DNA of 64,000 nucleotides from Lachnospiraceae bacterium V9D3004 (GTDB lineage: Bacteria; Bacillota; Clostridia; Lachnospirales; Lachnospiraceae), in assembly GCA_000621985.1 (NCBI GenBank), contig JHWW01000002.1, positions 310,001 to 374,000 of the forward strand, written 5' to 3'. The translations under genes and the position numbers were made by a program. Every line of letters starts with the position of its first letter. Position 1 is the first letter of the stretch. The notes beneath the pieces were generated by a model, which had not been told where the DNA came from, made no database searches, and saw only the letters and a program-made list of their open reading frames with translations. Of this stretch, positions 1-64,000 are shown piece by piece.

Positions 1-1641
1 GGCGCAAAAGAAAAGAGCAGTTCATGGTTTGGCCTGATCTGTATGTCTTCGCCCGTAATGATAGAATTGTTTTATTTTGATATGTGTGTATTCAAGGTCG
101 GCTGGACCTATGTGATCACGGTTGCGGCAGCGATTCTTACTGTATATTGTTCATATAAAAAAAGGTTCTGGGGTCGTATCCTGTCAATTCCTTTTTTGAT
201 ATGGTCGATCAGCACATATGAGATTCTTGCAATAGTTTATGCAGTAACAATAGTTGTGGCCTTTTTATTGATGTACTTCAACTGGGATATAAAAAAGAAA
301 AAAGAACAAAAGACATCGGTTTATATTAAAATGATCATAGATTCCGTATTGGTTTTGATAGTCTCTTTTGTATTGAATATTATTACTACAAGATTATTTT
401 TTGCTTCGGCAAACAGTGAATATCTTGCAGCAAAGATACAATGGGGACAATTCCCGTTTGAAGCATGTGTTGAAACGATAAAACTGATAATCAAATCATG
501 CCTGTTCGGTGATGGCAAATTCTATACATTAAGCATGCTTATTACAGGTGTTGTCGTTGTTTGCTGCCTGTTATATTATGTGATAAAAGAACGTTTCAGA
601 AAATTGTCGGTATTATTTTTATTGTCAGGTCTGATACTTCAGATCAGTCCTTATTTTCTTATAATTGCACTTGGAGGATCATTGGATGTAAGAGCTCATA
701 TTACCTATCCGTTGGTTCTGACATTTAATATCATACTTATTTTTACAATGATAAATAAAAAGATATTGACATTCATGTGTGGTGTATTAACCGTATGTAC
801 GGTGTGGATGCAGGCGCAGAGAACGATGCGACTGGAGTATACGGATTTTGTTAGAGCCGAAGAGGATATAAGACTCGCAGAACAGATCAATGAGCATATT
901 GATCAGGTAACTTCAGATAAAACAAAACCAATATATATTGACGGAATGTATACAAGCAAACTTAATAATGCATGCCTGAGAGGACAGATAATAGGTATAT
1001 CGGTATTCGGTTTTACCGGAGAATATGCTCCAAGATATTGCTTCAGTACGACCAGAGCATGTGAAGTTATGAGGACACTTGGATATAACAGGAATTATAT
1101 TACAGATGCCGGTATGATCGATGAGGCTAGAAAAACAGCGATAGATATGCCAGTATTTCCAAAAGATGGAAGTGTAGTCGATACCGGTGCATATGTTATC
1201 GTAAAATTAAATGAAGATGATTATCTGTATGAAGATAATATACTTGAGCCGAAAGTATCTAAACTTACCGGAATTGAAACCGAAGAACCAAGTGAGAATC
1301 TGACAATAGAGCTTGATAAGTGTACAATCGAAAATGATGTACTTATGTTATATGGATGGGCTTATTGCAGCGGTACCGATTCGGCTGAGGTTAACAGGGA
1401 TATATTCCTGTATGATGATGAAGATAATTATTATGAGATTGCAACATGCAGGGTAAAAAGAGATGATCTGTTAGAATATTTTAACAGTGCAAGAAATCTG
1501 TATTCCGGTTATTATGCAAAGGCAAAAATAACCGAGCTCCCGGATAATTACAGCTCCATGAAGCTCGGAATTAAGATCGTTATGCCTGATGGCACAGAGA
1601 GATATGTAAAATCTGATAAAGCCGTAGGACAGGCAAAGTAG
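1..1641 (+). CDS. Polytopic membrane protein, 5'-truncated; possible GtrII-type glucosyltransferase
   Basis: The reading frame is already open at base 1, so the gene begins upstream of the window; the first internal ATG is at 43. The N-terminal half has about seven or eight hydrophobic segments separated by short Lys/Arg-rich loops. After roughly residue 250 the protein becomes soluble and ends in a domain of about 130 residues with a 'LYGWAYCSG' strand and a 'VKRDDLLEYF' stretch. I associate that beta-rich pattern with C-terminal domains of Clostridial cell-surface polysaccharide membrane proteins. The layout resembles GtrII-like glucosyltransferases or O-antigen-type proteins, but no catalytic motif can be confirmed because the N-terminus is missing. 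It stands alone and ends at the bidirectional terminator. Function is tentative. Confidence 0.6.
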   Translation, partial: GAKEKSSSWFGLICMSSPVMIELFYFDMCVFKVGWTYVITVAAAILTVYCSYKKRFWGRILSIPFLIWSISTYEILAIVYAVTIVVAFLLMYFNWDIKKKKEQKTSVYIKMIIDSVLVLIVSFVLNIITTRLFFASANSEYLAAKIQWGQFPFEACVETIKLIIKSCLFGDGKFYTLSMLITGVVVVCCLLYYVIKERFRKLSVLFLLSGLILQISPYFLIIALGGSLDVRAHITYPLVLTFNIILIFTMINKKILTFMCGVLTVCTVWMQAQRTMRLEYTDFVRAEEDIRLAEQINEHIDQVTSDKTKPIYIDGMYTSKLNNACLRGQIIGISVFGFTGEYAPRYCFSTTRACEVMRTLGYNRNYITDAGMIDEARKTAIDMPVFPKDGSVVDTGAYVIVKLNEDDYLYEDNILEPKVSKLTGIETEEPSENLTIELDKCTIENDVLMLYGWAYCSGTDSAEVNRDIFLYDDEDNYYEIATCRVKRDDLLEYFNSARNLYSGYYAKAKITELPDNYSSMKLGIKIVMPDGTERYVKSDKAVGQAK

Positions 1642-1666
1642 TTTAATGATCGTGTTCTCAGATATT

Positions 1667-1706
1667 AAAAGGGTTGCCGTAAAATTTTTTGTGCAGCAGC
1701 CCTTTT
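1667..1706. terminator. Bidirectional intrinsic terminator
   Basis: An 11-bp stem (AAAAGGGTTGC with GCAGCCCTTTT, one G-U pair) has A-runs on the left and T-runs on the right. It can therefore stop transcription from both the membrane-protein gene and the convergent epimerase gene. Confidence 0.75.
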
Positions 1707-1712
1707 GATTGA

Positions 1713-2546
1713 TTATTTGAGATTGCTCATGATCTTAGTGATTATCTCAGGATCTCCCCATACTCCCGGTGAGTCGTAAGGACGGTCCGGAAATGCTCCG
1801 TATTCGAGTTTAATGTTCATATTATGTTCTTTTATATAAGATTCTATCTTATCTGCAAGTGACATCGGTTTTCCGGTACATACGTTGATCACTCCGTTGT
1901 ATTCCTTCTGGACTGAAGCATACATGATCTGCTTAGCCAGTTCATCAACATGAATAAAATCATACAGATTCTTTCCTGTCGTAAATGGAAAAGTGGTCTT
2001 TCCGTCTTCGGCAGCCTGGTATAATTTGGCGAATATTGAGCTTCCTCTTGCATCATCGCCGTATATATAATATGCACGAAGCCAGTGAAGCGCCACATCT
2101 TTGTCTTTTGAATATAACATCAGTTCTTCACGGAGTGCATTCTTTGCGATTCCGTACATTGACATTGGTTTACAAGGTGTATCAGCGTCAATTGCACCTT
2201 CCCAGTATCCGATCTCATGCATACTTCCCATGACGGTCAGAAGTTTGAGACCGCCATCTATCATGTTGTTAAGAAATACAACATGTTTTGACAGATCCTG
2301 CATATGGGCGGGAGAGTTGTGGATAAATCCGTCTCTCCATGCAAGGTGGACGAGAACATCGGGCTCGCCAAGTGTGTGGTATATATTCTTATCTCCGGAA
2401 AAGATATCATCGTATACTCTTTGGGCTCTTTCATCAAGCCCTTTGAATGCAAAATCACTTGCATATACTTCATGTCCGGCATCGAGAAATGCTTTTACAA
2501 CATGTTTTCCTATATATCCGGCAGCACCGGTTATCAATACTTTCAT
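1713..2546 (-). CDS. NAD(P)-dependent epimerase/dehydratase family protein (extended SDR)
   Basis: A 277-residue extended short-chain dehydrogenase fold. The N-terminus has the Rossmann dinucleotide-binding motif GAAGYIGKH (residues 7-15), and a tyrosine in 'SMYGIAKNALREE' (about residue 131) with lysine four residues later forms the YxxxK catalytic pair. The family acts on nucleotide sugars such as UDP-glucose or dTDP-sugars; the exact substrate cannot be read from the sequence. The ATG is preceded by AGGAGAT at a seven-base distance, which fixes the start. The gene is monocistronic and converges on the surface-polysaccharide-like membrane gene at 1-1641, so a role in cell-surface sugar synthesis is a reasonable inference. 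Confidence 0.85.
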   Translation of the reverse strand: MKVLITGAAGYIGKHVVKAFLDAGHEVYASDFAFKGLDERAQRVYDDIFSGDKNIYHTLGEPDVLVHLAWRDGFIHNSPAHMQDLSKHVVFLNNMIDGGLKLLTVMGSMHEIGYWEGAIDADTPCKPMSMYGIAKNALREELMLYSKDKDVALHWLRAYYIYGDDARGSSIFAKLYQAAEDGKTTFPFTTGKNLYDFIHVDELAKQIMYASVQKEYNGVINVCTGKPMSLADKIESYIKEHNMNIKLEYGAFPDRPYDSPGVWGDPEIITKIMSNLK

Positions 2547-2828
2547 AGAGTAAATCTCCTTAAAATCTTTTAGTCAAATTCTTTGTACATCGTAAATAAA
2601 TTATCTGACACATTCACTTGTCTGATTGCACATATGCTGCTTCACCCTCAATCGGCAATGTTCAGTTTATATGTAACAGCCTGAATATTTAAATGCTGAA
2701 AGATATTTTATCATAATTATCTAAAATATACAACTTTGATTACTTACAAAATTATACTGTAATACATTGGAAGATATTTCTTGAAATTACCAGATAAAAT
2801 AAATTTATATTTTTAATAAAAAAAGTTC

Positions 2829-2857
2829 TTGACATACACAAATGAGTGTGATACATT
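2829..2857 (+). promoter_or_regulatory. Predicted sigma-A promoter of the Tad operon
   Basis: TTGACA at 2829-2834, a 17-base spacer and TACATT at 2852-2857 preceded by a TGn extension. This predicts a start near 2864 and a 170-base 5' leader. Confidence 0.6.
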
Positions 2858-2968
2858 TTATTTACATTCATGAATGATCTGTAATTCTTATTTTGGAATC
2901 TACAGCTAAGTATTTTATTTCATTTTATGCCATTCGGCAGATTATTTAATGTATTTATTCAGTAACAC

Positions 2969-2991
2969 AAACCGGACAGAAGGTTTGTCCG
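2969..2991 (+). promoter_or_regulatory. Alternative hairpins in the cpaF leader
   Basis: AAACC (2969-2973) can pair with GGTTT (2982-2986), and CGGAC (2973-2977) can pair with GTCCG (2987-2991). The two stems overlap and exclude each other. A further CTAT/ATAG stem follows, and the ribosome binding site GGAGG lies at 3016-3020. It may be a translational control element; I could not match it to a known riboswitch consensus by eye. Confidence 0.3.
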
Positions 2992-3033
2992 CAGACTATC
3001 AAAGTATAGCTAAAAGGAGGCGGTATATTCTAT

Positions 3034-4161
3034 ATGGAAGATAAGCAGGAGCTGGAGATCATGCTTGATGAGCTTATCAATTATTTCATTCATGTTGAAA
3101 GACAGACTTTATTACAGGTTCAAAGAGGGATTAAATCAAAAGAATCACTGATCAGGGCGGCAAAAGTATATCTGAGGCAGAGGGGTCTTGATAAAGAATC
3201 CATAGAGATCGTTGTTAATCATTTCAGTAAATTCATATGGGGATATTATGTTCTTGAAGAAGCCATCAATGATAAGGATATATCCGATATTAAAGTTCTT
3301 GCCGAAGACAGGGTAAGGATCAAGCGAAAAGGAAAGAGAATGAATGCGGATATTTCTTTTCAGGGAAAAGCTGATTACAAAAGATTCATATCTATGGTTG
3401 CGGTAAAGAACAAAACCAATCTCTCGGATGTTAATGCCATACAGTCTTTTACAGATAAGGACAGTAACGATAATTTTATTCTGAGATTCAATATTGCCAC
3501 GGATTTTGTTAATTCAACGGATGTCCCGTATCTTCATATCAGAAAAATTCCCAAAAGAAAATATACGATAAATGATCTGGAAGAAATGGGTATGTTAACA
3601 AAAGAAATGTCGGATTATCTTATAAAACAGGTGAAAGAATCCAGCGGGATAATATTCACAGGAAAGGGCGCCAGCGGGAAAACAACACTGATGAATGTCT
3701 TACTTGAATACATACCGCATGATTGCAGTGGACTTGTGATCCAGGAGAATGAAGAATTGTTCAGTAATACTCATCCGGATCTTATGTTTCAGCATATTGT
3801 GACAACTCACGGAGAGGGAAAGATACAATATGATCTTAAGGACCTCGGAAGGAACGGTCTTCTTACCGATATTGATTATTTTATCATAGGAGAGATCAAA
3901 GGCGGAGAGGCGTTATATCTTCTTAATGCAGGTTATACGGGGCATAAGTGCTGGGCTTCGGTTCATGGAATGAACAGTACGGAAGCAATATATAAGCTTG
4001 CGGATTACGTGAGATATGAGAGTGATTATGAGCTTTGCGATATTCTTAATATGCTTAAATGTATGAAAACTACGGTTTTTTTGAAAGATTTTAAGGTTGA
4101 GGAGATATCTGAAGTGGTGGACTGTAAGGATGGTGAACTGATCTATGAAAGGATTTTTTAA
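3034..4161 (+). CDS. cpaF: CpaF/TadA-family pilus assembly ATPase
   Basis: A 375-residue secretion ATPase of the type II/IV superfamily that powers assembly of Tad (Flp) pili at the cytoplasmic face. It has a Walker A motif GKGASGKTT near residue 210, a Walker B region 'YFIIGEIKGGEAL' near residue 288 and a His box 'SVHG' near 311. The usual CpaF P-loop reads GGTGSGKTT, so this variant is slightly divergent but keeps the GxxxxGKT core. It is first in the operon, and its 3' end overlaps the next gene by 17 bases. The GGAGG at 3016 lies 13 bases before the ATG, a longish spacing. No TadZ/CpaE partner is encoded beside it. Confidence 0.9.
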   Translation: MEDKQELEIMLDELINYFIHVERQTLLQVQRGIKSKESLIRAAKVYLRQRGLDKESIEIVVNHFSKFIWGYYVLEEAINDKDISDIKVLAEDRVRIKRKGKRMNADISFQGKADYKRFISMVAVKNKTNLSDVNAIQSFTDKDSNDNFILRFNIATDFVNSTDVPYLHIRKIPKRKYTINDLEEMGMLTKEMSDYLIKQVKESSGIIFTGKGASGKTTLMNVLLEYIPHDCSGLVIQENEELFSNTHPDLMFQHIVTTHGEGKIQYDLKDLGRNGLLTDIDYFIIGEIKGGEALYLLNAGYTGHKCWASVHGMNSTEAIYKLADYVRYESDYELCDILNMLKCMKTTVFLKDFKVEEISEVVDCKDGELIYERIF

Positions 4162-5083
4162 ATGTAGAAAAAATAAGCAGTTTGTGGAAGAACATGTAGA
4201 AGAATTGTCAGGTTACCCGAAAAAAGCCGGAAAGATTATGACATGGCTTAACAGACGTTACAATGACAGAGTGGAAAAGGAAGCAAGTCTCAGACTGATA
4301 TATGGAAACCGTGAAAAAAGATCAAGAATGTATAATATTGATAAGATGCTTGAATTCAGCGGGATCAAGAGACATTTTAATATTCTTACGGCAGAAGTGT
4401 TGTTATATATGGTATTTATTGTTGCTTTAATATCTGCGGTAATAAGCTATATGATAATAAAAAAATGGTTTATGATCATTATTGCTTTTGCTTTGCCTTA
4501 TGCAATTTCTTTTATATTACTGTATGTGATGTCGGGAATCTATTATATCAGACTGGAAAAAAATATTATGACATTTTTGAATCTGATAGAGAATTTCAAT
4601 AAAACCGAGGATGATATTGTACAGATCATCAGAAAAACGGTCGTGTATGTTGATAATCCTCTTAAAGAATTATTGAGAGATTTTTGCAGTGATGCAGAGG
4701 TGCTTGGGGATACGGGACAGGCATTTGAGACACTCGGTTCAAAGATCGAACATGATAAGTGTCGTGTACTGTTGAGAAATCTTGAAGTGTGTTCGCGCTA
4801 TGATTCGGATTACGGAGAAGTTATCAAAGATTGTCGTATGAGCATGTCTGATTATCTTAGTATCAAGGCTGAAAGAAAAGCTATCATATCAAACGGACGT
4901 ATCGAGGTTATCATTCTTCTTGTAAGCGCTGTACTGATAACAATGTTATACAACAATATATCTGAAGGAATGTGGAATTTGCTTACTGATACGTTGATCG
5001 GTAACTGTATATTATTGTATTGCGGTATCGTTCTTTTGATATGTGTGATCATGATGGTTTTATTTGATAAGAACGGAGGATGA
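4145..5083 (+). CDS. tadB: TadB-like inner-membrane platform protein
   Basis: 312 residues with a basic, soluble N-terminal region (about 1-85), a pair of hydrophobic helices (about 90-140), a long cytoplasmic region and two C-terminal hydrophobic helices (about 250-305). This is the layout of GspF/TadB platform proteins, which couple the ATPase to pilin polymerisation in the membrane. The start overlaps cpaF by 17 bases, indicating translational coupling. Sequence conservation is low by eye, so the call rests on topology and on its position between cpaF and a second platform gene. TadB and TadC are normally paired, as here. Confidence 0.75.
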   Translation: MKGFFKCRKNKQFVEEHVEELSGYPKKAGKIMTWLNRRYNDRVEKEASLRLIYGNREKRSRMYNIDKMLEFSGIKRHFNILTAEVLLYMVFIVALISAVISYMIIKKWFMIIIAFALPYAISFILLYVMSGIYYIRLEKNIMTFLNLIENFNKTEDDIVQIIRKTVVYVDNPLKELLRDFCSDAEVLGDTGQAFETLGSKIEHDKCRVLLRNLEVCSRYDSDYGEVIKDCRMSMSDYLSIKAERKAIISNGRIEVIILLVSAVLITMLYNNISEGMWNLLTDTLIGNCILLYCGIVLLICVIMMVLFDKNGG

Positions 5084-5085
5084 GA

Positions 5086-5751
5086 TTGTTATCGGGGTTA
5101 AAAGAATATCTGCAACGTAACGGTGTATCATATATGTTCCCATGGATGAATGTATATTATTTTCTTGCGATCAGGATAGGAGCAGGACTTTTACTTTCAG
5201 TAACAGCATGTTTGGCAGGTTATTATATACCTGCTGTACCTGCTTTTTTTGCCGGATATATGCTACCGAAGATCTTATTTAACATGTCCAATAATTCGGA
5301 CAATGATCACATGGTGAGTGATATCGAATGTATATATGACATTATGAGGATACAGGCAAGGGCAGGAGTATATATTCAGGATTCACTGATGGACTGCTAT
5401 ATGACTGCTAAGAATGCAAGACTTAAATCAGCTCTTCTTGAACTTTGTAACGGGATCGGAGCCAAATCAACTCTTAAAGAAGAACTAGAAAAGTTCAGGA
5501 TGAAATTCAATAACAGACATATTGATGTATTATGCATTATACTTGGTCAGGCTCAGACAACAGGTAAATCAGTTCAGATATTATCGGATATGACTGAACA
5601 GATCCGTCAGGTCAGACATACCGTTGCGTTGAAAGAAAAAGGAAAACTTGAACGAAGAATAGAGATTCTTGAGCTGCTCATATTTGTTGGAATACTTGGA
5701 ATAGGTATATATACAATGGGTAGCGAGATACTTAAAATGATGCAGTTTTAA
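5086..5751 (+). CDS. tadC: TadC-like inner-membrane platform protein
   Basis: About 221 residues. Two hydrophobic helices lie near residues 25-65, then a soluble region with 'YDIMRIQARAGVYIQDSL' and 'LGQAQTTGKSVQILSDMTEQIR', typical of the GspF/TadC helical bundle, and a C-terminal membrane helix. It is shorter than many TadC proteins. An ATG at 5080 overlaps the tadB stop, but GGAGG (5075-5079) directly abuts that ATG. The TTG at 5086 has a proper six-base spacing and is preferred here. It presumably forms a heteromeric platform with the preceding protein. Confidence 0.75.
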   Translation: MLSGLKEYLQRNGVSYMFPWMNVYYFLAIRIGAGLLLSVTACLAGYYIPAVPAFFAGYMLPKILFNMSNNSDNDHMVSDIECIYDIMRIQARAGVYIQDSLMDCYMTAKNARLKSALLELCNGIGAKSTLKEELEKFRMKFNNRHIDVLCIILGQAQTTGKSVQILSDMTEQIRQVRHTVALKEKGKLERRIEILELLIFVGILGIGIYTMGSEILKMMQF

Positions 5752-5776
5752 CAAATTAAACGGAGGTATATAAAAT

Positions 5777-6013
5777 ATGAAAAAGATATATAAAAAAGTA
5801 AAGGAAATTCTTGATAATGTTGTGATAAAAATCAGAAAAAACACAATGAGCGGAACAAAAAAAGAAGGCGGAAAAGAAGTAATAATGGAGTTTGCTCTCG
5901 GTGCGATAGCAATAGTTCTTGCCGTTGTATTCAGAGATCAGTTACAGAATGTTATTGAAACTGTCGGAAGCTCATTCTCGAGCAAAATATCAGCCTTATT
6001 CAACAGATTATGA
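5777..6013 (+). CDS. Small Flp-like pilin candidate
   Basis: 78 residues: a Lys-rich N-terminal half, then a single hydrophobic helix 'FALGAIAIVLAVVF' and a short polar tail. Length, position after tadC and a glutamate-aromatic pair (EF) at the start of the helix fit a Flp/Flp1-like type IVb pilin. In classical Flp pilins a glycine sits at -1 and Glu-Tyr at +5/+6. Here the Gly-Gly pair is one residue too far upstream for that spacing, so the cleavage site is uncertain. GGAGG stands about ten bases before the ATG. It is probably the main pilus subunit, processed by the GxGD peptidase encoded at 10643-11281. Confidence 0.6.
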   Translation: MKKIYKKVKEILDNVVIKIRKNTMSGTKKEGGKEVIMEFALGAIAIVLAVVFRDQLQNVIETVGSSFSSKISALFNRL

Positions 6014-6017
6014 TGTT

Positions 6018-6431
6018 ATGGATAAGTACGAAAAAAAGCAGGGAAGTATTCTGAAGATCCTGCCGATATTTCTCGGATTAACCGCTGTGGTTGTTATGTC
6101 GCTTATGTATATCTGTTATGAAAAAGATATGGATACAAGAGAACAGGCATCCCAGATAGCAAGAGAATATCTGCTTGGAATGGAAGCGGAAGGATATCTT
6201 ACCGATACGGCTGCGGACAGACTGATCGATGATCTGAAAGGGATCGGATTTACCAATATTAGTCTTGCCGGAAGTACAATGAATAATGCAGGGTACGGAA
6301 ACGAAATAATACTTGTTATTATTGCAAAAGTCTCGTTAACCGAATTCGAAATAACCGATCTTTTCAATATTCAGCAAAATAAAAAAAATAAGGATTTCAG
6401 ATTGATAAAAAAATCCACGGCCAAGAACTAA
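6018..6431 (+). CDS. Single-pass membrane protein of the Tad locus (minor pilin-like)
   Basis: 137 residues: a short basic N-terminus, a membrane helix around residues 12-30 and a soluble domain. The ATG at 6018 lies four bases after the pilin stop and has no visible ribosome binding site, so it is probably translated by coupling. The frame is open further upstream, but that part lies inside the pilin gene and is not credible. No family is recognised. Its place suggests a TadE-like minor pilin or assembly factor. A glycine-free N-terminus means prepilin-type processing is not obvious. Confidence 0.55.
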   Translation: MDKYEKKQGSILKILPIFLGLTAVVVMSLMYICYEKDMDTREQASQIAREYLLGMEAEGYLTDTAADRLIDDLKGIGFTNISLAGSTMNNAGYGNEIILVIIAKVSLTEFEITDLFNIQQNKKNKDFRLIKKSTAKN

Positions 6432-6453
6432 TATAAGGAACGGAGGTGTCGGA

Positions 6454-6999
6454 TTGTCTGTTAAAAAAGGAGGAATAGAATATCTTGGGTCATTGATGCT
6501 CATATGTCTTTCGGGGATCATGCTTTTGTACGGTATCGCTGTAAAGGAGATCAGGCTGTATCAGCATATGGTCAAAGACAGTCTTGACACTTCCTGTCTG
6601 GCAGCCACTCTGGCAGATATGGACAGATATGCTGATGAACGGGTATTAATAATGGATGATTATTATGAATTAAGAGATATTTTTTGCAGGAATCTTATAT
6701 GCAATATGAATCTTGATAATAATTATATGCCTGTTTACGATGCAATATTCGACAGAGTAAAGATCCATGAATTTAATGTCTATTATTTTTATAATGGAAA
6801 AATGTATGCATATACCGGGTCGGATAACGGAACTTATGATCTGAATATCACAACAGTTACGGGGAACGAAAAAACTCCGGACGGAACACCGATAGAATCA
6901 GGTACCGTATATGCAGATATTGGAATGAATGTGTGTACATATTTCGGGATAGAGGAATATGTTCATGTGACATCGGTTTCGGATATCGTTGCCGATTAG
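6454..6999 (+). CDS. TadE/TadG-like single-pass protein of the Tad locus
   Basis: 181 residues, starting at TTG 6454 behind GGAGGTG. A hydrophobic helix (about residues 9-28) is followed by 'KEIRLYQHMVKDSLDTSCLAATLADM', which resembles the start of Tad pseudopilins, where a helix is followed by a region exposed outside the membrane. The C-terminal 100 residues are polar, with beta-strand character. Spacing to both neighbours is short, so it is part of the operon. The role of a minor pilin or pilus-base protein is inferred from context; there is no direct motif proof. Confidence 0.55.
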   Translation: MSVKKGGIEYLGSLMLICLSGIMLLYGIAVKEIRLYQHMVKDSLDTSCLAATLADMDRYADERVLIMDDYYELRDIFCRNLICNMNLDNNYMPVYDAIFDRVKIHEFNVYYFYNGKMYAYTGSDNGTYDLNITTVTGNEKTPDGTPIESGTVYADIGMNVCTYFGIEEYVHVTSVSDIVAD

Positions 7000-7014
7000 A
7001 TTCAGGAGGTATGT

Positions 7015-7632
7015 ATGAAAAAGAAAAGAAAAAGCATAATGATCCCGGTCATTATTGTGATCATGGTGGTGTTTTTTGCAATAACTCTTATTAAAGATCG
7101 TGACATGGGAGAAACAGTGATAGTTGCTGCAGATAACATACCGGAAGGAACAATAATTGATGAGGATAATTACAGTATGTTTTTTGAAGAAAAGAGTGTC
7201 CAAGGCAGTATTATTGCAGAAGGAACAATTACTGATAAAAAGGATATTACAGGGAAAAAAATAATAATAAATGTTGAAAAAAATACTGTTATGCAAAAGG
7301 GATTTGTTGTTGAAGAAATATATAAGATCAACGAGATGAAAGAACCGGTCACTTTGGGATTAAAAGTAAACGATATATCCCAGATGGCCTGCGGAATCAT
7401 AAGGACTAAAGATTACATAGATATATCGGTTGTTGATGAACAGACCGGAGAGTGCATTGATATTCTAAGAAACGTGTATGTATCAGGCTGCTATAACAGT
7501 GACGGAACCCCAATAACTGATGAAGAAGGATGCGCTGCATATATTAATGTGACAGTGGAAAAAGAAGATGAACTGTTGATCAATGAAAAGCTTTCTGAGG
7601 GAGAGCTTCGGATATGTAAGGTAGGTGATTGA
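7015..7632 (+). CDS. cpaB: CpaB/RcpC-like pilus assembly protein with SAF-type domain
   Basis: 205 residues. An N-terminal membrane helix (about 9-24) is followed by an SAF-like beta-clip: 'VAADNIPEGTIIDEDNY' near residue 41 and 'DITGKKIIINVEKNTVMQ' near residue 78. CpaB/RcpC proteins carry this domain just after their membrane anchor and act in the cell envelope during Flp pilus assembly. In Gram-positive bacteria without an outer-membrane secretin the partner is unknown and may be the cell wall. The ribosome binding site AGGAGGT precedes the ATG. The stop is nearly continuous with the next start. Confidence 0.75.
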   Translation: MKKKRKSIMIPVIIVIMVVFFAITLIKDRDMGETVIVAADNIPEGTIIDEDNYSMFFEEKSVQGSIIAEGTITDKKDITGKKIIINVEKNTVMQKGFVVEEIYKINEMKEPVTLGLKVNDISQMACGIIRTKDYIDISVVDEQTGECIDILRNVYVSGCYNSDGTPITDEEGCAAYINVTVEKEDELLINEKLSEGELRICKVGD

Positions 7633-7635
7633 TGA

Positions 7636-10600
7636 ATGAAAAAAATTCTACTATCAATAATACTTGAGCTGTTTTTTTCAGTTATATTATTTTCCGGGAA
7701 TGCTACTGCGGGAACTTATGATAATGCGATAAAATATTATCAGACATATGGTGATTCCAAACTTGCAATGTTGAATGATAATGACGGATATATATATTTT
7801 TGTTCGGCAGGAAAAACTTCAACAGGATCGACAAAATATAAAACCGTTGGTTATAAAATAACGCTGCATGCGGACACTGAAAATGATACAGTGGAAGTAA
7901 AGCTCGGAGGAAGTATAATAAAAGACGTGTCCGAGATGGATCAGGGCGGGTATACGTATGTACTCAGAAGGGCAAAACTAAGCAGTCTTCAACTGCTTTT
8001 TAACGGGAATAATAAGATAACATGGAATCAGATATTCAGATGCCGGAATTCGTACGAATTCAATGCTATAATGACTGTTGAGAAAAACGGAAAGCAATTA
8101 TGCGGTACGGTGACGGAGAGTTCCGATAAAAGAAAACTTTCGGCAGCTTCTCCGGGCAATCTGTATCGTAAAGCAAATGATATAAAAAAAGCCGAAAAAT
8201 GGGCAAATCCAAGTGACCTCAACAGTTTTTTCGGGAAATATATAGATTTTGATCCTGTTAACGGAATTAAGATAGATTCAATGGATATCGCGAAAGGAGA
8301 CAATGTATATCATTCAGATGATGTATATTATGTAAAAAAAGATTCGGTTATTAAGCTTTCAATAAAATCATCGTTGAAAGATCAGGCAGGTGCAGATAAT
8401 AATTATCATCCGAATTATAATATTATCAATGCATCCTCAGGAGATAAAACTCAATTATTCAATATTTCTCAGGGGAAGACAAAAGGAAAATGTACCGGAG
8501 GACTGCTGGGCAAAACAGGTGGCGGAAACGATTTTCTCTCATATGTTGATGTCGTAAAAAATGATTGTACCGGCAGTGATGACAGCCTGAATTATTTTAA
8601 AAGCTGTGCGGAATACACATTTAATCTGAATGATTCAAAAAGCACCAATATAATTCCTGAAGCAAGAATATATTATGCTTCAAATTATCCGAAAAAGGAT
8701 GCTGAAAAAAAAGATCTTTGTGACGTGGTTGTCGATAGAAAGAAAGTGAAAACACTTGTATCCGATGCTAAAAGTCCGACCATTGATGCAAAGCAATATT
8801 TAACCAATATGGGAGGCGGATATATTCCGTTCACTGTTTGTGACAACGGATCAGGTATAAGAAAAATCAATATATATAAAAGTGACGGAACATTGTTGAT
8901 CACAAAAGATTACAGTAAAAACAGAACTACGGTTGTATCATCTGAAAATGATTATTATCTGTATGTGACAAACGGAATGCAGATATATATTACTGCTGAA
9001 GATAATGTCGGTAATGTGTCAAAAAGTTCTTATATAACTTTCTCGGTGCCGACAGCTCATACAGTTCAGGCAAGTGTGTCAAAGGGATTGAACGGATATA
9101 ACTGTAACAATGTCACTTCGTATGTATACGGCGGGAATACGGAGATCGCTTCTTTTGTCATTATGTCTGATGATGATGAAAATGATGCGAAAAAAAGAGT
9201 TGTGCTTGAATGCCTGGACGTAGCGGCAAAAACAATGCCGGCCGGATTGTACAGCTATGTTCATTCTATCGACCCTATGGGTATACTGGGAGCATTTAAA
9301 GACGGATCTTATAATTTTAATGTTATATCGGGAGGAAGATATGTGTCTTCCGAACCCTATGTATTTAATATCAGGAAAGATACGACGCCGCCAGAAGCCC
9401 GTTTTATTACGGGATGGGGAACAAATGGGTGGTTCAGGACTTATGCTTCATTTGCGCTTGAGGCTTCCGATAATTACAGTGGTCTTGATGGTGTCGATGT
9501 TGTCTGTGATTCTGAAATACTGCAGCACAGTTTCAGGAGAGAAGATGTGCCGGGTTATAAAGAATACAAAAGGTATACTTTATATAAAGAAGGTATAAAT
9601 GAGCTTGAGGCTGTGATCACCGATAAAGCCGGCAATACAAAAAAAGTAAGGGAAACCGTGAAAATAGATGCAACGCCTCCGGACTATGTACTGCCTGATG
9701 CATTCCTTGGAGCAAGCATAAAAAATGATATATGGATAACAAGAGAGCAATTCAAAAGCCAGATAATAATATCTGACGATCTGAGCGGTTTTAAGGAAGA
9801 TAAAGATTATTTTGTATTGTATTCAAAAAAAGACGGATGCACAAGACAGGTTGATGATAATAATATATACGGAATCGCTCTGCTTGATGATCATCATGTG
9901 AGATTCAGATTTGTCAATTCATATGCCAATACGATAAAAAGCGGGCAGTATATATACATGCTTGAGGCAATGGATAATGTTGATAACAACAAAATGATCA
10001 TTCTTAATCTGAATATTGACGCAGATCCTCCAAAAGCCGATCTAAAGACCGATGATCCATGGTCACCTGAAGACAGAAAAGGATATATTCATTTTTCGGA
10101 TGAACATTCGGGAATCGATTCGATCATTGTCATGTGTGACGGCGAAGAGACAGACAGAATATGCGGGATCGGGAAAAATGAATACAGTATGTATGTTGAT
10201 GTGTCGGACATACCGAAAGATATGCCGGAAGTTCACATTATCGTTACTGATAATGTCGGTAATTCAATGGATTACATGCCGCAGATCGATGAAAAGTTGT
10301 CTCTTACAGCTGAGATAATACGTCACAGTGACGGTGGAGAGCCTGTATTTTTTTCAGGAGAAAAAGGAGATTTGAATATATCGATAAAAGGAAAAGCCGA
10401 TCGCCTTGTTATATCTTATCCCGATGGAATGAGAGAATATGATAACGATATTTTATTAACTCCAAAAGAAACATATAATCAAAATCAGATATTTAATATT
10501 CCTCTTGACTATGAAAACGGTATCAGTGAGGTTGAAGTAAAGGCTTTCAGAAAGGGTAAATGCGTTACGGCGATCCCCGCTTTTGAAGTTACAGGAAAGC

Positions 10601-10641
10601 TTACGGACAGTATCAGAACAAGACTACGGGTCAGAGTGTAA
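7636..10641 (+). CDS. Large secreted Ig-like repeat protein of the Tad locus, putative pilus-associated adhesin
   Basis: 1001 residues with a clear signal peptide (about 1-26, ending TATAG). No catalytic motif is visible. The middle and C-terminal parts hold several Ig-like or cadherin-like beta-sandwich modules, recognisable by recurring 'DxVGN/DKAGN' turns followed by 'DATPP' or 'DADPP' linkers (near residues 453-460, 655-680, 775-803 and 870-876). No LPxTG sorting signal or C-terminal membrane helix is present, so the protein is either released or held by the pilus. It sits inside the operon, directly before the prepilin peptidase. That position suggests a tip or shaft-associated adhesin, which is an inference. 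Confidence 0.65.
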   Translation: MKKILLSIILELFFSVILFSGNATAGTYDNAIKYYQTYGDSKLAMLNDNDGYIYFCSAGKTSTGSTKYKTVGYKITLHADTENDTVEVKLGGSIIKDVSEMDQGGYTYVLRRAKLSSLQLLFNGNNKITWNQIFRCRNSYEFNAIMTVEKNGKQLCGTVTESSDKRKLSAASPGNLYRKANDIKKAEKWANPSDLNSFFGKYIDFDPVNGIKIDSMDIAKGDNVYHSDDVYYVKKDSVIKLSIKSSLKDQAGADNNYHPNYNIINASSGDKTQLFNISQGKTKGKCTGGLLGKTGGGNDFLSYVDVVKNDCTGSDDSLNYFKSCAEYTFNLNDSKSTNIIPEARIYYASNYPKKDAEKKDLCDVVVDRKKVKTLVSDAKSPTIDAKQYLTNMGGGYIPFTVCDNGSGIRKINIYKSDGTLLITKDYSKNRTTVVSSENDYYLYVTNGMQIYITAEDNVGNVSKSSYITFSVPTAHTVQASVSKGLNGYNCNNVTSYVYGGNTEIASFVIMSDDDENDAKKRVVLECLDVAAKTMPAGLYSYVHSIDPMGILGAFKDGSYNFNVISGGRYVSSEPYVFNIRKDTTPPEARFITGWGTNGWFRTYASFALEASDNYSGLDGVDVVCDSEILQHSFRREDVPGYKEYKRYTLYKEGINELEAVITDKAGNTKKVRETVKIDATPPDYVLPDAFLGASIKNDIWITREQFKSQIIISDDLSGFKEDKDYFVLYSKKDGCTRQVDDNNIYGIALLDDHHVRFRFVNSYANTIKSGQYIYMLEAMDNVDNNKMIILNLNIDADPPKADLKTDDPWSPEDRKGYIHFSDEHSGIDSIIVMCDGEETDRICGIGKNEYSMYVDVSDIPKDMPEVHIIVTDNVGNSMDYMPQIDEKLSLTAEIIRHSDGGEPVFFSGEKGDLNISIKGKADRLVISYPDGMREYDNDILLTPKETYNQNQIFNIPLDYENGISEVEVKAFRKGKCVTAIPAFEVTGKLTDSIRTRLRVRV

Positions 10642-10642
10642 T

Positions 10643-11281
10643 ATGGGATTGTTTTATAATTTCCGGTTTATTAAAAATGTTGTAATAAAGGATTCATCAT
10701 CAGGGAAAGATTTAAAGCTTATATCTTTGATGGGATATGTAGTATATGTTGTTACTTTTTTTGTGTTGATATTTTCATTAATCTGTGGAAAATACAATAT
10801 CGCTGTTTATATGTATTTTCTTATCTGGCTTTGGCAGATGGCATATGTTGATCATGTTACAGGTTATGTATATGACCGTATGACTGTAACGGGAATTATT
10901 CCTTTAGCACTCAGTATTGCATTGATAAATGACGGTGACATTTTGGTGATACTTAACCGGATCATATCATCACTTCCGATAATTATAATTATAATAATCC
11001 TTGGAAAAGCGTCTTTGATCGGTAGAGGAGATGTGGATGTTCTTATCATTGTATCGGAGATCAATTCGATGTATCTGATATCAGATGGTATATGTGATAT
11101 ATACAGAATATTTTTATTAAATATATGTTTTATATATTTGTCGGTAATACTGTTCGTTATTACTCATTGGAGAAGGATAATTTGGAGAAAAATGAAGCTT
11201 GACAGAAGTTATCCGATGATCCCCTCAATATATGCGGCTGCGGTAATAGGTGTTATATTATTCTTTACATTTAACTTCTAA
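10643..11281 (+). CDS. tadV: Prepilin peptidase of the A24 family (TadV/CpaA-like)
   Basis: 212 residues with about six membrane helices. The two catalytic aspartates of A24 GxGD peptidases are visible: the first in 'AYVDHVTGYVYDRM' (about residue 73), the second in 'GRGDVDVL' (about residue 130). It lacks the N-terminal methyltransferase part of PilD, as is usual for TadV/CpaA. It would cleave the leader from the small pilin encoded at 5777. The ATG at 10643 lies one base after the previous stop with no good ribosome binding site, implying coupled translation. A longer frame begins at 10583 but overlaps the preceding gene. Confidence 0.8.
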   Translation: MGLFYNFRFIKNVVIKDSSSGKDLKLISLMGYVVYVVTFFVLIFSLICGKYNIAVYMYFLIWLWQMAYVDHVTGYVYDRMTVTGIIPLALSIALINDGDILVILNRIISSLPIIIIIIILGKASLIGRGDVDVLIIVSEINSMYLISDGICDIYRIFLLNICFIYLSVILFVITHWRRIIWRKMKLDRSYPMIPSIYAAAVIGVILFFTFNF

Positions 11282-11292
11282 AGATATATATT
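11264..11292 (+). promoter_or_regulatory. Predicted metH promoter
   Basis: TTTACA (11264-11269), a 17-base spacer and TATATT (11287-11292), overlapping the end of tadV. It would allow metH to be expressed independently of the pilus operon. Confidence 0.4.
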
Positions 11293-11334
11293 AGAATAGT
11301 TAAGTTTAAAATGACTATTGGAGGATATCAATAT

Positions 11335-13887
11335 ATGACCGGAGAACAATTCAGACAATTGACTGACAGAGGAATAACGATACTTGACGGTGCTACGGGT
11401 TCAATGCTTCAAAAAGCCGGTATGCCTGCGGGTGTATGCCCGGAGGAATGGATTCTCGGACACAAAGATATCATGTTGAAGGTTCAAAAAGAATATGTTG
11501 AGGCAGGAAGCAATATAATATATTCTCCGACATTTGGTGGCAACAGAGTGAAGCTCGCCGAATATGGACTCGAAAACGATATAGAGGATATCAACAGACA
11601 GCTTGTTGCCATTTCAAAAGAAGCGGTAAAAGGAAAAGATAACTGTTTTGTTGCAGGGGATCTTACAATGACCGGAGAACAGTTGTATCCTATCGGTAAA
11701 AGGACTTTTGAGGAACTTGTTGATATATATAAAGAACAGCTTCATTATCTGTATGAAGGCGGAGTGGATCTTATAGTAGTAGAGACCATGATGAGTCTTC
11801 AGGAATGCAGGGCGGCGCTTCTTGCAGCAAAAGAAACTTCAGATCTTCCGGTTATGGTTACTTTGTCATTTAACGAAGACGGAAGAACATTATACGGAAC
11901 AGATCCGGTCACTGCAATGACTGTTCTTCAGTCTATAGGAGCAGATGCTGTCGGAGCCAACTGTTCTTCCGGAGCCGACAAGATGATATCTGTAATTGAA
12001 AAAATGAGCAGTGTGGCGACCATACCGGTGATCGCAAAGCCGAATTTCGGAATGCCTGAATTAATTGACGGAAAGACTGTATATAATTCGACTTACGAAG
12101 AATTCGAGGTCGGAATACGCGGACTTATTGATGCCGGCGCAACGATCGTAGGAGGATGCTGCGGAACGGATCCGGAATGTATCGGAATTGCAAAAAAAAT
12201 CGCCGACGAAACAGATAATGACAGATTATATAAGATATTATCAGAGAAGAGGGAAGTTGCCGGAAAGAAGAGACTTCTTGCTTCCGAGCGTAAGACAGTT
12301 GATATATCAGATGGAAAAAAACTATACATAATCGGCGAGAGGATCAATCCTACCGGAAAGAAAGCTCTTCAGGCTTCACTTCGTGAGGGAAGTCTTGATA
12401 TGGTCATTACGATGGCTGAAGAGCAGGAAGAATACGGTGCGGATATTCTTGATATTAATGTCGGAATGAACGGGATTGACGAAAAGCAGACTTTATATGA
12501 AGCGGTAACTGCTGTGTCGGGTGCAGTTAATCTTCCACTGTCGATAGATACCAGTAATGCCGATGCAATGGAATATGCTCTGCGTAATTATCCGGGAAGG
12601 GCGCTTATGAATTCCATAAGCCTTGATCCTTCAAAGATGGACAGACTTTTGAAGCTTGCCAAAAAATACGGGGCAATGTTTGTATTGCTGCCATTGTCAG
12701 AGGAAGGGCTTCCTAAAGACATGGAAGAGAAAATGAGCATAATCGATACAATAATGAAAGCTGCAAAAGAATATGATATACCGCCTAAGGATATAGTTGT
12801 GGACGGACTTGTTGCGACTGTTGGCGCTAATAAGAATGCTGCACTTGAGACACTTGAAACAATAAGATATTCCGTAAATGTACTCGGTGTTTCAACTGTA
12901 TGCGGATTGTCCAATATATCATTCGGTCTTCCGGAAAGGTCGTTTATTAATTCTGCATTTCTTGCACTTGCCATTCATGGCGGGCTTACGATGGCAATTG
13001 CCAATCCGATGCAGGAGATGCTTATGAATGTTTGTTATGCTACCGATCTGCTTATGGCAAGGAAAGATTCGGATCTAAGATATGTTGACAGGATTACTGT
13101 ATTTAATCCGGAGCATAAAAAAGAAGTGATGCAGACTGCTAACGTTACAAAAGGAGCAGCATCCGTTAACGTAACGGGTGACAGCGCTTCCGGTTCTTCA
13201 GGTGATCCGTCCCCTAAAAGTGACGCTTCTTCGGATGGTAATGTGATATCCGACAAAACAATATACGATGCTGTAGTCAAAGGAAGAAGTGAGCAGATCA
13301 TAGAATTGGTAAAAAGATCGCTTGAGAATAATGAACCTGATACTATCATAAACGGGGCTCTCGTTCCTGCAATCAATCATGTAGGTGAATTGTTTGAAAA
13401 AGGTCGTTATTATCTGCCACAGCTTATGAACAGCGCCGAGACAATGAAAGCGGCTGTTGATTATCTTGAACCACTGTTAAAATCTGATGATAATGCCAAT
13501 AATAAAAAAGGAATAGTTGTTATTGCGACAGTAAAAGGAGATATTCATGATATCGGTAAAAATCTTGTTGCGATAATGCTTAAGAATTGCGGATTTGAAG
13601 TGCACGATCTTGGTAAGAATGTTGAAGCAGAAGATATTATAGAGGCTGCAGTCACTTATGATGCCGATATAATTGGCTTGTCTGCACTTATGACGACTAC
13701 CATGATGGAGATGAAAAAGGTTGTTGATATTGCACACGAAAAAGGAATAAGATCAATGATAATGATCGGTGGAGCAGTCGTTACCAAAGATTTTGCAAAC
13801 GAGATCGGAGCCGATGCATATTCATCTGATGCCGGCGATGCCGTAAAAGCCGCCGAAAAGCTTATGAGTTTAAAATGTAGTCGTTAA
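11335..13887 (+). CDS. metH: Cobalamin-dependent methionine synthase, short form
   Basis: Transfers a methyl group from 5-methyltetrahydrofolate through cobalamin to homocysteine. Domains in order: homocysteine-binding barrel (1-300) with zinc cysteines in 'GANCSS' (about 209) and 'GGCCGT' (about 273); pterin-binding barrel starting 'IIGERINPTGKK' (about 332); and cobalamin cap and binding domains with the DxHxxG motif in 'DIHDIGKNL' (about 736). At 850 residues it stops after the B12 domain and lacks the C-terminal AdoMet-binding reactivation domain of the long MetH, a form I associate with Clostridia. A Ser/Gly/Asp-rich linker (about 610-640) is unusual. GGAGG at 11320-11324 points to the ATG at 11335, not the one at 11311. 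Confidence 0.95.
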   Translation: MTGEQFRQLTDRGITILDGATGSMLQKAGMPAGVCPEEWILGHKDIMLKVQKEYVEAGSNIIYSPTFGGNRVKLAEYGLENDIEDINRQLVAISKEAVKGKDNCFVAGDLTMTGEQLYPIGKRTFEELVDIYKEQLHYLYEGGVDLIVVETMMSLQECRAALLAAKETSDLPVMVTLSFNEDGRTLYGTDPVTAMTVLQSIGADAVGANCSSGADKMISVIEKMSSVATIPVIAKPNFGMPELIDGKTVYNSTYEEFEVGIRGLIDAGATIVGGCCGTDPECIGIAKKIADETDNDRLYKILSEKREVAGKKRLLASERKTVDISDGKKLYIIGERINPTGKKALQASLREGSLDMVITMAEEQEEYGADILDINVGMNGIDEKQTLYEAVTAVSGAVNLPLSIDTSNADAMEYALRNYPGRALMNSISLDPSKMDRLLKLAKKYGAMFVLLPLSEEGLPKDMEEKMSIIDTIMKAAKEYDIPPKDIVVDGLVATVGANKNAALETLETIRYSVNVLGVSTVCGLSNISFGLPERSFINSAFLALAIHGGLTMAIANPMQEMLMNVCYATDLLMARKDSDLRYVDRITVFNPEHKKEVMQTANVTKGAASVNVTGDSASGSSGDPSPKSDASSDGNVISDKTIYDAVVKGRSEQIIELVKRSLENNEPDTIINGALVPAINHVGELFEKGRYYLPQLMNSAETMKAAVDYLEPLLKSDDNANNKKGIVVIATVKGDIHDIGKNLVAIMLKNCGFEVHDLGKNVEAEDIIEAAVTYDADIIGLSALMTTTMMEMKKVVDIAHEKGIRSMIMIGGAVVTKDFANEIGADAYSSDAGDAVKAAEKLMSLKCSR

Positions 13888-14009
13888 AGCAAAGTTGGAC
13901 AATTTAAAAAAATATTGCAACTGTTAATCCACACTGATTCACAGGTGAAAAAAATGCCCGCTCATGTAGGCAGTACACTTACATAATAATTCATAATGGG
14001 AGCAAAAAA

Positions 14010-15005
14010 ATGTCTCTTCTTACTGTTTTGATCCCGGTATATAAACCCGGAGAAAAGTTTGGTGAATTGCTTGACAGAATATATGATCAGACTGTAGTGC
14101 CCGACAGGGTGCTTCTGCTTTGGACTATTCCGTCTGACAGTGATGAGAATGCCGAAAAAGAATACAGCAAAAAGTACAAAAACAGGAATACGGATATTGT
14201 ATATATAATGCAGAAGGATTTTGACCATGGCGGCACGAGAAAGTACGGGATGTCCCTTGTCGATACCGACTATGCTGTATGTATGACTCAGGATGCTGTT
14301 CCTGCTGATAATAAGCTCTTTGAGGAACTGATCAATGCATTTAATAGTAATTCTTACGATAATTCATGCGAGGAAAACGACAAGATAAAAATTGCAGCAG
14401 TTTATGCAAGACAGCTTCCGAGAGAGAATGCGGCTCCTGTCGAAAGAATAACAAGAGATTTTAATTATCCCGATAAGATCAGGATACAGAATAAGTCAAC
14501 GATCGGACAATATGGGATCAAGGCGTATTTTTGTTCGGATGTATGTGCGATGTATAAGCTTGAATATTACAGGCAGACCGGAGGTTTTGTCGATAAGACG
14601 ATATTCAATGAGGACATGATCATGGCTGCGTCACTTATAGGTCTCGGATATACCGTCATATATGCTCCGGATGCAATAGTGATCCATTCACATCATTATA
14701 CTTACAGACAACAATATAAAAGAAACTTTGACAATGCGGTATCCCACAGGCAATATGCGGAAGTATTTGACAGTGTACCGCCTGAAGGTGAGGGTATCAG
14801 ACTTGTTAAGGAGACTATGAAAAGGCTCGTTAAGATGGGGAAGATATATATGCTTCCGGATCTGGTGATCCAGAGTGCATTCAAATACCTTGGTTACAGA
14901 AGCGGCATGAAGTATGATAAGATGTCTTATAAGAAGATCATGAAAAAGACAATGAACAGAGGCTACTTTGATTATATGTTGAAGCCTGATAATGATATGA
15001 AGTAA
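14010..15005 (+). CDS. Glycosyltransferase family 2, rhamnosyltransferase-like
   Basis: 331 residues, single GT-A domain. It opens 'LLTVLIPVYKPGEKFGELLD', has 'DFDHGGTRKYGM' near residue 71 and 'MTQDAVPADN' near residue 94 (the metal and nucleotide-sugar binding area), and 'GGFVDKTIFNEDMIM' near residue 195, where the acceptor-site acidic residues lie. The DHGGTR pattern is typical of dTDP-rhamnosyltransferases that build cell-surface polysaccharides at the cytoplasmic membrane face. No membrane helix is apparent. GGGAG precedes the ATG. Neighbours are metabolic, so this gene's pathway is not encoded beside it; the small ORF at 15036 follows closely. Confidence 0.85.
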   Translation: MSLLTVLIPVYKPGEKFGELLDRIYDQTVVPDRVLLLWTIPSDSDENAEKEYSKKYKNRNTDIVYIMQKDFDHGGTRKYGMSLVDTDYAVCMTQDAVPADNKLFEELINAFNSNSYDNSCEENDKIKIAAVYARQLPRENAAPVERITRDFNYPDKIRIQNKSTIGQYGIKAYFCSDVCAMYKLEYYRQTGGFVDKTIFNEDMIMAASLIGLGYTVIYAPDAIVIHSHHYTYRQQYKRNFDNAVSHRQYAEVFDSVPPEGEGIRLVKETMKRLVKMGKIYMLPDLVIQSAFKYLGYRSGMKYDKMSYKKIMKKTMNRGYFDYMLKPDNDMK

Positions 15006-15035
15006 CAGTATCAGATGATAAGAAAGGGAATGGTC

Positions 15036-15173
15036 ATGAGTGATTTGATTTCTGCATGGATAAACCGTAATAAAAGCGGATATTCTAAAAAGAAATTTTA
15101 TGTGAAACTGATATACAGAATAATATCGGAGATCAAAAGAAGACGTACAGGCAGTAATTTCAGGATTCATTAA
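15036..15173 (+). CDS. Small basic protein, hypothetical
   Basis: A possible 45-residue protein starting at ATG 15036, seven bases after AAAGGGA, and directly following the glycosyltransferase. Composition is very basic (run of Lys in 'SGYSKKKFYVK', Arg-rich 'EIKRRRTGSN'). No domain is recognised. It could be a real short product or chance coding; the upstream in-frame ATG at 15015 would add seven residues. Confidence 0.35.
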   Translation: MSDLISAWINRNKSGYSKKKFYVKLIYRIISEIKRRRTGSNFRIH

Positions 15174-15192
15174 CGCTTATCAGTTTTTTTAC

Positions 15193-15221
15193 TTGACACA
15201 TATAAATGAAACCATTATACT
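15193..15221 (+). promoter_or_regulatory. Promoter of the T-box ilvD-ilvB transcript
   Basis: TTGACA (15193-15198), a 17-base spacer and TATACT (15216-15221): a near-consensus sigma-A promoter placing the RNA start near 15228, just before the T-box leader. Confidence 0.75.
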
Positions 15222-15227
15222 TGTTGA

Positions 15228-15500
15228 TACATGAATTTTCTTAAAGGCGGTGAAGAGGAGGAGTAAGTATCACGCTTATGCCAAGAGATAAGACGGTTGG
15301 TGCGAGTCTTAGTTAAGCCGATACTGAAGGTAGCCTTGGAGCTTTGGCCCGAACGGTGTATGATACACTCAGTAGGCTCCAACGGATCATCTGCACGTTA
15401 TAGCGGATCATGAGAGCAGATTTAATTCTGAAGTCAGGTGGTAACACGGACATGAATTGTTCGCCCTGAATGGACTTTTTTGGTTCGTTCGGGGCGTTTT
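15228..15500 (+). promoter_or_regulatory. T-box riboswitch (tRNA-sensing leader) of ilvD
   Basis: The conserved T-box sequence AGGTGGTAACACGG is at 15436-15449. Stem I is recognisable: AGTA (15262-15265) and GAA (15326-15328) form the loop-E element, flanked by AGTATC (15266-15271) pairing with GATACT (15320-15325), with an AGAGA bulge and a GGTGCGAG distal part. The base triplet directly after GAA is GGT; shifted by one it is GTA (valine). The antiterminator bulge reads TGGT, so the cognate tRNA should carry discriminator A73. That fits valine, isoleucine or leucine tRNA and not glycine tRNA (U73). Uncharged tRNA binding would allow read-through into ilvD-ilvB. Confidence 0.9.
15462..15500 (+). 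terminator. Regulated terminator of the T-box
   Basis: CGCCCTGAA (15462-15470) pairs with TTCGGGGCG (15488-15496) over nine base pairs with one G-U, followed by TTTT. The left arm lies close behind the T-box sequence, so it competes with the antiterminator. Confidence 0.8.
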
Positions 15501-15535
15501 GATTAGCATAAAACAAACAGGAAGGATGGTATTTT

Positions 15536-17203
15536 ATGAAGAGCGATAATGTAAAAAAAGGTATTGCACAGGCACCCCACAGATCTTTGTTCAATGCACT
15601 CGGACTGACAGCCGAAGAGATGAAGAGACCTCTTGTCGGAATTGTAAGTTCCTATAATGAGATTGTTCCGGGACATATGAATATTGATAAATTAGTGGAA
15701 GCAGTTAAGCTCGGAGTCGCAATGGCAGGAGGAACACCAAGAGTATTTCCGGCTATTGCAGTGTGTGACGGAATCGCAATGGGACATGTAGGAATGAAAT
15801 ATTCACTCGTTACAAGAGATCTTATTGCAGATTCAACCGAGTGTATGGCACTTGCACATCAGTTTGATGCACTTGTAATGATACCCAATTGTGATAAAAA
15901 TGTTCCCGGTCTTCTTATGGCTGCAGCAAGGATAAATGTTCCTACCGTTTTCGTAAGCGGAGGACCTATGCTTGCCGGACACGTAAACGGTAAGAAGAGA
16001 AGTCTTTCAAGCATGTTCGAGGCTGTAGGTTCATATGCGGCAGGAACAATGACTGAAGAAGAAGTTACCGAATTCGAGAATAATGTATGTCCTACATGTG
16101 GTTCATGCTCTGGAATGTATACTGCTAACAGCATGAATTGTCTTACGGAAGTGCTTGGAATGGGTCTTAAAGGAAACGGAACGATCCCGGCTGTATATTC
16201 AGAGAGAATAAGACTTGCAAAACAGGCCGGTATGAAGGTAATGGAACTTTTTGAGAAGAATATCCGTCCGAGAGACATAATGACTGAAAAGGCATTTCTT
16301 AATGCACTTACCGTAGATATGGCTCTTGGCTGTTCAACGAACAGTATGCTCCATCTTCCTGCAATCGCTCATGAAGCAGGAGTTGACCTTAATCTTGATA
16401 TAGCCAATGAACTCAGTGCAAAGACACCGAATCTGTGTCATCTTGCACCTGCAGGACCTACATATATGGAAGATCTTAATGAAGCAGGTGGCGTATATGC
16501 CGTTATGAACGAACTTGATAAGAAAGGACTCCTTTATACCGATCTTATAACTGCAACCGGCAAGACTGTTGCAGAGAATATAAAAGGCTGTGTAAACAGG
16601 AACCCTGAAGTTATCAGACCTGTTGACAATCCATACAGTGAGACTGGCGGCATCGCAGTGCTTAAGGGTAATCTTGCACCGGATTCATGTGTTGTTAAGC
16701 GTTCGGCGGTTGTACCTGAGATGATGGTACATGAAGGACCTGCAAGAGTATTTGATTGTGAAGAAGATGCTATTGAAGCAATAAGAGGCGGAAAGATCGT
16801 TGAAGGTGATGTTGTTGTTATCAGATATGAAGGACCGAAGGGTGGCCCGGGTATGAGAGAAATGCTCAATCCGACATCTGCCATTGCCGGAATGGGACTT
16901 GGGGCATCTGTAGCACTTATTACCGACGGAAGATTTTCAGGAGCTTCAAGAGGTGCTTCGATCGGACATGTATCACCTGAAGCTGCAGTAGGCGGACCGA
17001 TCGCATTTGTTAAAGAAGGAGATATTATTAAGATAAATATTCCTGCCAATACAATTGAACTTGATGTTTCCGATGAAGAGCTTGCAAAGAGAAAAGCGGA
17101 ATGGAAACCGAAGGATGCAAAAGATGTGAGCGGATATCTTGCAAGATACAGAGAACTTGTAACATCTGCCAACACCGGTGCAATACTTCAGATCAAGAAA
17201 TAA
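15536..17203 (+). CDS. ilvD: Dihydroxy-acid dehydratase
   Basis: Dehydrates 2,3-dihydroxy-isovalerate and 2,3-dihydroxy-3-methylvalerate to the 2-oxo acids, the third step of valine and isoleucine synthesis. 555 residues, the normal family length. Iron-sulfur ligands are visible in 'NCDKNVPG' (about residue 119) and '[11 protein letters not shown]' (about 185), and further conserved stretches include '[17 protein letters not shown]' and '[17 protein letters not shown]'. The ribosome binding site GAAGGATGG precedes the ATG. It is the first gene after the T-box and is ten bases from ilvB's ribosome binding region. Confidence 0.97.
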
Positions 17204-17218
17204 AGAAGGAGAATGATT

Positions 17219-18901
17219 ATGCAATTATCAGGAGCACAGATCGTTATGGAATGCCTGCTTGAGCAGGGCGTTGATACAGTATTCGGATATCCGGGTGGAA
17301 CGATCCTTAACGTATATGACGAGTTATATCAATACAGAGACAGGATCAATCACATCCTTACTTCTCATGAACAGGGGGCTTCTCATGCCGCTGACGGTTA
17401 TGCTAGGGCTACGGGAAAAGTCGGTGTCTGCATGGCTACCAGCGGACCGGGCGCAACGAATCTGGTCACGGGAATAGCTACAGCCCAGATGGATTCCGTT
17501 CCGCTTGTTGCTATCACATGTAATGTTAATGTTACCGCACTTGGAAAAGACAGTTTCCAGGAGGTGGATGTTGCCGGTGTGACAATACCGATAACTAAGC
17601 ATAATTTTATTATAAAAGACATTAAGGATCTCGCACCTACGATAAGAAGAGCTTTCAAGATAGCAAAATCGGGAAGACCGGGTCCTGTACTTGTTGATAT
17701 CACAAAGGATGTTACGGCAGCAAAGTACAAATTCGAGAAGATTCAGCCTGAGCCTGTCACAAGAGATAATATCGATATACCCGAAGAAGATATAGACAGG
17801 GCTGTTCATGCTATCAAAAAAGCCAGGAAACCTATCATATTCGTTGGCGGAGGAGCAGTAATATCAAGAGCTGATGCAGAGCTTGCCGAATTCGTTGAAA
17901 AGGTCAATGCGCCGGTAACGGATTCTCTTATGGGTAAAGGTGCTTATGACGGAACAAAAGAGAATTATATTGGAATGCTCGGAATGCATGGAACCAAGAC
18001 GGCCAATCTGAGTGTGTCCGAATGTGACCTGCTTATTGCGATAGGAACAAGATTCTCCGACAGAGTTATAGGAAATGCAAAGAAATTTGCTCATGATGCA
18101 AAGATACTTCATATCGACATAGATCCGGCAGAGATCAATAAGAATATCCGTGTTGATTACAGTATTATAGGAGACGTCAAAGAAGTTCTCATAAAACTTA
18201 ATGAGAAGCTTGACAATCTGTATCACAGCGAATGGATGAGCAAAGTAATGGCGCGTAAGAGTGCATTTCCGTTACATTATGATACAGATAGACTCACAGG
18301 TCCGGCGGTTATAGATTATATTGACAGTGCAACAAAGGGTGACGCCATAATAACAACCGATGTCGGACAGCACCAGATGTGGGCCGCACAGTATTATCAT
18401 TACAAAAAACCGGCAACACTTATTACTTCAGGCGGACTCGGAACAATGGGTTACGGTCTTGGAGCATGTATAGGTGCAAAAGTGGGAATGCCTGACAGAC
18501 ATGTAATCAACATAGCAGGTGACGGCTGCTTCAGAATGAATATAAATGAACTTGCAACAGCAAGCAGATACAATATTCCCATAATACAGGTTGTTATCAA
18601 CAATCATGTGCTTGGAATGGTTCGTCAGTGGCAGACATTATTCTATGGAAGAAGATACTCAAACACTGTTCTCAATGATAAGATGGACTTTGTCAAGGTG
18701 TCTGAAGGAATGGGCGTCAAGGCAGTGAAAGTAACGACAACAGAGGAATTCAAAAAGGCATTTGATGAGGCACTGACTCTTGATGAGCCGATGGTTATCG
18801 AGTGTGTTATCGATAATGACGATAAGGTTTGGCCGATGGTTGCACCCGGTGATTCTATAGAAAATGTATTTTCAGAAGAAGATTTGGATAAAAAGGATTG
18901 A
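17219..18901 (+). CDS. ilvB: Acetolactate synthase, large (catalytic) subunit
   Basis: Thiamine-diphosphate enzyme that condenses pyruvate with pyruvate or 2-oxobutyrate, the first step of branched-chain amino-acid synthesis. 560 residues: N-terminal Pyr domain with the catalytic Glu in 'SHEQGASHAADGYARATGK' (about 51), a central FAD-type domain, and a C-terminal PP domain with the ThDP motif 'GDGCFRMNINEL' (about 434). AGAAGGAG at 17204-17211 favours the ATG at 17219 over that at 17213. No small regulatory subunit gene (ilvN) follows; feedback control must come from a gene elsewhere or be absent. Confidence 0.95.
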   Translation: MQLSGAQIVMECLLEQGVDTVFGYPGGTILNVYDELYQYRDRINHILTSHEQGASHAADGYARATGKVGVCMATSGPGATNLVTGIATAQMDSVPLVAITCNVNVTALGKDSFQEVDVAGVTIPITKHNFIIKDIKDLAPTIRRAFKIAKSGRPGPVLVDITKDVTAAKYKFEKIQPEPVTRDNIDIPEEDIDRAVHAIKKARKPIIFVGGGAVISRADAELAEFVEKVNAPVTDSLMGKGAYDGTKENYIGMLGMHGTKTANLSVSECDLLIAIGTRFSDRVIGNAKKFAHDAKILHIDIDPAEINKNIRVDYSIIGDVKEVLIKLNEKLDNLYHSEWMSKVMARKSAFPLHYDTDRLTGPAVIDYIDSATKGDAIITTDVGQHQMWAAQYYHYKKPATLITSGGLGTMGYGLGACIGAKVGMPDRHVINIAGDGCFRMNINELATASRYNIPIIQVVINNHVLGMVRQWQTLFYGRRYSNTVLNDKMDFVKVSEGMGVKAVKVTTTEEFKKAFDEALTLDEPMVIECVIDNDDKVWPMVAPGDSIENVFSEEDLDKKD

Positions 18902-18926
18902 CAATTATTTCACAAGACCATACAAT
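18898..18926 (+). promoter_or_regulatory. Predicted serC-serA promoter
   Basis: TTGACA (18898-18903) overlaps the ilvB stop codon and is followed, after 17 bases, by TACAAT (18921-18926). It gives serC-serA their own start in addition to read-through from the T-box operon. Confidence 0.65.
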
Positions 18927-18965
18927 GGGTAGAGTGAAATGGCGTTCATATAAAAGGAGGATACT

Positions 18966-20048
18966 ATGGGAAGAGTATATAATTTTTCGGCAGGACCTGC
19001 AGTGTTGCCGGAGGAAGTATTAAAAGAAGCAGCAGATGAGATGATGGATTATCAGGGCTGTGGCATGTCCGTTATGGAGATGAGCCATCGTTCAAAGACT
19101 TATGATAATATTATCAAGACTGCAGAAAAAGATCTCAGGGATATACTTAATATTCCGGACAATTACAAAGTTCTGTTCATGCAGGGTGGAGCTTCAACAC
19201 AGTTTGCAGCGATTCCTATGAATCTTATGAAGAATAAGGTTGCCGATTACATTGTAACCGGACAGTGGGCGAAGAAAGCATATCAGGAAGCTCAGATCTA
19301 CGGAAAGGCTAACAAGATCGCTACATCAGAAGATAAGACATTTTCATATATTCCGGATTGTTCGGATCTTCCGATAAGTGAAGATGCAGATTATGTATAT
19401 ATCTGTGAAAATAATACAATTTATGGTACAAAATTCAAGAAACTTCCTAATACAAAAGGAAAGATACTTGTATCTGACGTATCATCCTGTTTCTTATCGG
19501 AACCTATGAATATAAATGATTACGGAGTGGTATACGGTGGTGTTCAGAAGAATATCGGACCTGCCGGCGTTGTAATATCAATAATCCGCGAAGACCTCAT
19601 TACTGATGATGTGCTTCCGGGAACACCGACTATGCTTAAGTTCAAGACACACGCAGATAATGATTCTCTTTACAATACACCGCCTGCATATGGTATCTAC
19701 ATCTGCGGCAAAGTATTCAAGTGGATCAAGAAGATGGGCGGACTTGAAGTGATGAAGCAGAGAAATGAAGAGAAGGCAAAGGTTCTCTATGATTTCCTTG
19801 ATTCAAGCGATCTGTTCAAAGGAACTGTTGTTAAGGAAGACAGATCTCTTATGAATGTTCCGTTCGTAACAGGCGATGCAGATCTTGATGCTAAGTTCGT
19901 TGCTGAAGCTAAGGCAGCCGGACTTGAGAGCCTTAAGGGACATCGTACGGTTGGCGGAATGCGTGCAAGTATATACAATGCTATGCCAAAGGCAGGCGTT
20001 GAGAAACTTGTTGAATTCATGGCTGATTTTGAGAAAAAGAACAAATAA
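18966..20048 (+). CDS. serC: Phosphoserine aminotransferase
   Basis: Converts 3-phosphohydroxypyruvate and glutamate to phosphoserine and 2-oxoglutarate. 360 residues, class V aminotransferase fold. The N-terminus 'VYNFSAGPAVLPEEVL' and the PLP-lysine region 'GGVQKNIGPAGV' (Lys about 196) are diagnostic, as is the C-terminal 'GHRTVGGMRASIYNAMP'. AAAGGAGG lies a few bases before the ATG. It is paired with serA 33 bases downstream, so the two enzymes of the serine pathway are made together. A phosphoserine phosphatase gene is not in the window. Confidence 0.96.
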   Translation: MGRVYNFSAGPAVLPEEVLKEAADEMMDYQGCGMSVMEMSHRSKTYDNIIKTAEKDLRDILNIPDNYKVLFMQGGASTQFAAIPMNLMKNKVADYIVTGQWAKKAYQEAQIYGKANKIATSEDKTFSYIPDCSDLPISEDADYVYICENNTIYGTKFKKLPNTKGKILVSDVSSCFLSEPMNINDYGVVYGGVQKNIGPAGVVISIIREDLITDDVLPGTPTMLKFKTHADNDSLYNTPPAYGIYICGKVFKWIKKMGGLEVMKQRNEEKAKVLYDFLDSSDLFKGTVVKEDRSLMNVPFVTGDADLDAKFVAEAKAAGLESLKGHRTVGGMRASIYNAMPKAGVEKLVEFMADFEKKNK

Positions 20049-20081
20049 TCCAACACAAAAAAGAAAAGAGGTTATATTAAT

Positions 20082-21251
20082 ATGGCAGATACTAAGATCA
20101 AGTGCCTGAATCCGATCGCTTCCGTAGGGTTGGATTTGCTTGGCGATAAGTATGAGATTACTGATAATACAGAAGAAGCTGACGGCATACTTGTTAGAAG
20201 CGCCGTAATGCATGATATGGAATTGCCCGGATCCCTTAAAGCAGTTGCAAGAGCAGGAGCCGGAGTTAACAATATTCCTCTTGATAAATGTGCTGAGCAG
20301 GGTATCGTAGTATTCAATACACCCGGAGCTAATGCAAACGGAGTTAAGGAGCTTGTTATTGCAGGTCTTCTTATGGCATCAAGAGATATCGTTGGTGGTA
20401 TCGGCTGGGTTCGTGAGAACGCTGATGATGAGAATATCAGCAAATCTGCTGAGAAAGCTAAAAAAGCATATGCAGGTTGTGAGATACAGGGTAAGAAGCT
20501 TGGAGTTATCGGACTTGGTGCTATCGGTGTGCTTGTAGCTAATGCAGCCAGCGCACTCGGAATGGATGTATACGGTTGTGATCCTTATCTGTCGGTTGCC
20601 AATGCACTTAATCTGTCAAGACTCGTTCATATCGTAAAAGACAGAGAAGAGATGCTTTCAATGTGTGACTATGTAACTGTTCATGTTCCACTTCTTGATG
20701 ATACCAAGGGTATGATCAACAAGGAAATGATCTCACACATGAAAGATGGTGTTGTTGTTCTTAACTTTGCAAGAGATATTCTTGTTAATGAAGCTGATCT
20801 TTCCGAGGCTCTTGAGTCCGGAAAAGTTGCAAAATATGTTACGGATTTCCCGAATACAACATCTGTTAAGATGAAGAATACAATAGTTGTTCCTCACCTT
20901 GGAGCTTCAACCGAAGAATCAGAAGATAACTGTGCCGTAATGGCTGTCAATGAGATCAAGGATTTCATCGAAAACGGTAATATCCGCAATTCGGTTAACT
21001 ATCCGGCATGTGATGCGGGAGTATGCACCACAGCTGGAAGAATAACTATATGTCACAGGAATATTCCTAATCTTATCACCAACTGCTCAAGTGTATTCTC
21101 ATCAGAAGGTGTTAATATCGAGCACATGTACGATAAGAGCCGCGGTGAGTACGCATATTCGATCATTGATATTGCAGCTCCTTCAAAACAGGAGATGGTT
21201 GACAAGCTCGAGTCTATTGACGGAGTTCTTCGTGCAAGAATAGTAAAATAA
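20082..21251 (+). CDS. serA: D-3-phosphoglycerate dehydrogenase with C-terminal ACT domain
   Basis: Oxidises 3-phosphoglycerate with NAD, the entry step of serine synthesis. 389 residues. The NAD-binding motif is 'GVIGLGAIGVLVANAA' (about 141), the active-site Arg is in 'NFARDILVNE' (about 229) and the His is in 'VVPHLGASTEES' (about 272). The last 70 residues form an ACT domain, a likely site for serine feedback. The usual class with a large intervening domain is absent. A strong terminator follows immediately, closing the ilvD-ilvB-serC-serA block. Confidence 0.96.
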   Translation: MADTKIKCLNPIASVGLDLLGDKYEITDNTEEADGILVRSAVMHDMELPGSLKAVARAGAGVNNIPLDKCAEQGIVVFNTPGANANGVKELVIAGLLMASRDIVGGIGWVRENADDENISKSAEKAKKAYAGCEIQGKKLGVIGLGAIGVLVANAASALGMDVYGCDPYLSVANALNLSRLVHIVKDREEMLSMCDYVTVHVPLLDDTKGMINKEMISHMKDGVVVLNFARDILVNEADLSEALESGKVAKYVTDFPNTTSVKMKNTIVVPHLGASTEESEDNCAVMAVNEIKDFIENGNIRNSVNYPACDAGVCTTAGRITICHRNIPNLITNCSSVFSSEGVNIEHMYDKSRGEYAYSIIDIAAPSKQEMVDKLESIDGVLRARIVK

Positions 21252-21278
21252 TAATTCAAATCGGATAAAAATTTATTT

Positions 21279-21318
21279 CAAAAAGATGTCGTCTGTAAAT
21301 AAGGGGGACATCTTTTTG
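21279..21318 (+). terminator. Intrinsic terminator after serA
   Basis: CAAAAAGATGTC (21279-21290) pairs perfectly with GACATCTTTTTG (21307-21318). The 12-bp stem ends in a T run. Confidence 0.85.
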
Positions 21319-21355
21319 AGTTATAAACAGTTATTTAGAAAAAAAGGCGAATAAT

Positions 21356-22672
21356 ATGAATTACAAAGAGTGTCTCGAATATCTGGAGAATGAAAATAAA
21401 AAAAACGGGATCATAATGGGTCTTGAACCGATAAAACACATGCTTGATGTATTGGATCATCCCGAGAATATATTAAAGATCATCCACGTTGCGGGAACTA
21501 ACGGTAAAGGTTCAGTATCCGCAATGCTTGCCGGGATTCTGGCAGAAGCCGGCTACAAAACAGGAAGATATGTGTCTCCCGCCGTAGCTGATTATACAGA
21601 GATCATTCAATGGAATAATAACGGTAATATTGAATATATTACCGAAGATAATATTGCAAAATATATAACATATCTGGCTGATATACAAAACCGGGATGAT
21701 ATGTTTTCGAAAGGGATCTTAAGAAAACTCACCCGATTCGAAATGGAGACCGTGATGTCATTTCTGGCATTAAAGGACATGAAATGTGATTATGCTATCA
21801 TTGAATGCGGACTCGGAGGAACGGAAGATGCCACCAATGCCATAGATAATAAAGAGATGTGTATATTTACTTCAATATCAAAAGATCATGTGAATATACT
21901 CGGTAATACCATATCGGATATTGCATTGGCAAAGGCAGGAATTATTACAGATAATATTCCGGTTGTCAGTTCAATACAGTTAAATGAAGCGAAAGAAGTG
22001 CTTGATAATGAAGCACATAAAAAACATACATCTGTTGTATATGCGCCTGAATGTATCGATTGTGAATATAACTCAGACGGAACAGGTTTTACACTTAAAA
22101 ACAGAAGATATCATATAAACATGCCGGGAATTTATCAGCCAGGTAATGCGGCTACGGCGATAACCGCGGCAAAAATTTTGTTAAGAGATAAGAATACGCT
22201 AACAGAAGAAGTTATAGACAGGGCACTTAAAAAAGTAAGATGGCATGCAAGATTTGAAATGATATCGGATGACCCGTATATTATATTCGACGGAGCTCAT
22301 AATATCGCAGGCATAAATGCGTTAATGAAAAGCATTGATGCTATATACCCGAGAGATATGTATCAAAGGATAGCGGTTATGGGTGTGTTCAAAGATAAAG
22401 CGGTTGATGACATGATACAGCTTACTTATGGAAGATTCGATGAAATGCATACTGTTACGGCAGTAAAGCCAAGGGGACTTGATGCATCCGTTCTTGCAGA
22501 CAGATTCTCCGGCGACTGTGGCTTCAGAGTGTATCCGCATGATGAGGAACCGGCTGCTGATATTGCAAGGAAAGTTGCACGGACAGGTAAAACTCCGGAA
22601 GGAAAGAAGAATGTAATTATAGTTTTCGGTTCTCTTTCACTGTATGAATCATTTGTAACTGAATTTAAATGA
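21356..22672 (+). CDS. folC: Folylpolyglutamate synthase / dihydrofolate synthase
   Basis: Adds glutamate to dihydropteroate and to reduced folates using ATP, making the retained cellular cofactors. 438 residues, Mur-ligase fold. The P-loop is 'HVAGTNGKGSVSAM' (about 45), the Mg-binding and Glu-rich region is 'IIECGLGGTEDATN' (about 155), and 'DGAHNIAGI' (about 312) belongs to the C-terminal domain. The only ribosome binding site is a weak AAGGCGA. It stands apart from the folE-folP-folBK cluster 25 kb downstream. Confidence 0.93.
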   Translation: MNYKECLEYLENENKKNGIIMGLEPIKHMLDVLDHPENILKIIHVAGTNGKGSVSAMLAGILAEAGYKTGRYVSPAVADYTEIIQWNNNGNIEYITEDNIAKYITYLADIQNRDDMFSKGILRKLTRFEMETVMSFLALKDMKCDYAIIECGLGGTEDATNAIDNKEMCIFTSISKDHVNILGNTISDIALAKAGIITDNIPVVSSIQLNEAKEVLDNEAHKKHTSVVYAPECIDCEYNSDGTGFTLKNRRYHINMPGIYQPGNAATAITAAKILLRDKNTLTEEVIDRALKKVRWHARFEMISDDPYIIFDGAHNIAGINALMKSIDAIYPRDMYQRIAVMGVFKDKAVDDMIQLTYGRFDEMHTVTAVKPRGLDASVLADRFSGDCGFRVYPHDEEPAADIARKVARTGKTPEGKKNVIIVFGSLSLYESFVTEFK

Positions 22673-22683
22673 TTCGAATTTTG

Positions 22684-22712
22684 TTGCTATATTATAATAT
22701 TTCTGCTAAAAT
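22684..22712 (+). promoter_or_regulatory. Predicted promoter of the cytidylate-kinase-like gene
   Basis: TTGCTA (22684-22689), a 17-base spacer and TAAAAT (22707-22712) with a TGC extended -10. Confidence 0.5.
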
Positions 22713-22748
22713 AGTATAAATATAGAATTTATACACGGAGGAACGCTT

Positions 22749-23348
22749 ATGGGACAACAGATACTGATATCGCTCGGCAGGGAATTCGGAAGCGGTGGTC
22801 ATCAGATAGCTCAGGGAATAGCTGAGGCATTGGGGATTGAATATTATGATAAGAATATTCTTGAAAAGATATTTGCAGATGATCCGGAAGCTGCCAAAGA
22901 GATGGAAGATTATGATGAAAAAGCTGCCAGTTCTTTTTTGACAAGACGTGTAGTGGGACTTACCAATTCAATGGAAAATATACTGGCTGATAAGGAATTT
23001 GAATTTGTATCGGAAAAGGCAAAATCCGGAGAATCATTTGTTATAGTCGGAAGATGCGGTGAAGTTGTTCTTAAGGATTATAAAAATCATATCTCGATAT
23101 TCATTCACGGAGACATGGATGATAAGGTAAAAAGAGTTATGGAGAGAATGAATCTGGATGCCGACGATGCGATCGAAAAGATTGAGCAGATGGATCGTTC
23201 CCGAAGAAAATATCATGACAGTCATTCTGAAACGGGATGGGGAGAGTCAAGAAGTTATGATATAAGCGTTAACGTTTCAAAGCTTGGAATTGACAGGTCG
23301 TTGAAGATGCTTGTTGAATATATCAAAAACAGACTCGAAGAAGATTGA
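22749..23348 (+). CDS. Cytidylate kinase-like family protein
   Basis: 199 residues of the P-loop NTPase fold. The N-terminus 'ISLGREFGSGGHQIAQGIA' replaces the classical GxxGxGK loop of Cmk and is characteristic of the cytidylate-kinase-like family in Firmicutes. 'ILGRCGEVVL'-type sequence near residue 99 ('VIVGRCGEVVLKDYKN') and a lid with paired Arg in 'DRSRRKYHDSH' (about residue 138) support nucleotide phosphotransfer. True substrate is unproven for this family. The ribosome binding site GGAGG lies ten bases before the ATG; the gene seems monocistronic behind its own promoter. Confidence 0.85.
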   Translation: MGQQILISLGREFGSGGHQIAQGIAEALGIEYYDKNILEKIFADDPEAAKEMEDYDEKAASSFLTRRVVGLTNSMENILADKEFEFVSEKAKSGESFVIVGRCGEVVLKDYKNHISIFIHGDMDDKVKRVMERMNLDADDAIEKIEQMDRSRRKYHDSHSETGWGESRSYDISVNVSKLGIDRSLKMLVEYIKNRLEED

Positions 23349-23413
23349 CGGACATATATTCAGATTATAATTTTGATAGATGAATGGATATAATTACAGG
23401 GAGGGTATACATT

Positions 23414-23872
23414 ATGGCAAATAAAAAACTATTATTGTTAAGGGAAAAAGAAGCTGAGATAGCTGCTCTTAAAGAAGAGATTCAAAGATATAAATATGAG
23501 AGCGATATGAATTACCGCATGCTTGAGTCTGTTAATAATACGACTCATCTTGCTATTTGGATGGCATTTTTTGATGAAGAAGGAAACCAGACATCGGTAA
23601 GATTCACGGAAGATATGAGACGAATGCTCGGCTATTCGAAAGATGAACTGCCGGATACGGTTGAAGCGCTTGCAAAGATCATGCATCCGGATGATACTGA
23701 GGCAGTGTTTGCTTCTTACGGTGAGGCTGTAGCAAAGAAAGATGCCAAATACGAAGTTGAATACAGACTGCTCAGTAAACGGGGAGATTACAAAATGTAC
23801 CGAGGTGCCGGCGAATGCATAAGAAGACCTAACGGAACTCCTGAAGTTTTCATCGGACATTTACCGATATAG
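23414..23872 (+). CDS. N-terminal PAS fragment of a split chemoreceptor
   Basis: 152 residues beginning at ATG 23414 behind GGGAGGG; the upstream ATG at 23384 has no ribosome binding site. A short coiled coil (about residues 5-35) precedes a PAS fold of the PAS_3 type with '[24 protein letters not shown]' and '[19 protein letters not shown]'. No membrane helix is seen, so it is cytoplasmic. It terminates at a TAG that is probably caused by the frameshift described in the entry for 23414-24825. As a free protein it would be an isolated PAS sensor with no output. Confidence 0.6.
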
Positions 23873-23937
23873 ATGATATACTTCGTACAGAAGCAGAACT
23901 GGAGCATAATAACAGAAGACAGAATGCTGTAGAACAT

Positions 23938-24825
23938 ATGATGCTTGAGGGAAGCTGGAGTATGGATCTGACGAAATATGCCATTGATGATATTAATTCT
24001 CCTATGGTATTCTCGGAACAGTTTAAGAAGATCCTCGGATATTCAATGAATTCACCTGAATTTCCCGATATCATGCAGTCATGGATCACAAGGATTCATC
24101 CTGATGACGTTGAGGGAGCTGCAGCTGCCATGCAAAAGCAGATGGCCGATCCGTCGGGCACAACAGTATTCGATATGGAATACAGAATGCTTCACAAGTC
24201 CGGTGAATATATATGGGTGCGCGCTTCGAGTACAGTCGTATGGAGCAGAGAGCGTGTTCAGTTGATGGCGGCAGGAACAATACTTGATATTACCGAAGAG
24301 AAGAATAACAAACTTCGTTTTAAGACGGAGATGGCACCTAATATAGAATCACTTCGTAACGGAATATCAGATATTGCCAAGACGGTTGATATTGCGGCAA
24401 GTCAGATGAAGGATGTTGCGAATAGACAGAGTGAAGTAAGTGAATCTGCCAAGACAATTGAAGACGCGGTTGACGCATCAATGGAGATAATCAGCAGTAT
24501 ACAGAATATCGCAAACCAGACGAATCTTTTGTCGCTTAATGCAAGTATAGAGGCTGCAAGAGCAGGAGAAGCCGGAAGAGGTTTTGCTGTTGTCGCCGAT
24601 GAAGTACAGAATCTGTCCAATTCCACTAAGGAAACTACCGGACATATTGCCGAGATACTTACCAATATGAATGAAGCGGTAAAGGATATTCTTGAGAAGA
24701 TCTCTCAGATCAGCGAGAGTGTAGCTGCAGAGAATCAGGAGATGGAAACGATCGATCAGACAGTTGATGCATTACATGTGGCAGCCGATGAGATCGCCCA
24801 GATGGCTGTTACACTGTATAAATAA
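23938..24825 (+). CDS. C-terminal PAS and methyl-accepting chemotaxis signalling fragment
   Basis: 295 residues from the first ATG, though the frame is open back to at least 23857. A PAS_3 fold (residues 1-120, with '[12 protein letters not shown]', 'RIHPDDVEG' and '[13 protein letters not shown]') is joined to a methyl-accepting signalling domain. The hairpin tip '[19 protein letters not shown]' (about 194) is nearly perfect and would bind CheA and CheW. The signalling rods are short and there is no membrane helix, making it a soluble cytoplasmic receptor. No ribosome binding site fits the ATG at 23938, which supports the frameshift reading. Confidence 0.75.
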
Positions 24826-24934
24826 TCATTTTGGAAGTTATTGAATATGGAATAAGCACACCTGCCACAAACGATATGCTTTATACAGAAGATATGAGAA
24901 AGATAGATTTTGTTTTCTCATTTGAATAAATATA

Positions 24935-24957
24935 TGACCGTCCGTTATGGACGGTCA
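24935..24957 (+). terminator. Hairpin after the chemoreceptor gene, possible terminator
   Basis: TGACCGTCC and GGACGGTCA form a perfect nine-pair stem with a five-base loop. No clear T run follows, so it may be a weak or factor-assisted terminator. Confidence 0.5.
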
Positions 24958-25000
24958 TTAACTATACATGATCAAAAAAACAGAAAGCGGTGATGTTATC

Positions 25001-25300
25001 ATGTCAACTAAAAGTTCTGTAAAAGAACATACGGATACAAATATTAAAGAGCCGAAGCATTATAATGTAATTATGATGAATGATGATTTTACTACGATGG
25101 AATTCGTTGTTCAGATACTTGTTGATATATTCCATAAAGATCCGGCAAGTGCGGAGAATATTATGATGACGGTTCATAAACAGGGAAAGGCAATAGTTGG
25201 CTGTTATCCATATGATATTGCCGTAACGAAGGCTGATATGGCAATGTCAAGAGCCAAATCGGAAGGCTTTCCTTTCAGATTACTTGTAGAGGAGAATTAA
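25001..25300 (+). CDS. clpS: ATP-dependent Clp protease adaptor ClpS
   Basis: 99 residues. ClpS hands proteins with destabilising N-terminal residues to ClpA. The binding-pocket motif 'MMNDDFTTMEFVVQIL' matches the conserved NDDxTxMEFV core, and 'VHKQGKAIVGCYPYDIA' carries the conserved His and Gly. An N-terminal extension of about 20 polar residues is present. The ATG at 25001 follows a GGTGA ribosome binding site; an in-frame ATG at 24968 has none. It is four bases upstream of clpA, so both are produced together. Confidence 0.93.
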   Translation: MSTKSSVKEHTDTNIKEPKHYNVIMMNDDFTTMEFVVQILVDIFHKDPASAENIMMTVHKQGKAIVGCYPYDIAVTKADMAMSRAKSEGFPFRLLVEEN

Positions 25301-25303
25301 TTA

Positions 25304-27670
25304 ATGAACATAACAATCGAAGCGCAGGAAGTAATAGAAGGAGCAATAGAATACGCGCGTGAAAAACAATGTGAATATATTACACCGGAGATGATGCTGC
25401 TTGTAATGTGTGAACAGCCTGTATTTCGTGAAGTGTTTGAAGAATACGACGGCGATATTAACGAACTATCAGATAATCTTAAAGGATATATCAAGGAGTA
25501 CGTTGAATCTGAGAACTGTAATTTTCCGGAATTCTCAAGAGGAGCTCTGGAGGTATTTGCATATGCGGGTGCAAGCGCCGCTAACAGCAGCAGTCCTGAG
25601 ATAAAAATGAGTCATATACTTCATGGGATATGGAAATTAAAAGACAGTTATGCAGTATATTACATGATGTTGCAGGATATTAATGAAGCTGATCTGTTAA
25701 GAGAAATTGCTGTTATAGAAGATGATACGATTGAAAATGATCCTGATTCCGTCATCAGATTCTTTGAATGGGATATGGATGATATGGATATCTCTGATGA
25801 AGAAATGCAAGGTCTTGAAGAGATGTATGATGAGATGTTTGGTGATGAAGATTATGATGAAGAAGATAATGATTATGCAGATTTTTCAAAAGAAAAATCA
25901 TCATCTGCAAAATGGAAACAGTACGCACCATGTCTTAATGAAACATTGCATGATGTTAATCCTCTTATAGGAAGAGAAGAAGAGCTTGAAAGAACCATTC
26001 AGATATTATGCAGAAAAGATAAGAATAATCCACTTCATATAGGGGAACCGGGAGTCGGAAAAACGGCAATAACATATGGTCTTGTTCAGCTTATCAATGA
26101 AAAAAAAGTGCCGAAACCGTTAATTGGAAGTAAGATATTCGCACTGGATCTTGGCGGTATGCTTGCGGGAACGCAGTACAGAGGTGATTTTGAAAAGCGT
26201 TTTAAAAAAGTGCTCGCAAAGATAGAGAAGGAAGAAAAACCGATCATTTATATAGATGAGATACATAATCTCGCAGGAGCAGGTGCAGTAGGCGAAAGCT
26301 CATTCGATGCATCGAATATGCTGAAACCTTATCTTGCCGCAAATCATATAAGATTTATCGGTGCAACAACATTTGAAGAATATAAAAAATATTTTGAAAA
26401 AAACAAGAGTCTTGTCAGAAGATTTCAAAATGTTGAGATCACGGAACCGGGCGAGGATGAGACATTAAAAATTCTCGAAGGATTAAAAGAAAAATATGAA
26501 GATTATCATGGTGTAAAATATGCAGATGACGTACTTAAATATGCGGTTGCAATGAGTGCCAAACACATTAATGAAAGATATCTTCCGGACAAAGCCATAG
26601 ACCTGATAGATGAAGCTGGTTCTTACAGAAAGCTTCATATGATCCCCGGTGATATTCAGACTGTAGACAAAGAAGTGATCAATAAAGTGCTTACGAGCAT
26701 ATGCAGGGTGCCGCTTGAATCCGTTCGTGCTGAAGAATCGGAAGAACTTGCCGGTCTTGAAGAGAGATTGAAAAATAAGATATTCGGTCAGGACGAAGCG
26801 ATCTCTCAGGTGGTAAATGCGATAAAATTCTCAAAAGCGGGACTTTTGGAAGAAGGGAAACCTATCGCCAGTCTTTTGTTTGTCGGCCCTACCGGTGTCG
26901 GAAAGACAGAGGTTGCAAGAAGTCTTGCCGAGGAACTTGGAGTAAAGCTTGTCAGATTCGATATGAGTGAATATGGCGAGAAACATACGATAGCGAAGCT
27001 TATCGGCTCGCCGGCAGGATATGTCGGATATGAAGAAGGCGGTCTTCTTACAGAGATGATCAGGAAAAATCCGCATTCGGTGCTGCTTTTAGATGAGATA
27101 GAAAAAGCACATCAGGATATATTCAACGTATTGCTACAGGTTATGGATTACGCAACACTGACCGACAATCAGGGCAGAAAAGCTGATTTCAGAAACGTTG
27201 TTGTGATCATGACATCCAATGCAGGCGCGAGCAGGATCGGCAAATTAGGTATCGGTTTTCAGAGCACGGATAAGGACAGCAGTGTCGTAATGGAAGAAGT
27301 GAAACGAACTTTTCAGCCCGAATTCAGAAACCGACTTAACAGGATAGTCGTATTCAATGGCATGGATGACAACATGGCGAGCCTTATAACCGGAAAGAAG
27401 ATCGGTGAACTAAAGACAATGCTTGCAAAGAAAAATGTTAAGTTGAATGTCACGGAAGAAGCACTCGATCTGATAAAGAAAAAAGGAATAACCGTTGAAT
27501 TCGGTGCAAGGGAAGTGGACAGAGTCATCAGAAATGATATTAAGCCTCTTTTTGTTGATGAATTATTATTCGGCAGATTAAAGAACGGCGGTACGCTAAC
27601 CATGTCTGTAAAGGACGGTTCATTTGTCATATCTGTCAGGAAAAAGAGAAACAATAATAAAAAATTATGA
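25304..27670 (+). CDS. clpA: ClpA-type AAA+ unfoldase, ClpP partner
   Basis: 788 residues: ClpN repeat domain (1-145), a strongly acidic linker (about 150-200, with 'DDMDISDEEMQGLEEMYDEM'), and two AAA+ modules with Walker A 'GEPGVGKTA' (about 247) and 'GPTGVGKTE' (about 527). Walker B sequences 'IIYIDEIHNL' and 'VLLLDEIEKA' follow. The ClpP-docking tripeptide IGF is in 'LGIGFQSTDKD' (about 650). There is no UVR middle domain, so it is ClpA-like rather than ClpC-like. With ClpS it would run an N-degron pathway. The acidic linker is longer than usual. Confidence 0.93.
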   Translation: MNITIEAQEVIEGAIEYAREKQCEYITPEMMLLVMCEQPVFREVFEEYDGDINELSDNLKGYIKEYVESENCNFPEFSRGALEVFAYAGASAANSSSPEIKMSHILHGIWKLKDSYAVYYMMLQDINEADLLREIAVIEDDTIENDPDSVIRFFEWDMDDMDISDEEMQGLEEMYDEMFGDEDYDEEDNDYADFSKEKSSSAKWKQYAPCLNETLHDVNPLIGREEELERTIQILCRKDKNNPLHIGEPGVGKTAITYGLVQLINEKKVPKPLIGSKIFALDLGGMLAGTQYRGDFEKRFKKVLAKIEKEEKPIIYIDEIHNLAGAGAVGESSFDASNMLKPYLAANHIRFIGATTFEEYKKYFEKNKSLVRRFQNVEITEPGEDETLKILEGLKEKYEDYHGVKYADDVLKYAVAMSAKHINERYLPDKAIDLIDEAGSYRKLHMIPGDIQTVDKEVINKVLTSICRVPLESVRAEESEELAGLEERLKNKIFGQDEAISQVVNAIKFSKAGLLEEGKPIASLLFVGPTGVGKTEVARSLAEELGVKLVRFDMSEYGEKHTIAKLIGSPAGYVGYEEGGLLTEMIRKNPHSVLLLDEIEKAHQDIFNVLLQVMDYATLTDNQGRKADFRNVVVIMTSNAGASRIGKLGIGFQSTDKDSSVVMEEVKRTFQPEFRNRLNRIVVFNGMDDNMASLITGKKIGELKTMLAKKNVKLNVTEEALDLIKKKGITVEFGAREVDRVIRNDIKPLFVDELLFGRLKNGGTLTMSVKDGSFVISVRKKRNNNKKL

Positions 27671-27686
27671 AAATGTTAAAAAAATA

Positions 27687-27715
27687 TTGTGTATATATTA
27701 AATGTTTGGTATAAT
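27687..27715 (+). promoter_or_regulatory. Predicted promoter of the FIST-kinase operon
   Basis: TTGTGT (27687-27692), 17 bases, TATAAT (27710-27715) with TGG extension. The stretch 27694-27717 matches 50196-50219 at 23 of 24 positions. Confidence 0.6.
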
Positions 27716-27786
27716 TAGTTTGTATATTAAGTTCTTGTGTGAGAACAAAATTACAAAAAAATCATTGACTACAGGGAGGAATGCTT

Positions 27787-28983
27787 ATGGATTCAATTGT
27801 ATTGTACACAGACGAAATTGATTATCTTGAAGACGCGGTAGAGGAACTTGTTGAACAATTGGAAGGGTTTGAATTCAAAAGTAATTCCCTGGGTATTCTT
27901 CTTGCAGAAGAGGATACGGATTATCTTGAATTATATAAACTTCTTTCTGAAAAATGGGATTTCCCGATCATTGGTTGTACTGCAATGGCAATGTTTAACG
28001 GAAAAGACGGATATTGCTCCAACGGAATATCGATCATGATACTTACTGCTGATGATTGCAGATTCTCTGTTGGGATAACGGATACGCTTTCGACAGCCAA
28101 TTATCAGGATTGTATAAGCACAACATATAAGGATGTGTCAGCGGCTGTCGATAATGAAGAAAAACTGATCATATCATATGGAGTTCTTGTTACCGAAGAT
28201 GATGATGTGGCGGGAGATGCGCTTGTTAATGCACTCAGTACTGCAGGTAACGGTGTTCCGATATATGGCGGTTTGGCATCGGATAATTTTAATTTTACCA
28301 GGAACAGGGTATTTTTGAACGATACTATTGTTGATAACGGTCTTGCCATGGCTCTTATAGCAGGAAATATCAATCCGAAATATATATGTGTCAATTCTAT
28401 TGAAAACAGAGCCAATTTCTCATTTGAGATCACCGAATCGAGGAGTAATCAGGTATTCAGACTTGGAAACGGTACATTTGTTGAAGCACTTGAAAGAGCC
28501 GGAGTTGCCGTGGATAAAGATGATGTTATCGGTGAATATCTGCTTTCTCCGTTTGTTGTTACCATAAAGCAGCCGGACGGTGATACGGTTGAGGCGGCAA
28601 GAAATCTGTCAATGCTGAATCATGAAAGAGGAAGCGGAACATTTTTAGGAGCTGCGCCGGAAGGTTCTTATCTCGGTATAGGAATCATCAACAGGGAGGA
28701 TGTTCAAAAATCCGACGATTTTGCTTTTGACGAGATAACAAAGCTGATCAATGAATCTGATTATGAATACAAGACTTTTTTTGTTACAACCTGTGCGGCA
28801 AGATTTCTTGCTCTGGCAAGTAATACAAAAGCTGAAGCCGAAGTATGCATAGACAGACTTCCTGACGGATGTTCGCTTCTTGGAATGTATGCTTTCGGAG
28901 AATTCTGTCCGACCAAAGGGACTAAAACAGGTAAGTATTATAATATGTTCCATAATTTCACATTCACGATACTGGCTATATGA
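27787..28983 (+). CDS. FIST domain sensor protein
   Basis: 398 residues with a FIST N-terminal domain (about 20-200: 'FPIIGCTAMAMFNGKDGY', 'GNGVPIYGGLASDNF') and a FIST C-terminal domain (about 210-390, 'CSLLGMYAFGEFCPTKGTKTGKYYNMF'). FIST is a predicted small-molecule input domain, often beside or fused to signal-transduction proteins. No membrane helix or signal peptide is visible. GGGAGGA ends just before the ATG at 27781, so the ATG at 27787, six bases further, is the better start. The gene lies 29 bases before a hybrid histidine kinase and is probably its input partner; the ligand is unknown. Confidence 0.87.
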   Translation: MDSIVLYTDEIDYLEDAVEELVEQLEGFEFKSNSLGILLAEEDTDYLELYKLLSEKWDFPIIGCTAMAMFNGKDGYCSNGISIMILTADDCRFSVGITDTLSTANYQDCISTTYKDVSAAVDNEEKLIISYGVLVTEDDDVAGDALVNALSTAGNGVPIYGGLASDNFNFTRNRVFLNDTIVDNGLAMALIAGNINPKYICVNSIENRANFSFEITESRSNQVFRLGNGTFVEALERAGVAVDKDDVIGEYLLSPFVVTIKQPDGDTVEAARNLSMLNHERGSGTFLGAAPEGSYLGIGIINREDVQKSDDFAFDEITKLINESDYEYKTFFVTTCAARFLALASNTKAEAEVCIDRLPDGCSLLGMYAFGEFCPTKGTKTGKYYNMFHNFTFTILAI

Positions 28984-29012
28984 TGATCAGAACATAATAT
29001 GGAGAATTCACA

Positions 29013-31217
29013 ATGGCAGACGATAAGGATGTTTCACTTGAAGACGAGCTGAACAGATTAAGGCTGGAGAATAAAAAATTAAACAGGGAAGTTAAGCGTG
29101 CAAGAAAAGATAACGAATTCATGAGAAAAGCCAATGAACAGGCTACACGTACATATGCATATATCCAAAAGGAAAATATGCGTCACGTTTTTTTCAATAA
29201 GCAGCTGCTTATGACTTCTCCTTATGTTTTATTGCTTATCGATGATAAACTTGAGATTGTTATGGCCTCAGAATTGTTTTATTCTTTCAGCTCATATGAT
29301 GTTGAAAAGATTAATGCAGGTGTAAATCTTCGTGATGCAATAGCTGAATTTCTTGATGATAACAATTTGGATGAATTCATGGAAAAGTGTAATCTGGCAC
29401 TTGAAGGAAATGATATAGCTCCGTATCTTCTTCATAATGAGATTAACGGACAACATATGGATCTTCAGACGTCAATATGTCCCATGAAGCAGGAAGGAAC
29501 GGTTGTGGGTATCAACATAGTATTTGTTGACATGACTGAGATCATTGATTCAAAGAAACGTGCTGATGCCGCAAATCATGCAAAGAGTTCATTTCTTGCA
29601 AATATGTCGCATGAGATCAGGACTCCGATCAATGCCATGCTTGGTATGGACGAGATGATCCTTCGTGAAAGCAAAGAGCAGGGTATATTGTCTTATGCTG
29701 AAGATATCCGCACGGCCGGAAAGACCCTTCTTGCGTTGATCAACGAGATTCTTGATTTCTCTAAGGTAGAGGAAGGAAAGATGGAGATCCTTCCGGTAAA
29801 ATATGAGCTTGGCAGTCTGATAAGCGATCTTGTTAATATGATCAATGAACGTGCAAATAAAAAAGGTCTTTCATTTGTGACAGAGATTGATGATAATATC
29901 CCGCATGAGTTGTATGGGGATGAGATACGTTTAAAACAATGCGTATTGAACATTCTTAATAACGCAGTAAAATATACCGAAAAAGGTCAGGTAAAATTAT
30001 TAGTCAGTTATCGCTATAAAGACGAAAAAAGTATATATCTGATATTCAGCGTTGAAGACACGGGTATCGGTATGAAAAAGGAAGACATGGATAAATTATT
30101 CTCGCCTTTTGCCCGTATAGAAGAGAAGCGAAACCGTGTTATCGAAGGAACCGGTCTTGGAATGAGTATAACCAAAAAACTTCTTGAATTAATGGGAACA
30201 TCGCTCTCGGTTCAGAGCACATATGGTGTTGGATCAACATTTTCTTTTGAAGTTGAACAGGATGTTGTTAACAGCGAATCGCTCGCTGCATTTGCCGGAC
30301 GTTCAATAAAAAGATCCTCGCGTTCATCAAGAAGGAGAGAAAGCAAAGTTACTTTTACCGCTCCAGATGCGAAGATACTTGTTATTGATGATTCGGATAT
30401 GAACCTCAGGGTTATAAGGAGCCTCCTGAAACGAACTCAGGTACAGATTGAAACGGTAAGTTCCGGAAAAGAAGCGCTTGAACATACCGAGAAAGAAATA
30501 TATGATATCGTATTTATTGATCATATGATGCCTGAAATGGACGGAATTGAGACTCTTAAGAACATGAAGAACCAAAAGAATTATGATAAGTCATATCATA
30601 TTGTTCTTACGGCTAATGCGATATCCGGCGCCAGAGAGATGTATCTTGAACAAGGTTTTGACGACTATCTTTCAAAACCGATAGATGGTGATATTCTTGA
30701 TAAGGTGATGCAGAAATATCTTCCGGATGAGAAGATTATAAGTGCAGGAAAAAAAGAGAAAGAAAACAGTAAAAAAATACCCCAATACTCTGAAAAACTA
30801 AATACCGAACCTCATAATATGAAAGACCATTCCGAATGGAAATTCATTCCCCAGAATCCCGGTGAATCACCGGCATTATATGAGAATATTCCTTTGCTCG
30901 ATACACAGAGAGGAATTGATTACTGCGGAAGCAAAGAAATATATTTTACGGTTATTAAGACATTTCATGATTCTTCAAAAGAGCATTGCGATCTGTTGTT
31001 AAAATATTATGATAACAAAGACTGGCTTAACTTTTTGCTTGAGATTCATTCTGTAAAAAACACTTCCAACATAGTAGGTGGTATCAGGTTGAATGTACTT
31101 GCTGAATTTATGGAAAGAGCAGTACAGGAAAAGAATTATGAATATATACATGATCATATTGAAATTGTGATCGATGTTTATAAGAGACTCGGTAAAATGC
31201 TTGAAAATTATATATAA
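29013..31217 (+). CDS. Hybrid sensor histidine kinase (PAS-HisKA-HATPase-REC-Hpt)
   Basis: 734 residues, soluble. Order: coiled coil (about 5-45), PAS-like domain (55-175), HisKA with phospho-acceptor His in 'ANMSHEIRTPINAM' (about 199), HATPase with N box 'NILNNAVKY', G1 'DTGIGM' and G2 'GTGLGMS', REC with phospho-acceptor Asp in 'IVFIDHMMPEMDG' (about 502), and a C-terminal Hpt domain with His in 'LEIHSVKNTSNIVGG' (about 679). It thus holds all steps of a phosphorelay up to an external response regulator, which is not encoded nearby. The FIST gene upstream is its likely sensor partner. Ends at a strong terminator. Confidence 0.93.
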   Translation: MADDKDVSLEDELNRLRLENKKLNREVKRARKDNEFMRKANEQATRTYAYIQKENMRHVFFNKQLLMTSPYVLLLIDDKLEIVMASELFYSFSSYDVEKINAGVNLRDAIAEFLDDNNLDEFMEKCNLALEGNDIAPYLLHNEINGQHMDLQTSICPMKQEGTVVGINIVFVDMTEIIDSKKRADAANHAKSSFLANMSHEIRTPINAMLGMDEMILRESKEQGILSYAEDIRTAGKTLLALINEILDFSKVEEGKMEILPVKYELGSLISDLVNMINERANKKGLSFVTEIDDNIPHELYGDEIRLKQCVLNILNNAVKYTEKGQVKLLVSYRYKDEKSIYLIFSVEDTGIGMKKEDMDKLFSPFARIEEKRNRVIEGTGLGMSITKKLLELMGTSLSVQSTYGVGSTFSFEVEQDVVNSESLAAFAGRSIKRSSRSSRRRESKVTFTAPDAKILVIDDSDMNLRVIRSLLKRTQVQIETVSSGKEALEHTEKEIYDIVFIDHMMPEMDGIETLKNMKNQKNYDKSYHIVLTANAISGAREMYLEQGFDDYLSKPIDGDILDKVMQKYLPDEKIISAGKKEKENSKKIPQYSEKLNTEPHNMKDHSEWKFIPQNPGESPALYENIPLLDTQRGIDYCGSKEIYFTVIKTFHDSSKEHCDLLLKYYDNKDWLNFLLEIHSVKNTSNIVGGIRLNVLAEFMERAVQEKNYEYIHDHIEIVIDVYKRLGKMLENYI

Positions 31218-31222
31218 AAAAA

Positions 31223-31262
31223 GCCCTTAAATGTACAATTATTTGGAAGTACATTTAAGGGC
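31223..31262. terminator. Bidirectional terminator between kinase and GH97 genes
   Basis: GCCCTTAAATGTAC (31223-31236) pairs perfectly with GTACATTTAAGGGC (31249-31262). A-run on the left and T-run on the right make it active for both strands. Confidence 0.9.
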
Positions 31263-31268
31263 CCTTTT

Positions 31269-33740
31269 TTAATCTTCTCTGATATATACAGCAGCTCCGT
31301 CCTGTTTCTTAAAATCAAAGGATAACGTATCTGCTTTGGTAACTTCTCTTTCTTCGTATGAGAGCATTCCGTCATCGTCTGATGTATATATATCTGCTTT
31401 ATAAGTTTTTCCGTCTTCAAGGAAATCAAGTTTTATATCTGTATTTTTTGCTTCGAGTGTCATTGAACCGATAAACCATTTCTTATCATTTCTTCTGACA
31501 TAAGTTATGTACTTGCCAGGATATGCTTCGCCTGCCGGAATAAATGATTCATCCCATGTCGTGCATATATTCTGCATGAACGGAAGTCCGAGGAAGTCTT
31601 CGTATTCGGCTGCAGCAGCCGCAAAATGGATCAATGAAGATTCATATACGATAGTTTTAGCAAGAGCAAAACTTTCGGTCTCGCCGATCATATTCTGGAT
31701 AGTCTTACATGCAGGTGTGTAATCCATTGAACCGAGTATATTTCTTGTGAAAGGATACATGAGGCAGTTCCTTGAAGAAGGAGATTCACTCCACTTTCTG
31801 TTTTCTTCACCCTGAACAGCTTCTGTTGTCATAACATTGGGATATGTCCTGTATTCTCCTCCGGGGGCAACACAACCGTGATATAATACCATCATGTGGT
31901 GTCTTGCAGCGATAACAGCGATATCTTCCATAACATCAAGAACCTTCTGGTCTTCACCTTCAAAATAATCTGTCTTAAGACCTACAGCTCCCGCGTCAGC
32001 CCACTTGGAAAAGAGTGCTTCTATATCTTCTTCGGTAGTAAGTTCCCAATAATTTACCCAGCAGAACACTTTCACATCTTTTTCTGCTGCGTAATCGCAT
32101 AATTCCGATAATCTGTCTTCAAATGATCTCCAGCCTACATCAAGACAGATATAATCAAAACCGTAATCCGATGCAAAATCTATATATTTTTTATGAGTGT
32201 TATACTTATCCTGGTTATTACCGTCCGACCACCATGACCAGAGTACCTTACCCGGTTTGATCCAGCTGATATCTTCGTATACATCCGCAAAATCGGAATC
32301 TTTCGGAGCAGGATTAAGATTGGAGATAAGCGGACTGGTGCAGAAAGTATTCAGATCATCGGATATGACCATTGCTCTCCATGGTGTTGAGAAACCGTTT
32401 ACCGTATTTACTTCGGTAATTGTTTTCTGTGCAACGTTAACAAGATCGAGATTGGTATTCTGTTTCTTTGCCTGTTCTTCAAGAGGAGTAGATTCATCTC
32501 TTCCGTCACCGAAATCCCATTCAAGTGAATTCTTTCCGCCGGAAGTCTTAAGTACGCTCTTGCAGAATTCGGCATGGTTATTATATATCTGTGCTTCGCT
32601 GATAAGCATCCAATAATTACCAAGATTTGTAAGGAACGGAGTGTCGTATTTTCCGCTTCTTTGTACAAATGAATTGTATTTCATTTCGGAAAAATCATAC
32701 TCATATGTGTTGATTCCGCCCCAACCGGCAAAAGAGTAGGTACCTTCGGGAAGAACAACGTTTGAAGTCTCATTGGTGCATGTAAGTTCATTGCCGGTGC
32801 CGCTTTTAACATTTGTATATCTGAAAGCCACGCCGTCATCATATACACGAATAATGAGCGTAAATGATGCACCTTCATCATTTTTGAATGTGATCACGCG
32901 TTCATGACAGTGGTTTGTGATCCTTGAAGATGCAAGTGTGATGGAATCATATTCCTCATATAATTCATAAACAACCGAACTGCCTTTATCATATGTAAGG
33001 CCTTCCGAGAGATTCGTATCCGATAATTCAAGACCTAGAGAGGAGATCTCAATGATCGATGTTCCGTCACTGGTCACATTGTAATACAATTTACCTTCGC
33101 CGTCTGTCCAAAGATTGAATACTTTGCTGCTGTTTACGGAATAGGTTGTAAGGTCTGTGAGTTTTGTCTTACCGTCAACGGTTTCGGCTTTTGATTCCGG
33201 TTCGGTGATCTCGGTTCTTAAAGGTACTTCGGTAGGAGATGGAACGGGAGTAGGTGTTACGTTTGGCATAACTGTGGGAGTATTGTTATTATTTCCCTGC
33301 GGAGCGGATGTGAGAGGTGTCGCTGTAGGAATGTTTACAGTAGTATTTGAAGAAGTATCGTTTACTTTTCCCGATACTTTTACTTTAAGTTTTATTGAGG
33401 ATTTTTTATAATTAATACTGATTGAAGTACTGCCTTTTTTAATGGCTTTCACAGTAAATGAATAATTTTTTTTCTGAGCTTTTGAACGGGTTATGTTCAC
33501 TATCTTTTTGCCGGTGAGTTTCACGGTGATCTTCTTTTTTGAATTCTTAAGCTTTTTAAGTGCTTTGCCGGCAAGCTTAACAGTAGTCTTACTACCTTCA
33601 TTAAGCTTTATTGTCTGATTGTTTTTAGTGACATTAACAGCTTTTGCAGCATCGGTACCGCTTACGGTGAACATGGATGCCGTAAGGGACAACATGATCA
33701 GTCCGACTGATGTTGTAAGCTTTTTTTTGAATCTGTTCAT
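31269..33740 (-). CDS. Secreted glycoside hydrolase family 97 (alpha-glycosidase) with N-terminal Ig-like domain
   Basis: 823 residues from ATG 33740, which has GGAGG eleven bases upstream; a longer frame to 33818 lacks one. A signal peptide leads into a Lys-rich beta domain (about 40-130), a Pro/Thr linker ('TPTPVPSPTEVP'), then GH97 N-terminal, catalytic and C-terminal domains. 'WSWWSDGNNQDKYNTHKKYI' (about 510) marks the barrel. 'GLKTDYFEGED' (about 587) has an Asp where retaining GH97 alpha-galactosidases carry the nucleophile, and 'MTTEAVQGEE' (about 638) holds the acid/base Glu. Substrate is therefore probably alpha-galactoside, but alpha-glucoside cannot be excluded. There is no sortase motif. 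Confidence 0.88.
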   Translation of the reverse strand: MNRFKKKLTTSVGLIMLSLTASMFTVSGTDAAKAVNVTKNNQTIKLNEGSKTTVKLAGKALKKLKNSKKKITVKLTGKKIVNITRSKAQKKNYSFTVKAIKKGSTSISINYKKSSIKLKVKVSGKVNDTSSNTTVNIPTATPLTSAPQGNNNNTPTVMPNVTPTPVPSPTEVPLRTEITEPESKAETVDGKTKLTDLTTYSVNSSKVFNLWTDGEGKLYYNVTSDGTSIIEISSLGLELSDTNLSEGLTYDKGSSVVYELYEEYDSITLASSRITNHCHERVITFKNDEGASFTLIIRVYDDGVAFRYTNVKSGTGNELTCTNETSNVVLPEGTYSFAGWGGINTYEYDFSEMKYNSFVQRSGKYDTPFLTNLGNYWMLISEAQIYNNHAEFCKSVLKTSGGKNSLEWDFGDGRDESTPLEEQAKKQNTNLDLVNVAQKTITEVNTVNGFSTPWRAMVISDDLNTFCTSPLISNLNPAPKDSDFADVYEDISWIKPGKVLWSWWSDGNNQDKYNTHKKYIDFASDYGFDYICLDVGWRSFEDRLSELCDYAAEKDVKVFCWVNYWELTTEEDIEALFSKWADAGAVGLKTDYFEGEDQKVLDVMEDIAVIAARHHMMVLYHGCVAPGGEYRTYPNVMTTEAVQGEENRKWSESPSSRNCLMYPFTRNILGSMDYTPACKTIQNMIGETESFALAKTIVYESSLIHFAAAAAEYEDFLGLPFMQNICTTWDESFIPAGEAYPGKYITYVRRNDKKWFIGSMTLEAKNTDIKLDFLEDGKTYKADIYTSDDDGMLSYEEREVTKADTLSFDFKKQDGAAVYIRED

Positions 33741-33829
33741 AGTGTAATATGCCTCCTTTTTGATGATCGATGTTATATAACTGTTCAGTTCTTTGCCCGG
33801 GTTCATGGAGGGCTGCACAGTTATGGTTT

Positions 33830-33858
33830 ATTATAATTTAAGCCTGATTCAAAGTCCA
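33830..33858 (-). promoter_or_regulatory. Possible GH97 promoter
   Basis: On the - strand TGGACT (33853-33858), 17 bases and TATAAT (33830-33835). The -35 is weak (four of six). Confidence 0.35.
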
Positions 33859-33906
33859 TAGAAGTTTTGTGGGATAATATGGAGATTTGTGATATAAAAA
33901 CAGCAG

Positions 33907-33935
33907 TTGAATATAAATTATTCTTATAGTATTAT
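33907..33935 (+). promoter_or_regulatory. Predicted metallophosphoesterase promoter
   Basis: TTGAAT (33907-33912), 17 bases, TATTAT (33930-33935), divergent from the GH97 promoter. Confidence 0.5.
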
Positions 33936-34001
33936 GATAGTAGCTAAGAGTTATTTTATACTAACTGATAAGCGTTATTGTATGTAAAAGGAGATTATGC
34001 G

Positions 34002-36287
34002 ATGAAGACAAATGCTTATGTTAAAAGAATCATATCATTTTTTTTGGTGACTGCACTTGTGATCACCGGATCTGGTTTGATGACGTCTGCCGCACAGATA
34101 AAGGCCGATGCGGATAAAGAGTCGGTAGTTGTGATTGCCTGCTCGGATTTTCAGCATCCGAAAGGTAATGAAGCGGGTAAAGAAGTTGTAAAAGAATTGT
34201 TTGATTCAATTGCTTCAGAAGGCTATAAAGAAGCACAGGGATTTCTTTGTTGCGGTGATTATGATTACGAATATACAGATACCGAACAGGGCGTGACAGC
34301 TCTCCGGGAAGTGGTTGAAGAACAGTATGGGGATGATATTGACATCACGATGGTACAGGGAAACCATGATCAGGTTCCCATCGGTACGGCGGGAATGTCT
34401 CCGAGCGGTAATAACGATACCGATAATTACGGTGTATTCGTTATAAATGAAGACGATTACATGTGGTATAACGACAATGAAGCCCGTATCAGGCAGACTT
34501 CACAGAATCTAAAGAGATATCTCTACGGTAAAAGAAAAGCAAAATACACAAAGCCGATATTCGTTGTATCACATCTTGCTCTTAATTATTCCATGAGAAC
34601 AAGAAACGACGGCGACGGTCAGTATGCGCATTATATATTTGACGAACTCAATGATGCCGGTAAGAACGGTCTTAACATAATATTTCTTTTCGGACACAAT
34701 CATTCCCACGGATGGGATGATTATCTCGGAGGTTCTTCAATCTATCAGGCAAAGGGCGAAGAGATCCTTATCTCAGACGGAACGAGAGAGAATTACACAA
34801 GAGAGACTCTTGAATTCACTTATATGAATGCCGGTTATATAGGATATTATTATGGAAATGAGAATGAAAGAAATGAAGGCGCTGACGATACTTTGACCAT
34901 GTCGGTATTTGAGATCAGGGATGATAAAGTGATCGTTTCAAGAGTTGATAAAGACGGTCTTCACGAACTCAAATCCGGAGGAGTTCAGAATGAATCAGAA
35001 AATCATCGTGAAAAAGAACTGGGCGGTTATTCGCCTTATACCAATACGGTTGACAGTCCTGCGGAGATAATTCTCAACAAACAGATCATAAAACCTGAAG
35101 AAAAACAGCCTTCAGAGAACGATCCGGGTGAGTCGGAAAAAGGGAAAGTATATGAAAAGATCAAAAGTCTTTCCGATGTAAAAGATGGTGATAAGATATT
35201 AATGGTTTATAACGGTTCATTTATGCTCCCGAAGATCAAAACAGCCGATGCGGGTTCGGGAACACGTATAGGGTTTGAACTGGAATCGGCAGACAGTATT
35301 ACCGGAGCAAAAGTAACCGGTACATATGATGATAAGGAATGGACATTTACGGGAAACGGTTCCGGATGGAAGATAGGAAGCGGTGGTAAATATGCAAAAC
35401 TTACATCAACGGATGACAAAGGGATCACGGCAACTCTTGAAACAACAGGTGATACATTTACAATAAGCGGCGGTGAAGACTCGTTCACGTTTGTTGCCGG
35501 TTCCTATTATCTTAACTGGAATGAGTCGAGAGGACTGATCAACGGTTATAATGATAAACCTGCGGAATTTTCTTTGTATCGTTATACAGGTCAGACAGGT
35601 AATATAACAGATACGGATGAATACGGTGATTGTGACCATCCGAGAAAACAAATTATTGACGCAAAAGAGCCATCATGCATTGAAAAAGGTTATTCCGGTG
35701 ATACGGTATGTACTAATTGCGGAGAAGTGCTTGCAGCCGGAGAAGAGATCGCCGCATCCGGCCATGACTGGGATGCGGGAGTCATAACGACATCTGCATC
35801 CGTAGCGTCTGACGGAGTGAAGACATATACGTGTAAAAGATGCGGAGAAAAAAAGACAGAAAACATTCCGAAGATCGTTGATGCAAGTATCACATCCAAT
35901 CCTTCAGGCGCTGTAACTTCGGGTTCATCAGGTAAGGATGCAGGGACTGCCGGACAGACTGCATCCGGTGAGAAAGAGAAAGGGGATAAGGCATACGCAA
36001 CAACTCTTAAAACACCGACAATAACTTCGATAAAGAAAACGGCAAAGAAGACTGTAGTTGTCAAGTGGAAGAAGAGCGCAGGCGCAAAAGGTTATCAGTT
36101 ATGGTATTCCGCAAGTAAAAATTTTAAAGGAAAAAAAGATATTAAGATCAAGAGCGGAAAAACATGCAAAGTAAAGATCAAAAAGATGAATAAGAAAACT
36201 TATTATTTCAAGATCAGAGCTTTCGTGAAAGTAAACGGCAAAGATGTATATTCGTCATGGAGTAAGGGAAAAAAAGTTAAGATGTAG
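34002..36287 (+). CDS. Surface calcineurin-like metallophosphoesterase with Cys-pair and fibronectin-like modules
   Basis: 761 residues with a signal peptide. The phosphoesterase domain (about 40-290) shows the metal-binding motifs 'ACSDFQHP', 'CCGDYDYE', 'VQGNHDQVP' and 'GHNHSHG'. A beta-rich region follows, then a module with 'CDHPRK', 'PSCIEKGYSGDTVCTNCGE' and 'CKRCGEKK' (about 545-625), which reads as a small Cys-paired surface repeat. A low-complexity linker and a C-terminal fibronectin type III-like domain rich in lysine complete it. AAAGGAGA lies seven bases before ATG 34002; the longer TTG frame at 33978 lacks a site. Phosphate ester substrate (nucleotide, phosphosugar or phospholipid) is unknown. 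Confidence 0.85.
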   Translation: MKTNAYVKRIISFFLVTALVITGSGLMTSAAQIKADADKESVVVIACSDFQHPKGNEAGKEVVKELFDSIASEGYKEAQGFLCCGDYDYEYTDTEQGVTALREVVEEQYGDDIDITMVQGNHDQVPIGTAGMSPSGNNDTDNYGVFVINEDDYMWYNDNEARIRQTSQNLKRYLYGKRKAKYTKPIFVVSHLALNYSMRTRNDGDGQYAHYIFDELNDAGKNGLNIIFLFGHNHSHGWDDYLGGSSIYQAKGEEILISDGTRENYTRETLEFTYMNAGYIGYYYGNENERNEGADDTLTMSVFEIRDDKVIVSRVDKDGLHELKSGGVQNESENHREKELGGYSPYTNTVDSPAEIILNKQIIKPEEKQPSENDPGESEKGKVYEKIKSLSDVKDGDKILMVYNGSFMLPKIKTADAGSGTRIGFELESADSITGAKVTGTYDDKEWTFTGNGSGWKIGSGGKYAKLTSTDDKGITATLETTGDTFTISGGEDSFTFVAGSYYLNWNESRGLINGYNDKPAEFSLYRYTGQTGNITDTDEYGDCDHPRKQIIDAKEPSCIEKGYSGDTVCTNCGEVLAAGEEIAASGHDWDAGVITTSASVASDGVKTYTCKRCGEKKTENIPKIVDASITSNPSGAVTSGSSGKDAGTAGQTASGEKEKGDKAYATTLKTPTITSIKKTAKKTVVVKWKKSAGAKGYQLWYSASKNFKGKKDIKIKSGKTCKVKIKKMNKKTYYFKIRAFVKVNGKDVYSSWSKGKKVKM

Positions 36288-36300
36288 TGTGAGTGTAATG

Positions 36301-36316
36301 TGCAACATGTGTTGCA
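36301..36316. promoter_or_regulatory. Inverted repeat TGCAACA-TG-TGTTGCA, possible operator
   Basis: Seven-base perfect arms around a two-base centre lie ten bases upstream of the cyclase -35 element. It may bind a dimeric regulator. It has no T run for a + strand terminator. Confidence 0.4.
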
Positions 36317-36325
36317 AAAAAATCA

Positions 36326-36354
36326 TTGATTATATTTTTATATTAAATTATAAT
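36326..36354 (+). promoter_or_regulatory. Predicted promoter of the cyclase-HD-GYP-FecR gene run
   Basis: TTGATT (36326-36331), 17 bases, TATAAT (36349-36354), leaving a 60-base leader to the first gene. Confidence 0.6.
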
Positions 36355-36422
36355 GTAACTGTTCAGCTCACAATGACATTATGAGGATAATAAAAAAATC
36401 GTAAGATGCGGAGAAATTGGCT

Positions 36423-38228
36423 ATGCAAAAAAACAAATTATTATACAATATCTTAACAAAAGTTGTAGTAGTGCTCATAACTTTCGGATTAACATATTCG
36501 CAGGCTTTATATTCATTTGACAAGATATTTGCCGATCCGTTGTATCAACAGCCTACAGCTGTAGACAAAAATATCTCGATCATCGCCATAGACGAAAAGA
36601 CACTGCAGGAATACGGTGATATCGGAAGCTGGGGACGAGACATACCCGCAAAACTTGTTGAGACTCTTAACGGTAATAGTGAATACGCGCCATCCGTTAT
36701 ATGCTTCGATGTTATGTATATAAGCGGCGGAGAGGCAGATGATGATAAGAGATTCGCGGAAGTTTGCGGTAATTACGATAATGTTATAACCGCAGCAAAT
36801 ATCGTGAAGAAGGCAGAGGTTACAGTTAATTCCGATAATAAACTTGTGGTGGATGATGATCATACCGAGATGGTGGAAGTTCCGTATGAAGCACTTCGCA
36901 AGGTGACGGAATACGGTTTTGCCAATACGGTTCAGGATACAGACGGTTATATCCGTTATGCCCGTATCACTGATCAGTATGAAGGAGAGGATATTGAATC
37001 GCTTGCTTACAAAGTATATGGTATGTACTGCGAAAAGACCGGAATGACTGTTGAGAAACCTGATACCGATGATTCAGGATTGTTTGGATTTACATATTCG
37101 GGAAAGAGTGGCGCATATGAAGTGATCTCATTATGTGATATTCTTTCCGGTAAAGTTGACAGCAGGGCATTTGCCGGAAAGATAGTAATGGTCGGTGCCT
37201 ATGCTCCCGGAATGCAGGATGCTTATAATGTACCGAATCAGAAGGGTACCCAGATGTACGGGGTTGAGATCCATGCAAACATTGTTGAAGCACTTCTTGA
37301 GAACAAGACCGGACTTCCGGTACCGGAACTTTTATATTCGGTCATTGTTACATTGATCGTACTGGCATTTATGATACTTGCTGAAAGATTCAAGATCCTG
37401 CCGGGAACGATAATTCTTGTTGTACTTATAGCTGCCGATATTATTACCGGTAAGATGCTTTATGGCAACGGACATATCATGAGGATAATCGAACTTCCGA
37501 TAATGTCTCTGATCGTATATGCTTATCAGCTGATATTCGGTTATCTTGAAGAACGGTTAAGAAGAAGAAAGACCGTTAACGCATTTAAAAAGTATGTTGC
37601 TCCGCAGGTTGTTGATACCATATCAAAACAGGGAGATTTCAATATCGTTCTCGGAGGCGAGAACAGACATATTGCGGTTTTGTTTGTTGATATCAGGGGA
37701 TTTACACCGTTATCCGAGAGCCTTGAACCGGAGCAGATAGTTGAGATCTTAAATGAATACCTTAATCTAACGACCAATTCAATATTCAAAAACGGAGGAA
37801 CTCTTGACAAATTTGTCGGAGACGCGACCATGGCGGTGTTCAATGCTCCTTTTGATCTCGATGATTATGTGTACAGAGCGGTATGCACTGCAAAAGATAT
37901 AGTTGACGGCAGTAAAGCACTTAATGATGAGCTTGAGAAGAAGTTCGGCAAGAGAGTGGGATTCGGTGTCGGAGTCAACTGCGGTAATGCAGTAGTAGGA
38001 AACATCGGTTGCGATTTCCGTATGGATTATACAGCTATCGGTGATACTGTTAATACCGCCGCAAGACTTGAGAGTAACGCAAAAGCGGCTCAAGTACTTA
38101 TAAGCGAGGCTGTCTATGAAGCCGTTAAGGACAGGATCGAAGTGTCGGAGGTGGGAGTGATCCCGCTTAAAGGAAAGAGTAACGGTGTGTTCGTATATTC
38201 ATTGGAAGACATACCGGGGAGAGAATAA
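36423..38228 (+). CDS. CHASE2-class III adenylate cyclase
   Basis: 601 residues. A first membrane helix (about 9-27) is followed by an extracellular CHASE2 sensor (about 30-290, with 'ISIIAIDEKTLQEYG' and 'VICFDVMYISGGEADDD'), three membrane helices (about 295-365) and a class III cyclase domain. Metal Asp residues are in 'FVDIRGFTP' (about 423) and 'KFVGDATMAVF' (about 467). The Lys before that motif and the Asp in 'MDYTAIGDTVN' are the adenine-selecting type, so cyclic AMP is the expected product. GGAG nine bases before ATG 36423 fixes the start. It heads a long run of co-directional signalling and surface genes. Confidence 0.9.
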   Translation: MQKNKLLYNILTKVVVVLITFGLTYSQALYSFDKIFADPLYQQPTAVDKNISIIAIDEKTLQEYGDIGSWGRDIPAKLVETLNGNSEYAPSVICFDVMYISGGEADDDKRFAEVCGNYDNVITAANIVKKAEVTVNSDNKLVVDDDHTEMVEVPYEALRKVTEYGFANTVQDTDGYIRYARITDQYEGEDIESLAYKVYGMYCEKTGMTVEKPDTDDSGLFGFTYSGKSGAYEVISLCDILSGKVDSRAFAGKIVMVGAYAPGMQDAYNVPNQKGTQMYGVEIHANIVEALLENKTGLPVPELLYSVIVTLIVLAFMILAERFKILPGTIILVVLIAADIITGKMLYGNGHIMRIIELPIMSLIVYAYQLIFGYLEERLRRRKTVNAFKKYVAPQVVDTISKQGDFNIVLGGENRHIAVLFVDIRGFTPLSESLEPEQIVEILNEYLNLTTNSIFKNGGTLDKFVGDATMAVFNAPFDLDDYVYRAVCTAKDIVDGSKALNDELEKKFGKRVGFGVGVNCGNAVVGNIGCDFRMDYTAIGDTVNTAARLESNAKAAQVLISEAVYEAVKDRIEVSEVGVIPLKGKSNGVFVYSLEDIPGRE

Positions 38229-38229
38229 A

Positions 38230-38247
38230 AGACTCGTTTTTGAGTCT
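38230..38247 (+). terminator. Weak hairpin after the cyclase gene
   Basis: AGACTC and GAGTCT around a GTTTTT loop. No T run follows, so any termination would be partial. Confidence 0.3.
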
Positions 38248-38286
38248 CGTACAATGAAAAACAAGGGGAAACGGAGGTACAGATAA

Positions 38287-39426
38287 TTGAATATTTTAAT
38301 CATTCCGGAGATCAATAACATTGATGAGAGCATAAAACTTGCCAAGGAGTGGAATCTGGGTTTTGAATATAATGATTTTTTTCTTCCCCAGATACTTGAT
38401 GACAAGGATGAAATAAGACGAAGAGTCGATATATATCGCGGACTTGGAAGAGATATGAGTAATGATACCATGCATGGTGCATTTCTTGATATTACCGTGC
38501 ACAGTGAGGATAAGCGGATAGTAAAAGTATCATCGGACAGGATTCATTCCTGTATGGATATTGCTCAGGAACTCGGAGTAAAAGGTGTTGTATTTCATAC
38601 CAATATCGTTCCTAATTTCCGTACGGAAACCTACCTTGATACGTGGGTAAAACGAAACGAAGAATATTGGAGAAAGCTGCTTGCGGAATATCCTGATCAG
38701 GAGATATATATAGAGAATATGTTCGATAAAGGTTATGACGAACTGAAGCGTCTCGGAGAGATGCTTGATGATGAGGAGAGATTCGGTGTATGTCTTGATT
38801 ATGCTCATGCTGTCGTATTCGGATGGGAGAGCAAGGAACAATGGGTAAAGGCGCTTGCTCCATACATAAAACATATGCATATTAACGATAATGATATGAG
38901 ATCGGATCTTCATTTGCCCGTAGGCTCCGGCGATATAAGCTGGGGAGATTACAACATATTCATGAGAAGGAATAATATCGACTGTTCCGTTCTTATAGAG
39001 TGTTCCGGACATGAAAGACAGAGAGAGTCACTTGAATATCTCAAGAGCAGACATTTCTTCCCGTTCGAGATGACAAAGGAAGATGTGGACAGGATGAATG
39101 ATAATGCCAAAGAAGTATTCAAGAATTATAATGTTCAGGTTGTACAGATAAGTAACGTTCTTTATAAAGTTATCAATCCGGATAATGTGGTAAATATAGA
39201 TAACCTTAAGGTGGATCTGAGAGAATGTGCGCTAATAACATCAGGCGTTACATACGATGAAGATGATAAATGTATCGGAAAGATATACTATATATTCACC
39301 AGCGTCCTTGACGATAATGCAATAAAGGAATGCCGTCAGAAAGCTGAAGCGGAATATGGTAAGGCTCTTGTATTTGAGCATATCGAGAGGAAATATGATC
39401 CTTCATCTTCTATATATATGCTTTGA
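38287..39426 (+). CDS. Sugar phosphate isomerase/epimerase-like TIM-barrel protein with unknown C-terminal domain
   Basis: 379 residues, TTG start with GGAGG nine bases upstream. Residues 1-265 show the xylose-isomerase-like/AP endonuclease 2 barrel: 'VVFHTNIVPNF', 'EIYIENMFDKG', 'GVCLDYAHAVVFGW', 'IKHMHINDND' and 'VLIECSGHE' provide the metal-binding His, Glu and Asp residues. The last 110 residues (after 'FFPFEMTKEDVD') are not part of this fold and I do not recognise them. The neighbours are signalling enzymes, which gives no substrate hint. It may be a metal-dependent isomerase or a hydrolase; the C-terminal part resembles no known effector domain. Confidence 0.75.
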   Translation: MNILIIPEINNIDESIKLAKEWNLGFEYNDFFLPQILDDKDEIRRRVDIYRGLGRDMSNDTMHGAFLDITVHSEDKRIVKVSSDRIHSCMDIAQELGVKGVVFHTNIVPNFRTETYLDTWVKRNEEYWRKLLAEYPDQEIYIENMFDKGYDELKRLGEMLDDEERFGVCLDYAHAVVFGWESKEQWVKALAPYIKHMHINDNDMRSDLHLPVGSGDISWGDYNIFMRRNNIDCSVLIECSGHERQRESLEYLKSRHFFPFEMTKEDVDRMNDNAKEVFKNYNVQVVQISNVLYKVINPDNVVNIDNLKVDLRECALITSGVTYDEDDKCIGKIYYIFTSVLDDNAIKECRQKAEAEYGKALVFEHIERKYDPSSSIYML

Positions 39427-39459
39427 TAAAAAACTTGTGATCATAGTGGAGGAAATGCG

Positions 39460-40941
39460 ATGTTAAGCCAGAACGACTTGAGTGAGATTGTCAGAATTGG
39501 AATATTGCTTACAACCGAAAAAGATCATTCCAAACTGATCAGCATGATACTTACAAAAGCTATGGAATTAACCAATTGTGATGCGGGAACATTGTACCTG
39601 TATAATAATAATGCACTTGAATTCAGGATAATGAAGACCAAATCACTCGGAATAAGCAGAGGTGAGGACGGAGATGTTATAGATCTTCCGCCGGTTCCGA
39701 TGAAAGAAGAGAGTGTCAGTGCGTATTCGGCTATCCACAGGGAGCTTATCAATATTGAAGATGTATATTATAATGACAGATTCGATTTTACGGGACCAAG
39801 ATCTTATGACAAACTGATCGGTTACAGAACAAAATCCATGCTTGTGGTTCCTATGGTCGATATGGATGATGTGGTTATAGGTGTAATGCAGCTGATCAAT
39901 TCGCTTGATCCGAAAAGAAGCGGCGAACCGTTTTCCGAAGATATAATTGTTCCTTTTGATGTTGATATGGAATTCGTGCTGCAGTCACTCGGATCCCAGG
40001 CAGCCGTTGCGGTATCCAACATGCTGTATATGGAAGAAGTGAAGCGCCAGATGCATTCGTTCGTGGATGCATTTGCGATGGCTGTTGATATGAGGACACC
40101 TTATAACGGTTCACATACAAGAAAGGTCGCAAGTTACGCTGTTATGGTCGCTGACGAGATCAATAAAATGTATCGTGAAGGTAAGATCGACGAATATTTT
40201 GATGATAACCGCAGAGAACAGTTGGAACTTGCCGCATCTGTTCATGATATAGGCAAGATGATCGTCCCTCTTGGGGTGATGAATAAAGCGACCAGACTTG
40301 ACGACGGACTTGAGAAGCTGGAATTTCGTTATCGTCTGCTAGCAACGTATTATGAACTTGATCATTATAAAGGAAAACTTACAAAGGAAGAATATGAAGA
40401 GATTGAAAATGAACTGAAAGATATTCTGGAACTTATAAGAGATGTCAATGGCAGAGGTTTTGTTGACGATGATACAATGGCAAGGATAAAAGAAATATCC
40501 GTTAAGAAATATACTACCGAAGGCGGAGAGGTGATTCCTTATCTTACGGAATACGAAGCAGACTGTCTTATGGTAAGAAAGGGTACTCTTACCGATGAAG
40601 AGAGACAACAGATGGAGAGTCATGTTGTAATGACAAAGAATATTCTTGATAAGGTTCATTTTAATTCACATTACAGGAATGTTACGAAATTTGCGGCAAC
40701 TCATCACGAATATCTTGACGGAAGCGGTTATCCCGACCATCTTACCGGTGAACAGCTTGAGCTTGAAAGCCGTATCCTTACTGTTGTCGATATATACGAT
40801 GCACTTACTTCGACTGACAGGCCGTATAAGAAACCGATACCGCAGCCCAAGGCATTTGCAATACTTCACAGTATGGCCGAAGAAGGTAAGATTGAGGACA
40901 GAATCGTATGCATTCTTGAAGATGCACTTGCGGAAATGTAA
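39460..40941 (+). CDS. GAF-HD-GYP domain protein, probable cyclic-di-nucleotide phosphodiesterase
   Basis: 493 residues: a GAF sensor domain (about 5-190) and an HD-GYP domain. The metal-binding motif is 'ASVHDIGKMIVP' (about 259-270) and the signature is 'HHEYLDGSGYP' (about 415), with the GYP intact. Between the HD motif and the next conserved His ('MESHVVMTKNI') lies an insert of about 115 residues with helical charged sequence, longer than in standard HD-GYP proteins. The family hydrolyses cyclic di-GMP, sometimes cyclic GMP-AMP. No membrane segment. It follows the cyclase and TIM-barrel genes at short spacing and precedes the FecR gene. Confidence 0.9.
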   Translation: MLSQNDLSEIVRIGILLTTEKDHSKLISMILTKAMELTNCDAGTLYLYNNNALEFRIMKTKSLGISRGEDGDVIDLPPVPMKEESVSAYSAIHRELINIEDVYYNDRFDFTGPRSYDKLIGYRTKSMLVVPMVDMDDVVIGVMQLINSLDPKRSGEPFSEDIIVPFDVDMEFVLQSLGSQAAVAVSNMLYMEEVKRQMHSFVDAFAMAVDMRTPYNGSHTRKVASYAVMVADEINKMYREGKIDEYFDDNRREQLELAASVHDIGKMIVPLGVMNKATRLDDGLEKLEFRYRLLATYYELDHYKGKLTKEEYEEIENELKDILELIRDVNGRGFVDDDTMARIKEISVKKYTTEGGEVIPYLTEYEADCLMVRKGTLTDEERQQMESHVVMTKNILDKVHFNSHYRNVTKFAATHHEYLDGSGYPDHLTGEQLELESRILTVVDIYDALTSTDRPYKKPIPQPKAFAILHSMAEEGKIEDRIVCILEDALAEM

Positions 40942-41005
40942 GTTTATGTGTTATATTTACTCTGTATAGGTTTGAAAATTATGTAAAAAGAGGAATGATG
41001 CCCCT

Positions 41006-42346
41006 ATGAACAAGAAGATTATTGCAGCGTGTGCGGCAGCCGGCGGAGTTGTAGTTTTGGTACTGGTTTTATTTTTTACAGTATTCTTCAATACGACGGA
41101 TAGCTACAGAGAGATAAAGATATATAAGATAGAAGGCTCTACTAACGTAGAAAGATCCGGAGATCAGGCTATCGATGCTTATGAGAATATGCAGTTGATG
41201 AACGAAGACCTTGTCAATGTTCTTGCTGAAAGCTTCACACAGCTTAAGATGGATGAGGACAAATATGCTCTGCTTGAGCCCCTTACTTCGATCAGGCTTG
41301 AAGCTACCGGAGATGCGAAGGACAGTAACACAAAGATTACTTTAGAGAAGGGGTCTGTCGTTAATCATCTTGACAATCCTTTAAGTGAGAAGTCTTCATA
41401 CGAAGTCAATACTCCGAATTCAACCATGGCTGTCAGAGGAACAACATTCAAAGTTGAGAGTTATGTTGATGCCGACGGAGTGTCACATACTGTTCTTGAA
41501 GTCATAGACGGTAATGTTGAGACATATCTTGTCAATCCCGACGGAAGTAAAACCGAAGGAAAAGTATTTACCGCTGGTCAGAAGATAATTATCAAGAGTG
41601 ATGATAAGGAGACAGTATTTGAATTCGAATCCAAAGTCAATCTTAAAGAATTGAATCTCAAGGAACTTGAATTCTTAAAAGTCCATTTTAATGAAGAATA
41701 TTATTGTACGGAACAGGAGATCAATGACGCTATAGATTTCCTGCGTAATGCTGATGCCGAAAAGCAGGATAATACAGACGGCGATAGCAATACCGAAAAC
41801 GGTAATACCGACAATACTGTTGTTAATCAGGATGAAAGCAACATCGATACTGATAATAATACAGATAACGAAGAAGAAACAACGTACGTTGACGACAACG
41901 ATGAGCCCGACTCTGATGACAATGATGCTGATGTTGACACCGAAAGTAATGATAATAAGGACAACAGCTCGGATAAGTCGGATGATAATGACAAAAAAGA
42001 CGATAAAACAGACAAAGACAAGAAAGATAAGACAGACGATAAAGATAAGAAAGACAATACTGACGATAAGGACACTACCGATAAGAAAGATACTACGGAT
42101 AATAAAGATACTTCAGAAAATAAAGATACCAAAACCGATACAACCGACAACAAAGATAATGATAAAAAAGAAACCGAATATACCGTGACTTTCAAATACA
42201 ATAATGAAGTGTTCGCAAGTCAGACCGTTAAGGCGGGGGAAAAAGCCAAGGAACCTACCCTCAGACCTACGGCAAACGGTAAGTGGAATTATAGTTTTGA
42301 TAAAGCAGTGGAAGATAATATTACTGTAGAATGGGAAAAAGAATAA
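41006..42346 (+). CDS. Membrane-anchored FecR-domain protein with acidic low-complexity stalk
   Basis: 446 residues. A membrane helix near 8-29 is followed by a FecR-type domain (about 45-200; 'ITLEKGSVVNHLDNPL', 'YEVNTPNSTMAVRGTTF'), a charged linker (about 247-390) made almost only of Asp, Lys, Thr, Asn and Glu, and a C-terminal 'YTVTFKYNNEVFASQTV' beta-module resembling InlB-type B repeats. The FecR domain faces the outside here, unlike iron-uptake FecR, and no sigma factor gene is adjacent. CHASE2 cyclases and FecR proteins are often neighbours, so it may sense or scaffold a surface signal. Inference only. Confidence 0.8.
   Translation: MNKKIIAACAAAGGVVVLVLVLFFTVFFNTTDSYREIKIYKIEGSTNVERSGDQAIDAYENMQLMNEDLVNVLAESFTQLKMDEDKYALLEPLTSIRLEATGDAKDSNTKITLEKGSVVNHLDNPLSEKSSYEVNTPNSTMAVRGTTFKVESYVDADGVSHTVLEVIDGNVETYLVNPDGSKTEGKVFTAGQKIIIKSDDKETVFEFESKVNLKELNLKELEFLKVHFNEEYYCTEQEINDAIDFLRNADAEKQDNTDGDSNTENGNTDNTVVNQDESNIDTDNNTDNEEETTYVDDNDEPDSDDNDADVDTESNDNKDNSSDKSDDNDKKDDKTDKDKKDKTDDKDKKDNTDDKDTTDKKDTTDNKDTSENKDTKTDTTDNKDNDKKETEYTVTFKYNNEVFASQTVKAGEKAKEPTLRPTANGKWNYSFDKAVEDNITVEWEKE
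41760..42180. repeat. Low-complexity Asp-Lys-Thr coding repeat in the FecR gene
   Basis: Degenerate codon repeats of GAC/GAT/AAA/AAG/ACT encode the linker of the FecR protein. The opposite strand gives an open Ser/Leu-rich frame that is a by-product. The tract may vary in length between strains. Confidence 0.7.
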
Positions 42347-42368
42347 TAAAAGATCGAAGGAGTTAATT

Positions 42369-42893
42369 GTGGAGACAATTAAGAAAATATTACCAAAACT
42401 TATCCTGCCGGCAGTATGGATACTCGTTGCGGCAGGAGGGGTTCTTCTCGGAATGAACTGGAATAATATATTCGGGAAAGGATCGGAAGAAAATGTGATT
42501 AAGGTTGGTAATGTTGAAGATGATGGCGCTGTTGACTGGGAAGGAAATCATTCCGTATACAAAGGCGAGACTGAGCAGAAAAACATACAGTTGCCCGGTT
42601 TTGACAGAATATGGTTTAAGGCAGGCGTAAAAGAACAGAAGGTCAATCTTCATAATCCCGAGGAAAACAACTGTTATTTTAAGATGACACTGTATCTTCC
42701 GGATGGTACAAAGATATGGACATCGGATCTTCTTGCCCCCGGAAAAGGATTGTATGATATTACACTGGATAAGGAACTTGAAGAAGGAGAATATGAACAA
42801 TCCGTACTCAAGTATGAATGTTTTACTTATGATGATAATCAGTCACAGCTTAACGGAGCTGAAATGAAATTAACGATTAAGGTAGTAAAGTGA
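42369..42893 (+). CDS. Membrane-anchored beta-domain protein, unknown function
   Basis: 174 residues, GTG start with AAGGAG seven bases upstream. A single N-terminal hydrophobic helix (about 8-28) anchors a soluble domain with strands 'IWFKAGVKEQKVNLHNPEEN', 'CYFKMTLYLPDG', 'APGKGLYDITLDKELEEGEY'. I recognise the pattern as a Lachnospiraceae surface protein type with no assigned role. It overlaps the next ribosome binding site and is co-translated with the small secreted proteins behind it. It could be the membrane base for them. No enzyme motif is seen. Confidence 0.65.
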   Translation: METIKKILPKLILPAVWILVAAGGVLLGMNWNNIFGKGSEENVIKVGNVEDDGAVDWEGNHSVYKGETEQKNIQLPGFDRIWFKAGVKEQKVNLHNPEENNCYFKMTLYLPDGTKIWTSDLLAPGKGLYDITLDKELEEGEYEQSVLKYECFTYDDNQSQLNGAEMKLTIKVVK

Positions 42894-42904
42894 GGAGGAA
42901 GAAT

Positions 42905-43462
42905 ATGAAAGCGGGATCAAAGCTTATTTCGGGATTAATGATGACAGCGATAATGCTTGTGTCTTTTGGCGGCGGACTTGCTTATGCGGCCGGAGGTTCT
43001 TATGATCAAAAGGATACTACTGCGTCTACGGAAGTCGCTTTTACGCAGACTGACACCACGTATACGGTATCTATTCCGGATAAGATATCACTTAAAGAAG
43101 ACGATTCTGTTACGGAAGATATTGAGATAACGAATGCTAATATCAGGAAAGAGTATGCGGTTCAGGTAAAGATCAAAGAAAGTGAACTGAATACGGTTGC
43201 CTCCACTTCCGGAAAATATATATCATTAGTTGCTGCCGGAAAAGGAACTGTTGCATCATGGATAACACATGGATCAGTGGCTCTTGATGGCAGTGCGATC
43301 CTATATGTGGAAAAAGATAGTCCTGCAAGTGATATGAAAACTACGATAGAATTTTCGAAACCTTATCTGGTGGAATCCGGTAATTTAACCGAAGGAGAGA
43401 TTCCTGATGGTAATTATACAGGTACTCTTAATTTTGAGATTGAATGCAATTTAAAATATTGA
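42905..43462 (+). CDS. Small secreted beta-sandwich surface protein, copy 1
   Basis: 185 residues from ATG 42905, five bases after GAGGAGG. Signal peptide (about 1-30, ending 'GGGLAYAAG') and a beta-domain that opens 'YTVSIPDKISL' and closes 'GNYTGTLNFEIEC'. The same bookends occur in the proteins at 43502, 44214 and 44841, so these four are paralogous. There is no LPxTG, lipobox or membrane tail. The shared motif resembles surface proteins of Firmicutes that pack as repeated subunits; a fibre-subunit role is a guess. Confidence 0.7.
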   Translation: MKAGSKLISGLMMTAIMLVSFGGGLAYAAGGSYDQKDTTASTEVAFTQTDTTYTVSIPDKISLKEDDSVTEDIEITNANIRKEYAVQVKIKESELNTVASTSGKYISLVAAGKGTVASWITHGSVALDGSAILYVEKDSPASDMKTTIEFSKPYLVESGNLTEGEIPDGNYTGTLNFEIECNLKY

Positions 43463-43501
43463 TTATATATTAATTTAATTATCCTAACCCGAGGTGATCA
43501 T

Positions 43502-44200
43502 ATGAAATTAAAAAGTAAGATATTAACTTTATCAGCTATGTGTTTAACGATGATAACTGCATTCGGATTCGGTTATACCCGGGCGGCTACAGATGATAGC
43601 TATTATACTGTATCAATACCGGAATCGGTTGATCTGACTCCAAAGTCATATACGAACTCAGAGAGATATGAGATGGATATAACTGCAAGGAATTGTAATA
43701 TTACAAACGGATATTATCTTGAAGTATCCTTAAGCAGTGAGAATTTTAGTATGGTTCCGCATCCTGATGATTATCAGAATGATCAAATGATATGGGCATT
43801 AAGACTGGAAGCTAAAGATTTGAATCAGGTGGATCCCATGTATACATTCTTAGGCTGCAAGAAGGTCGGTTATAACAGTAATTCCGTGCAACCCAATAGC
43901 CAGGAAAAAGAGTATCTTAACATTAATGACAGCGAAGCTTTGAGGAATGCCGAAACTTTAGGAGGAATACAACTTCCCCAGAGACTGCAACTTTTAAGAG
44001 TCGATACCGGAAATGCAACTGATGATACGGGGCTTACCGCAAAGTTGTATCTGTACAGACCGGTACAACCTAATCCTGATTATACTGGAAATGATTACAG
44101 TATAAAGCCTTATCTTGATGAATATAAGAATTCCGTTGGTACTTTCATCAATACAGATGGATTGGTGTTTCATATCAGCTGTATCAAGATAGAACAGTAA
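43502..44200 (+). CDS. Small secreted beta-sandwich surface protein, copy 2 (divergent)
   Basis: 232 residues with a signal peptide (1-28) followed by 'YYTVSIPESVDLTPKSY' and a 'CNITNGYYLEVSL' strand. It is longer and more diverged than copies 1 and 3, and its end is 'DGLVFHISCIKIEQ'. GAGGTGATC precedes the ATG at nearly the right spacing. It lacks sorting motifs. Two cysteines are present that are not shared with all copies. Unknown function. Confidence 0.65.
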   Translation: MKLKSKILTLSAMCLTMITAFGFGYTRAATDDSYYTVSIPESVDLTPKSYTNSERYEMDITARNCNITNGYYLEVSLSSENFSMVPHPDDYQNDQMIWALRLEAKDLNQVDPMYTFLGCKKVGYNSNSVQPNSQEKEYLNINDSEALRNAETLGGIQLPQRLQLLRVDTGNATDDTGLTAKLYLYRPVQPNPDYTGNDYSIKPYLDEYKNSVGTFINTDGLVFHISCIKIEQ

Positions 44201-44213
44201 GAGGAGGAGTAAT

Positions 44214-44792
44214 ATGAAAGCGAGATCTAAGGTTATATCGGGTTTGCTTATGACTGCAATAATGATTAGTTCTTTTGGCGGCGGATATGTTTACGCCGAA
44301 AATTATTCCGAAACCGGTGGAGTTGATCAGACGGCTGTAACAAGTGTAAGTTTCACTCAAAATGATAACACTTATACTATATCCATACCTGAAAAGATTG
44401 AATTGAAAGACGAGGATACGGTAACTGAGGAGATTGCGGTAACCGAGTCTGACATCAGGAACGGATATGAAGTCAAGATCGGTGTTGATTCATCCTGTTA
44501 TAAAAGAGAAAACGGGCAGGGTGTATCATATATTGAATTGAAGTCTGAAGATAAAAATAATGACGGCAGTGCAAAATATACCCTGTACTCTCAAGTGACT
44601 CCTGAGGGAAGCAATGCGATAACCGATGAATCGATACTGGTGGTCACAAACGCATCTTTAGATTCAGAGAAAAAGACGGAATTGGTATTTGGAGCTCCGG
44701 TTTATTCGGATAATGGTAATCCGGGAATCATTCCGGTCGGAACGTATAAAGGCACTGTGGTGTTTAATATTGAATGTGTCGCACAGCAGTGA
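44214..44792 (+). CDS. Small secreted beta-sandwich surface protein, copy 3
   Basis: 192 residues. The first residues 'MKARSKVISGLLMTAIM' are almost the same as copy 1 ('MKAGSKLISGLMMTAIM'), and 'YTISIPEKIELKDEDTVTEE' parallels copy 1's 'YTVSIPDKISLKEDDSVTED', indicating a recent tandem duplication. The end is 'GTYKGTVVFNIEC'. Signal peptide about 1-29. GAGGAGGAG lies six bases before the ATG. The gap from copy 2 is only 13 bases, so it is in the same transcript. Confidence 0.7.
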   Translation: MKARSKVISGLLMTAIMISSFGGGYVYAENYSETGGVDQTAVTSVSFTQNDNTYTISIPEKIELKDEDTVTEEIAVTESDIRNGYEVKIGVDSSCYKRENGQGVSYIELKSEDKNNDGSAKYTLYSQVTPEGSNAITDESILVVTNASLDSEKKTELVFGAPVYSDNGNPGIIPVGTYKGTVVFNIECVAQQ

Positions 44793-44840
44793 TTGTAATC
44801 TGATATCATTATTAGAACGGATCACAGGGAGGAATATAAT

Positions 44841-45302
44841 ATGTATATAAAAAAGGCGATAAGAGGTTTCGTTGCGGGATTGATAACAGCCGGCTTTATA
44901 CTTGGAAGCGTATCGGTATATGCAGCCAATCAGACTTCTGCAAGTACTGAAGTTTCATTCTTAAAAGGAGCTGAATATACACTTTCGGTGCCTGCGACAA
45001 CGACAATAACATTCGGTAGTGAGAATACTGATATAGGTGATATAGTTATTACCGGAACATTGGCATCAGACAAAGTGGTCAAGGTAACTGCCATCAAGAA
45101 TGAGTTTACGTCAAATAACGGCCATTTTGATTTCAATCTTTTGTCTAACGGAAGTGAGTTCACTGAGGCTACATGGAATTCTTCGGATGCATCATCCGGG
45201 AAAAAGGTCGGACTTACCGTTAATATACCTAAGCTGACATGGGATGAAGTTCGTGCGGGTGATTACAGTGGCAGTATAACATTTAAGGCAGAAGTACAGT
45301 AA
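44841..45302 (+). CDS. Small secreted beta-sandwich surface protein, copy 4 (short)
   Basis: 153 residues: signal peptide (about 1-29) and one beta-domain starting 'YTLSVPATTTITFG' and ending 'GDYSGSITFKAEVQ'. It keeps the opening and closing motifs but lacks the middle charged loops of copies 1 and 3. GGGAGGA precedes the ATG. Same operon as its neighbours (48-base gap). Function unknown; the set of four may form a composite surface layer or fibre. Confidence 0.65.
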   Translation: MYIKKAIRGFVAGLITAGFILGSVSVYAANQTSASTEVSFLKGAEYTLSVPATTTITFGSENTDIGDIVITGTLASDKVVKVTAIKNEFTSNNGHFDFNLLSNGSEFTEATWNSSDASSGKKVGLTVNIPKLTWDEVRAGDYSGSITFKAEVQ

Positions 45303-45383
45303 TTGTATTATTATGATAAGACGGACAGGTTAGGGTTTTTACATGAATGACTTGTCAGTTATATGATTACGGGAGGAGTTTAT

Positions 45384-46724
45384 ATGCGGGATTATTATAA
45401 AAGACCGGCAGGCATATTATTATGTGCCGTAATGTCAATAGTGTGTGTTTTTGGTAATGTATCTGCGGGAACAAGCAACAATACTACTCTTCAGGTTACC
45501 GTTCCTGATTCACATACTATTAATATTGAGATATCAGGAAAGGGAAGTCTTACCGTTGAGCGCGATACATATACTGATAATAAGAGTATACCAGTCGCGC
45601 GACTAAGTGATGTTGAATACACGGTCACTCCGGATATCGGCTACGAGCTTGGCAAACTTGAATATGACGGAAGTGATGTTACCTCACAGATGAGTGGTAA
45701 TACATTCAGAGCACCTTCGCTTTCCGGAGATGTTACTGTAAGAGCAGTATTCAATAAGATGCTTACAACATGTACAATAAGTCCTGAAGCGAATACGAAC
45801 GGATTCTATTCGGAGGATGTTACCATAACACCTCCTCAGGGATATTCGATACGCCTTGGAGATAATGGTGACTGGGACAGTTCGCTTACCATCACTTCTT
45901 CTACAGATGTAGAGGTGTACCTTATGTCTCCTTCGGGAAATATTGGTGAAAAGATATCTCTCGGAACTATCAATATTGATAAAACAGCTCCTTATGTTTC
46001 GGATCAGGCAGGTGGAATAACAGTCGATAATAATGTATGGAAAGAATTTATAAGTACGATAACTTTCGGACTTTTGTTTGGTGAGTCAAAGACTGCTTCG
46101 ATCAATGCAGAAGATCCCGAAAGCGGCATTGAGTCGTATAATTATTATATATCAGATACAGCACTTAATATCGATCAGGTAAAAGCTTTAACAACGTGGA
46201 GTGAAGGCAATTCATTTTCAATAACCGGTGAAGATGCCGAAAATAAGATAATATACGCAAAGATAACCAATAAGGCCGGTATTTCGCTTTATATCAGTTC
46301 CGACGGAATGGTATTCGATACTGTTGCACCTCAGATCAGCGTTTCGGATTCTTCGGATAATTACAGCGATGAACCGATGAAAGTGGAAGTGATCGATAAT
46401 TCTCTTGATAGTGTTACATTGAACGGAAAGAGCGTTGATATCTCAGGTAAAAAGGCTGAGTTTACCGTATCTCCGTCAGATGATGACAGTTATGAGATAA
46501 TAGCAAAGGATAAGGTCGGTAACAGTAGTAAAGTTACATTCTCTGTTCATGAAACATGGTTGAGAGACGGTATAAGTAAGACAGGCAATTATAAACTAAA
46601 AAAAGACAAAGGATATAAACTTGGTAACGGTTCATGGACTGTTGATGAAGATGGTTGTACATATAAGGGAAATATTCAGTTCTATGTACCGTCGGGTAAG
46701 AGTTACAGCATAGTCAAATCATAG
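45384..46724 (+). CDS. Secreted protein with B-repeat-like and Ig-like domains
   Basis: 446 residues from ATG 45384, behind GGGAGGAG; the in-frame ATG at 45363 has no such site. A signal peptide leads into a beta-repeat ('VEYTVTPDIGYELGKLEYDG', 'VTVRAVFNK'), then Ig-like modules with 'DKTAPYVSD', 'EDPESGIESYNYY' and 'DTVAPQISV' linkers, and a short C-terminal region with 'GNIQFYVPSGKSYSIVK'. The modules resemble those of the Tad-locus protein at 7636 in architecture, though not identically. It probably completes the surface cluster. No sortase motif. Confidence 0.65.
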   Translation: MRDYYKRPAGILLCAVMSIVCVFGNVSAGTSNNTTLQVTVPDSHTINIEISGKGSLTVERDTYTDNKSIPVARLSDVEYTVTPDIGYELGKLEYDGSDVTSQMSGNTFRAPSLSGDVTVRAVFNKMLTTCTISPEANTNGFYSEDVTITPPQGYSIRLGDNGDWDSSLTITSSTDVEVYLMSPSGNIGEKISLGTINIDKTAPYVSDQAGGITVDNNVWKEFISTITFGLLFGESKTASINAEDPESGIESYNYYISDTALNIDQVKALTTWSEGNSFSITGEDAENKIIYAKITNKAGISLYISSDGMVFDTVAPQISVSDSSDNYSDEPMKVEVIDNSLDSVTLNGKSVDISGKKAEFTVSPSDDDSYEIIAKDKVGNSSKVTFSVHETWLRDGISKTGNYKLKKDKGYKLGNGSWTVDEDGCTYKGNIQFYVPSGKSYSIVKS

Positions 46725-46728
46725 CATA

Positions 46729-46765
46729 ACCCTTATCAGGTGGGGAAAGGGCAACTACCCGTTGC
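46729..46765 (+). promoter_or_regulatory. Two-hairpin leader before folE
   Basis: CCCTT (46730-46734) pairs with AAGGG (46747-46751), and directly adjoining it GCAAC (46751-46755) pairs with GTTGC (46761-46765). The loop of the first contains GGGG and that of the second TACCC, so a loop-loop contact is possible. It lies just before folE's ribosome binding site. No known riboswitch is recognised by eye. Confidence 0.3.
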
Positions 46766-46795
46766 TCACAGAGCTATTATTTGGAGGATATGATT

Positions 46796-47353
46796 GTGGA
46801 TAAGGAAAAGATAGAGCAGGCAGTGAGATTATTTCTCGAAGGCATTGGCGAAGATGCAGAAAGGGAAGGGCTTTTTGAGACTCCCGGCAGGATCGCCAAT
46901 ATGTGTGAGGAACTGTTTGCCGGGATGAATAAAGATGCCGGTGAGCATCTTAGCAGAACATTTACATGTGAAAACAATGAGATTGTTATCGAAAAAGATA
47001 TTGCATTTTATTCAGTGTGTGAACATCATCTTTTGCCATTTTATGGAAAGGTTCACATCGGTTATATTCCTGACGGAAAGGTGGTCGGCATAAGCAAACT
47101 TGCAAGAACGGTTGAAGTATACGCAAGAAGAGCTCAGATTCAGGAGAAACTGACATTTGAGATAGCCGATGCCATTATGGATTATCTGAAGCCTAAGGGC
47201 GTGATAGTTATGATCGAAGCAGAGCATATGTGCATGAGCATGAGAGGCATCAAAAAGCCCGGTGCGGTCACGGTCACCGTTACATGCAGAGGATGTTTTG
47301 AAGATGACAGTTATTTGAAAGACAGGTTTTTTGATATTATAAAAATGAATTAA
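46796..47353 (+). CDS. folE: GTP cyclohydrolase I
   Basis: Opens GTP to 7,8-dihydroneopterin triphosphate, the first step of folate synthesis. 185 residues. The zinc and active-site region is '[20 protein letters not shown]' (about 74), with '[17 protein letters not shown]' and '[16 protein letters not shown]' conserved. The frame opens at TTG 46781, but GGAGG at 46783-46787 fits a GTG start at 46796 with eight-base spacing. It begins a folate cluster: folE, folP, folB-folK. Confidence 0.95.
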
Positions 47354-47437
47354 CTAATTTTTTACCACAGACTTGTACAGAGAATCATGAAACGTTCTTT
47401 GTATACGGTTTGTGGTTTTTATGAAAAGGGGGATAAT

Positions 47438-48409
47438 ATGAAGATCGGTAACAGAGTGTTCAAAGACAGTGGGAAGACATATATTATGGCAATACTTAAC
47501 GTGACTCCCGATTCATTTTCTGACGGAGGCAAATATTTTAAAATCGATGATGCACTTAAGCATGTTGAGAAGATTGTCAAAGAGGGTGCAGATATAATTG
47601 ATATCGGCGGACAGTCCACAAGACCGGGGTATAAACCTGTTGGATATGAAGAGGAAATTAAAAGAGTTATTCCGGTTGTTGAAAAGATAAAGAATAATTT
47701 TGATATTCCCGTATCGGTTGATACTTTCCGAAGTGACATTGCAAAAGATGCTATTGATGCCGGGGCAGATATGATAAATGACATATGGGGTCTCAGATAT
47801 AACAGCGGTGCTGTTGGATCTCATGACAGTTCAGAGCCTTCTTTCGATAACATAATCAATACGGAAGTTGAAGAAGATGATACGGAACATGATCTTAACG
47901 AATTCTTTATTGACAGTAAAATGGCTGATATTATAAGCAGAGGACATGTTTCGGTTTGTATAATGCATAATTCGTTGGACGAATATGCTTTTGATTATAA
48001 TAATGCAAAGAAAACCGGTAACAAAAAAACCGTTATCAGTAATAATATTGACAAGATAATTACCGAACTGAGAGGATCTGTCCATATTGCATTATCTGCC
48101 GGAATATCAAGAAACAGGATCATGGTCGATCCCGGAATTGGATTTGCAAAGGATTACAACATGAATATGGCTTCGATCGCTAATCTTACGATGTTTAGGA
48201 AACTAGGTTTCCCTGTTCTTCTTGGAACATCCGAAAAATCTGTGATAGGAAAGACTCTTGATCTGCCGGTAGGTGAAAGACTTGAGGGAACGCTTACAAC
48301 AACGATATTGGCTGTATTGGCAGGTTGCAGTTTTATCCGTGTACATAATGTAAAGGATAATAAGAGAGCTGTTAAGATGGCGGAAGAAATCATGAAATAC
48401 AGATTATGA
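47438..48409 (+). CDS. folP: Dihydropteroate synthase with an acidic insertion
   Basis: Joins 4-aminobenzoate to 7,8-dihydropterin pyrophosphate. 323 residues. The DHPS motifs are 'ILNVTPDSFSDGGK' (about 19), 'ADIIDIGGQSTRPGY' (about 51), 'INDIWGLRYN' (about 110), 'IMHNSLDEYA' and 'VDPGIGFAKDYN' (about 228). Between 'WGLRYN' and 'DSKMADI' is an insertion of about 40 residues (about 119-160) rich in Asp, Glu and Ser that other DHPS proteins lack at this point. AAGGGGGA lies six bases before ATG 47438; the ATG at 47387 has no such site. Confidence 0.93.
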   Translation: MKIGNRVFKDSGKTYIMAILNVTPDSFSDGGKYFKIDDALKHVEKIVKEGADIIDIGGQSTRPGYKPVGYEEEIKRVIPVVEKIKNNFDIPVSVDTFRSDIAKDAIDAGADMINDIWGLRYNSGAVGSHDSSEPSFDNIINTEVEEDDTEHDLNEFFIDSKMADIISRGHVSVCIMHNSLDEYAFDYNNAKKTGNKKTVISNNIDKIITELRGSVHIALSAGISRNRIMVDPGIGFAKDYNMNMASIANLTMFRKLGFPVLLGTSEKSVIGKTLDLPVGERLEGTLTTTILAVLAGCSFIRVHNVKDNKRAVKMAEEIMKYRL

Positions 48410-48465
48410 AATGAAAATTATGATCATATGCAGCATAAACAACAATGTATTACAGGAGGGTTTGC

Positions 48466-50163
48466 ATGGACATTATCAGTATAAAAAATCTTGAGATTTA
48501 TGCCTATCACGGCGTGATGCCTGAAGAAAATGCGGTAGGACAGAGATTTGACATATCGGTTGATATGTATGTTGATTATTCATCTGCCACATTGAATGAT
48601 AACATCAGAGAAACTGTAGATTACGGAGAAGTATGCCGGAAGATCAAAGAGTTCGTTGAAACTAACACATATAACCTTATCGAAACACTGGCAGAACGTC
48701 TGGCAGAGCGTATTCTTTTATCTTATAATGCTATCGACAAGATCGTAATAGAGGTAAAGAAGCCGTGGGCACCGGTGCATCTTCCGATCGAGACTGTATC
48801 GGTTACAATAGAACGTGGCTGGCATACGGTATATTTGAGTCTGGGATCCAATATGGGAGACAGAGAAGAACATATCGATAAAGCGGTTGAGGCACTTGAT
48901 GACTGCTTCGGAGTACAGCTTCTCAAAGTATCCGATTATATCGAAACAGCTCCTGTAGGCAATATTGATCAGGATGATTTTATTAACTGTGCTGTAATGA
49001 TAAGGACGTTGCTTGAACCACACAGGCTTCTTGATATGCTTCAGGGAATTGAGAAGGATGATGGAAGAACGAGAGAAGTTCACTGGGGGCCTCGTACCAT
49101 AGATATAGATATTATTCTGTATGATGAGATCATAATGGCAGATCCCCATCTTGTTATTCCTCACACAGAGGCCGTTAACAGGGAATTTGTTCTGAAGCCT
49201 CTCGCACAGATCGCGCCATATGCGCTTCATCCTGTATACCGGAAGACTATTCTACAGCTGTATAAGGAATATCTTGATAAGGCAGGAGTATCCTGTTTGA
49301 GTTCGGGATATGATTCCGGATTTGAATCTATAGATATGCTTGAGATCAATGAAGAGACTAGAATAGCATTTTTTGGAGTGGAAGGTTCGTACTCACAGCA
49401 GGCAATGGAGGATTTCTTTGGCGAGAGTGGTTATGATTCATATGCACTGCCAAAGTTTACCGATGTTATGGAAGCGGTCGGAAACGGAGATGCCGATTAT
49501 GGTGTACTGCCTATAGAGAATTCTTCGACAGGTGGAATTACTGATATATATGATCATATTCATGAATATGATATATATATTGTCGGTGAGCAGATAGTAA
49601 GGATAGAACATGCGCTTTTAGGACTTAAAGGCAGCCGTATGGAAGATATCAGAAAGATATATACGCATAATCAGGCTATAAGACAATGTGCGGCATTTCT
49701 TGAAGCGCATCCGTATATTCAGGCAGTTCCGGTATCAAGTACAGCGACCGGTGCGTTGAAGGTTGTGAATGACGGCGACAAGACCAAAGCAGCTATAGCG
49801 GCAAAACGTGCAGCTTCGGTATATGGACTTGAAGTGCTCAAATCAGCGATTAACGAGCAGGATAATAACAGCACAAGGTTCGTTATAATATCCGGCAAAA
49901 AACAATATGTACGCAACGCGGGAAGAATAAGCATAAGTTTTGAGACAAGACACGAGAGTGGTGCATTGTACAAGATATTGTCACATTTTTATAATTATGG
50001 GATCAATCTTGAGAAGATAGAATCAAGACCGGTTCGGGACAGAAACTGGGAATACCGGTTCTTTGTCGATATTGCGGGTAATCTTGGAATGCAGTGTGTT
50101 AATAATGCTCTTGCTGAGGTTAATGAAGTATCAGATAATTTGGTAATAATTGGAAATTATTAA
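48466..50163 (+). CDS. folBK-pheA: FolB-FolK-prephenate dehydratase fusion
   Basis: 565 residues in one unbroken frame. Residues 1-118: dihydroneopterin aldolase ('EIYAYHGVMPEENAVGQRF', 'KPWAPVHLPIETVSV'). Residues 120-270: hydroxymethyldihydropterin pyrophosphokinase ('YLSLGSNMGDREEH', 'GPRTIDIDIILYDE', 'PHTEAVNREFVLKPL'). A linker of about 30 residues leads to residues 299-480, a prephenate dehydratase ('FFGVEGSYSQQAM', 'GVLPIENSSTGGITDIYD', 'NSTRFVII'), and a C-terminal ACT domain with 'KIESRPVRD' (Phe-binding). The first two domains complete the folate cluster; the third makes phenylpyruvate from prephenate. The ribosome binding site GGAGGG precedes ATG 48466. No internal start with a good site splits it. 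Confidence 0.93.
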   Translation: MDIISIKNLEIYAYHGVMPEENAVGQRFDISVDMYVDYSSATLNDNIRETVDYGEVCRKIKEFVETNTYNLIETLAERLAERILLSYNAIDKIVIEVKKPWAPVHLPIETVSVTIERGWHTVYLSLGSNMGDREEHIDKAVEALDDCFGVQLLKVSDYIETAPVGNIDQDDFINCAVMIRTLLEPHRLLDMLQGIEKDDGRTREVHWGPRTIDIDIILYDEIIMADPHLVIPHTEAVNREFVLKPLAQIAPYALHPVYRKTILQLYKEYLDKAGVSCLSSGYDSGFESIDMLEINEETRIAFFGVEGSYSQQAMEDFFGESGYDSYALPKFTDVMEAVGNGDADYGVLPIENSSTGGITDIYDHIHEYDIYIVGEQIVRIEHALLGLKGSRMEDIRKIYTHNQAIRQCAAFLEAHPYIQAVPVSSTATGALKVVNDGDKTKAAIAAKRAASVYGLEVLKSAINEQDNNSTRFVIISGKKQYVRNAGRISISFETRHESGALYKILSHFYNYGINLEKIESRPVRDRNWEYRFFVDIAGNLGMQCVNNALAEVNEVSDNLVIIGNY

Positions 50164-50188
50164 TGACTGATCAGCATATAAAATGTTG

Positions 50189-50217
50189 TTGCCATTATAT
50201 TAAATTTTTGGTATAAT
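50189..50217 (+). promoter_or_regulatory. Predicted promoter of the S66 peptidase-Hpt pair
   Basis: TTGCCA (50189-50194), 17 bases, TATAAT (50212-50217) with TGG extension; the core nearly equals that at 27694-27717. Confidence 0.6.
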
Positions 50218-50284
50218 TATTTTATATTTTGAAAATATATTTTTTATAATATATTTTTTTCAATTCATTAAGGAGAATGAATAA

Positions 50285-51313
50285 TTGGTATATCCTGAAT
50301 TCATAAAATGCGGTAATGATACTATAGCGGTCACAGCACCTTCTGACGGGAACAGTTCCGAAGAAGATTACAGAAGGCTCGACATGGCCGTTAAGAATAT
50401 TGAAGATCGTGGCGTTCATGTTACTTTGACGGCTAATGTAAAAACGAGTGATAAGGGAAGAAGCTCTGACGGTAAAAGTCGCGCAGAGCAGTTTATGTCT
50501 GTTTGGGAGAATGAGAATGTGTCAGCGGTCATCTCGGCAAAAGGCGGGGATTTTCTGATGGAGATGCTGCCATATGTTGATTATGACAGGGTAGCGACGT
50601 CGCATAAGTGGTTTCAGGGTTATTCCGACAATACCGGACTTACGTTTACCATAACTACGATAGCCGATATCGCTACGATATATTGCAATAATTTTAATGA
50701 TTATGCAATGAAGAACTGGCACAGATCCATAGTAGGTAACTGGGATATATTGTGTGGAAAAAAGATCGTGCAGACAAGTTTTGATAAGTACCAGAACGGC
50801 TTTTTTGAAGGCGAAAACGGAGACGAAGATTATAATCTCACCGAAGAGGTATGCTGGAAGCTTGTAAGCAGTCATGAAAACGATTCGGACAATGTAAAGC
50901 TTGAAGGGAGACTTCTTGGAGGGTGCCTTGATGTATTGCTCAATCTTGTTGGAACACGATTCGATAAGGTGAGAGATTTTTGTAATAAATATAAAAATGA
51001 CGGAATATTATGGTATCTTGAAAGTTTCAGTCTTGGAAGTGAAGCGATTGAAAGAGGACTCTGGCAGCTTAATGAAGCCGGATGGTTTGATAATGCAAGA
51101 GGATTCGTGTTCGGAAGACCGGCATTTTTTGATTCATTTACCGATACTTCATATGAAGAAGCGGTGATGAACGCTCTTGCAAAGCTTAATGTTCCTGTTA
51201 TTATTAATGCTGATATTGGTCATAAGCCACCACAGCTTACAATGATCAATGGAGCGTTATGTAATATAGAATATGACGGAAAGTCATACAAAGTGTATTA
51301 TAATTATAAGTGA
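50285..51313 (+). CDS. S66 family LD-carboxypeptidase/MccF-like peptidase
   Basis: 342 residues. TTG start nine bases after AAGGAG. The nucleophile Ser is in 'KWFQGYSDNTGLTF' (about residue 113), with 'VSAVISAKGGDFLMEMLP' and 'WYLESFSLGSEAIERGLWQL' (Glu of the triad) and a His in 'NADIGHKPPQLTMI'. The family includes LD-carboxypeptidases that trim the peptidoglycan tetrapeptide and MccF-like enzymes that inactivate microcin C-type nucleotide peptides. There is no signal peptide, as in cytoplasmic LdcA-type peptidases. It shares a promoter with the Hpt gene 15 bases downstream. Confidence 0.85.
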   Translation: MVYPEFIKCGNDTIAVTAPSDGNSSEEDYRRLDMAVKNIEDRGVHVTLTANVKTSDKGRSSDGKSRAEQFMSVWENENVSAVISAKGGDFLMEMLPYVDYDRVATSHKWFQGYSDNTGLTFTITTIADIATIYCNNFNDYAMKNWHRSIVGNWDILCGKKIVQTSFDKYQNGFFEGENGDEDYNLTEEVCWKLVSSHENDSDNVKLEGRLLGGCLDVLLNLVGTRFDKVRDFCNKYKNDGILWYLESFSLGSEAIERGLWQLNEAGWFDNARGFVFGRPAFFDSFTDTSYEEAVMNALAKLNVPVIINADIGHKPPQLTMINGALCNIEYDGKSYKVYYNYK

Positions 51314-51328
51314 TGGGAGGACAATAAT

Positions 51329-51763
51329 ATGGGAGAAGACAGTTTTGCTGATTTCCTTGATGAAGAAGATGAAATGGACGAATTGGACGAGGCTATACAG
51401 ACATATCTTGAGGATGAGGGAATTGAAGCTGAGGCCGCTATTGAGATAGTTGGTAATGATGTTGATTCTTATGTGGATCTTGTAAGTATGTTCGTTGAGG
51501 AAACACCTGATAAGATAAATGATCTTAAGGAGTTTCTTGCAAATGAAGATATGTTGAATTACAGTGTGCTTGCCCACAGCACGAAGAGCGATTCGATTCT
51601 TGTCGGCGCTGAACCTTTATCGGTTATTGCAAAGGGACATGAGCTTGAAGCGAAGAGCGGTAATGTGCAGTATGCAAAAGATAACTGGGACGAGTTTGAG
51701 AAGATCTGGCTTGAATATTATGATAAGTTCAAGCGCTTTCTTGATGCTATCGAGGATCTGTAA
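51329..51763 (+). CDS. Stand-alone Hpt (histidine phosphotransfer) domain protein
   Basis: 144 residues. An acidic N-terminus (about 1-40) precedes an Hpt four-helix bundle; the phospho-acceptor His is residue 83 in 'LAHSTKSDSILVGAEPL', matching the HxxK(S/G) signature, and 'LSVIAKGHELEAKSG' follows. As a lone Hpt it would shuttle phosphate between a hybrid kinase and a response regulator. The hybrid kinase at 29013 already has its own Hpt. Its partner kinase is not obvious in the window, and the pairing with an S66 peptidase is unexplained. Confidence 0.8.
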   Translation: MGEDSFADFLDEEDEMDELDEAIQTYLEDEGIEAEAAIEIVGNDVDSYVDLVSMFVEETPDKINDLKEFLANEDMLNYSVLAHSTKSDSILVGAEPLSVIAKGHELEAKSGNVQYAKDNWDEFEKIWLEYYDKFKRFLDAIEDL

Positions 51764-51805
51764 GATATAGAACAAGGAGCACGGTAGTGCCAAATATTCG
51801 CAAGT

Positions 51806-51841
51806 GCAAAAAACGAGTAGGGGGATGTAATCCTCCTACTC
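51806..51841 (-). terminator. Terminator of the GH43 gene
   Basis: GAGTAGGGGGAT (51815-51826) and ATCCTCCTACTC (51830-51841) form a 12-bp stem with one G-U and a three-base loop. Read on the - strand the stem is followed by a T run (AAAAAA on +), so it serves the GH43 gene; the + strand lacks a T run. Confidence 0.7.
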
Positions 51842-51850
51842 TATGTTATA

Positions 51851-53479
51851 TTAGTCCAGTCCTTTGTACGTTATACTGTCAAAATATGCATTTGATCCGG
51901 GTGTGTCTTTTTTCTGCGCATATATGCCAAGGGTAGTTCCCACAAAGCCTCCGGCAATATCGGTAGTTAAGATCCTTCCGTCGGCATCAGACAAAACACT
52001 GATATAATCACCTGAATTTGTTTGATCGATCCTGTAAGAAAAGTCAATATTCTGCTCTTTCTGGCAGGCTTTAAGGTGTACGCGTATAAGCTTTCCGTCT
52101 GTTTTATGTTTTACTGAAGAGATATTATCATCTCCAATGTCGATTTTTTTACATGCAATGATATTATCGATATCTTTTTCATCGGTGCCGTTACATCTGA
52201 TAACTTTTAATTCCGGTATGCCGTTTTCTGCAGTAAGGCAGAATCTGTAATTGAAATAATTGCTTTGCAACAAAACGATTCCTGCTTCTTCGTTAGTGGC
52301 AGGTGCATATTCGAGAACACATTCGAAAGAATAACTTTTATGACGCTGCCTTGTACATATAAGTGTGGGAGATCCGGTCTTGTCACTAACACTCACTGAA
52401 GAAGGAGTAAGTCTCATATAACCCGGGTTTTCGGTGAGAGAGTAGTTTGATTCTTCGGGATTGCGAACATACATATAATGATACGGAAGAACAGAATAAT
52501 CAAAATCATCCGTTTCAGGCAATGTGTCACCTTCACATTCGGGAAGATCGGGAACAGGGAAAGTGTCTTCAACGATTCCTTTTCCGGGATTGATAAGAGG
52601 CCATTCATTTTCCCACACAAACGGTACGAGATATGTTTCTCTTCCGAGATTCCTGTAATAACCACCGTATGGTCTTGATGCAAGAAGAACCATCCACCAT
52701 TCACCGGCTGCGGTTTCGACGATATCGGGATGTCCGACATTTACGATAGGATAATTAAGCCCAAGATGTCTGTGGGTAAGAATGGGATTACCTTTATATC
52801 CGGTAAAAGGTTCGTGTATATCTTTGCTTCTTGCCATCGTAACGCAGTGCATATGTTCAGTGCCTGCTTCGGATATGAGAAGATAATACCAGCCGTCTTT
52901 CTTATATATATGAGGGCCTTCAGCCCAGGCAACATCTTTTAATGCTCCGTGCCATATCGGCCATGACTCACCGATGAGCTTCATTGAATCAAGATCGAGT
53001 TCCTGAACGTATATTTCCTGGTCGCCGAAATAACGTGAACCTTCGCGTCTGCCTTTTGTTCCCTGATAATAACATTTTCCGTCATCATCAAAGAATAAAG
53101 AAGGGTCGATTCCCTCACTTCCGAGACAGATGGGATTCGACCACGGACCTGCAGGGTCGGTGGCTGTCACGATAAAATTACCGATATTACTTGCTATATT
53201 GGTCGTTATCATGTAGAATGTTCCATTGTGGTATCTGAGTGTGGGAGCGAATATTCCTGCACCGGCAAAATTGTCGTTGTCAAGCGGGAGCTGTTCGCGT
53301 CTGTCAAGTATATTGCCGATCTGGGTCCAGTGTACAAGATCGGTACTGTGGAAAATCGGTACTCCCGGAAAATAATTGAATGTTGAAGTTACCAGATAAT
53401 AATCATCTCCGACACGACATATTGACGGGTCCGGATAGAATCCGGGAAGGATAGGATTGTTAAAAACAGCATTGTTCAT
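51851..53479 (-). CDS. Glycoside hydrolase family 43 (beta-xylosidase/arabinofuranosidase-like)
   Basis: 542 residues from ATG 53479, seven bases after GGAGGAGG. The five-bladed propeller (1-320) opens 'NPILPGFYPDPSICRVGDDY', where the Asp is the catalytic base; 'GIDPSLFFDDDGKCYY' carries the second Asp and 'WAEGPHIYKKDGWYYLL' the acid Glu. A C-terminal beta-sandwich (about 350-535) is of the kind found in GH43 subfamily 11/12 xylosidases. No signal peptide is evident, so it may act on imported oligosaccharides in the cytoplasm. It is divergent from the ABC import locus, and the two share a 150-base promoter region. Confidence 0.9.
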   Translation of the reverse strand: MNNAVFNNPILPGFYPDPSICRVGDDYYLVTSTFNYFPGVPIFHSTDLVHWTQIGNILDRREQLPLDNDNFAGAGIFAPTLRYHNGTFYMITTNIASNIGNFIVTATDPAGPWSNPICLGSEGIDPSLFFDDDGKCYYQGTKGRREGSRYFGDQEIYVQELDLDSMKLIGESWPIWHGALKDVAWAEGPHIYKKDGWYYLLISEAGTEHMHCVTMARSKDIHEPFTGYKGNPILTHRHLGLNYPIVNVGHPDIVETAAGEWWMVLLASRPYGGYYRNLGRETYLVPFVWENEWPLINPGKGIVEDTFPVPDLPECEGDTLPETDDFDYSVLPYHYMYVRNPEESNYSLTENPGYMRLTPSSVSVSDKTGSPTLICTRQRHKSYSFECVLEYAPATNEEAGIVLLQSNYFNYRFCLTAENGIPELKVIRCNGTDEKDIDNIIACKKIDIGDDNISSVKHKTDGKLIRVHLKACQKEQNIDFSYRIDQTNSGDYISVLSDADGRILTTDIAGGFVGTTLGIYAQKKDTPGSNAYFDSITYKGLD

Positions 53480-53545
53480 TTTGAAGCCTCCTCCATGTGA
53501 TTTTATAATTATTTTATGCATTTTATAGATATTAAATCATATATA

Positions 53546-53574
53546 ATTATAACTAATTCATACAAAACAAACAA
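53546..53574 (-). promoter_or_regulatory. Predicted GH43 promoter
   Basis: On the - strand TTGTTT (53569-53574), 17 bases and TATAAT (53546-53551). Confidence 0.5.
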
Positions 53575-53592
53575 GTAATAGTTTTTATGGTA

Positions 53593-53621
53593 TGGACATT
53601 TCAACAAAAAGATGATATAAT
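53593..53621 (+). promoter_or_regulatory. Predicted promoter of the ABC import locus
   Basis: TGGACA (53593-53598), 17 bases and TATAAT (53616-53621). It sits back to back with the GH43 promoter, so one regulator could control both. Confidence 0.6.
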
Positions 53622-53726
53622 ATCCGTTGGATTAGTATGCAAATTTCACAAAAAATCACAAACTTGTATTGTAAAATGTGGTTATTTGTTAACAATTTGA
53701 CATACAGTTTTGTTAGAAAGGAGCAA

Positions 53727-56708
53727 ATGACAGACATGTCGAAGATTAAAGAAGTATTAAGCAAAAAGATTGTAATGGTACCTCTTATTATCGTTGCGCT
53801 GGTCCTTGTTGTTGTTGTCTGGAAGTTAATTGCGAACAGTTCGGGTGATTATTCAGACAAATACGAGGGTCAGGATCTTTCCGCTGATGTTGAAGGTATA
53901 GCCAGAGACGATACGTATAACAAATATCTTCAAAAGCATGAGGGTGCAAAGAGCCCGGATGCTGTTGTTGACGTTGACATCTTCAACTATACTGATGCAA
54001 GTACCGGAGTGTCGGTGCTTAATGATATCGACGGAGAGGACAGAGTCATACAATCTGATGAGACAGGTTTTATTGAATGGGAGGTTAATATTCCCGAAGA
54101 GGGAATGTACAGCCTCTATTTTGAGTACTATCCTGTTGAATCAAGAGGTATAGATATTGAGAGGGCTGTATATATAAATGATGAGATGCCGTTTTACGGT
54201 GCCGATGCCATAACTTTCAGCAGAGTCTGGTCGGATACTTCAGATATCGTAAAAGATAATCGCGGTAACGATATCAGACCTACACAGGGTGAAGCGCCCA
54301 TGTGGCAGTCTTCTTATGCAAAGGATTATATGGGATATCATATCAATCCTTATCAGTTCTATTTCAAATCAGGCATGAACAAACTTAAACTCGTAGGAGT
54401 TAACGAACCGCTTGTTATCAGAAAACTCGTTATAAAGAATCAGGAGACTATTCCTACATATGAGGAATACATGAAGAATGTTGACGGAAAATTTGCGGAT
54501 GCTTCGGGATCTGATGTGATCAAGATCCAGGGTGAGGCTTCACAGAGACGTTCTTCACCTTCACTTTATCCGAACAGTGACAGAGCTTCGGCGATAACCG
54601 AACCGTACAGTGCTTCGCTTATTCTTATGAATAAGATCGGAGGTAACCAGTGGCGTGTTGCCGGTGACTGGGTAGAGTGGGATTTTGATGTTCCAAAGGA
54701 TGGCCTTTACACTATTTCCGTAAAGGGAAGACAGAATTATAATCGTGGATTCGTATCAAACCGTTCCGTAACAATAGACGGAGAGTGTCCTTTTGAAGAA
54801 GCAAGACTTATGGCATTCCAGTTTGGCAATAACTGGCAGATGAATACCTTGCAGGATGATAGCGGCAATCCTTACAAATTTGCTCTTACTGCCGGAACTC
54901 ATACGATAAGACTCGAAGTTACTCTCGGTAATCTTGGAAGTATACTTACCGATCTTAACGACAGTGTGTTCCGTCTTAATTCCATGTACAGAAAGATCCT
55001 TGTACTTACTGGTGCGGATCCTGATGAATTCAGAGATTACAAGATCGATCAGGTATATCCGGAAGTTATCAAGGGTATGGATGTTGAATGTAAGAGACTT
55101 TATAAGATAGTTGATGAACTCATTGAATATTCAGGTGAGAGAGGATCTCAGGTTTCTTCGATACTTACCGTTGCAGCACAGCTTGAGAGATTCGTTGAGC
55201 GTCCCGACAAGATCCCGAAGACACTTGCTAACTTCAAAGAGAATGTCAGTGCGATCGGTACGGGAATCAACTCACTCAGTGAGGCACCGCTCGATGTTGA
55301 CTTCCTTGTAGTTGAGTCTGCGGGAATGGAACTGCCCGAGTGCGAAGAGTCCTTCCTTGAAAGTGCAATGCATGAGATCAGAGTGTTTATTTCATCGTTC
55401 CTTGTTGATTACACTTCACTTGGTAATATATATGAAGATACCGATTCTTCCATAGATTGCTGGATCCTTTCAGGTAGAGATCAGAGTACGATCCTCAAGA
55501 CTATGATCGATGATTCATTTGTTCCGGAATACGGTATCGGAGTTAACGTAAAACTTATTGATGCAACAACACTTCTTCCTGCAGTTGTTGCGGGAACAGG
55601 TCCTGACGTTGCTCTTACGGTGGCACAGACCGAGCCCGTCAACTATGCACTGCGTAATGCGGCTGTAGACCTTACACAGTTTGATGACTGGGATGAGTGG
55701 AAAGCCAATGTGCTTGATAAAGAATATTATCACAGTTCATGGTTGTCATATGAATTCAACGGAGGCGTATATGCGCTTCCGGAGACACAAAACTATAACG
55801 TTCTGTTCTACAGGAAGGATATCCTTGATGAGCTCGGACTCAAAGTTCCGGAAACATGGCAGGAACTTATAGAGATACTTCCTACGATAACAAATAATAA
55901 CCTTCAGGTCGGTATCCCGAGTACAGAACGTAAGGTTGGTAATACGGCTAATCCGGATCTTGCCAATTATTTCTGCCAGCTGTATCAGAGAGGCGGCAAG
56001 CTTTATTCGGATGATCAGCAGTCGGTTGCCATCGACAGCGAACAGGCTATTGAAGCATTTGAATATTTCACAAAACTGTTTACCAATTACAAAGTACCTA
56101 CAAGTTACGATTTTGTTAATCGTTTCAGGTCTGGTGAGATGCCTATAGGTATTCAGGACTTCTCGAACTACAACACGCTCGTTGTATTCGCTCCCGAGAT
56201 CAAGGGTCTCTGGAACTTTGCTCTCGTTCCGGGTTATGAGCGTACCAATGAAAAGGGAGAAAAATACATCGACCGACAGGTACAGTCATGGGGTCAGTGT
56301 TCGATGATCCTTAACAAGACTAACGGTGAACAGAAGTATGACCTTGCATGGAAGTTCTTAAAATGGTGGATAAGCTCCGATACACAGGTAAGATTCGGTC
56401 GTGAACTTGAGAGTGTCATGGGTGCTTCCGCAAGATATGCAACCGCCAATAAAGTAGCGTTTGAACAGCTTTCATGGAGCAAGAAAGACCTCGATGTACT
56501 TAAGGAACAGTGGGATTGGGCATTCGGTGTTCCTGAGATCGCCGGCGGTTATTACACATCACGTCACATTACCAATGCGATACGTAAAGTAATGAATGAC
56601 AATGAAGATCCGAGAGAGACGATTCTTGATTACACAAGAACGATCAATGACGAGATTGAGAAGAAGAGGATTGAGTTCGGATTACCGGTTAACAGCGATA
56701 AAGATTAA
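53727..56708 (+). CDS. Large membrane-anchored ABC solute-binding protein with two N-terminal beta-sandwich domains
   Basis: About 993 residues. An N-terminal hydrophobic helix (about 16-36), with no lipobox, probably anchors it outside the membrane. Two similar CBM-like beta-sandwich modules follow (about 90-250 and 265-430; 'YINDEMPFYGADAITFSRVW' parallels 'TIDGECPFEEARLMAFQFGN'), then a helical spacer, then a type I solute-binding domain (about 585-975, with 'DATTLLPAVVAGTGPDVAL', 'FNGGVYALPETQNYNVLFYR', 'QDFSNYNTLVVFAPEIKGLW'). The binding domain suggests uptake of long carbohydrate chains. The frame opens at 53637, and the ATG at 53727 or 53736 is the likely start; AAAGGAG fits neither ideally. 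No substrate is assigned. Confidence 0.8.
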   Translation: MTDMSKIKEVLSKKIVMVPLIIVALVLVVVVWKLIANSSGDYSDKYEGQDLSADVEGIARDDTYNKYLQKHEGAKSPDAVVDVDIFNYTDASTGVSVLNDIDGEDRVIQSDETGFIEWEVNIPEEGMYSLYFEYYPVESRGIDIERAVYINDEMPFYGADAITFSRVWSDTSDIVKDNRGNDIRPTQGEAPMWQSSYAKDYMGYHINPYQFYFKSGMNKLKLVGVNEPLVIRKLVIKNQETIPTYEEYMKNVDGKFADASGSDVIKIQGEASQRRSSPSLYPNSDRASAITEPYSASLILMNKIGGNQWRVAGDWVEWDFDVPKDGLYTISVKGRQNYNRGFVSNRSVTIDGECPFEEARLMAFQFGNNWQMNTLQDDSGNPYKFALTAGTHTIRLEVTLGNLGSILTDLNDSVFRLNSMYRKILVLTGADPDEFRDYKIDQVYPEVIKGMDVECKRLYKIVDELIEYSGERGSQVSSILTVAAQLERFVERPDKIPKTLANFKENVSAIGTGINSLSEAPLDVDFLVVESAGMELPECEESFLESAMHEIRVFISSFLVDYTSLGNIYEDTDSSIDCWILSGRDQSTILKTMIDDSFVPEYGIGVNVKLIDATTLLPAVVAGTGPDVALTVAQTEPVNYALRNAAVDLTQFDDWDEWKANVLDKEYYHSSWLSYEFNGGVYALPETQNYNVLFYRKDILDELGLKVPETWQELIEILPTITNNNLQVGIPSTERKVGNTANPDLANYFCQLYQRGGKLYSDDQQSVAIDSEQAIEAFEYFTKLFTNYKVPTSYDFVNRFRSGEMPIGIQDFSNYNTLVVFAPEIKGLWNFALVPGYERTNEKGEKYIDRQVQSWGQCSMILNKTNGEQKYDLAWKFLKWWISSDTQVRFGRELESVMGASARYATANKVAFEQLSWSKKDLDVLKEQWDWAFGVPEIAGGYYTSRHITNAIRKVMNDNEDPRETILDYTRTINDEIEKKRIEFGLPVNSDKD

Positions 56709-56758
56709 TTGCTGAATATTTACAAATAATACATATAATCGAAAGGAGAGAACAGTTA

Positions 56759-57697
56759 ATGGGTTCAGTCATGGCTAAGTATATTGATATAAAGAAACGC
56801 AAGTTCAAACACGGCTGGAAAGTAGCAAAACAGTCCAAGATATGTTATCTGTTTTTGCTTCCGTATGCTGTACTGTTTACCATATTCACTATAGCGCCTG
56901 TGTGTATGTCAATATACTATAGTTTTACTTATTACAACGTTTTGGAACCGGCTCAGTTCATCGGTCTTCAGAATTATATCAATCTTATCCTTGCGGATGA
57001 TGTATTCCTTATATCTGTCAAGAATACATTCCTTCTTGCGGCCATTACAGGTCCGCTGGGATATATTATGTCCTTCCTCTTTGCGTGGTTCATCAATGAG
57101 CTGCCGAGATTGTTAAGGGCTATCATGGTTCTTATATTCTACGCGCCTACTATATCAGGTAACGTATATATGGTATGGGCACTTCTGTTTTCGGGTGACT
57201 CATACGGATACTTCAATGCATGGCTTATGCAGTTCGGTCTGATAGACGAACCTGTATTATGGCTTACAGATCCCAACTATATGATGAGCATAGTTATCAT
57301 AGTTGTATTGTGGATGAGTCTTGGTAACGGATTCCTTTCATTCGTCGCCGGCCTACAGGGTATTGATGAATCCCAGTTTGAAGCCGGTTATGTTGACGGA
57401 ATCAAGAACCGTTGGCAGGAACTCTGGTACATAACGCTTCCGAATATGAAGCCTATGTTATTGTTCGGTGCGGTTATGGCCATCACACAGTCCTTTGGTG
57501 TTGCAGATGTTACAATGGTACTCTGTGGATTCCCAAGTACGGATTATGCGGCTGAGACTGTTGTATCTCACCTGATTGACTATGGACAATTCCGATTTGA
57601 CATGGGATATGCTTCGGCGATCGCGACAGTATTGTTTGTTGTTATGATCCTGTGCAACAAGGCAGTACACGCATTGCTTAGAAAAGTAGGAACATAA
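56759..57697 (+). CDS. Carbohydrate ABC transporter permease (MalF-type)
   Basis: 312 residues with six membrane helices. The binding-protein-dependent transport motif is 'FEAGYVDGIKNRWQELWYIT' (about 206), where the 'EA...DG' element contacts the ATPase. It is the first permease of a pair, after the solute-binding gene by 50 bases, and AAGGAG sits ten bases before the ATG. No ABC ATPase gene is in the window, so a shared MsmK-type ATPase is likely elsewhere. Confidence 0.9.
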   Translation: MGSVMAKYIDIKKRKFKHGWKVAKQSKICYLFLLPYAVLFTIFTIAPVCMSIYYSFTYYNVLEPAQFIGLQNYINLILADDVFLISVKNTFLLAAITGPLGYIMSFLFAWFINELPRLLRAIMVLIFYAPTISGNVYMVWALLFSGDSYGYFNAWLMQFGLIDEPVLWLTDPNYMMSIVIIVVLWMSLGNGFLSFVAGLQGIDESQFEAGYVDGIKNRWQELWYITLPNMKPMLLFGAVMAITQSFGVADVTMVLCGFPSTDYAAETVVSHLIDYGQFRFDMGYASAIATVLFVVMILCNKAVHALLRKVGT

Positions 57698-57711
57698 AGG
57701 GAGATGCAGAT

Positions 57712-58590
57712 ATGAAAAAGAATAAAAGAAGAAGAAAAATATTTAGAAAAAGAAAGCCTAACAGATCCGTCGGTGGTGATATAGGTATATATATCTTGCT
57801 TATACTGTTTGGTGTGTTTTTCTCACTTCCATTGGTATATTCGATATGTACGGCATTTAAACCGTTAGATGAGATATTCATATTCCCGCCGAAGTTCTAT
57901 GTTAAGAATCCGACTCTTGATAACTTTGCGGACCTGTTCAATATTATGGGACAGTCGTTTGTGCCGTTCTCAAGATACATATTCAACTCGGTATTCATGA
58001 CTGCGGTTGGTACATTCGGTAATCTGGTGTTCTGTTCAATGGGTGCTTATGTTCTTGCAAAATATAAGTTCCCCGGCAGTAAAGGGTTCTTTACCATCGT
58101 ACAGACAGCTCTTATGTTCTCTGTATATGTAACACAGATTCCAAACTACCTCATCATGACAAGACTTGGCTGGATCGATACTTATCTTTCGATCATCATA
58201 CCGGCGTTCTCGACTCCGATGGGATTGTTCCTTATGAAACAGTTCATGGAGCAGATCCCGGATGCTCTTATTGAAGCTGCCAAGATCGACGGTGCAAAAG
58301 AGGGCAGGATATTCGTTAAGATTGTAATGCCTATGGTTAAGCCGGCATGGCTGACACTTATAATATTCTCTGTTATTGCAATTTGGAACAACAGAGCGGC
58401 AACATTTATCTATTCGGAGGAACTTAAGACTCTGCCGTATGCTCTGCAGCAGCTTATCCTCGGTGGTGTATCCCGTGCCGGAGTCGGTGCAGCGGTTATA
58501 CTGTTCATGATGAGTGTTCCAATCACGATATTCCTGTTGTGCGAAGGTAACGTAATTGAAACCATGGCAAGTTCAGGTATTAAGGATTAA
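57712..58590 (+). CDS. Carbohydrate ABC transporter permease (MalG-type)
   Basis: 292 residues, six membrane helices. 'IEAAKIDGAKEGRIFVKIVM' (about 184) is the EAA loop; the ending 'EGNVIETMASSGIKD' resembles MalG-type C-termini that insert near the substrate channel. An unusually basic N-terminus (Lys/Arg-rich, about 1-20) precedes the first helix. It forms the heteromeric pore with the previous permease. Confidence 0.9.
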   Translation: MKKNKRRRKIFRKRKPNRSVGGDIGIYILLILFGVFFSLPLVYSICTAFKPLDEIFIFPPKFYVKNPTLDNFADLFNIMGQSFVPFSRYIFNSVFMTAVGTFGNLVFCSMGAYVLAKYKFPGSKGFFTIVQTALMFSVYVTQIPNYLIMTRLGWIDTYLSIIIPAFSTPMGLFLMKQFMEQIPDALIEAAKIDGAKEGRIFVKIVMPMVKPAWLTLIIFSVIAIWNNRAATFIYSEELKTLPYALQQLILGGVSRAGVGAAVILFMMSVPITIFLLCEGNVIETMASSGIKD

Positions 58591-58605
58591 GGAGGGAGTG
58601 TGACT

Positions 58606-60090
58606 ATGAAAAGACATATAAGCGGAATCATAATTACATTCGGTATGCTTCTTATGGCAACGCTCCTTGTTAAGCCATCGGTTGTATCTGCCGACAGAGA
58701 TCTGTTTTATACCTACACATATGATTACTGGGGAATTGAACGTGAATCTCCGGATGCATATGCAATGAATTCCGTTATTACAACCAACACTTTCGGCATA
58801 GGCAATCTTAACAGTGCCGAGGGTATGTTCGTTAAGGATGATCAGCTTTACATATGTGATACACTTAACAATCGTATCATCCAGCTTGAATACAAGAATG
58901 ATTCATTTTCGCTTGTAAAGACTGTAAGTGAGATCACAAAAGACGGTAAGAAAGAGTCTATCTCACAGCCTTACGATATATATGTTACGGATGATGATAT
59001 ATGGTATATTGCCGATTACGGCAACGAAAGAATAATTGCGATCGATCAATCGCAGAATGTAACATCTGCAATATACAAACCGGAAGATGAAGAAACCATT
59101 GATGCCGATTTTAAGTTCAAACCAATGAAACTTGTAGTTGATGCAGCCGGAAGAATATTTGTTCAGGCTCAGAACGTTAACAAAGGATTCATGGAATTTG
59201 AAAATGATGGTGAATTCATAGGATATATCGGTGCGGCAGCCGTTCAGTTCAATTTTATTGACTATGTATATAAGCTGATATCGACTCAGGAACAGAGAGA
59301 GCAGATGGAAGCATTTGTTCCTACCGAATATAACAACATTGCTCTTGATTCGGAAGGCTTTATATATGCCACCATCGGAACATATGATGAAAGCACAGGT
59401 TCTGCCGATCCTGTAAGAAAGCTTAATGCAAAGGGTAATGATATTCTTATACGTAACGGATATTTTGATCCGAGAGGAGATATCCAGTACGGTGCCGGCG
59501 GCGGTTACACCGGACCATCCAAATTTGTGGATGTAGCCGTACTTGATAACGATTGTTATTACTGCCTTGATTCAAACAGGGGAAGAATATTCGGATATGA
59601 TTTCCAGGGTAATATGCTGTATGCTTTCGGTGGAATAGGATACAGGGAAGGAAGCTTCAAACTTCCTGTAGCCATTGAAGAATTAGGCGATTCGCTTCTT
59701 ATACTTGATAAAGAACTTGGTACTATCACTCAGATGACACTGACTGATTACGGCAAGCAGATCAATAATGCTCTTTTGACATATAAGAAAGGTGAATATG
59801 ACGAATCGGCATCTTATTGGGAAAAAGTCCTCAAACTTAACGGTAATTATGATCTGGCATATATAGGTATCGGCCGTTCATTGTTAAGACAGGACAGATT
59901 TGAAGAAGCGATGTCTTACTTCAAGCTGAAGCTTGATTATAAGAACTATTCAAAAGCTTACCTGCTTTATCGTAAAGAGTGGGTAGAAGATAATATAGGG
60001 TATATATTCGCTATATTTGTTGTGCTTTTGTTGATCGTATTTATTAAGAATACCGTTCAGAGAGTCAGAAGGGAGGTTAATGAGGAATGA
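58606..60090 (+). CDS. Membrane-anchored NHL-like beta-propeller and TPR protein of the transporter locus
   Basis: 494 residues. Signal peptide (about 1-29), then NHL-type beta-propeller repeats ('NSAEGMFVKDDQLYICDTLN', 'PYDIYVTDDDIWYIADYGN', 'YYCLDSNRGRIFGYDFQGNM') to about residue 385, a TPR-like helical segment (about 395-460, 'YEKALIGI'-type, 'YDLAYIGIGRSLLRQDRFEE'), and a C-terminal membrane helix with a basic tail. ATG 58606 is preceded by GGAGGG at nine bases. The protein is exposed outside and could organise the transporter or bind substrate. Its stop overlaps the next start. Confidence 0.75.
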   Translation: MKRHISGIIITFGMLLMATLLVKPSVVSADRDLFYTYTYDYWGIERESPDAYAMNSVITTNTFGIGNLNSAEGMFVKDDQLYICDTLNNRIIQLEYKNDSFSLVKTVSEITKDGKKESISQPYDIYVTDDDIWYIADYGNERIIAIDQSQNVTSAIYKPEDEETIDADFKFKPMKLVVDAAGRIFVQAQNVNKGFMEFENDGEFIGYIGAAAVQFNFIDYVYKLISTQEQREQMEAFVPTEYNNIALDSEGFIYATIGTYDESTGSADPVRKLNAKGNDILIRNGYFDPRGDIQYGAGGGYTGPSKFVDVAVLDNDCYYCLDSNRGRIFGYDFQGNMLYAFGGIGYREGSFKLPVAIEELGDSLLILDKELGTITQMTLTDYGKQINNALLTYKKGEYDESASYWEKVLKLNGNYDLAYIGIGRSLLRQDRFEEAMSYFKLKLDYKNYSKAYLLYRKEWVEDNIGYIFAIFVVLLLIVFIKNTVQRVRREVNEE

Positions 60091-60752
60091 TGGCGATTTC
60101 TAAAGACTCATTAAAAGAGTGGTTTTCCCATTTCGGAAAAACCCTTAAGTATTCCCTACACTGTGTAGTAAGTCCGTTTGATGGTTTCTGGGATCTTACT
60201 CATGAAAAAAGAGGTTCGGTCAGAGCTGCCGTATTCATTATAATAATGACTGTTCTGACGAATATTTGGAAGGTAAGATATACAAGCTTTGTATTCATAA
60301 GAGTACAATGGGAATATTTTAATATGATCATGGACATGTGTACATTCCTTCTTCCATTCTTTATATGGATACTGTCCAACTGGTGTCTTACGACATTGTT
60401 TGACGGTAAAGGAAATATGAGGGATATATTCATAGGGTCGGCTTATGCACTCACACCTTATGTGCTCATACAGCTTCCTATGATCGTTGTAAGTAATTTT
60501 GTTACTTTTGACGAAGGTGCATTTTATGAGTATTTCCTTTCATTCTCGTTGATATGGTGCGCATTCCTGTTTCTGGCTTCTGTTATGCAGATACACGATT
60601 TCAGTTTTGGAAAAGCATTATTCTCGATATTGTGTATCCTGGTAGGTATGCTGGTAATTGTTTTCCTGTTGGTAATGTTCTTCAGTTTGTTCAGTGATGC
60701 AATATCATACTTTATCTCACTGTACAAAGAGATTTCATACAGGTTCTATTAA
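60087..60752 (+). CDS. YIP1 family membrane protein
   Basis: 221 residues with about five membrane helices and a soluble N-terminus, the layout of bacterial YIP1-family proteins ('DLTHEKRGSVRAAVFIIIMTV', 'NWCLTTLFDGKGNMRDIFIGSAYALTPY'). The ATG overlaps the previous stop by four bases. Function in bacteria is unknown; the family recurs beside ABC carbohydrate transporters and DUF5696 proteins in my recollection, suggesting a conserved partner role. Confidence 0.75.
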   Translation: MMAISKDSLKEWFSHFGKTLKYSLHCVVSPFDGFWDLTHEKRGSVRAAVFIIIMTVLTNIWKVRYTSFVFIRVQWEYFNMIMDMCTFLLPFFIWILSNWCLTTLFDGKGNMRDIFIGSAYALTPYVLIQLPMIVVSNFVTFDEGAFYEYFLSFSLIWCAFLFLASVMQIHDFSFGKALFSILCILVGMLVIVFLLVMFFSLFSDAISYFISLYKEISYRFY

Positions 60753-60779
60753 AGTTGCGAAAGGAGGGCATAAGATATA

Positions 60780-63338
60780 ATGATTAAGTTTAAACGAATG
60801 CTTCCGGTATTGCTTGCAACGTTATTCATCGCCGGATGTAGCGGATCCGATGAAGACCTGGTTACCATAGACGTGCAGGATTACTCGCAGGAAGAAGAAG
60901 GCAAGACTTACGATGTAGATAATGGAGAGCTGGATTTTAAGTTTGATGCTGATACAACACAATTTTCCGTTACCAACAAAAAGAACGGACAGGTGTGGTA
61001 TTCAAATCCTCAGAATATCGAAGAAGATACGATTGCCAACGGTTCCAATAAGGATGCACTTTATTCTACACTTATAGTAAAGTACAGTGATTCCAAGGGA
61101 CAGGATTTCTCTTATGATAATTACGCTTTTTCAATAAAAGATAAGAGATATTCGGTTGAAGAGTTGAAGGATGACAGCGGAAAGACCAATGGTATCAAAG
61201 TATTGTATACTGTCGGTGATGTCCAGAAGACCTATATTGTTCCTCTTGCAATAACAGAAGAGCGTATGAATTCGTTCTGTGAAAAGATGAGTAGCTCGGA
61301 TGCCAATAAGATCAAGAACTTTTACAGACGTATAGATATCAATAAATTACGTCCTAATGATGATAAGGACGCGCTTCTTGAACAATACCCCGATCTTGAA
61401 GAGACCAAAGTGTTTGTAATGCGTGACGGACAGAGTGATACCAAACTCGAGATGTTCCAGAAGATGTTCGAATCAGCGGGATATAACAAAGAAGAATATG
61501 AATATGACAGTTCAAGGATCCATGTTGATCTTGCAACCGGTAAGGCTGCATTCAACATCCCGGTTTATTACACACTGGAGGGTGATCAGTTTGTTGTAAG
61601 AGTTCCGATGAACGAGATAGAATATTATAAAGATTATCCTATCACCAATCTTACAACACTTCCGTTTTTCGGAGCAGCCGGAACGGATGAGAACGGATTC
61701 ATTTTTGTTCCTGACGGACCTGGAGGAATAATCAATTTCAACAATGGTAAGACCAATCAGGCTGAATATTACAATCAGGTTTACGGTGCGGATCTGTGTA
61801 TAACAAGAGACGCGGTCGTAGACGAAAGTGAAGTGTCATATCCGGTTATAGGAATGGCAAAGAACGGTGGTTCGTTCCTTTCAACTATTGAATGCGGAAG
61901 TTCTTATGCGATAGTTGAAGGAGATATAGCAGGAAGACTTAACAGCAATAACTCAGTTAAGTTTACATATACGATGCTTCATGGTGAAAACATGGATATA
62001 TCCGGTAAGTCAGATGTTACCGTAAGAAATTACGAGAAATCTCTTCCCGAAGAGGATATCATTCAGCGTTATCTTTTCATAGAATCGGATAACTATGTTG
62101 ATATGGCAACAGCCTACAGAGAATATCTGATGAAGAAATATCCTACACTTGCCGACAAGACGGATGACAAGCTTCCGTTTGTATTGGAGATGATAGGATG
62201 TGTTGACGGTAAGGAACATATACTCGGTATTCCCGTAACAAAGGATCTGCCGCTTACCAGATATGAAGATGCCGATACGATCGCTACAGAGCTTTCCGAC
62301 AGCGGAATTAGCGATATGGCATTAAAATATACCGGATTCAGTAACGGCGGTGTTCATAATTCCACGATGAAGAGTGTTAATCTTTCGGGAAGACTCGGAA
62401 GCAAAGGTACACTTCAGGACTTTGTGACTAACGCATTGGGAAAAGGCAATGATGTATATATGGATGCAAACTTCCAGTATGTATTCAGAAACAGCCTTCT
62501 TGATAAATATATGGTAAACAGGGATACATGTAAATTTGTAAGCCGTGAGCTTTGCGAGCTTTCATATTACAGCCCGATATATTTTGCCGAACTTCCCGAA
62601 GAATATGAGTATTATCTTGCCAGACCGGAATATGCGATGGAGACTGTCGATAATTTCTCGGAATATATTGATGAGGATCTCGGCACCAAGAGCATATCCA
62701 TTGATGATATAAGTATGGAGCTTAGCGGTGATTATAACTATAAGCATCCCGTATCAAGAGAGAAGATGCTTAATATGATCTGCGATAAGTACAAAGAACT
62801 TGCGGATAAAGGTTTCAAGGTTATGACGAATTCGGATTATTTCTATAATATTCCTTATTCGGATGTAGTGACCGGAATGGTATTGAACAATAAGAGTTTC
62901 AATATTATAGATGAAACGATTCCGTTCTATCAGATCGCACTTCACGGTATAGTAAAATATACCGCCGAACCGCTTAACCTTTCACAGAATGCCGAAGATA
63001 CATTCCTTAAGTCGGCTGAATACGGTGCAGGACTTTATTACACGATAACAAAAGAGAATGCTGAAGTTCTTCAGGATTCCAAGTATACAGAGTTCTTTGC
63101 AACCGATTACAGCAAATGGAAAGATACGATAATTGATGAATACAATCGTTTCTCCAAAGACTTTAGCGGAACATATGATGATTATATTGTAAAACACGAG
63201 AAACTTGCTGAGAATGTCTACAGAACAGAATATGAGAGTGGACTTGCAGTGATCGTTAATTACAATTACAGTCCATATAACTACAAAGGAACCGAAGTTC
63301 CTGAAAGGGATTACATTGTGGAAGGAGGAGTTAAGTAA
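60780..63338 (+). CDS. DUF5696-type lipoprotein, probable TIM-barrel glycosidase-like protein
   Basis: 852 residues. Lipobox 'LFIAGCSGSD' (Cys about 20) makes it a surface lipoprotein. The N-terminal beta-rich region (about 50-350) has 'TLPFFGAAGTDENGFIFVPDG' and the central and C-terminal part shows alternating strand/helix sequence with acidic loop ends ('YMDANFQYVFRNSLLD', 'DNFSEYIDEDLGTKSISIDD'), as in a glycosidase barrel. I recognise it as the DUF5696 family, which has no proven activity. It shares a TAATG overlap with the next permease. Confidence 0.75.
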   Translation: MIKFKRMLPVLLATLFIAGCSGSDEDLVTIDVQDYSQEEEGKTYDVDNGELDFKFDADTTQFSVTNKKNGQVWYSNPQNIEEDTIANGSNKDALYSTLIVKYSDSKGQDFSYDNYAFSIKDKRYSVEELKDDSGKTNGIKVLYTVGDVQKTYIVPLAITEERMNSFCEKMSSSDANKIKNFYRRIDINKLRPNDDKDALLEQYPDLEETKVFVMRDGQSDTKLEMFQKMFESAGYNKEEYEYDSSRIHVDLATGKAAFNIPVYYTLEGDQFVVRVPMNEIEYYKDYPITNLTTLPFFGAAGTDENGFIFVPDGPGGIINFNNGKTNQAEYYNQVYGADLCITRDAVVDESEVSYPVIGMAKNGGSFLSTIECGSSYAIVEGDIAGRLNSNNSVKFTYTMLHGENMDISGKSDVTVRNYEKSLPEEDIIQRYLFIESDNYVDMATAYREYLMKKYPTLADKTDDKLPFVLEMIGCVDGKEHILGIPVTKDLPLTRYEDADTIATELSDSGISDMALKYTGFSNGGVHNSTMKSVNLSGRLGSKGTLQDFVTNALGKGNDVYMDANFQYVFRNSLLDKYMVNRDTCKFVSRELCELSYYSPIYFAELPEEYEYYLARPEYAMETVDNFSEYIDEDLGTKSISIDDISMELSGDYNYKHPVSREKMLNMICDKYKELADKGFKVMTNSDYFYNIPYSDVVTGMVLNNKSFNIIDETIPFYQIALHGIVKYTAEPLNLSQNAEDTFLKSAEYGAGLYYTITKENAEVLQDSKYTEFFATDYSKWKDTIIDEYNRFSKDFSGTYDDYIVKHEKLAENVYRTEYESGLAVIVNYNYSPYNYKGTEVPERDYIVEGGVK

Positions 63339-64000
63339 TGGCTAAGAAGAAGCGTAAAGCTACTCTAGCAACCAAGAATGCGATTGCCGGATATTTATTT
63401 ATACTTCCATTCATTATCGGACTGCTTGTTTTCATGATCGTACCGCTTTTCCAGTCACTCAGAATGAGTTTCTCGGAAGTAACGGTTAATCCCGCAGCAG
63501 GTGGTATCACGATGGAATTCGCCGGTATCAAGAAGTTTAATGACGCAATTAATGTCGATCCGGAATTCAAGATCAAATTGATCGAGAATATTCAGAGAAT
63601 GCTTCTTGATCTGCCGAGTACACTGATATTCAGTTTCTTTGTTGCACTGTTACTCAATCAGACATTCAAAGGAAGAGGATTTGTAAGAGCCATCTTCTTC
63701 ATGCCTGTTATTCTTTCATCAGGTGTTATTGTCGGTCTTGAGTATAATAATGAATTGCTGGCGAGTATGAAAGACGTTATCGCTGATTCGTCAAATGCTT
63801 CCAGTATTACCTCTGTCCTACAGGATATGCTGGTCACGGAAGGGTCGGAGACGGAACAATTTTTTGGATATGTATTTGATATGATTGACCATGTATATGA
63901 CATAGCCATACAATCCGGTATACAGATAATAATATTCCTGTCCGGACTTCAGACTATATCTACCAGTATGTTTGAAGCAGCCAAGATAGAAGGCTGTACA
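63338..64000 (+). CDS. Carbohydrate ABC transporter permease, 3'-truncated by the window
   Basis: The frame starts at ATG 63338, sharing one base with the DUF5696 stop, behind GGAGGAG. At least 221 residues: first membrane helix (about 15-35), a periplasm-like loop (about 40-75), further helices and the beginning of the EAA loop 'MFEAAKIEGCT'. A short insert (about 130-180) contains charged sequence. It starts a second MalF-type permease set, so the locus carries two permease systems. Confidence 0.85.
   Translation, partial: MAKKKRKATLATKNAIAGYLFILPFIIGLLVFMIVPLFQSLRMSFSEVTVNPAAGGITMEFAGIKKFNDAINVDPEFKIKLIENIQRMLLDLPSTLIFSFFVALLLNQTFKGRGFVRAIFFMPVILSSGVIVGLEYNNELLASMKDVIADSSNASSITSVLQDMLVTEGSETEQFFGYVFDMIDHVYDIAIQSGIQIIIFLSGLQTISTSMFEAAKIEGCT

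Follow-up and report, generated by a model that had tools for sequence, protein, structure and literature searches.

We analyzed a 64,000-nucleotide stretch of DNA from Lachnospiraceae bacterium V9D3004 (the window), in which positions 42369-46724 hold genes for a family of four secreted proteins (S1 to S4), preceded by one membrane-anchored Ig-like protein (A) and followed by one larger secreted protein (base). All six genes are on the + strand (Table 1). An earlier sequence-only reading of this DNA had listed A, the four S proteins, and a final Ig-like protein, and all were found where it placed them; the FecR protein that it saw ahead of A has a Pfam match (E 6.7e-9) at 41006-42346. The base ORF opens at 45363; because the ribosome binding site GGGAGGAG stands before 45384, we place the start at 45384, which is probably the true one. 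For S1, the ATG at 42905 is an alternative start.

Table 1. Genes and candidate donor strands of the operon
Feature	Position	Strand	Description
A	42369..42893	+	N-terminal TM helix and one extracellular Ig-like domain; assembly factor proposed
S1	42890..43462	+	Pilin-like secreted subunit; donor-type segment at the N terminus; profile homology
S1 candidate donor strand STEVAFTQ	43025..43048	+	Alternating hydrophobic positions (family pattern)
S2	43502..44200	+	Secreted S protein, 232 aa; candidate tip subunit
S3	44214..44792	+	Secreted pilin-like subunit; S1 paralogue; profile homology
S3 candidate donor strand VTSVSFTQ	44337..44360	+	Alternating hydrophobic positions (family pattern)
S4	44841..45302	+	Secreted pilin-like subunit, S2-type subfamily; AF2 fold and PDB fold matches
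S4 candidate donor strand STEVSFLK	44943..44966	+	Family pattern; unstructured in S4's own model
Base-type protein	45384..46724	+	N-terminal strand, divergent InlB B-repeat, OmpL47/Ig-like part
Base N-terminal donor-type strand NTTLQVTV	45480..45503	+	Modeled strand (S4-base read-through); pattern in 14 base proteins

Relatedness of the four secreted proteins

The opening strand noticed in the earlier reading is common to all four copies (YTVSIP, YTVSIP, YTISIP, and YTLSVP). The closing strand, described as GxYxGTxxFxxE, is clear in copies 1, 3, and 4 (GNYTGTLNFEIE, GTYKGTVVFNIE, and GDYSGSITFKAE); copy 2 (GTFINTDGLVFHIS) lacks it. When mature S proteins were compared pairwise against shuffled sequences, S1-S3 stood out (z = 18.8), followed by S1-S4 (5.8), S2-S3 (5.1), and S3-S4 (5.0), while S2-S4 (0.6) and S1-S2 (2.4) were nonsignificant. 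S2 is joined to the family by a profile match with an E value of about 1e-54, the profile having included S2 itself. Judged from sequence, the family resemblance among the four S proteins exceeds chance. The view that the signal peptides of copies 1 and 3 are almost identical was overstated, with matches at 21 of 28 residues and 65 of 84 bases. The recent duplication read from them does not hold, the mature parts being 41% identical. Nor are the four S proteins equivalent, as copy 4 falls into a separate S2-type subfamily and copy 2 resembles a tip subunit.

Predicted fold and candidate donor strands

Based on AF2, S4 has an Ig-like fold, with residues 43-154 mostly at a pLDDT of 89-97; in an S1-type homologue, pLDDT is above 90 across most of the domain. 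The strands of the S4 model end at F (residues 140-154), strand G is missing, and inspection of the alignment showed that the S proteins terminate at the last beta strand. The S pilin domain is, by this modeling, predicted to be an incomplete Ig fold that ends at strand F. The top PDB fold matches to S4 are pilins, namely CooA (4hji; E 9e-5; TM 0.57-0.59 by target) and CfaE (2hb0; E 7e-4), followed by CfaB fusions and, further down, by EcpA in donor-strand-complemented and CsuA/B in self-complemented form; PapD-like chaperones were also ranked among the matches by Foldseek. The Ig/pilin fold is common, and likeness of fold need not imply polymerization. In sequence, the S profile matched PDB entries marginally (CsuE, E 0.0045 with a best domain of 0.034; CS17, 0.022; Afa/Dr, about 0.05-0.08). 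Among 61 members, the recurring Pfam near-hits were DUF4402 (five), SCPU (three), and Fimbrial (two), and one homologue lies just over the SCPU cut-off (22.7 vs. 22.4 bits).

The N-terminal segments of the S proteins show hydrophobic alternation at positions -10, -8, -6, and -4 before YTVSIP (0.58 vs. 0.15; 0/20000 permutations). An N-terminal alternation pattern is also found in 14 base proteins chosen by operon position (0/20000 permutations on hand-aligned segments). In tip-type S domains, the alternation is absent (hydrophobic 0.16 vs. 0.30); most of these domains lack the segment, and 3 of 14 show a strand-like stretch slightly further upstream. In S2, only about 6 residues separate the signal peptide from YTVSIP, and therefore this protein would have no donor strand; from its sequence, we infer that S2 is a candidate tip subunit.

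Structure prediction had been proposed as a check on the fiber idea. It yielded confident folds for S4 and the S1-type homologue, in both of which the N-terminal segment is free and unstructured. An apparent donor-strand contact came from one medium-confidence model, the S4-base read-through. In this fusion, a modeling device in which stop codons are read as residues, base residues 212-221 form a strand (block pLDDT about 62; whole-model pTM 0.56). Because the alignment of the model to CooA covers 204 columns compared with the 154 residues of S4, it very likely spans the linker and the base strand; in this moderate-confidence model, the base strand apparently sits in the groove of S4.

A donor-strand fiber in a Gram-positive bacterium could also be a relative of TasA/TapA, the known system in which a starter protein accompanies a jelly-roll subunit. 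The mechanism class would be identical, and according to one proposal the first donor strand comes from TapA (PMC9674648), which parallels the role that the base would have here. However, the listed top PDB folds consist of chaperone-usher pilins and chaperones and do not include TasA, no SipW was seen in the operon, and Peptidase_M73 matched weakly in only 1 of 61 members (E 0.0068). We consider such kinship very improbable.

Operon conservation, base proteins, and protein A

The search for the same gene order elsewhere, which the sequence-only reading had suggested, was productive: in 19 of 20 named loci, A has an S gene next to it, and the A-S pair is also found beyond Lachnospiraceae. The profile scan of the genome collection used a three-sequence alignment. 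The fuller operon runs in the order large protein with a terminal S domain, A, S, S, and base, and the large S-tailed protein immediately precedes A in at least 11 of the named loci. Some operons (L044-L047 and L082) have a single S and no recognized tip or base. The partner of about 350 aa that accompanies type-II A genes was considered as an S relative and rejected, as it has no similarity.

In relatives, the base proteins begin like the window base, and most of them have a TGD/LPRTND-type sorting signal at the end. The window base has no sorting signal, and inspection of the window proteins agreed with the earlier reading that they lack a sortase motif; in this they differ from the last protein's relatives. 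The base of Enterococcus malodoratus comprises a signal peptide, the strand NQTTIDLVIP, a linker, an LPRTND anchor, and little else. Sortases are present in all four genomes searched. Alternatively, the S proteins could be free secreted or matrix adhesins, i.e., monomeric Ig-like proteins whose N-terminal segment is a flexible linker, in an operon that is a mere set of surface proteins. The confident monomer fold, the divergence of the S sequences, and the window base without an anchor would fit this idea, as would the fact that the fiber is known from prediction only. Against it, the N-terminal alternation is strict and is lost in most tip-type domains, the only recognizable mature features of the minimal E. 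malodoratus base are the strand and the wall anchor, and the pairing with A is conserved. We regard free adhesins as distinctly unlikely.

Protein A has no Pfam or NCBIfam match. In the AF2 model of a homologue (L083), seven strands lie at 73-167 with pLDDT mostly above 92, and the listed fold matches contain no specific structural match. Kinship of A with PapD was rejected, with a PapD_N near-hit (E 0.086) in 1 of 17 members and no chaperone among the listed fold matches. We infer that A is likely a membrane-tethered assembly factor. In the window genome and three other carriers, there was no match to the usher (PF00577) or to the PapD-type two-domain chaperone (PF00345), while the E. coli control was positive for both.

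The anchored Ig-like partner also brings to mind a WxL-like wall complex, in which a WxLIP-type A would stabilize one S each via a strand, and the small S and large S-tailed proteins would form a nonpolymeric complex. The operon logic is shared (a small protein made of the domain only, a large one with a C-terminal copy of it, and a membrane-anchored Ig-like partner), and AF2 is reported to place a strand of the DUF916 hairpin into WxL in WxL clusters (PMC10599100). However, profile comparison by hhalign ruled out membership of S and A in WxL/WxLIP, giving 2% for S against 14 WxL domains and 0.2% for A against WxLIP DUF916. Also, the S proteins have neither a W-x-L motif nor a match to the WxL Pfam family (PF13731), A has one Ig domain with an N-terminal rather than a C-terminal TM helix, the donor-type strand is located on the S and base proteins, and E. 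malodoratus holds separate true WxL clusters. A WxL-like complex is therefore unlikely in our judgment.

A proposed donor-strand fiber and its relation to known systems

Bacteria with two membranes are known to have pili of chaperone-usher-type subunits, those of E. coli being made of strand-plugged subunits, and Gram-positive donor-strand fibers are known from TasA. We think it probable that the operon encodes a Gram-positive adhesive fiber built by donor-strand complementation, with S subunits, a tip, a base, and A as assembly factor. We favor this reading because the pilin-like fold is predicted to lack its last strand, a donor-type strand is conserved at the N terminus, tip-type subunits mostly lack that strand, base proteins of most relatives combine it with a wall anchor, and the operon is conserved. 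The earlier suggestion of subunits of an undescribed surface fiber is supported in part, by the pilin-like fold, the donor-type strand, the anchored bases of most relatives, and the operon, but loses its duplication argument; the fiber itself is predicted.

According to this model, the Sec route would export S proteins with an incomplete Ig fold, and the chain, stopping at strand F in the predicted fold, would leave a groove open. In fiber-forming S proteins, a short strand with alternating hydrophobics ahead of strand A would slot into the groove left open in the next subunit. The tip subunit (S2, at 43502, in the window; the large multidomain S-tailed protein in relatives) would have a groove and no donor strand. 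The donor-type N-terminal strand of the base would close the last groove and tether the fiber, which sortase would link to peptidoglycan in most relatives. A, membrane tethered with its Ig domain outside, would hold subunits until exchange. In a cell with one membrane, it may thereby take the place of both the chaperone and the usher.

More tentatively, with the chances slightly against it, these operons could define a widespread class of monoderm pili with chaperone-usher-type pilins, in which donor-strand exchange proceeds without an usher or PapD, A assembles the subunits, and a sortase-anchored strand is the base in most relatives. We found no description of such a donor-strand system in the literature searched. 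If correct, gut Clostridia and some Enterococcus encode a minimal donor-strand pilus in a single operon. This would clarify which task truly depends on the usher, provide a simple system for in vitro assembly from a subunit and an anchored peptide, and bring to light many adhesins, so far without annotation, in common gut commensals.

Compared with known systems, the operon resembles WxL/WxLIP clusters in having small and large proteins with a common domain, a membrane-anchored Ig-like partner, and predicted strand insertion (PMC10599100); however, WxLIP consists of DUF916, DUF3324, and a C-terminal TM helix, whereas A has a single Ig domain and an N-terminal TM helix. With TasA/TapA of Bacillus subtilis, it would share a Gram-positive host, Sec export, an N-terminal donor strand, and a separate starter for the first strand, but that system has a jelly-roll fold and the SipW peptidase and lacks an A-type protein, a sortase-anchored base, and an S-tailed tip (PMC9674648). 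As in sortase-assembled pili of the Spa and Pit type, the base proteins of most relatives bear a sorting signal; unlike in those pili, only the base has one, and neither a sorting signal nor a covalent-linkage motif was noticed in the S subunits. In contrast to chaperone-usher pili, the four genomes searched gave no match to an usher or a PapD-type chaperone, the Ig protein has one domain and is membrane tethered, the base is usually wall linked by sortase, and the sequence homology of S is marginal. Nevertheless, the predicted S fold, with its groove open at strand F, is like that of the alpha (CFA/I CfaB/CfaE and CS1 CooA) and archaic (CsuA/B, SCPU) pilins, S carries an N-terminal donor-type strand that the candidate tip subunit lacks, and, as in chaperone-usher operons, the candidate tip, the subunits, and an Ig-fold accessory protein are encoded together.

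Gene order at A loci

The four secreted proteins S1 to S4, proposed in the sequence-only reading to be subunits of a surface fibre or layer, lie between the membrane-anchored protein A and a larger secreted protein (base). From A to base, consecutive genes are spaced by 13-60 bases or overlap slightly, a good ribosome site precedes most starts, and base is the last gene ahead of folE. GGGAGGAG directly precedes the second ATG of the base ORF, and translation probably begins there (45384) rather than at 45363. No Pfam or NCBIfam family was found for A or S. Upstream of A lie genes for CHASE2-cyclase, TIM-barrel, GAF-HD and FecR proteins. The CHASE2, GAF-HD and FecR genes also adjoin the A-S genes of L045, a locus from another genus (5255-11125), and this shared neighbourhood suggests that regulation may be tied to cyclic nucleotides.

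Features in the window
Feature	Position	Strand	Remarks
Tad-type pilus-like gene set	3034-11281		CpaF-like ATPase, two TadB/C-like membrane proteins, 1001-aa Ig-rich secreted protein, prepilin peptidase-like protein
CHASE2-adenylate cyclase, GAF-HD phosphodiesterase-like and FecR proteins	36417-42346		adjoin A-S genes
A	42369-42893	+	followed by S1, S2, S3, S4, base
S1	42890-43462	+
S2	43502-44200	+
S3	44214-44792	+
S4	44841-45302	+
Base	45384-46724	+
1023-aa protein	53637-56708		unusual length; C-terminal part resembles ABC transporter sugar-binding lipoprotein; permease genes downstream

An A profile matched 76 of 299 Lachnospiraceae genomes (~46 strongly), a count that takes in a second type of A gene and in which the weak matches are confined to the basic N-terminus and membrane helix. 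Searching 398 genomes from the whole phylum with the extracellular domain of A alone gave matches in 10, two of them weak; among the nine other than the window genome, five have an S gene immediately behind A. In a scan of named genomes, we found 20 A loci, including those of Faecalicatena, Blautia, Enterococcus malodoratus and Ruminococcus bromii, and A is flanked by S genes in 19 of them, so that the A-S pairing indeed recurs elsewhere. As comparison shows, the full operon consists of a large protein with a terminal S domain (tip-type), A, one to three S genes and base; the S domain lies within 40 residues of the end in 14 of 18 large S-domain proteins.

The second A type (97.4% to A by hhalign; L048, L050, L052, L053, L059-L061, L063, L065-L067, L069, L071 and L072) is followed by one secreted protein of ~350 aa, which starts 'VxLPT...F.LDPxGLI' and has no detectable relation to S; glycan or surface genes adjoin many of these loci. 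In a third setting (L074, L076, L080 and L081), A genes accompany secreted 'VTVPTxFAFVVNGTLD' proteins and very large adhesins, with sortase-like proteins in L074 and L080.

S family, candidate donor-strand pattern and anchoring

That the four S proteins form one family was borne out: pairwise shuffling strongly supported S1-S3 and moderately S1-S4, S2-S3 and S3-S4, while S2-S4 and S1-S2 were not significant, and profiles united all four. The duplication giving S1 and S3, taken to be recent, is instead old; their signal peptides share 21 of 28 residues and the mature proteins are 41% identical.

In 34 non-redundant small S proteins, positions -10, -8, -6 and -4 before the YTVSIP opening strand are hydrophobic in 58% of cases versus 15% at intervening positions, an alternation reached in none of 20000 within-sequence permutations. 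Comparison shows loss of this segment in tip-type S domains (16% versus 30%, n = 14), although three of them have a strand-like stretch further upstream. In S2 of the window, the signal peptide is separated from YTVSIP by just a few residues. Provided that donor strands function as they do in pili, S2 would solely be an acceptor and hence the tip. In base proteins, a T-rich strand follows the signal peptide (e.g., NTTLQVTVPDSHT, TTVIKTTVPSSHT and TTTLKTSVPSNHT); two positions four apart, one being the alignment anchor, are hydrophobic in all 14, and with the anchor held fixed none of 20000 permutations matched their alternation.

Most bases of relatives carry a C-terminal wall anchor, comprising a TGD-type or LPRTND sorting signal plus a membrane helix; at 114 residues, the E. 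malodoratus base is the smallest and consists of little more than strand and anchor. A sorting signal is absent from the base in the window, where A or the membrane-anchored FecR protein is a candidate for holding the proposed fibre. We infer that S subunits polymerise in the order tip-S-S-base, with A as a membrane-tethered assembly factor.

Predicted folds

Using AlphaFold2, we modelled neighbours together as two natural in-frame read-throughs with intervening stop codons read as residues, a modelling device that implies nothing about translation. In the model of S4 with the base N-terminus, S4 residues 43-154 mostly have a pLDDT of 89-97 and its own N-terminal segment is unstructured; the base stretch at 212-221 of the model (SNNTTLQVTV) is predicted as a strand at a pLDDT of ~62. 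Structure prediction, suggested as a check, shows the S fold with its free N-terminal segment, the Ig fold of A and a base that forms a strand. Based on Foldseek against the PDB, the CooA pilin ranked first (E 9.2e-5) and the CfaE adhesin third (7e-4), with CfaB, EcpA and CsuA/B lower, interspersed with chaperones of the PapD family, whose fold is likewise of the Ig type. Because the CooA alignment has 204 columns and the target 154 residues, it likely spans the linker and takes in the base strand at the donor position. For A and S1 from locus L083, A is predicted as a complete seven-strand Ig domain and S1 as a pilin-like fold whose N-terminal segment again forms no strand; the best match was a CFA/I chaperone-tip adhesin complex chain, with unreliable relative domain placement (pTM 0.46).

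Relation to known pilins and fibres

The S profile matched CsuE (E 0.0045; best domain 0.034), CS17 (0.022) and Afa/Dr adhesins (0.05-0.08) in the PDB, with unrelated matches such as Hsp70 ranking under these pilins and one repetitive surface protein over them. Recurrent Pfam near-hits include DUF4402, SCPU and Fimbrial, and one S homologue lies marginally above the SCPU gathering score. At the sequence level, the signs of a possible homology to chaperone-usher pilins are marginal but one-sided. Neither an usher nor a PapD-type chaperone was found in the window genome and three carrier genomes; the E. coli control was positive. Profile comparison ruled out WxL/WxLIP identity, although WxL clusters have an akin operon logic (PMC10599100). 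TasA identity was ruled out by fold; TasA and TapA nevertheless demonstrate that donor-strand fibres occur in Gram-positive bacteria (PMC9674648). A literature search excluding subscription papers and preprints found no published A-S-base system, and we rate it as a putative further form of donor-strand pili, previously undescribed in the literature searched.
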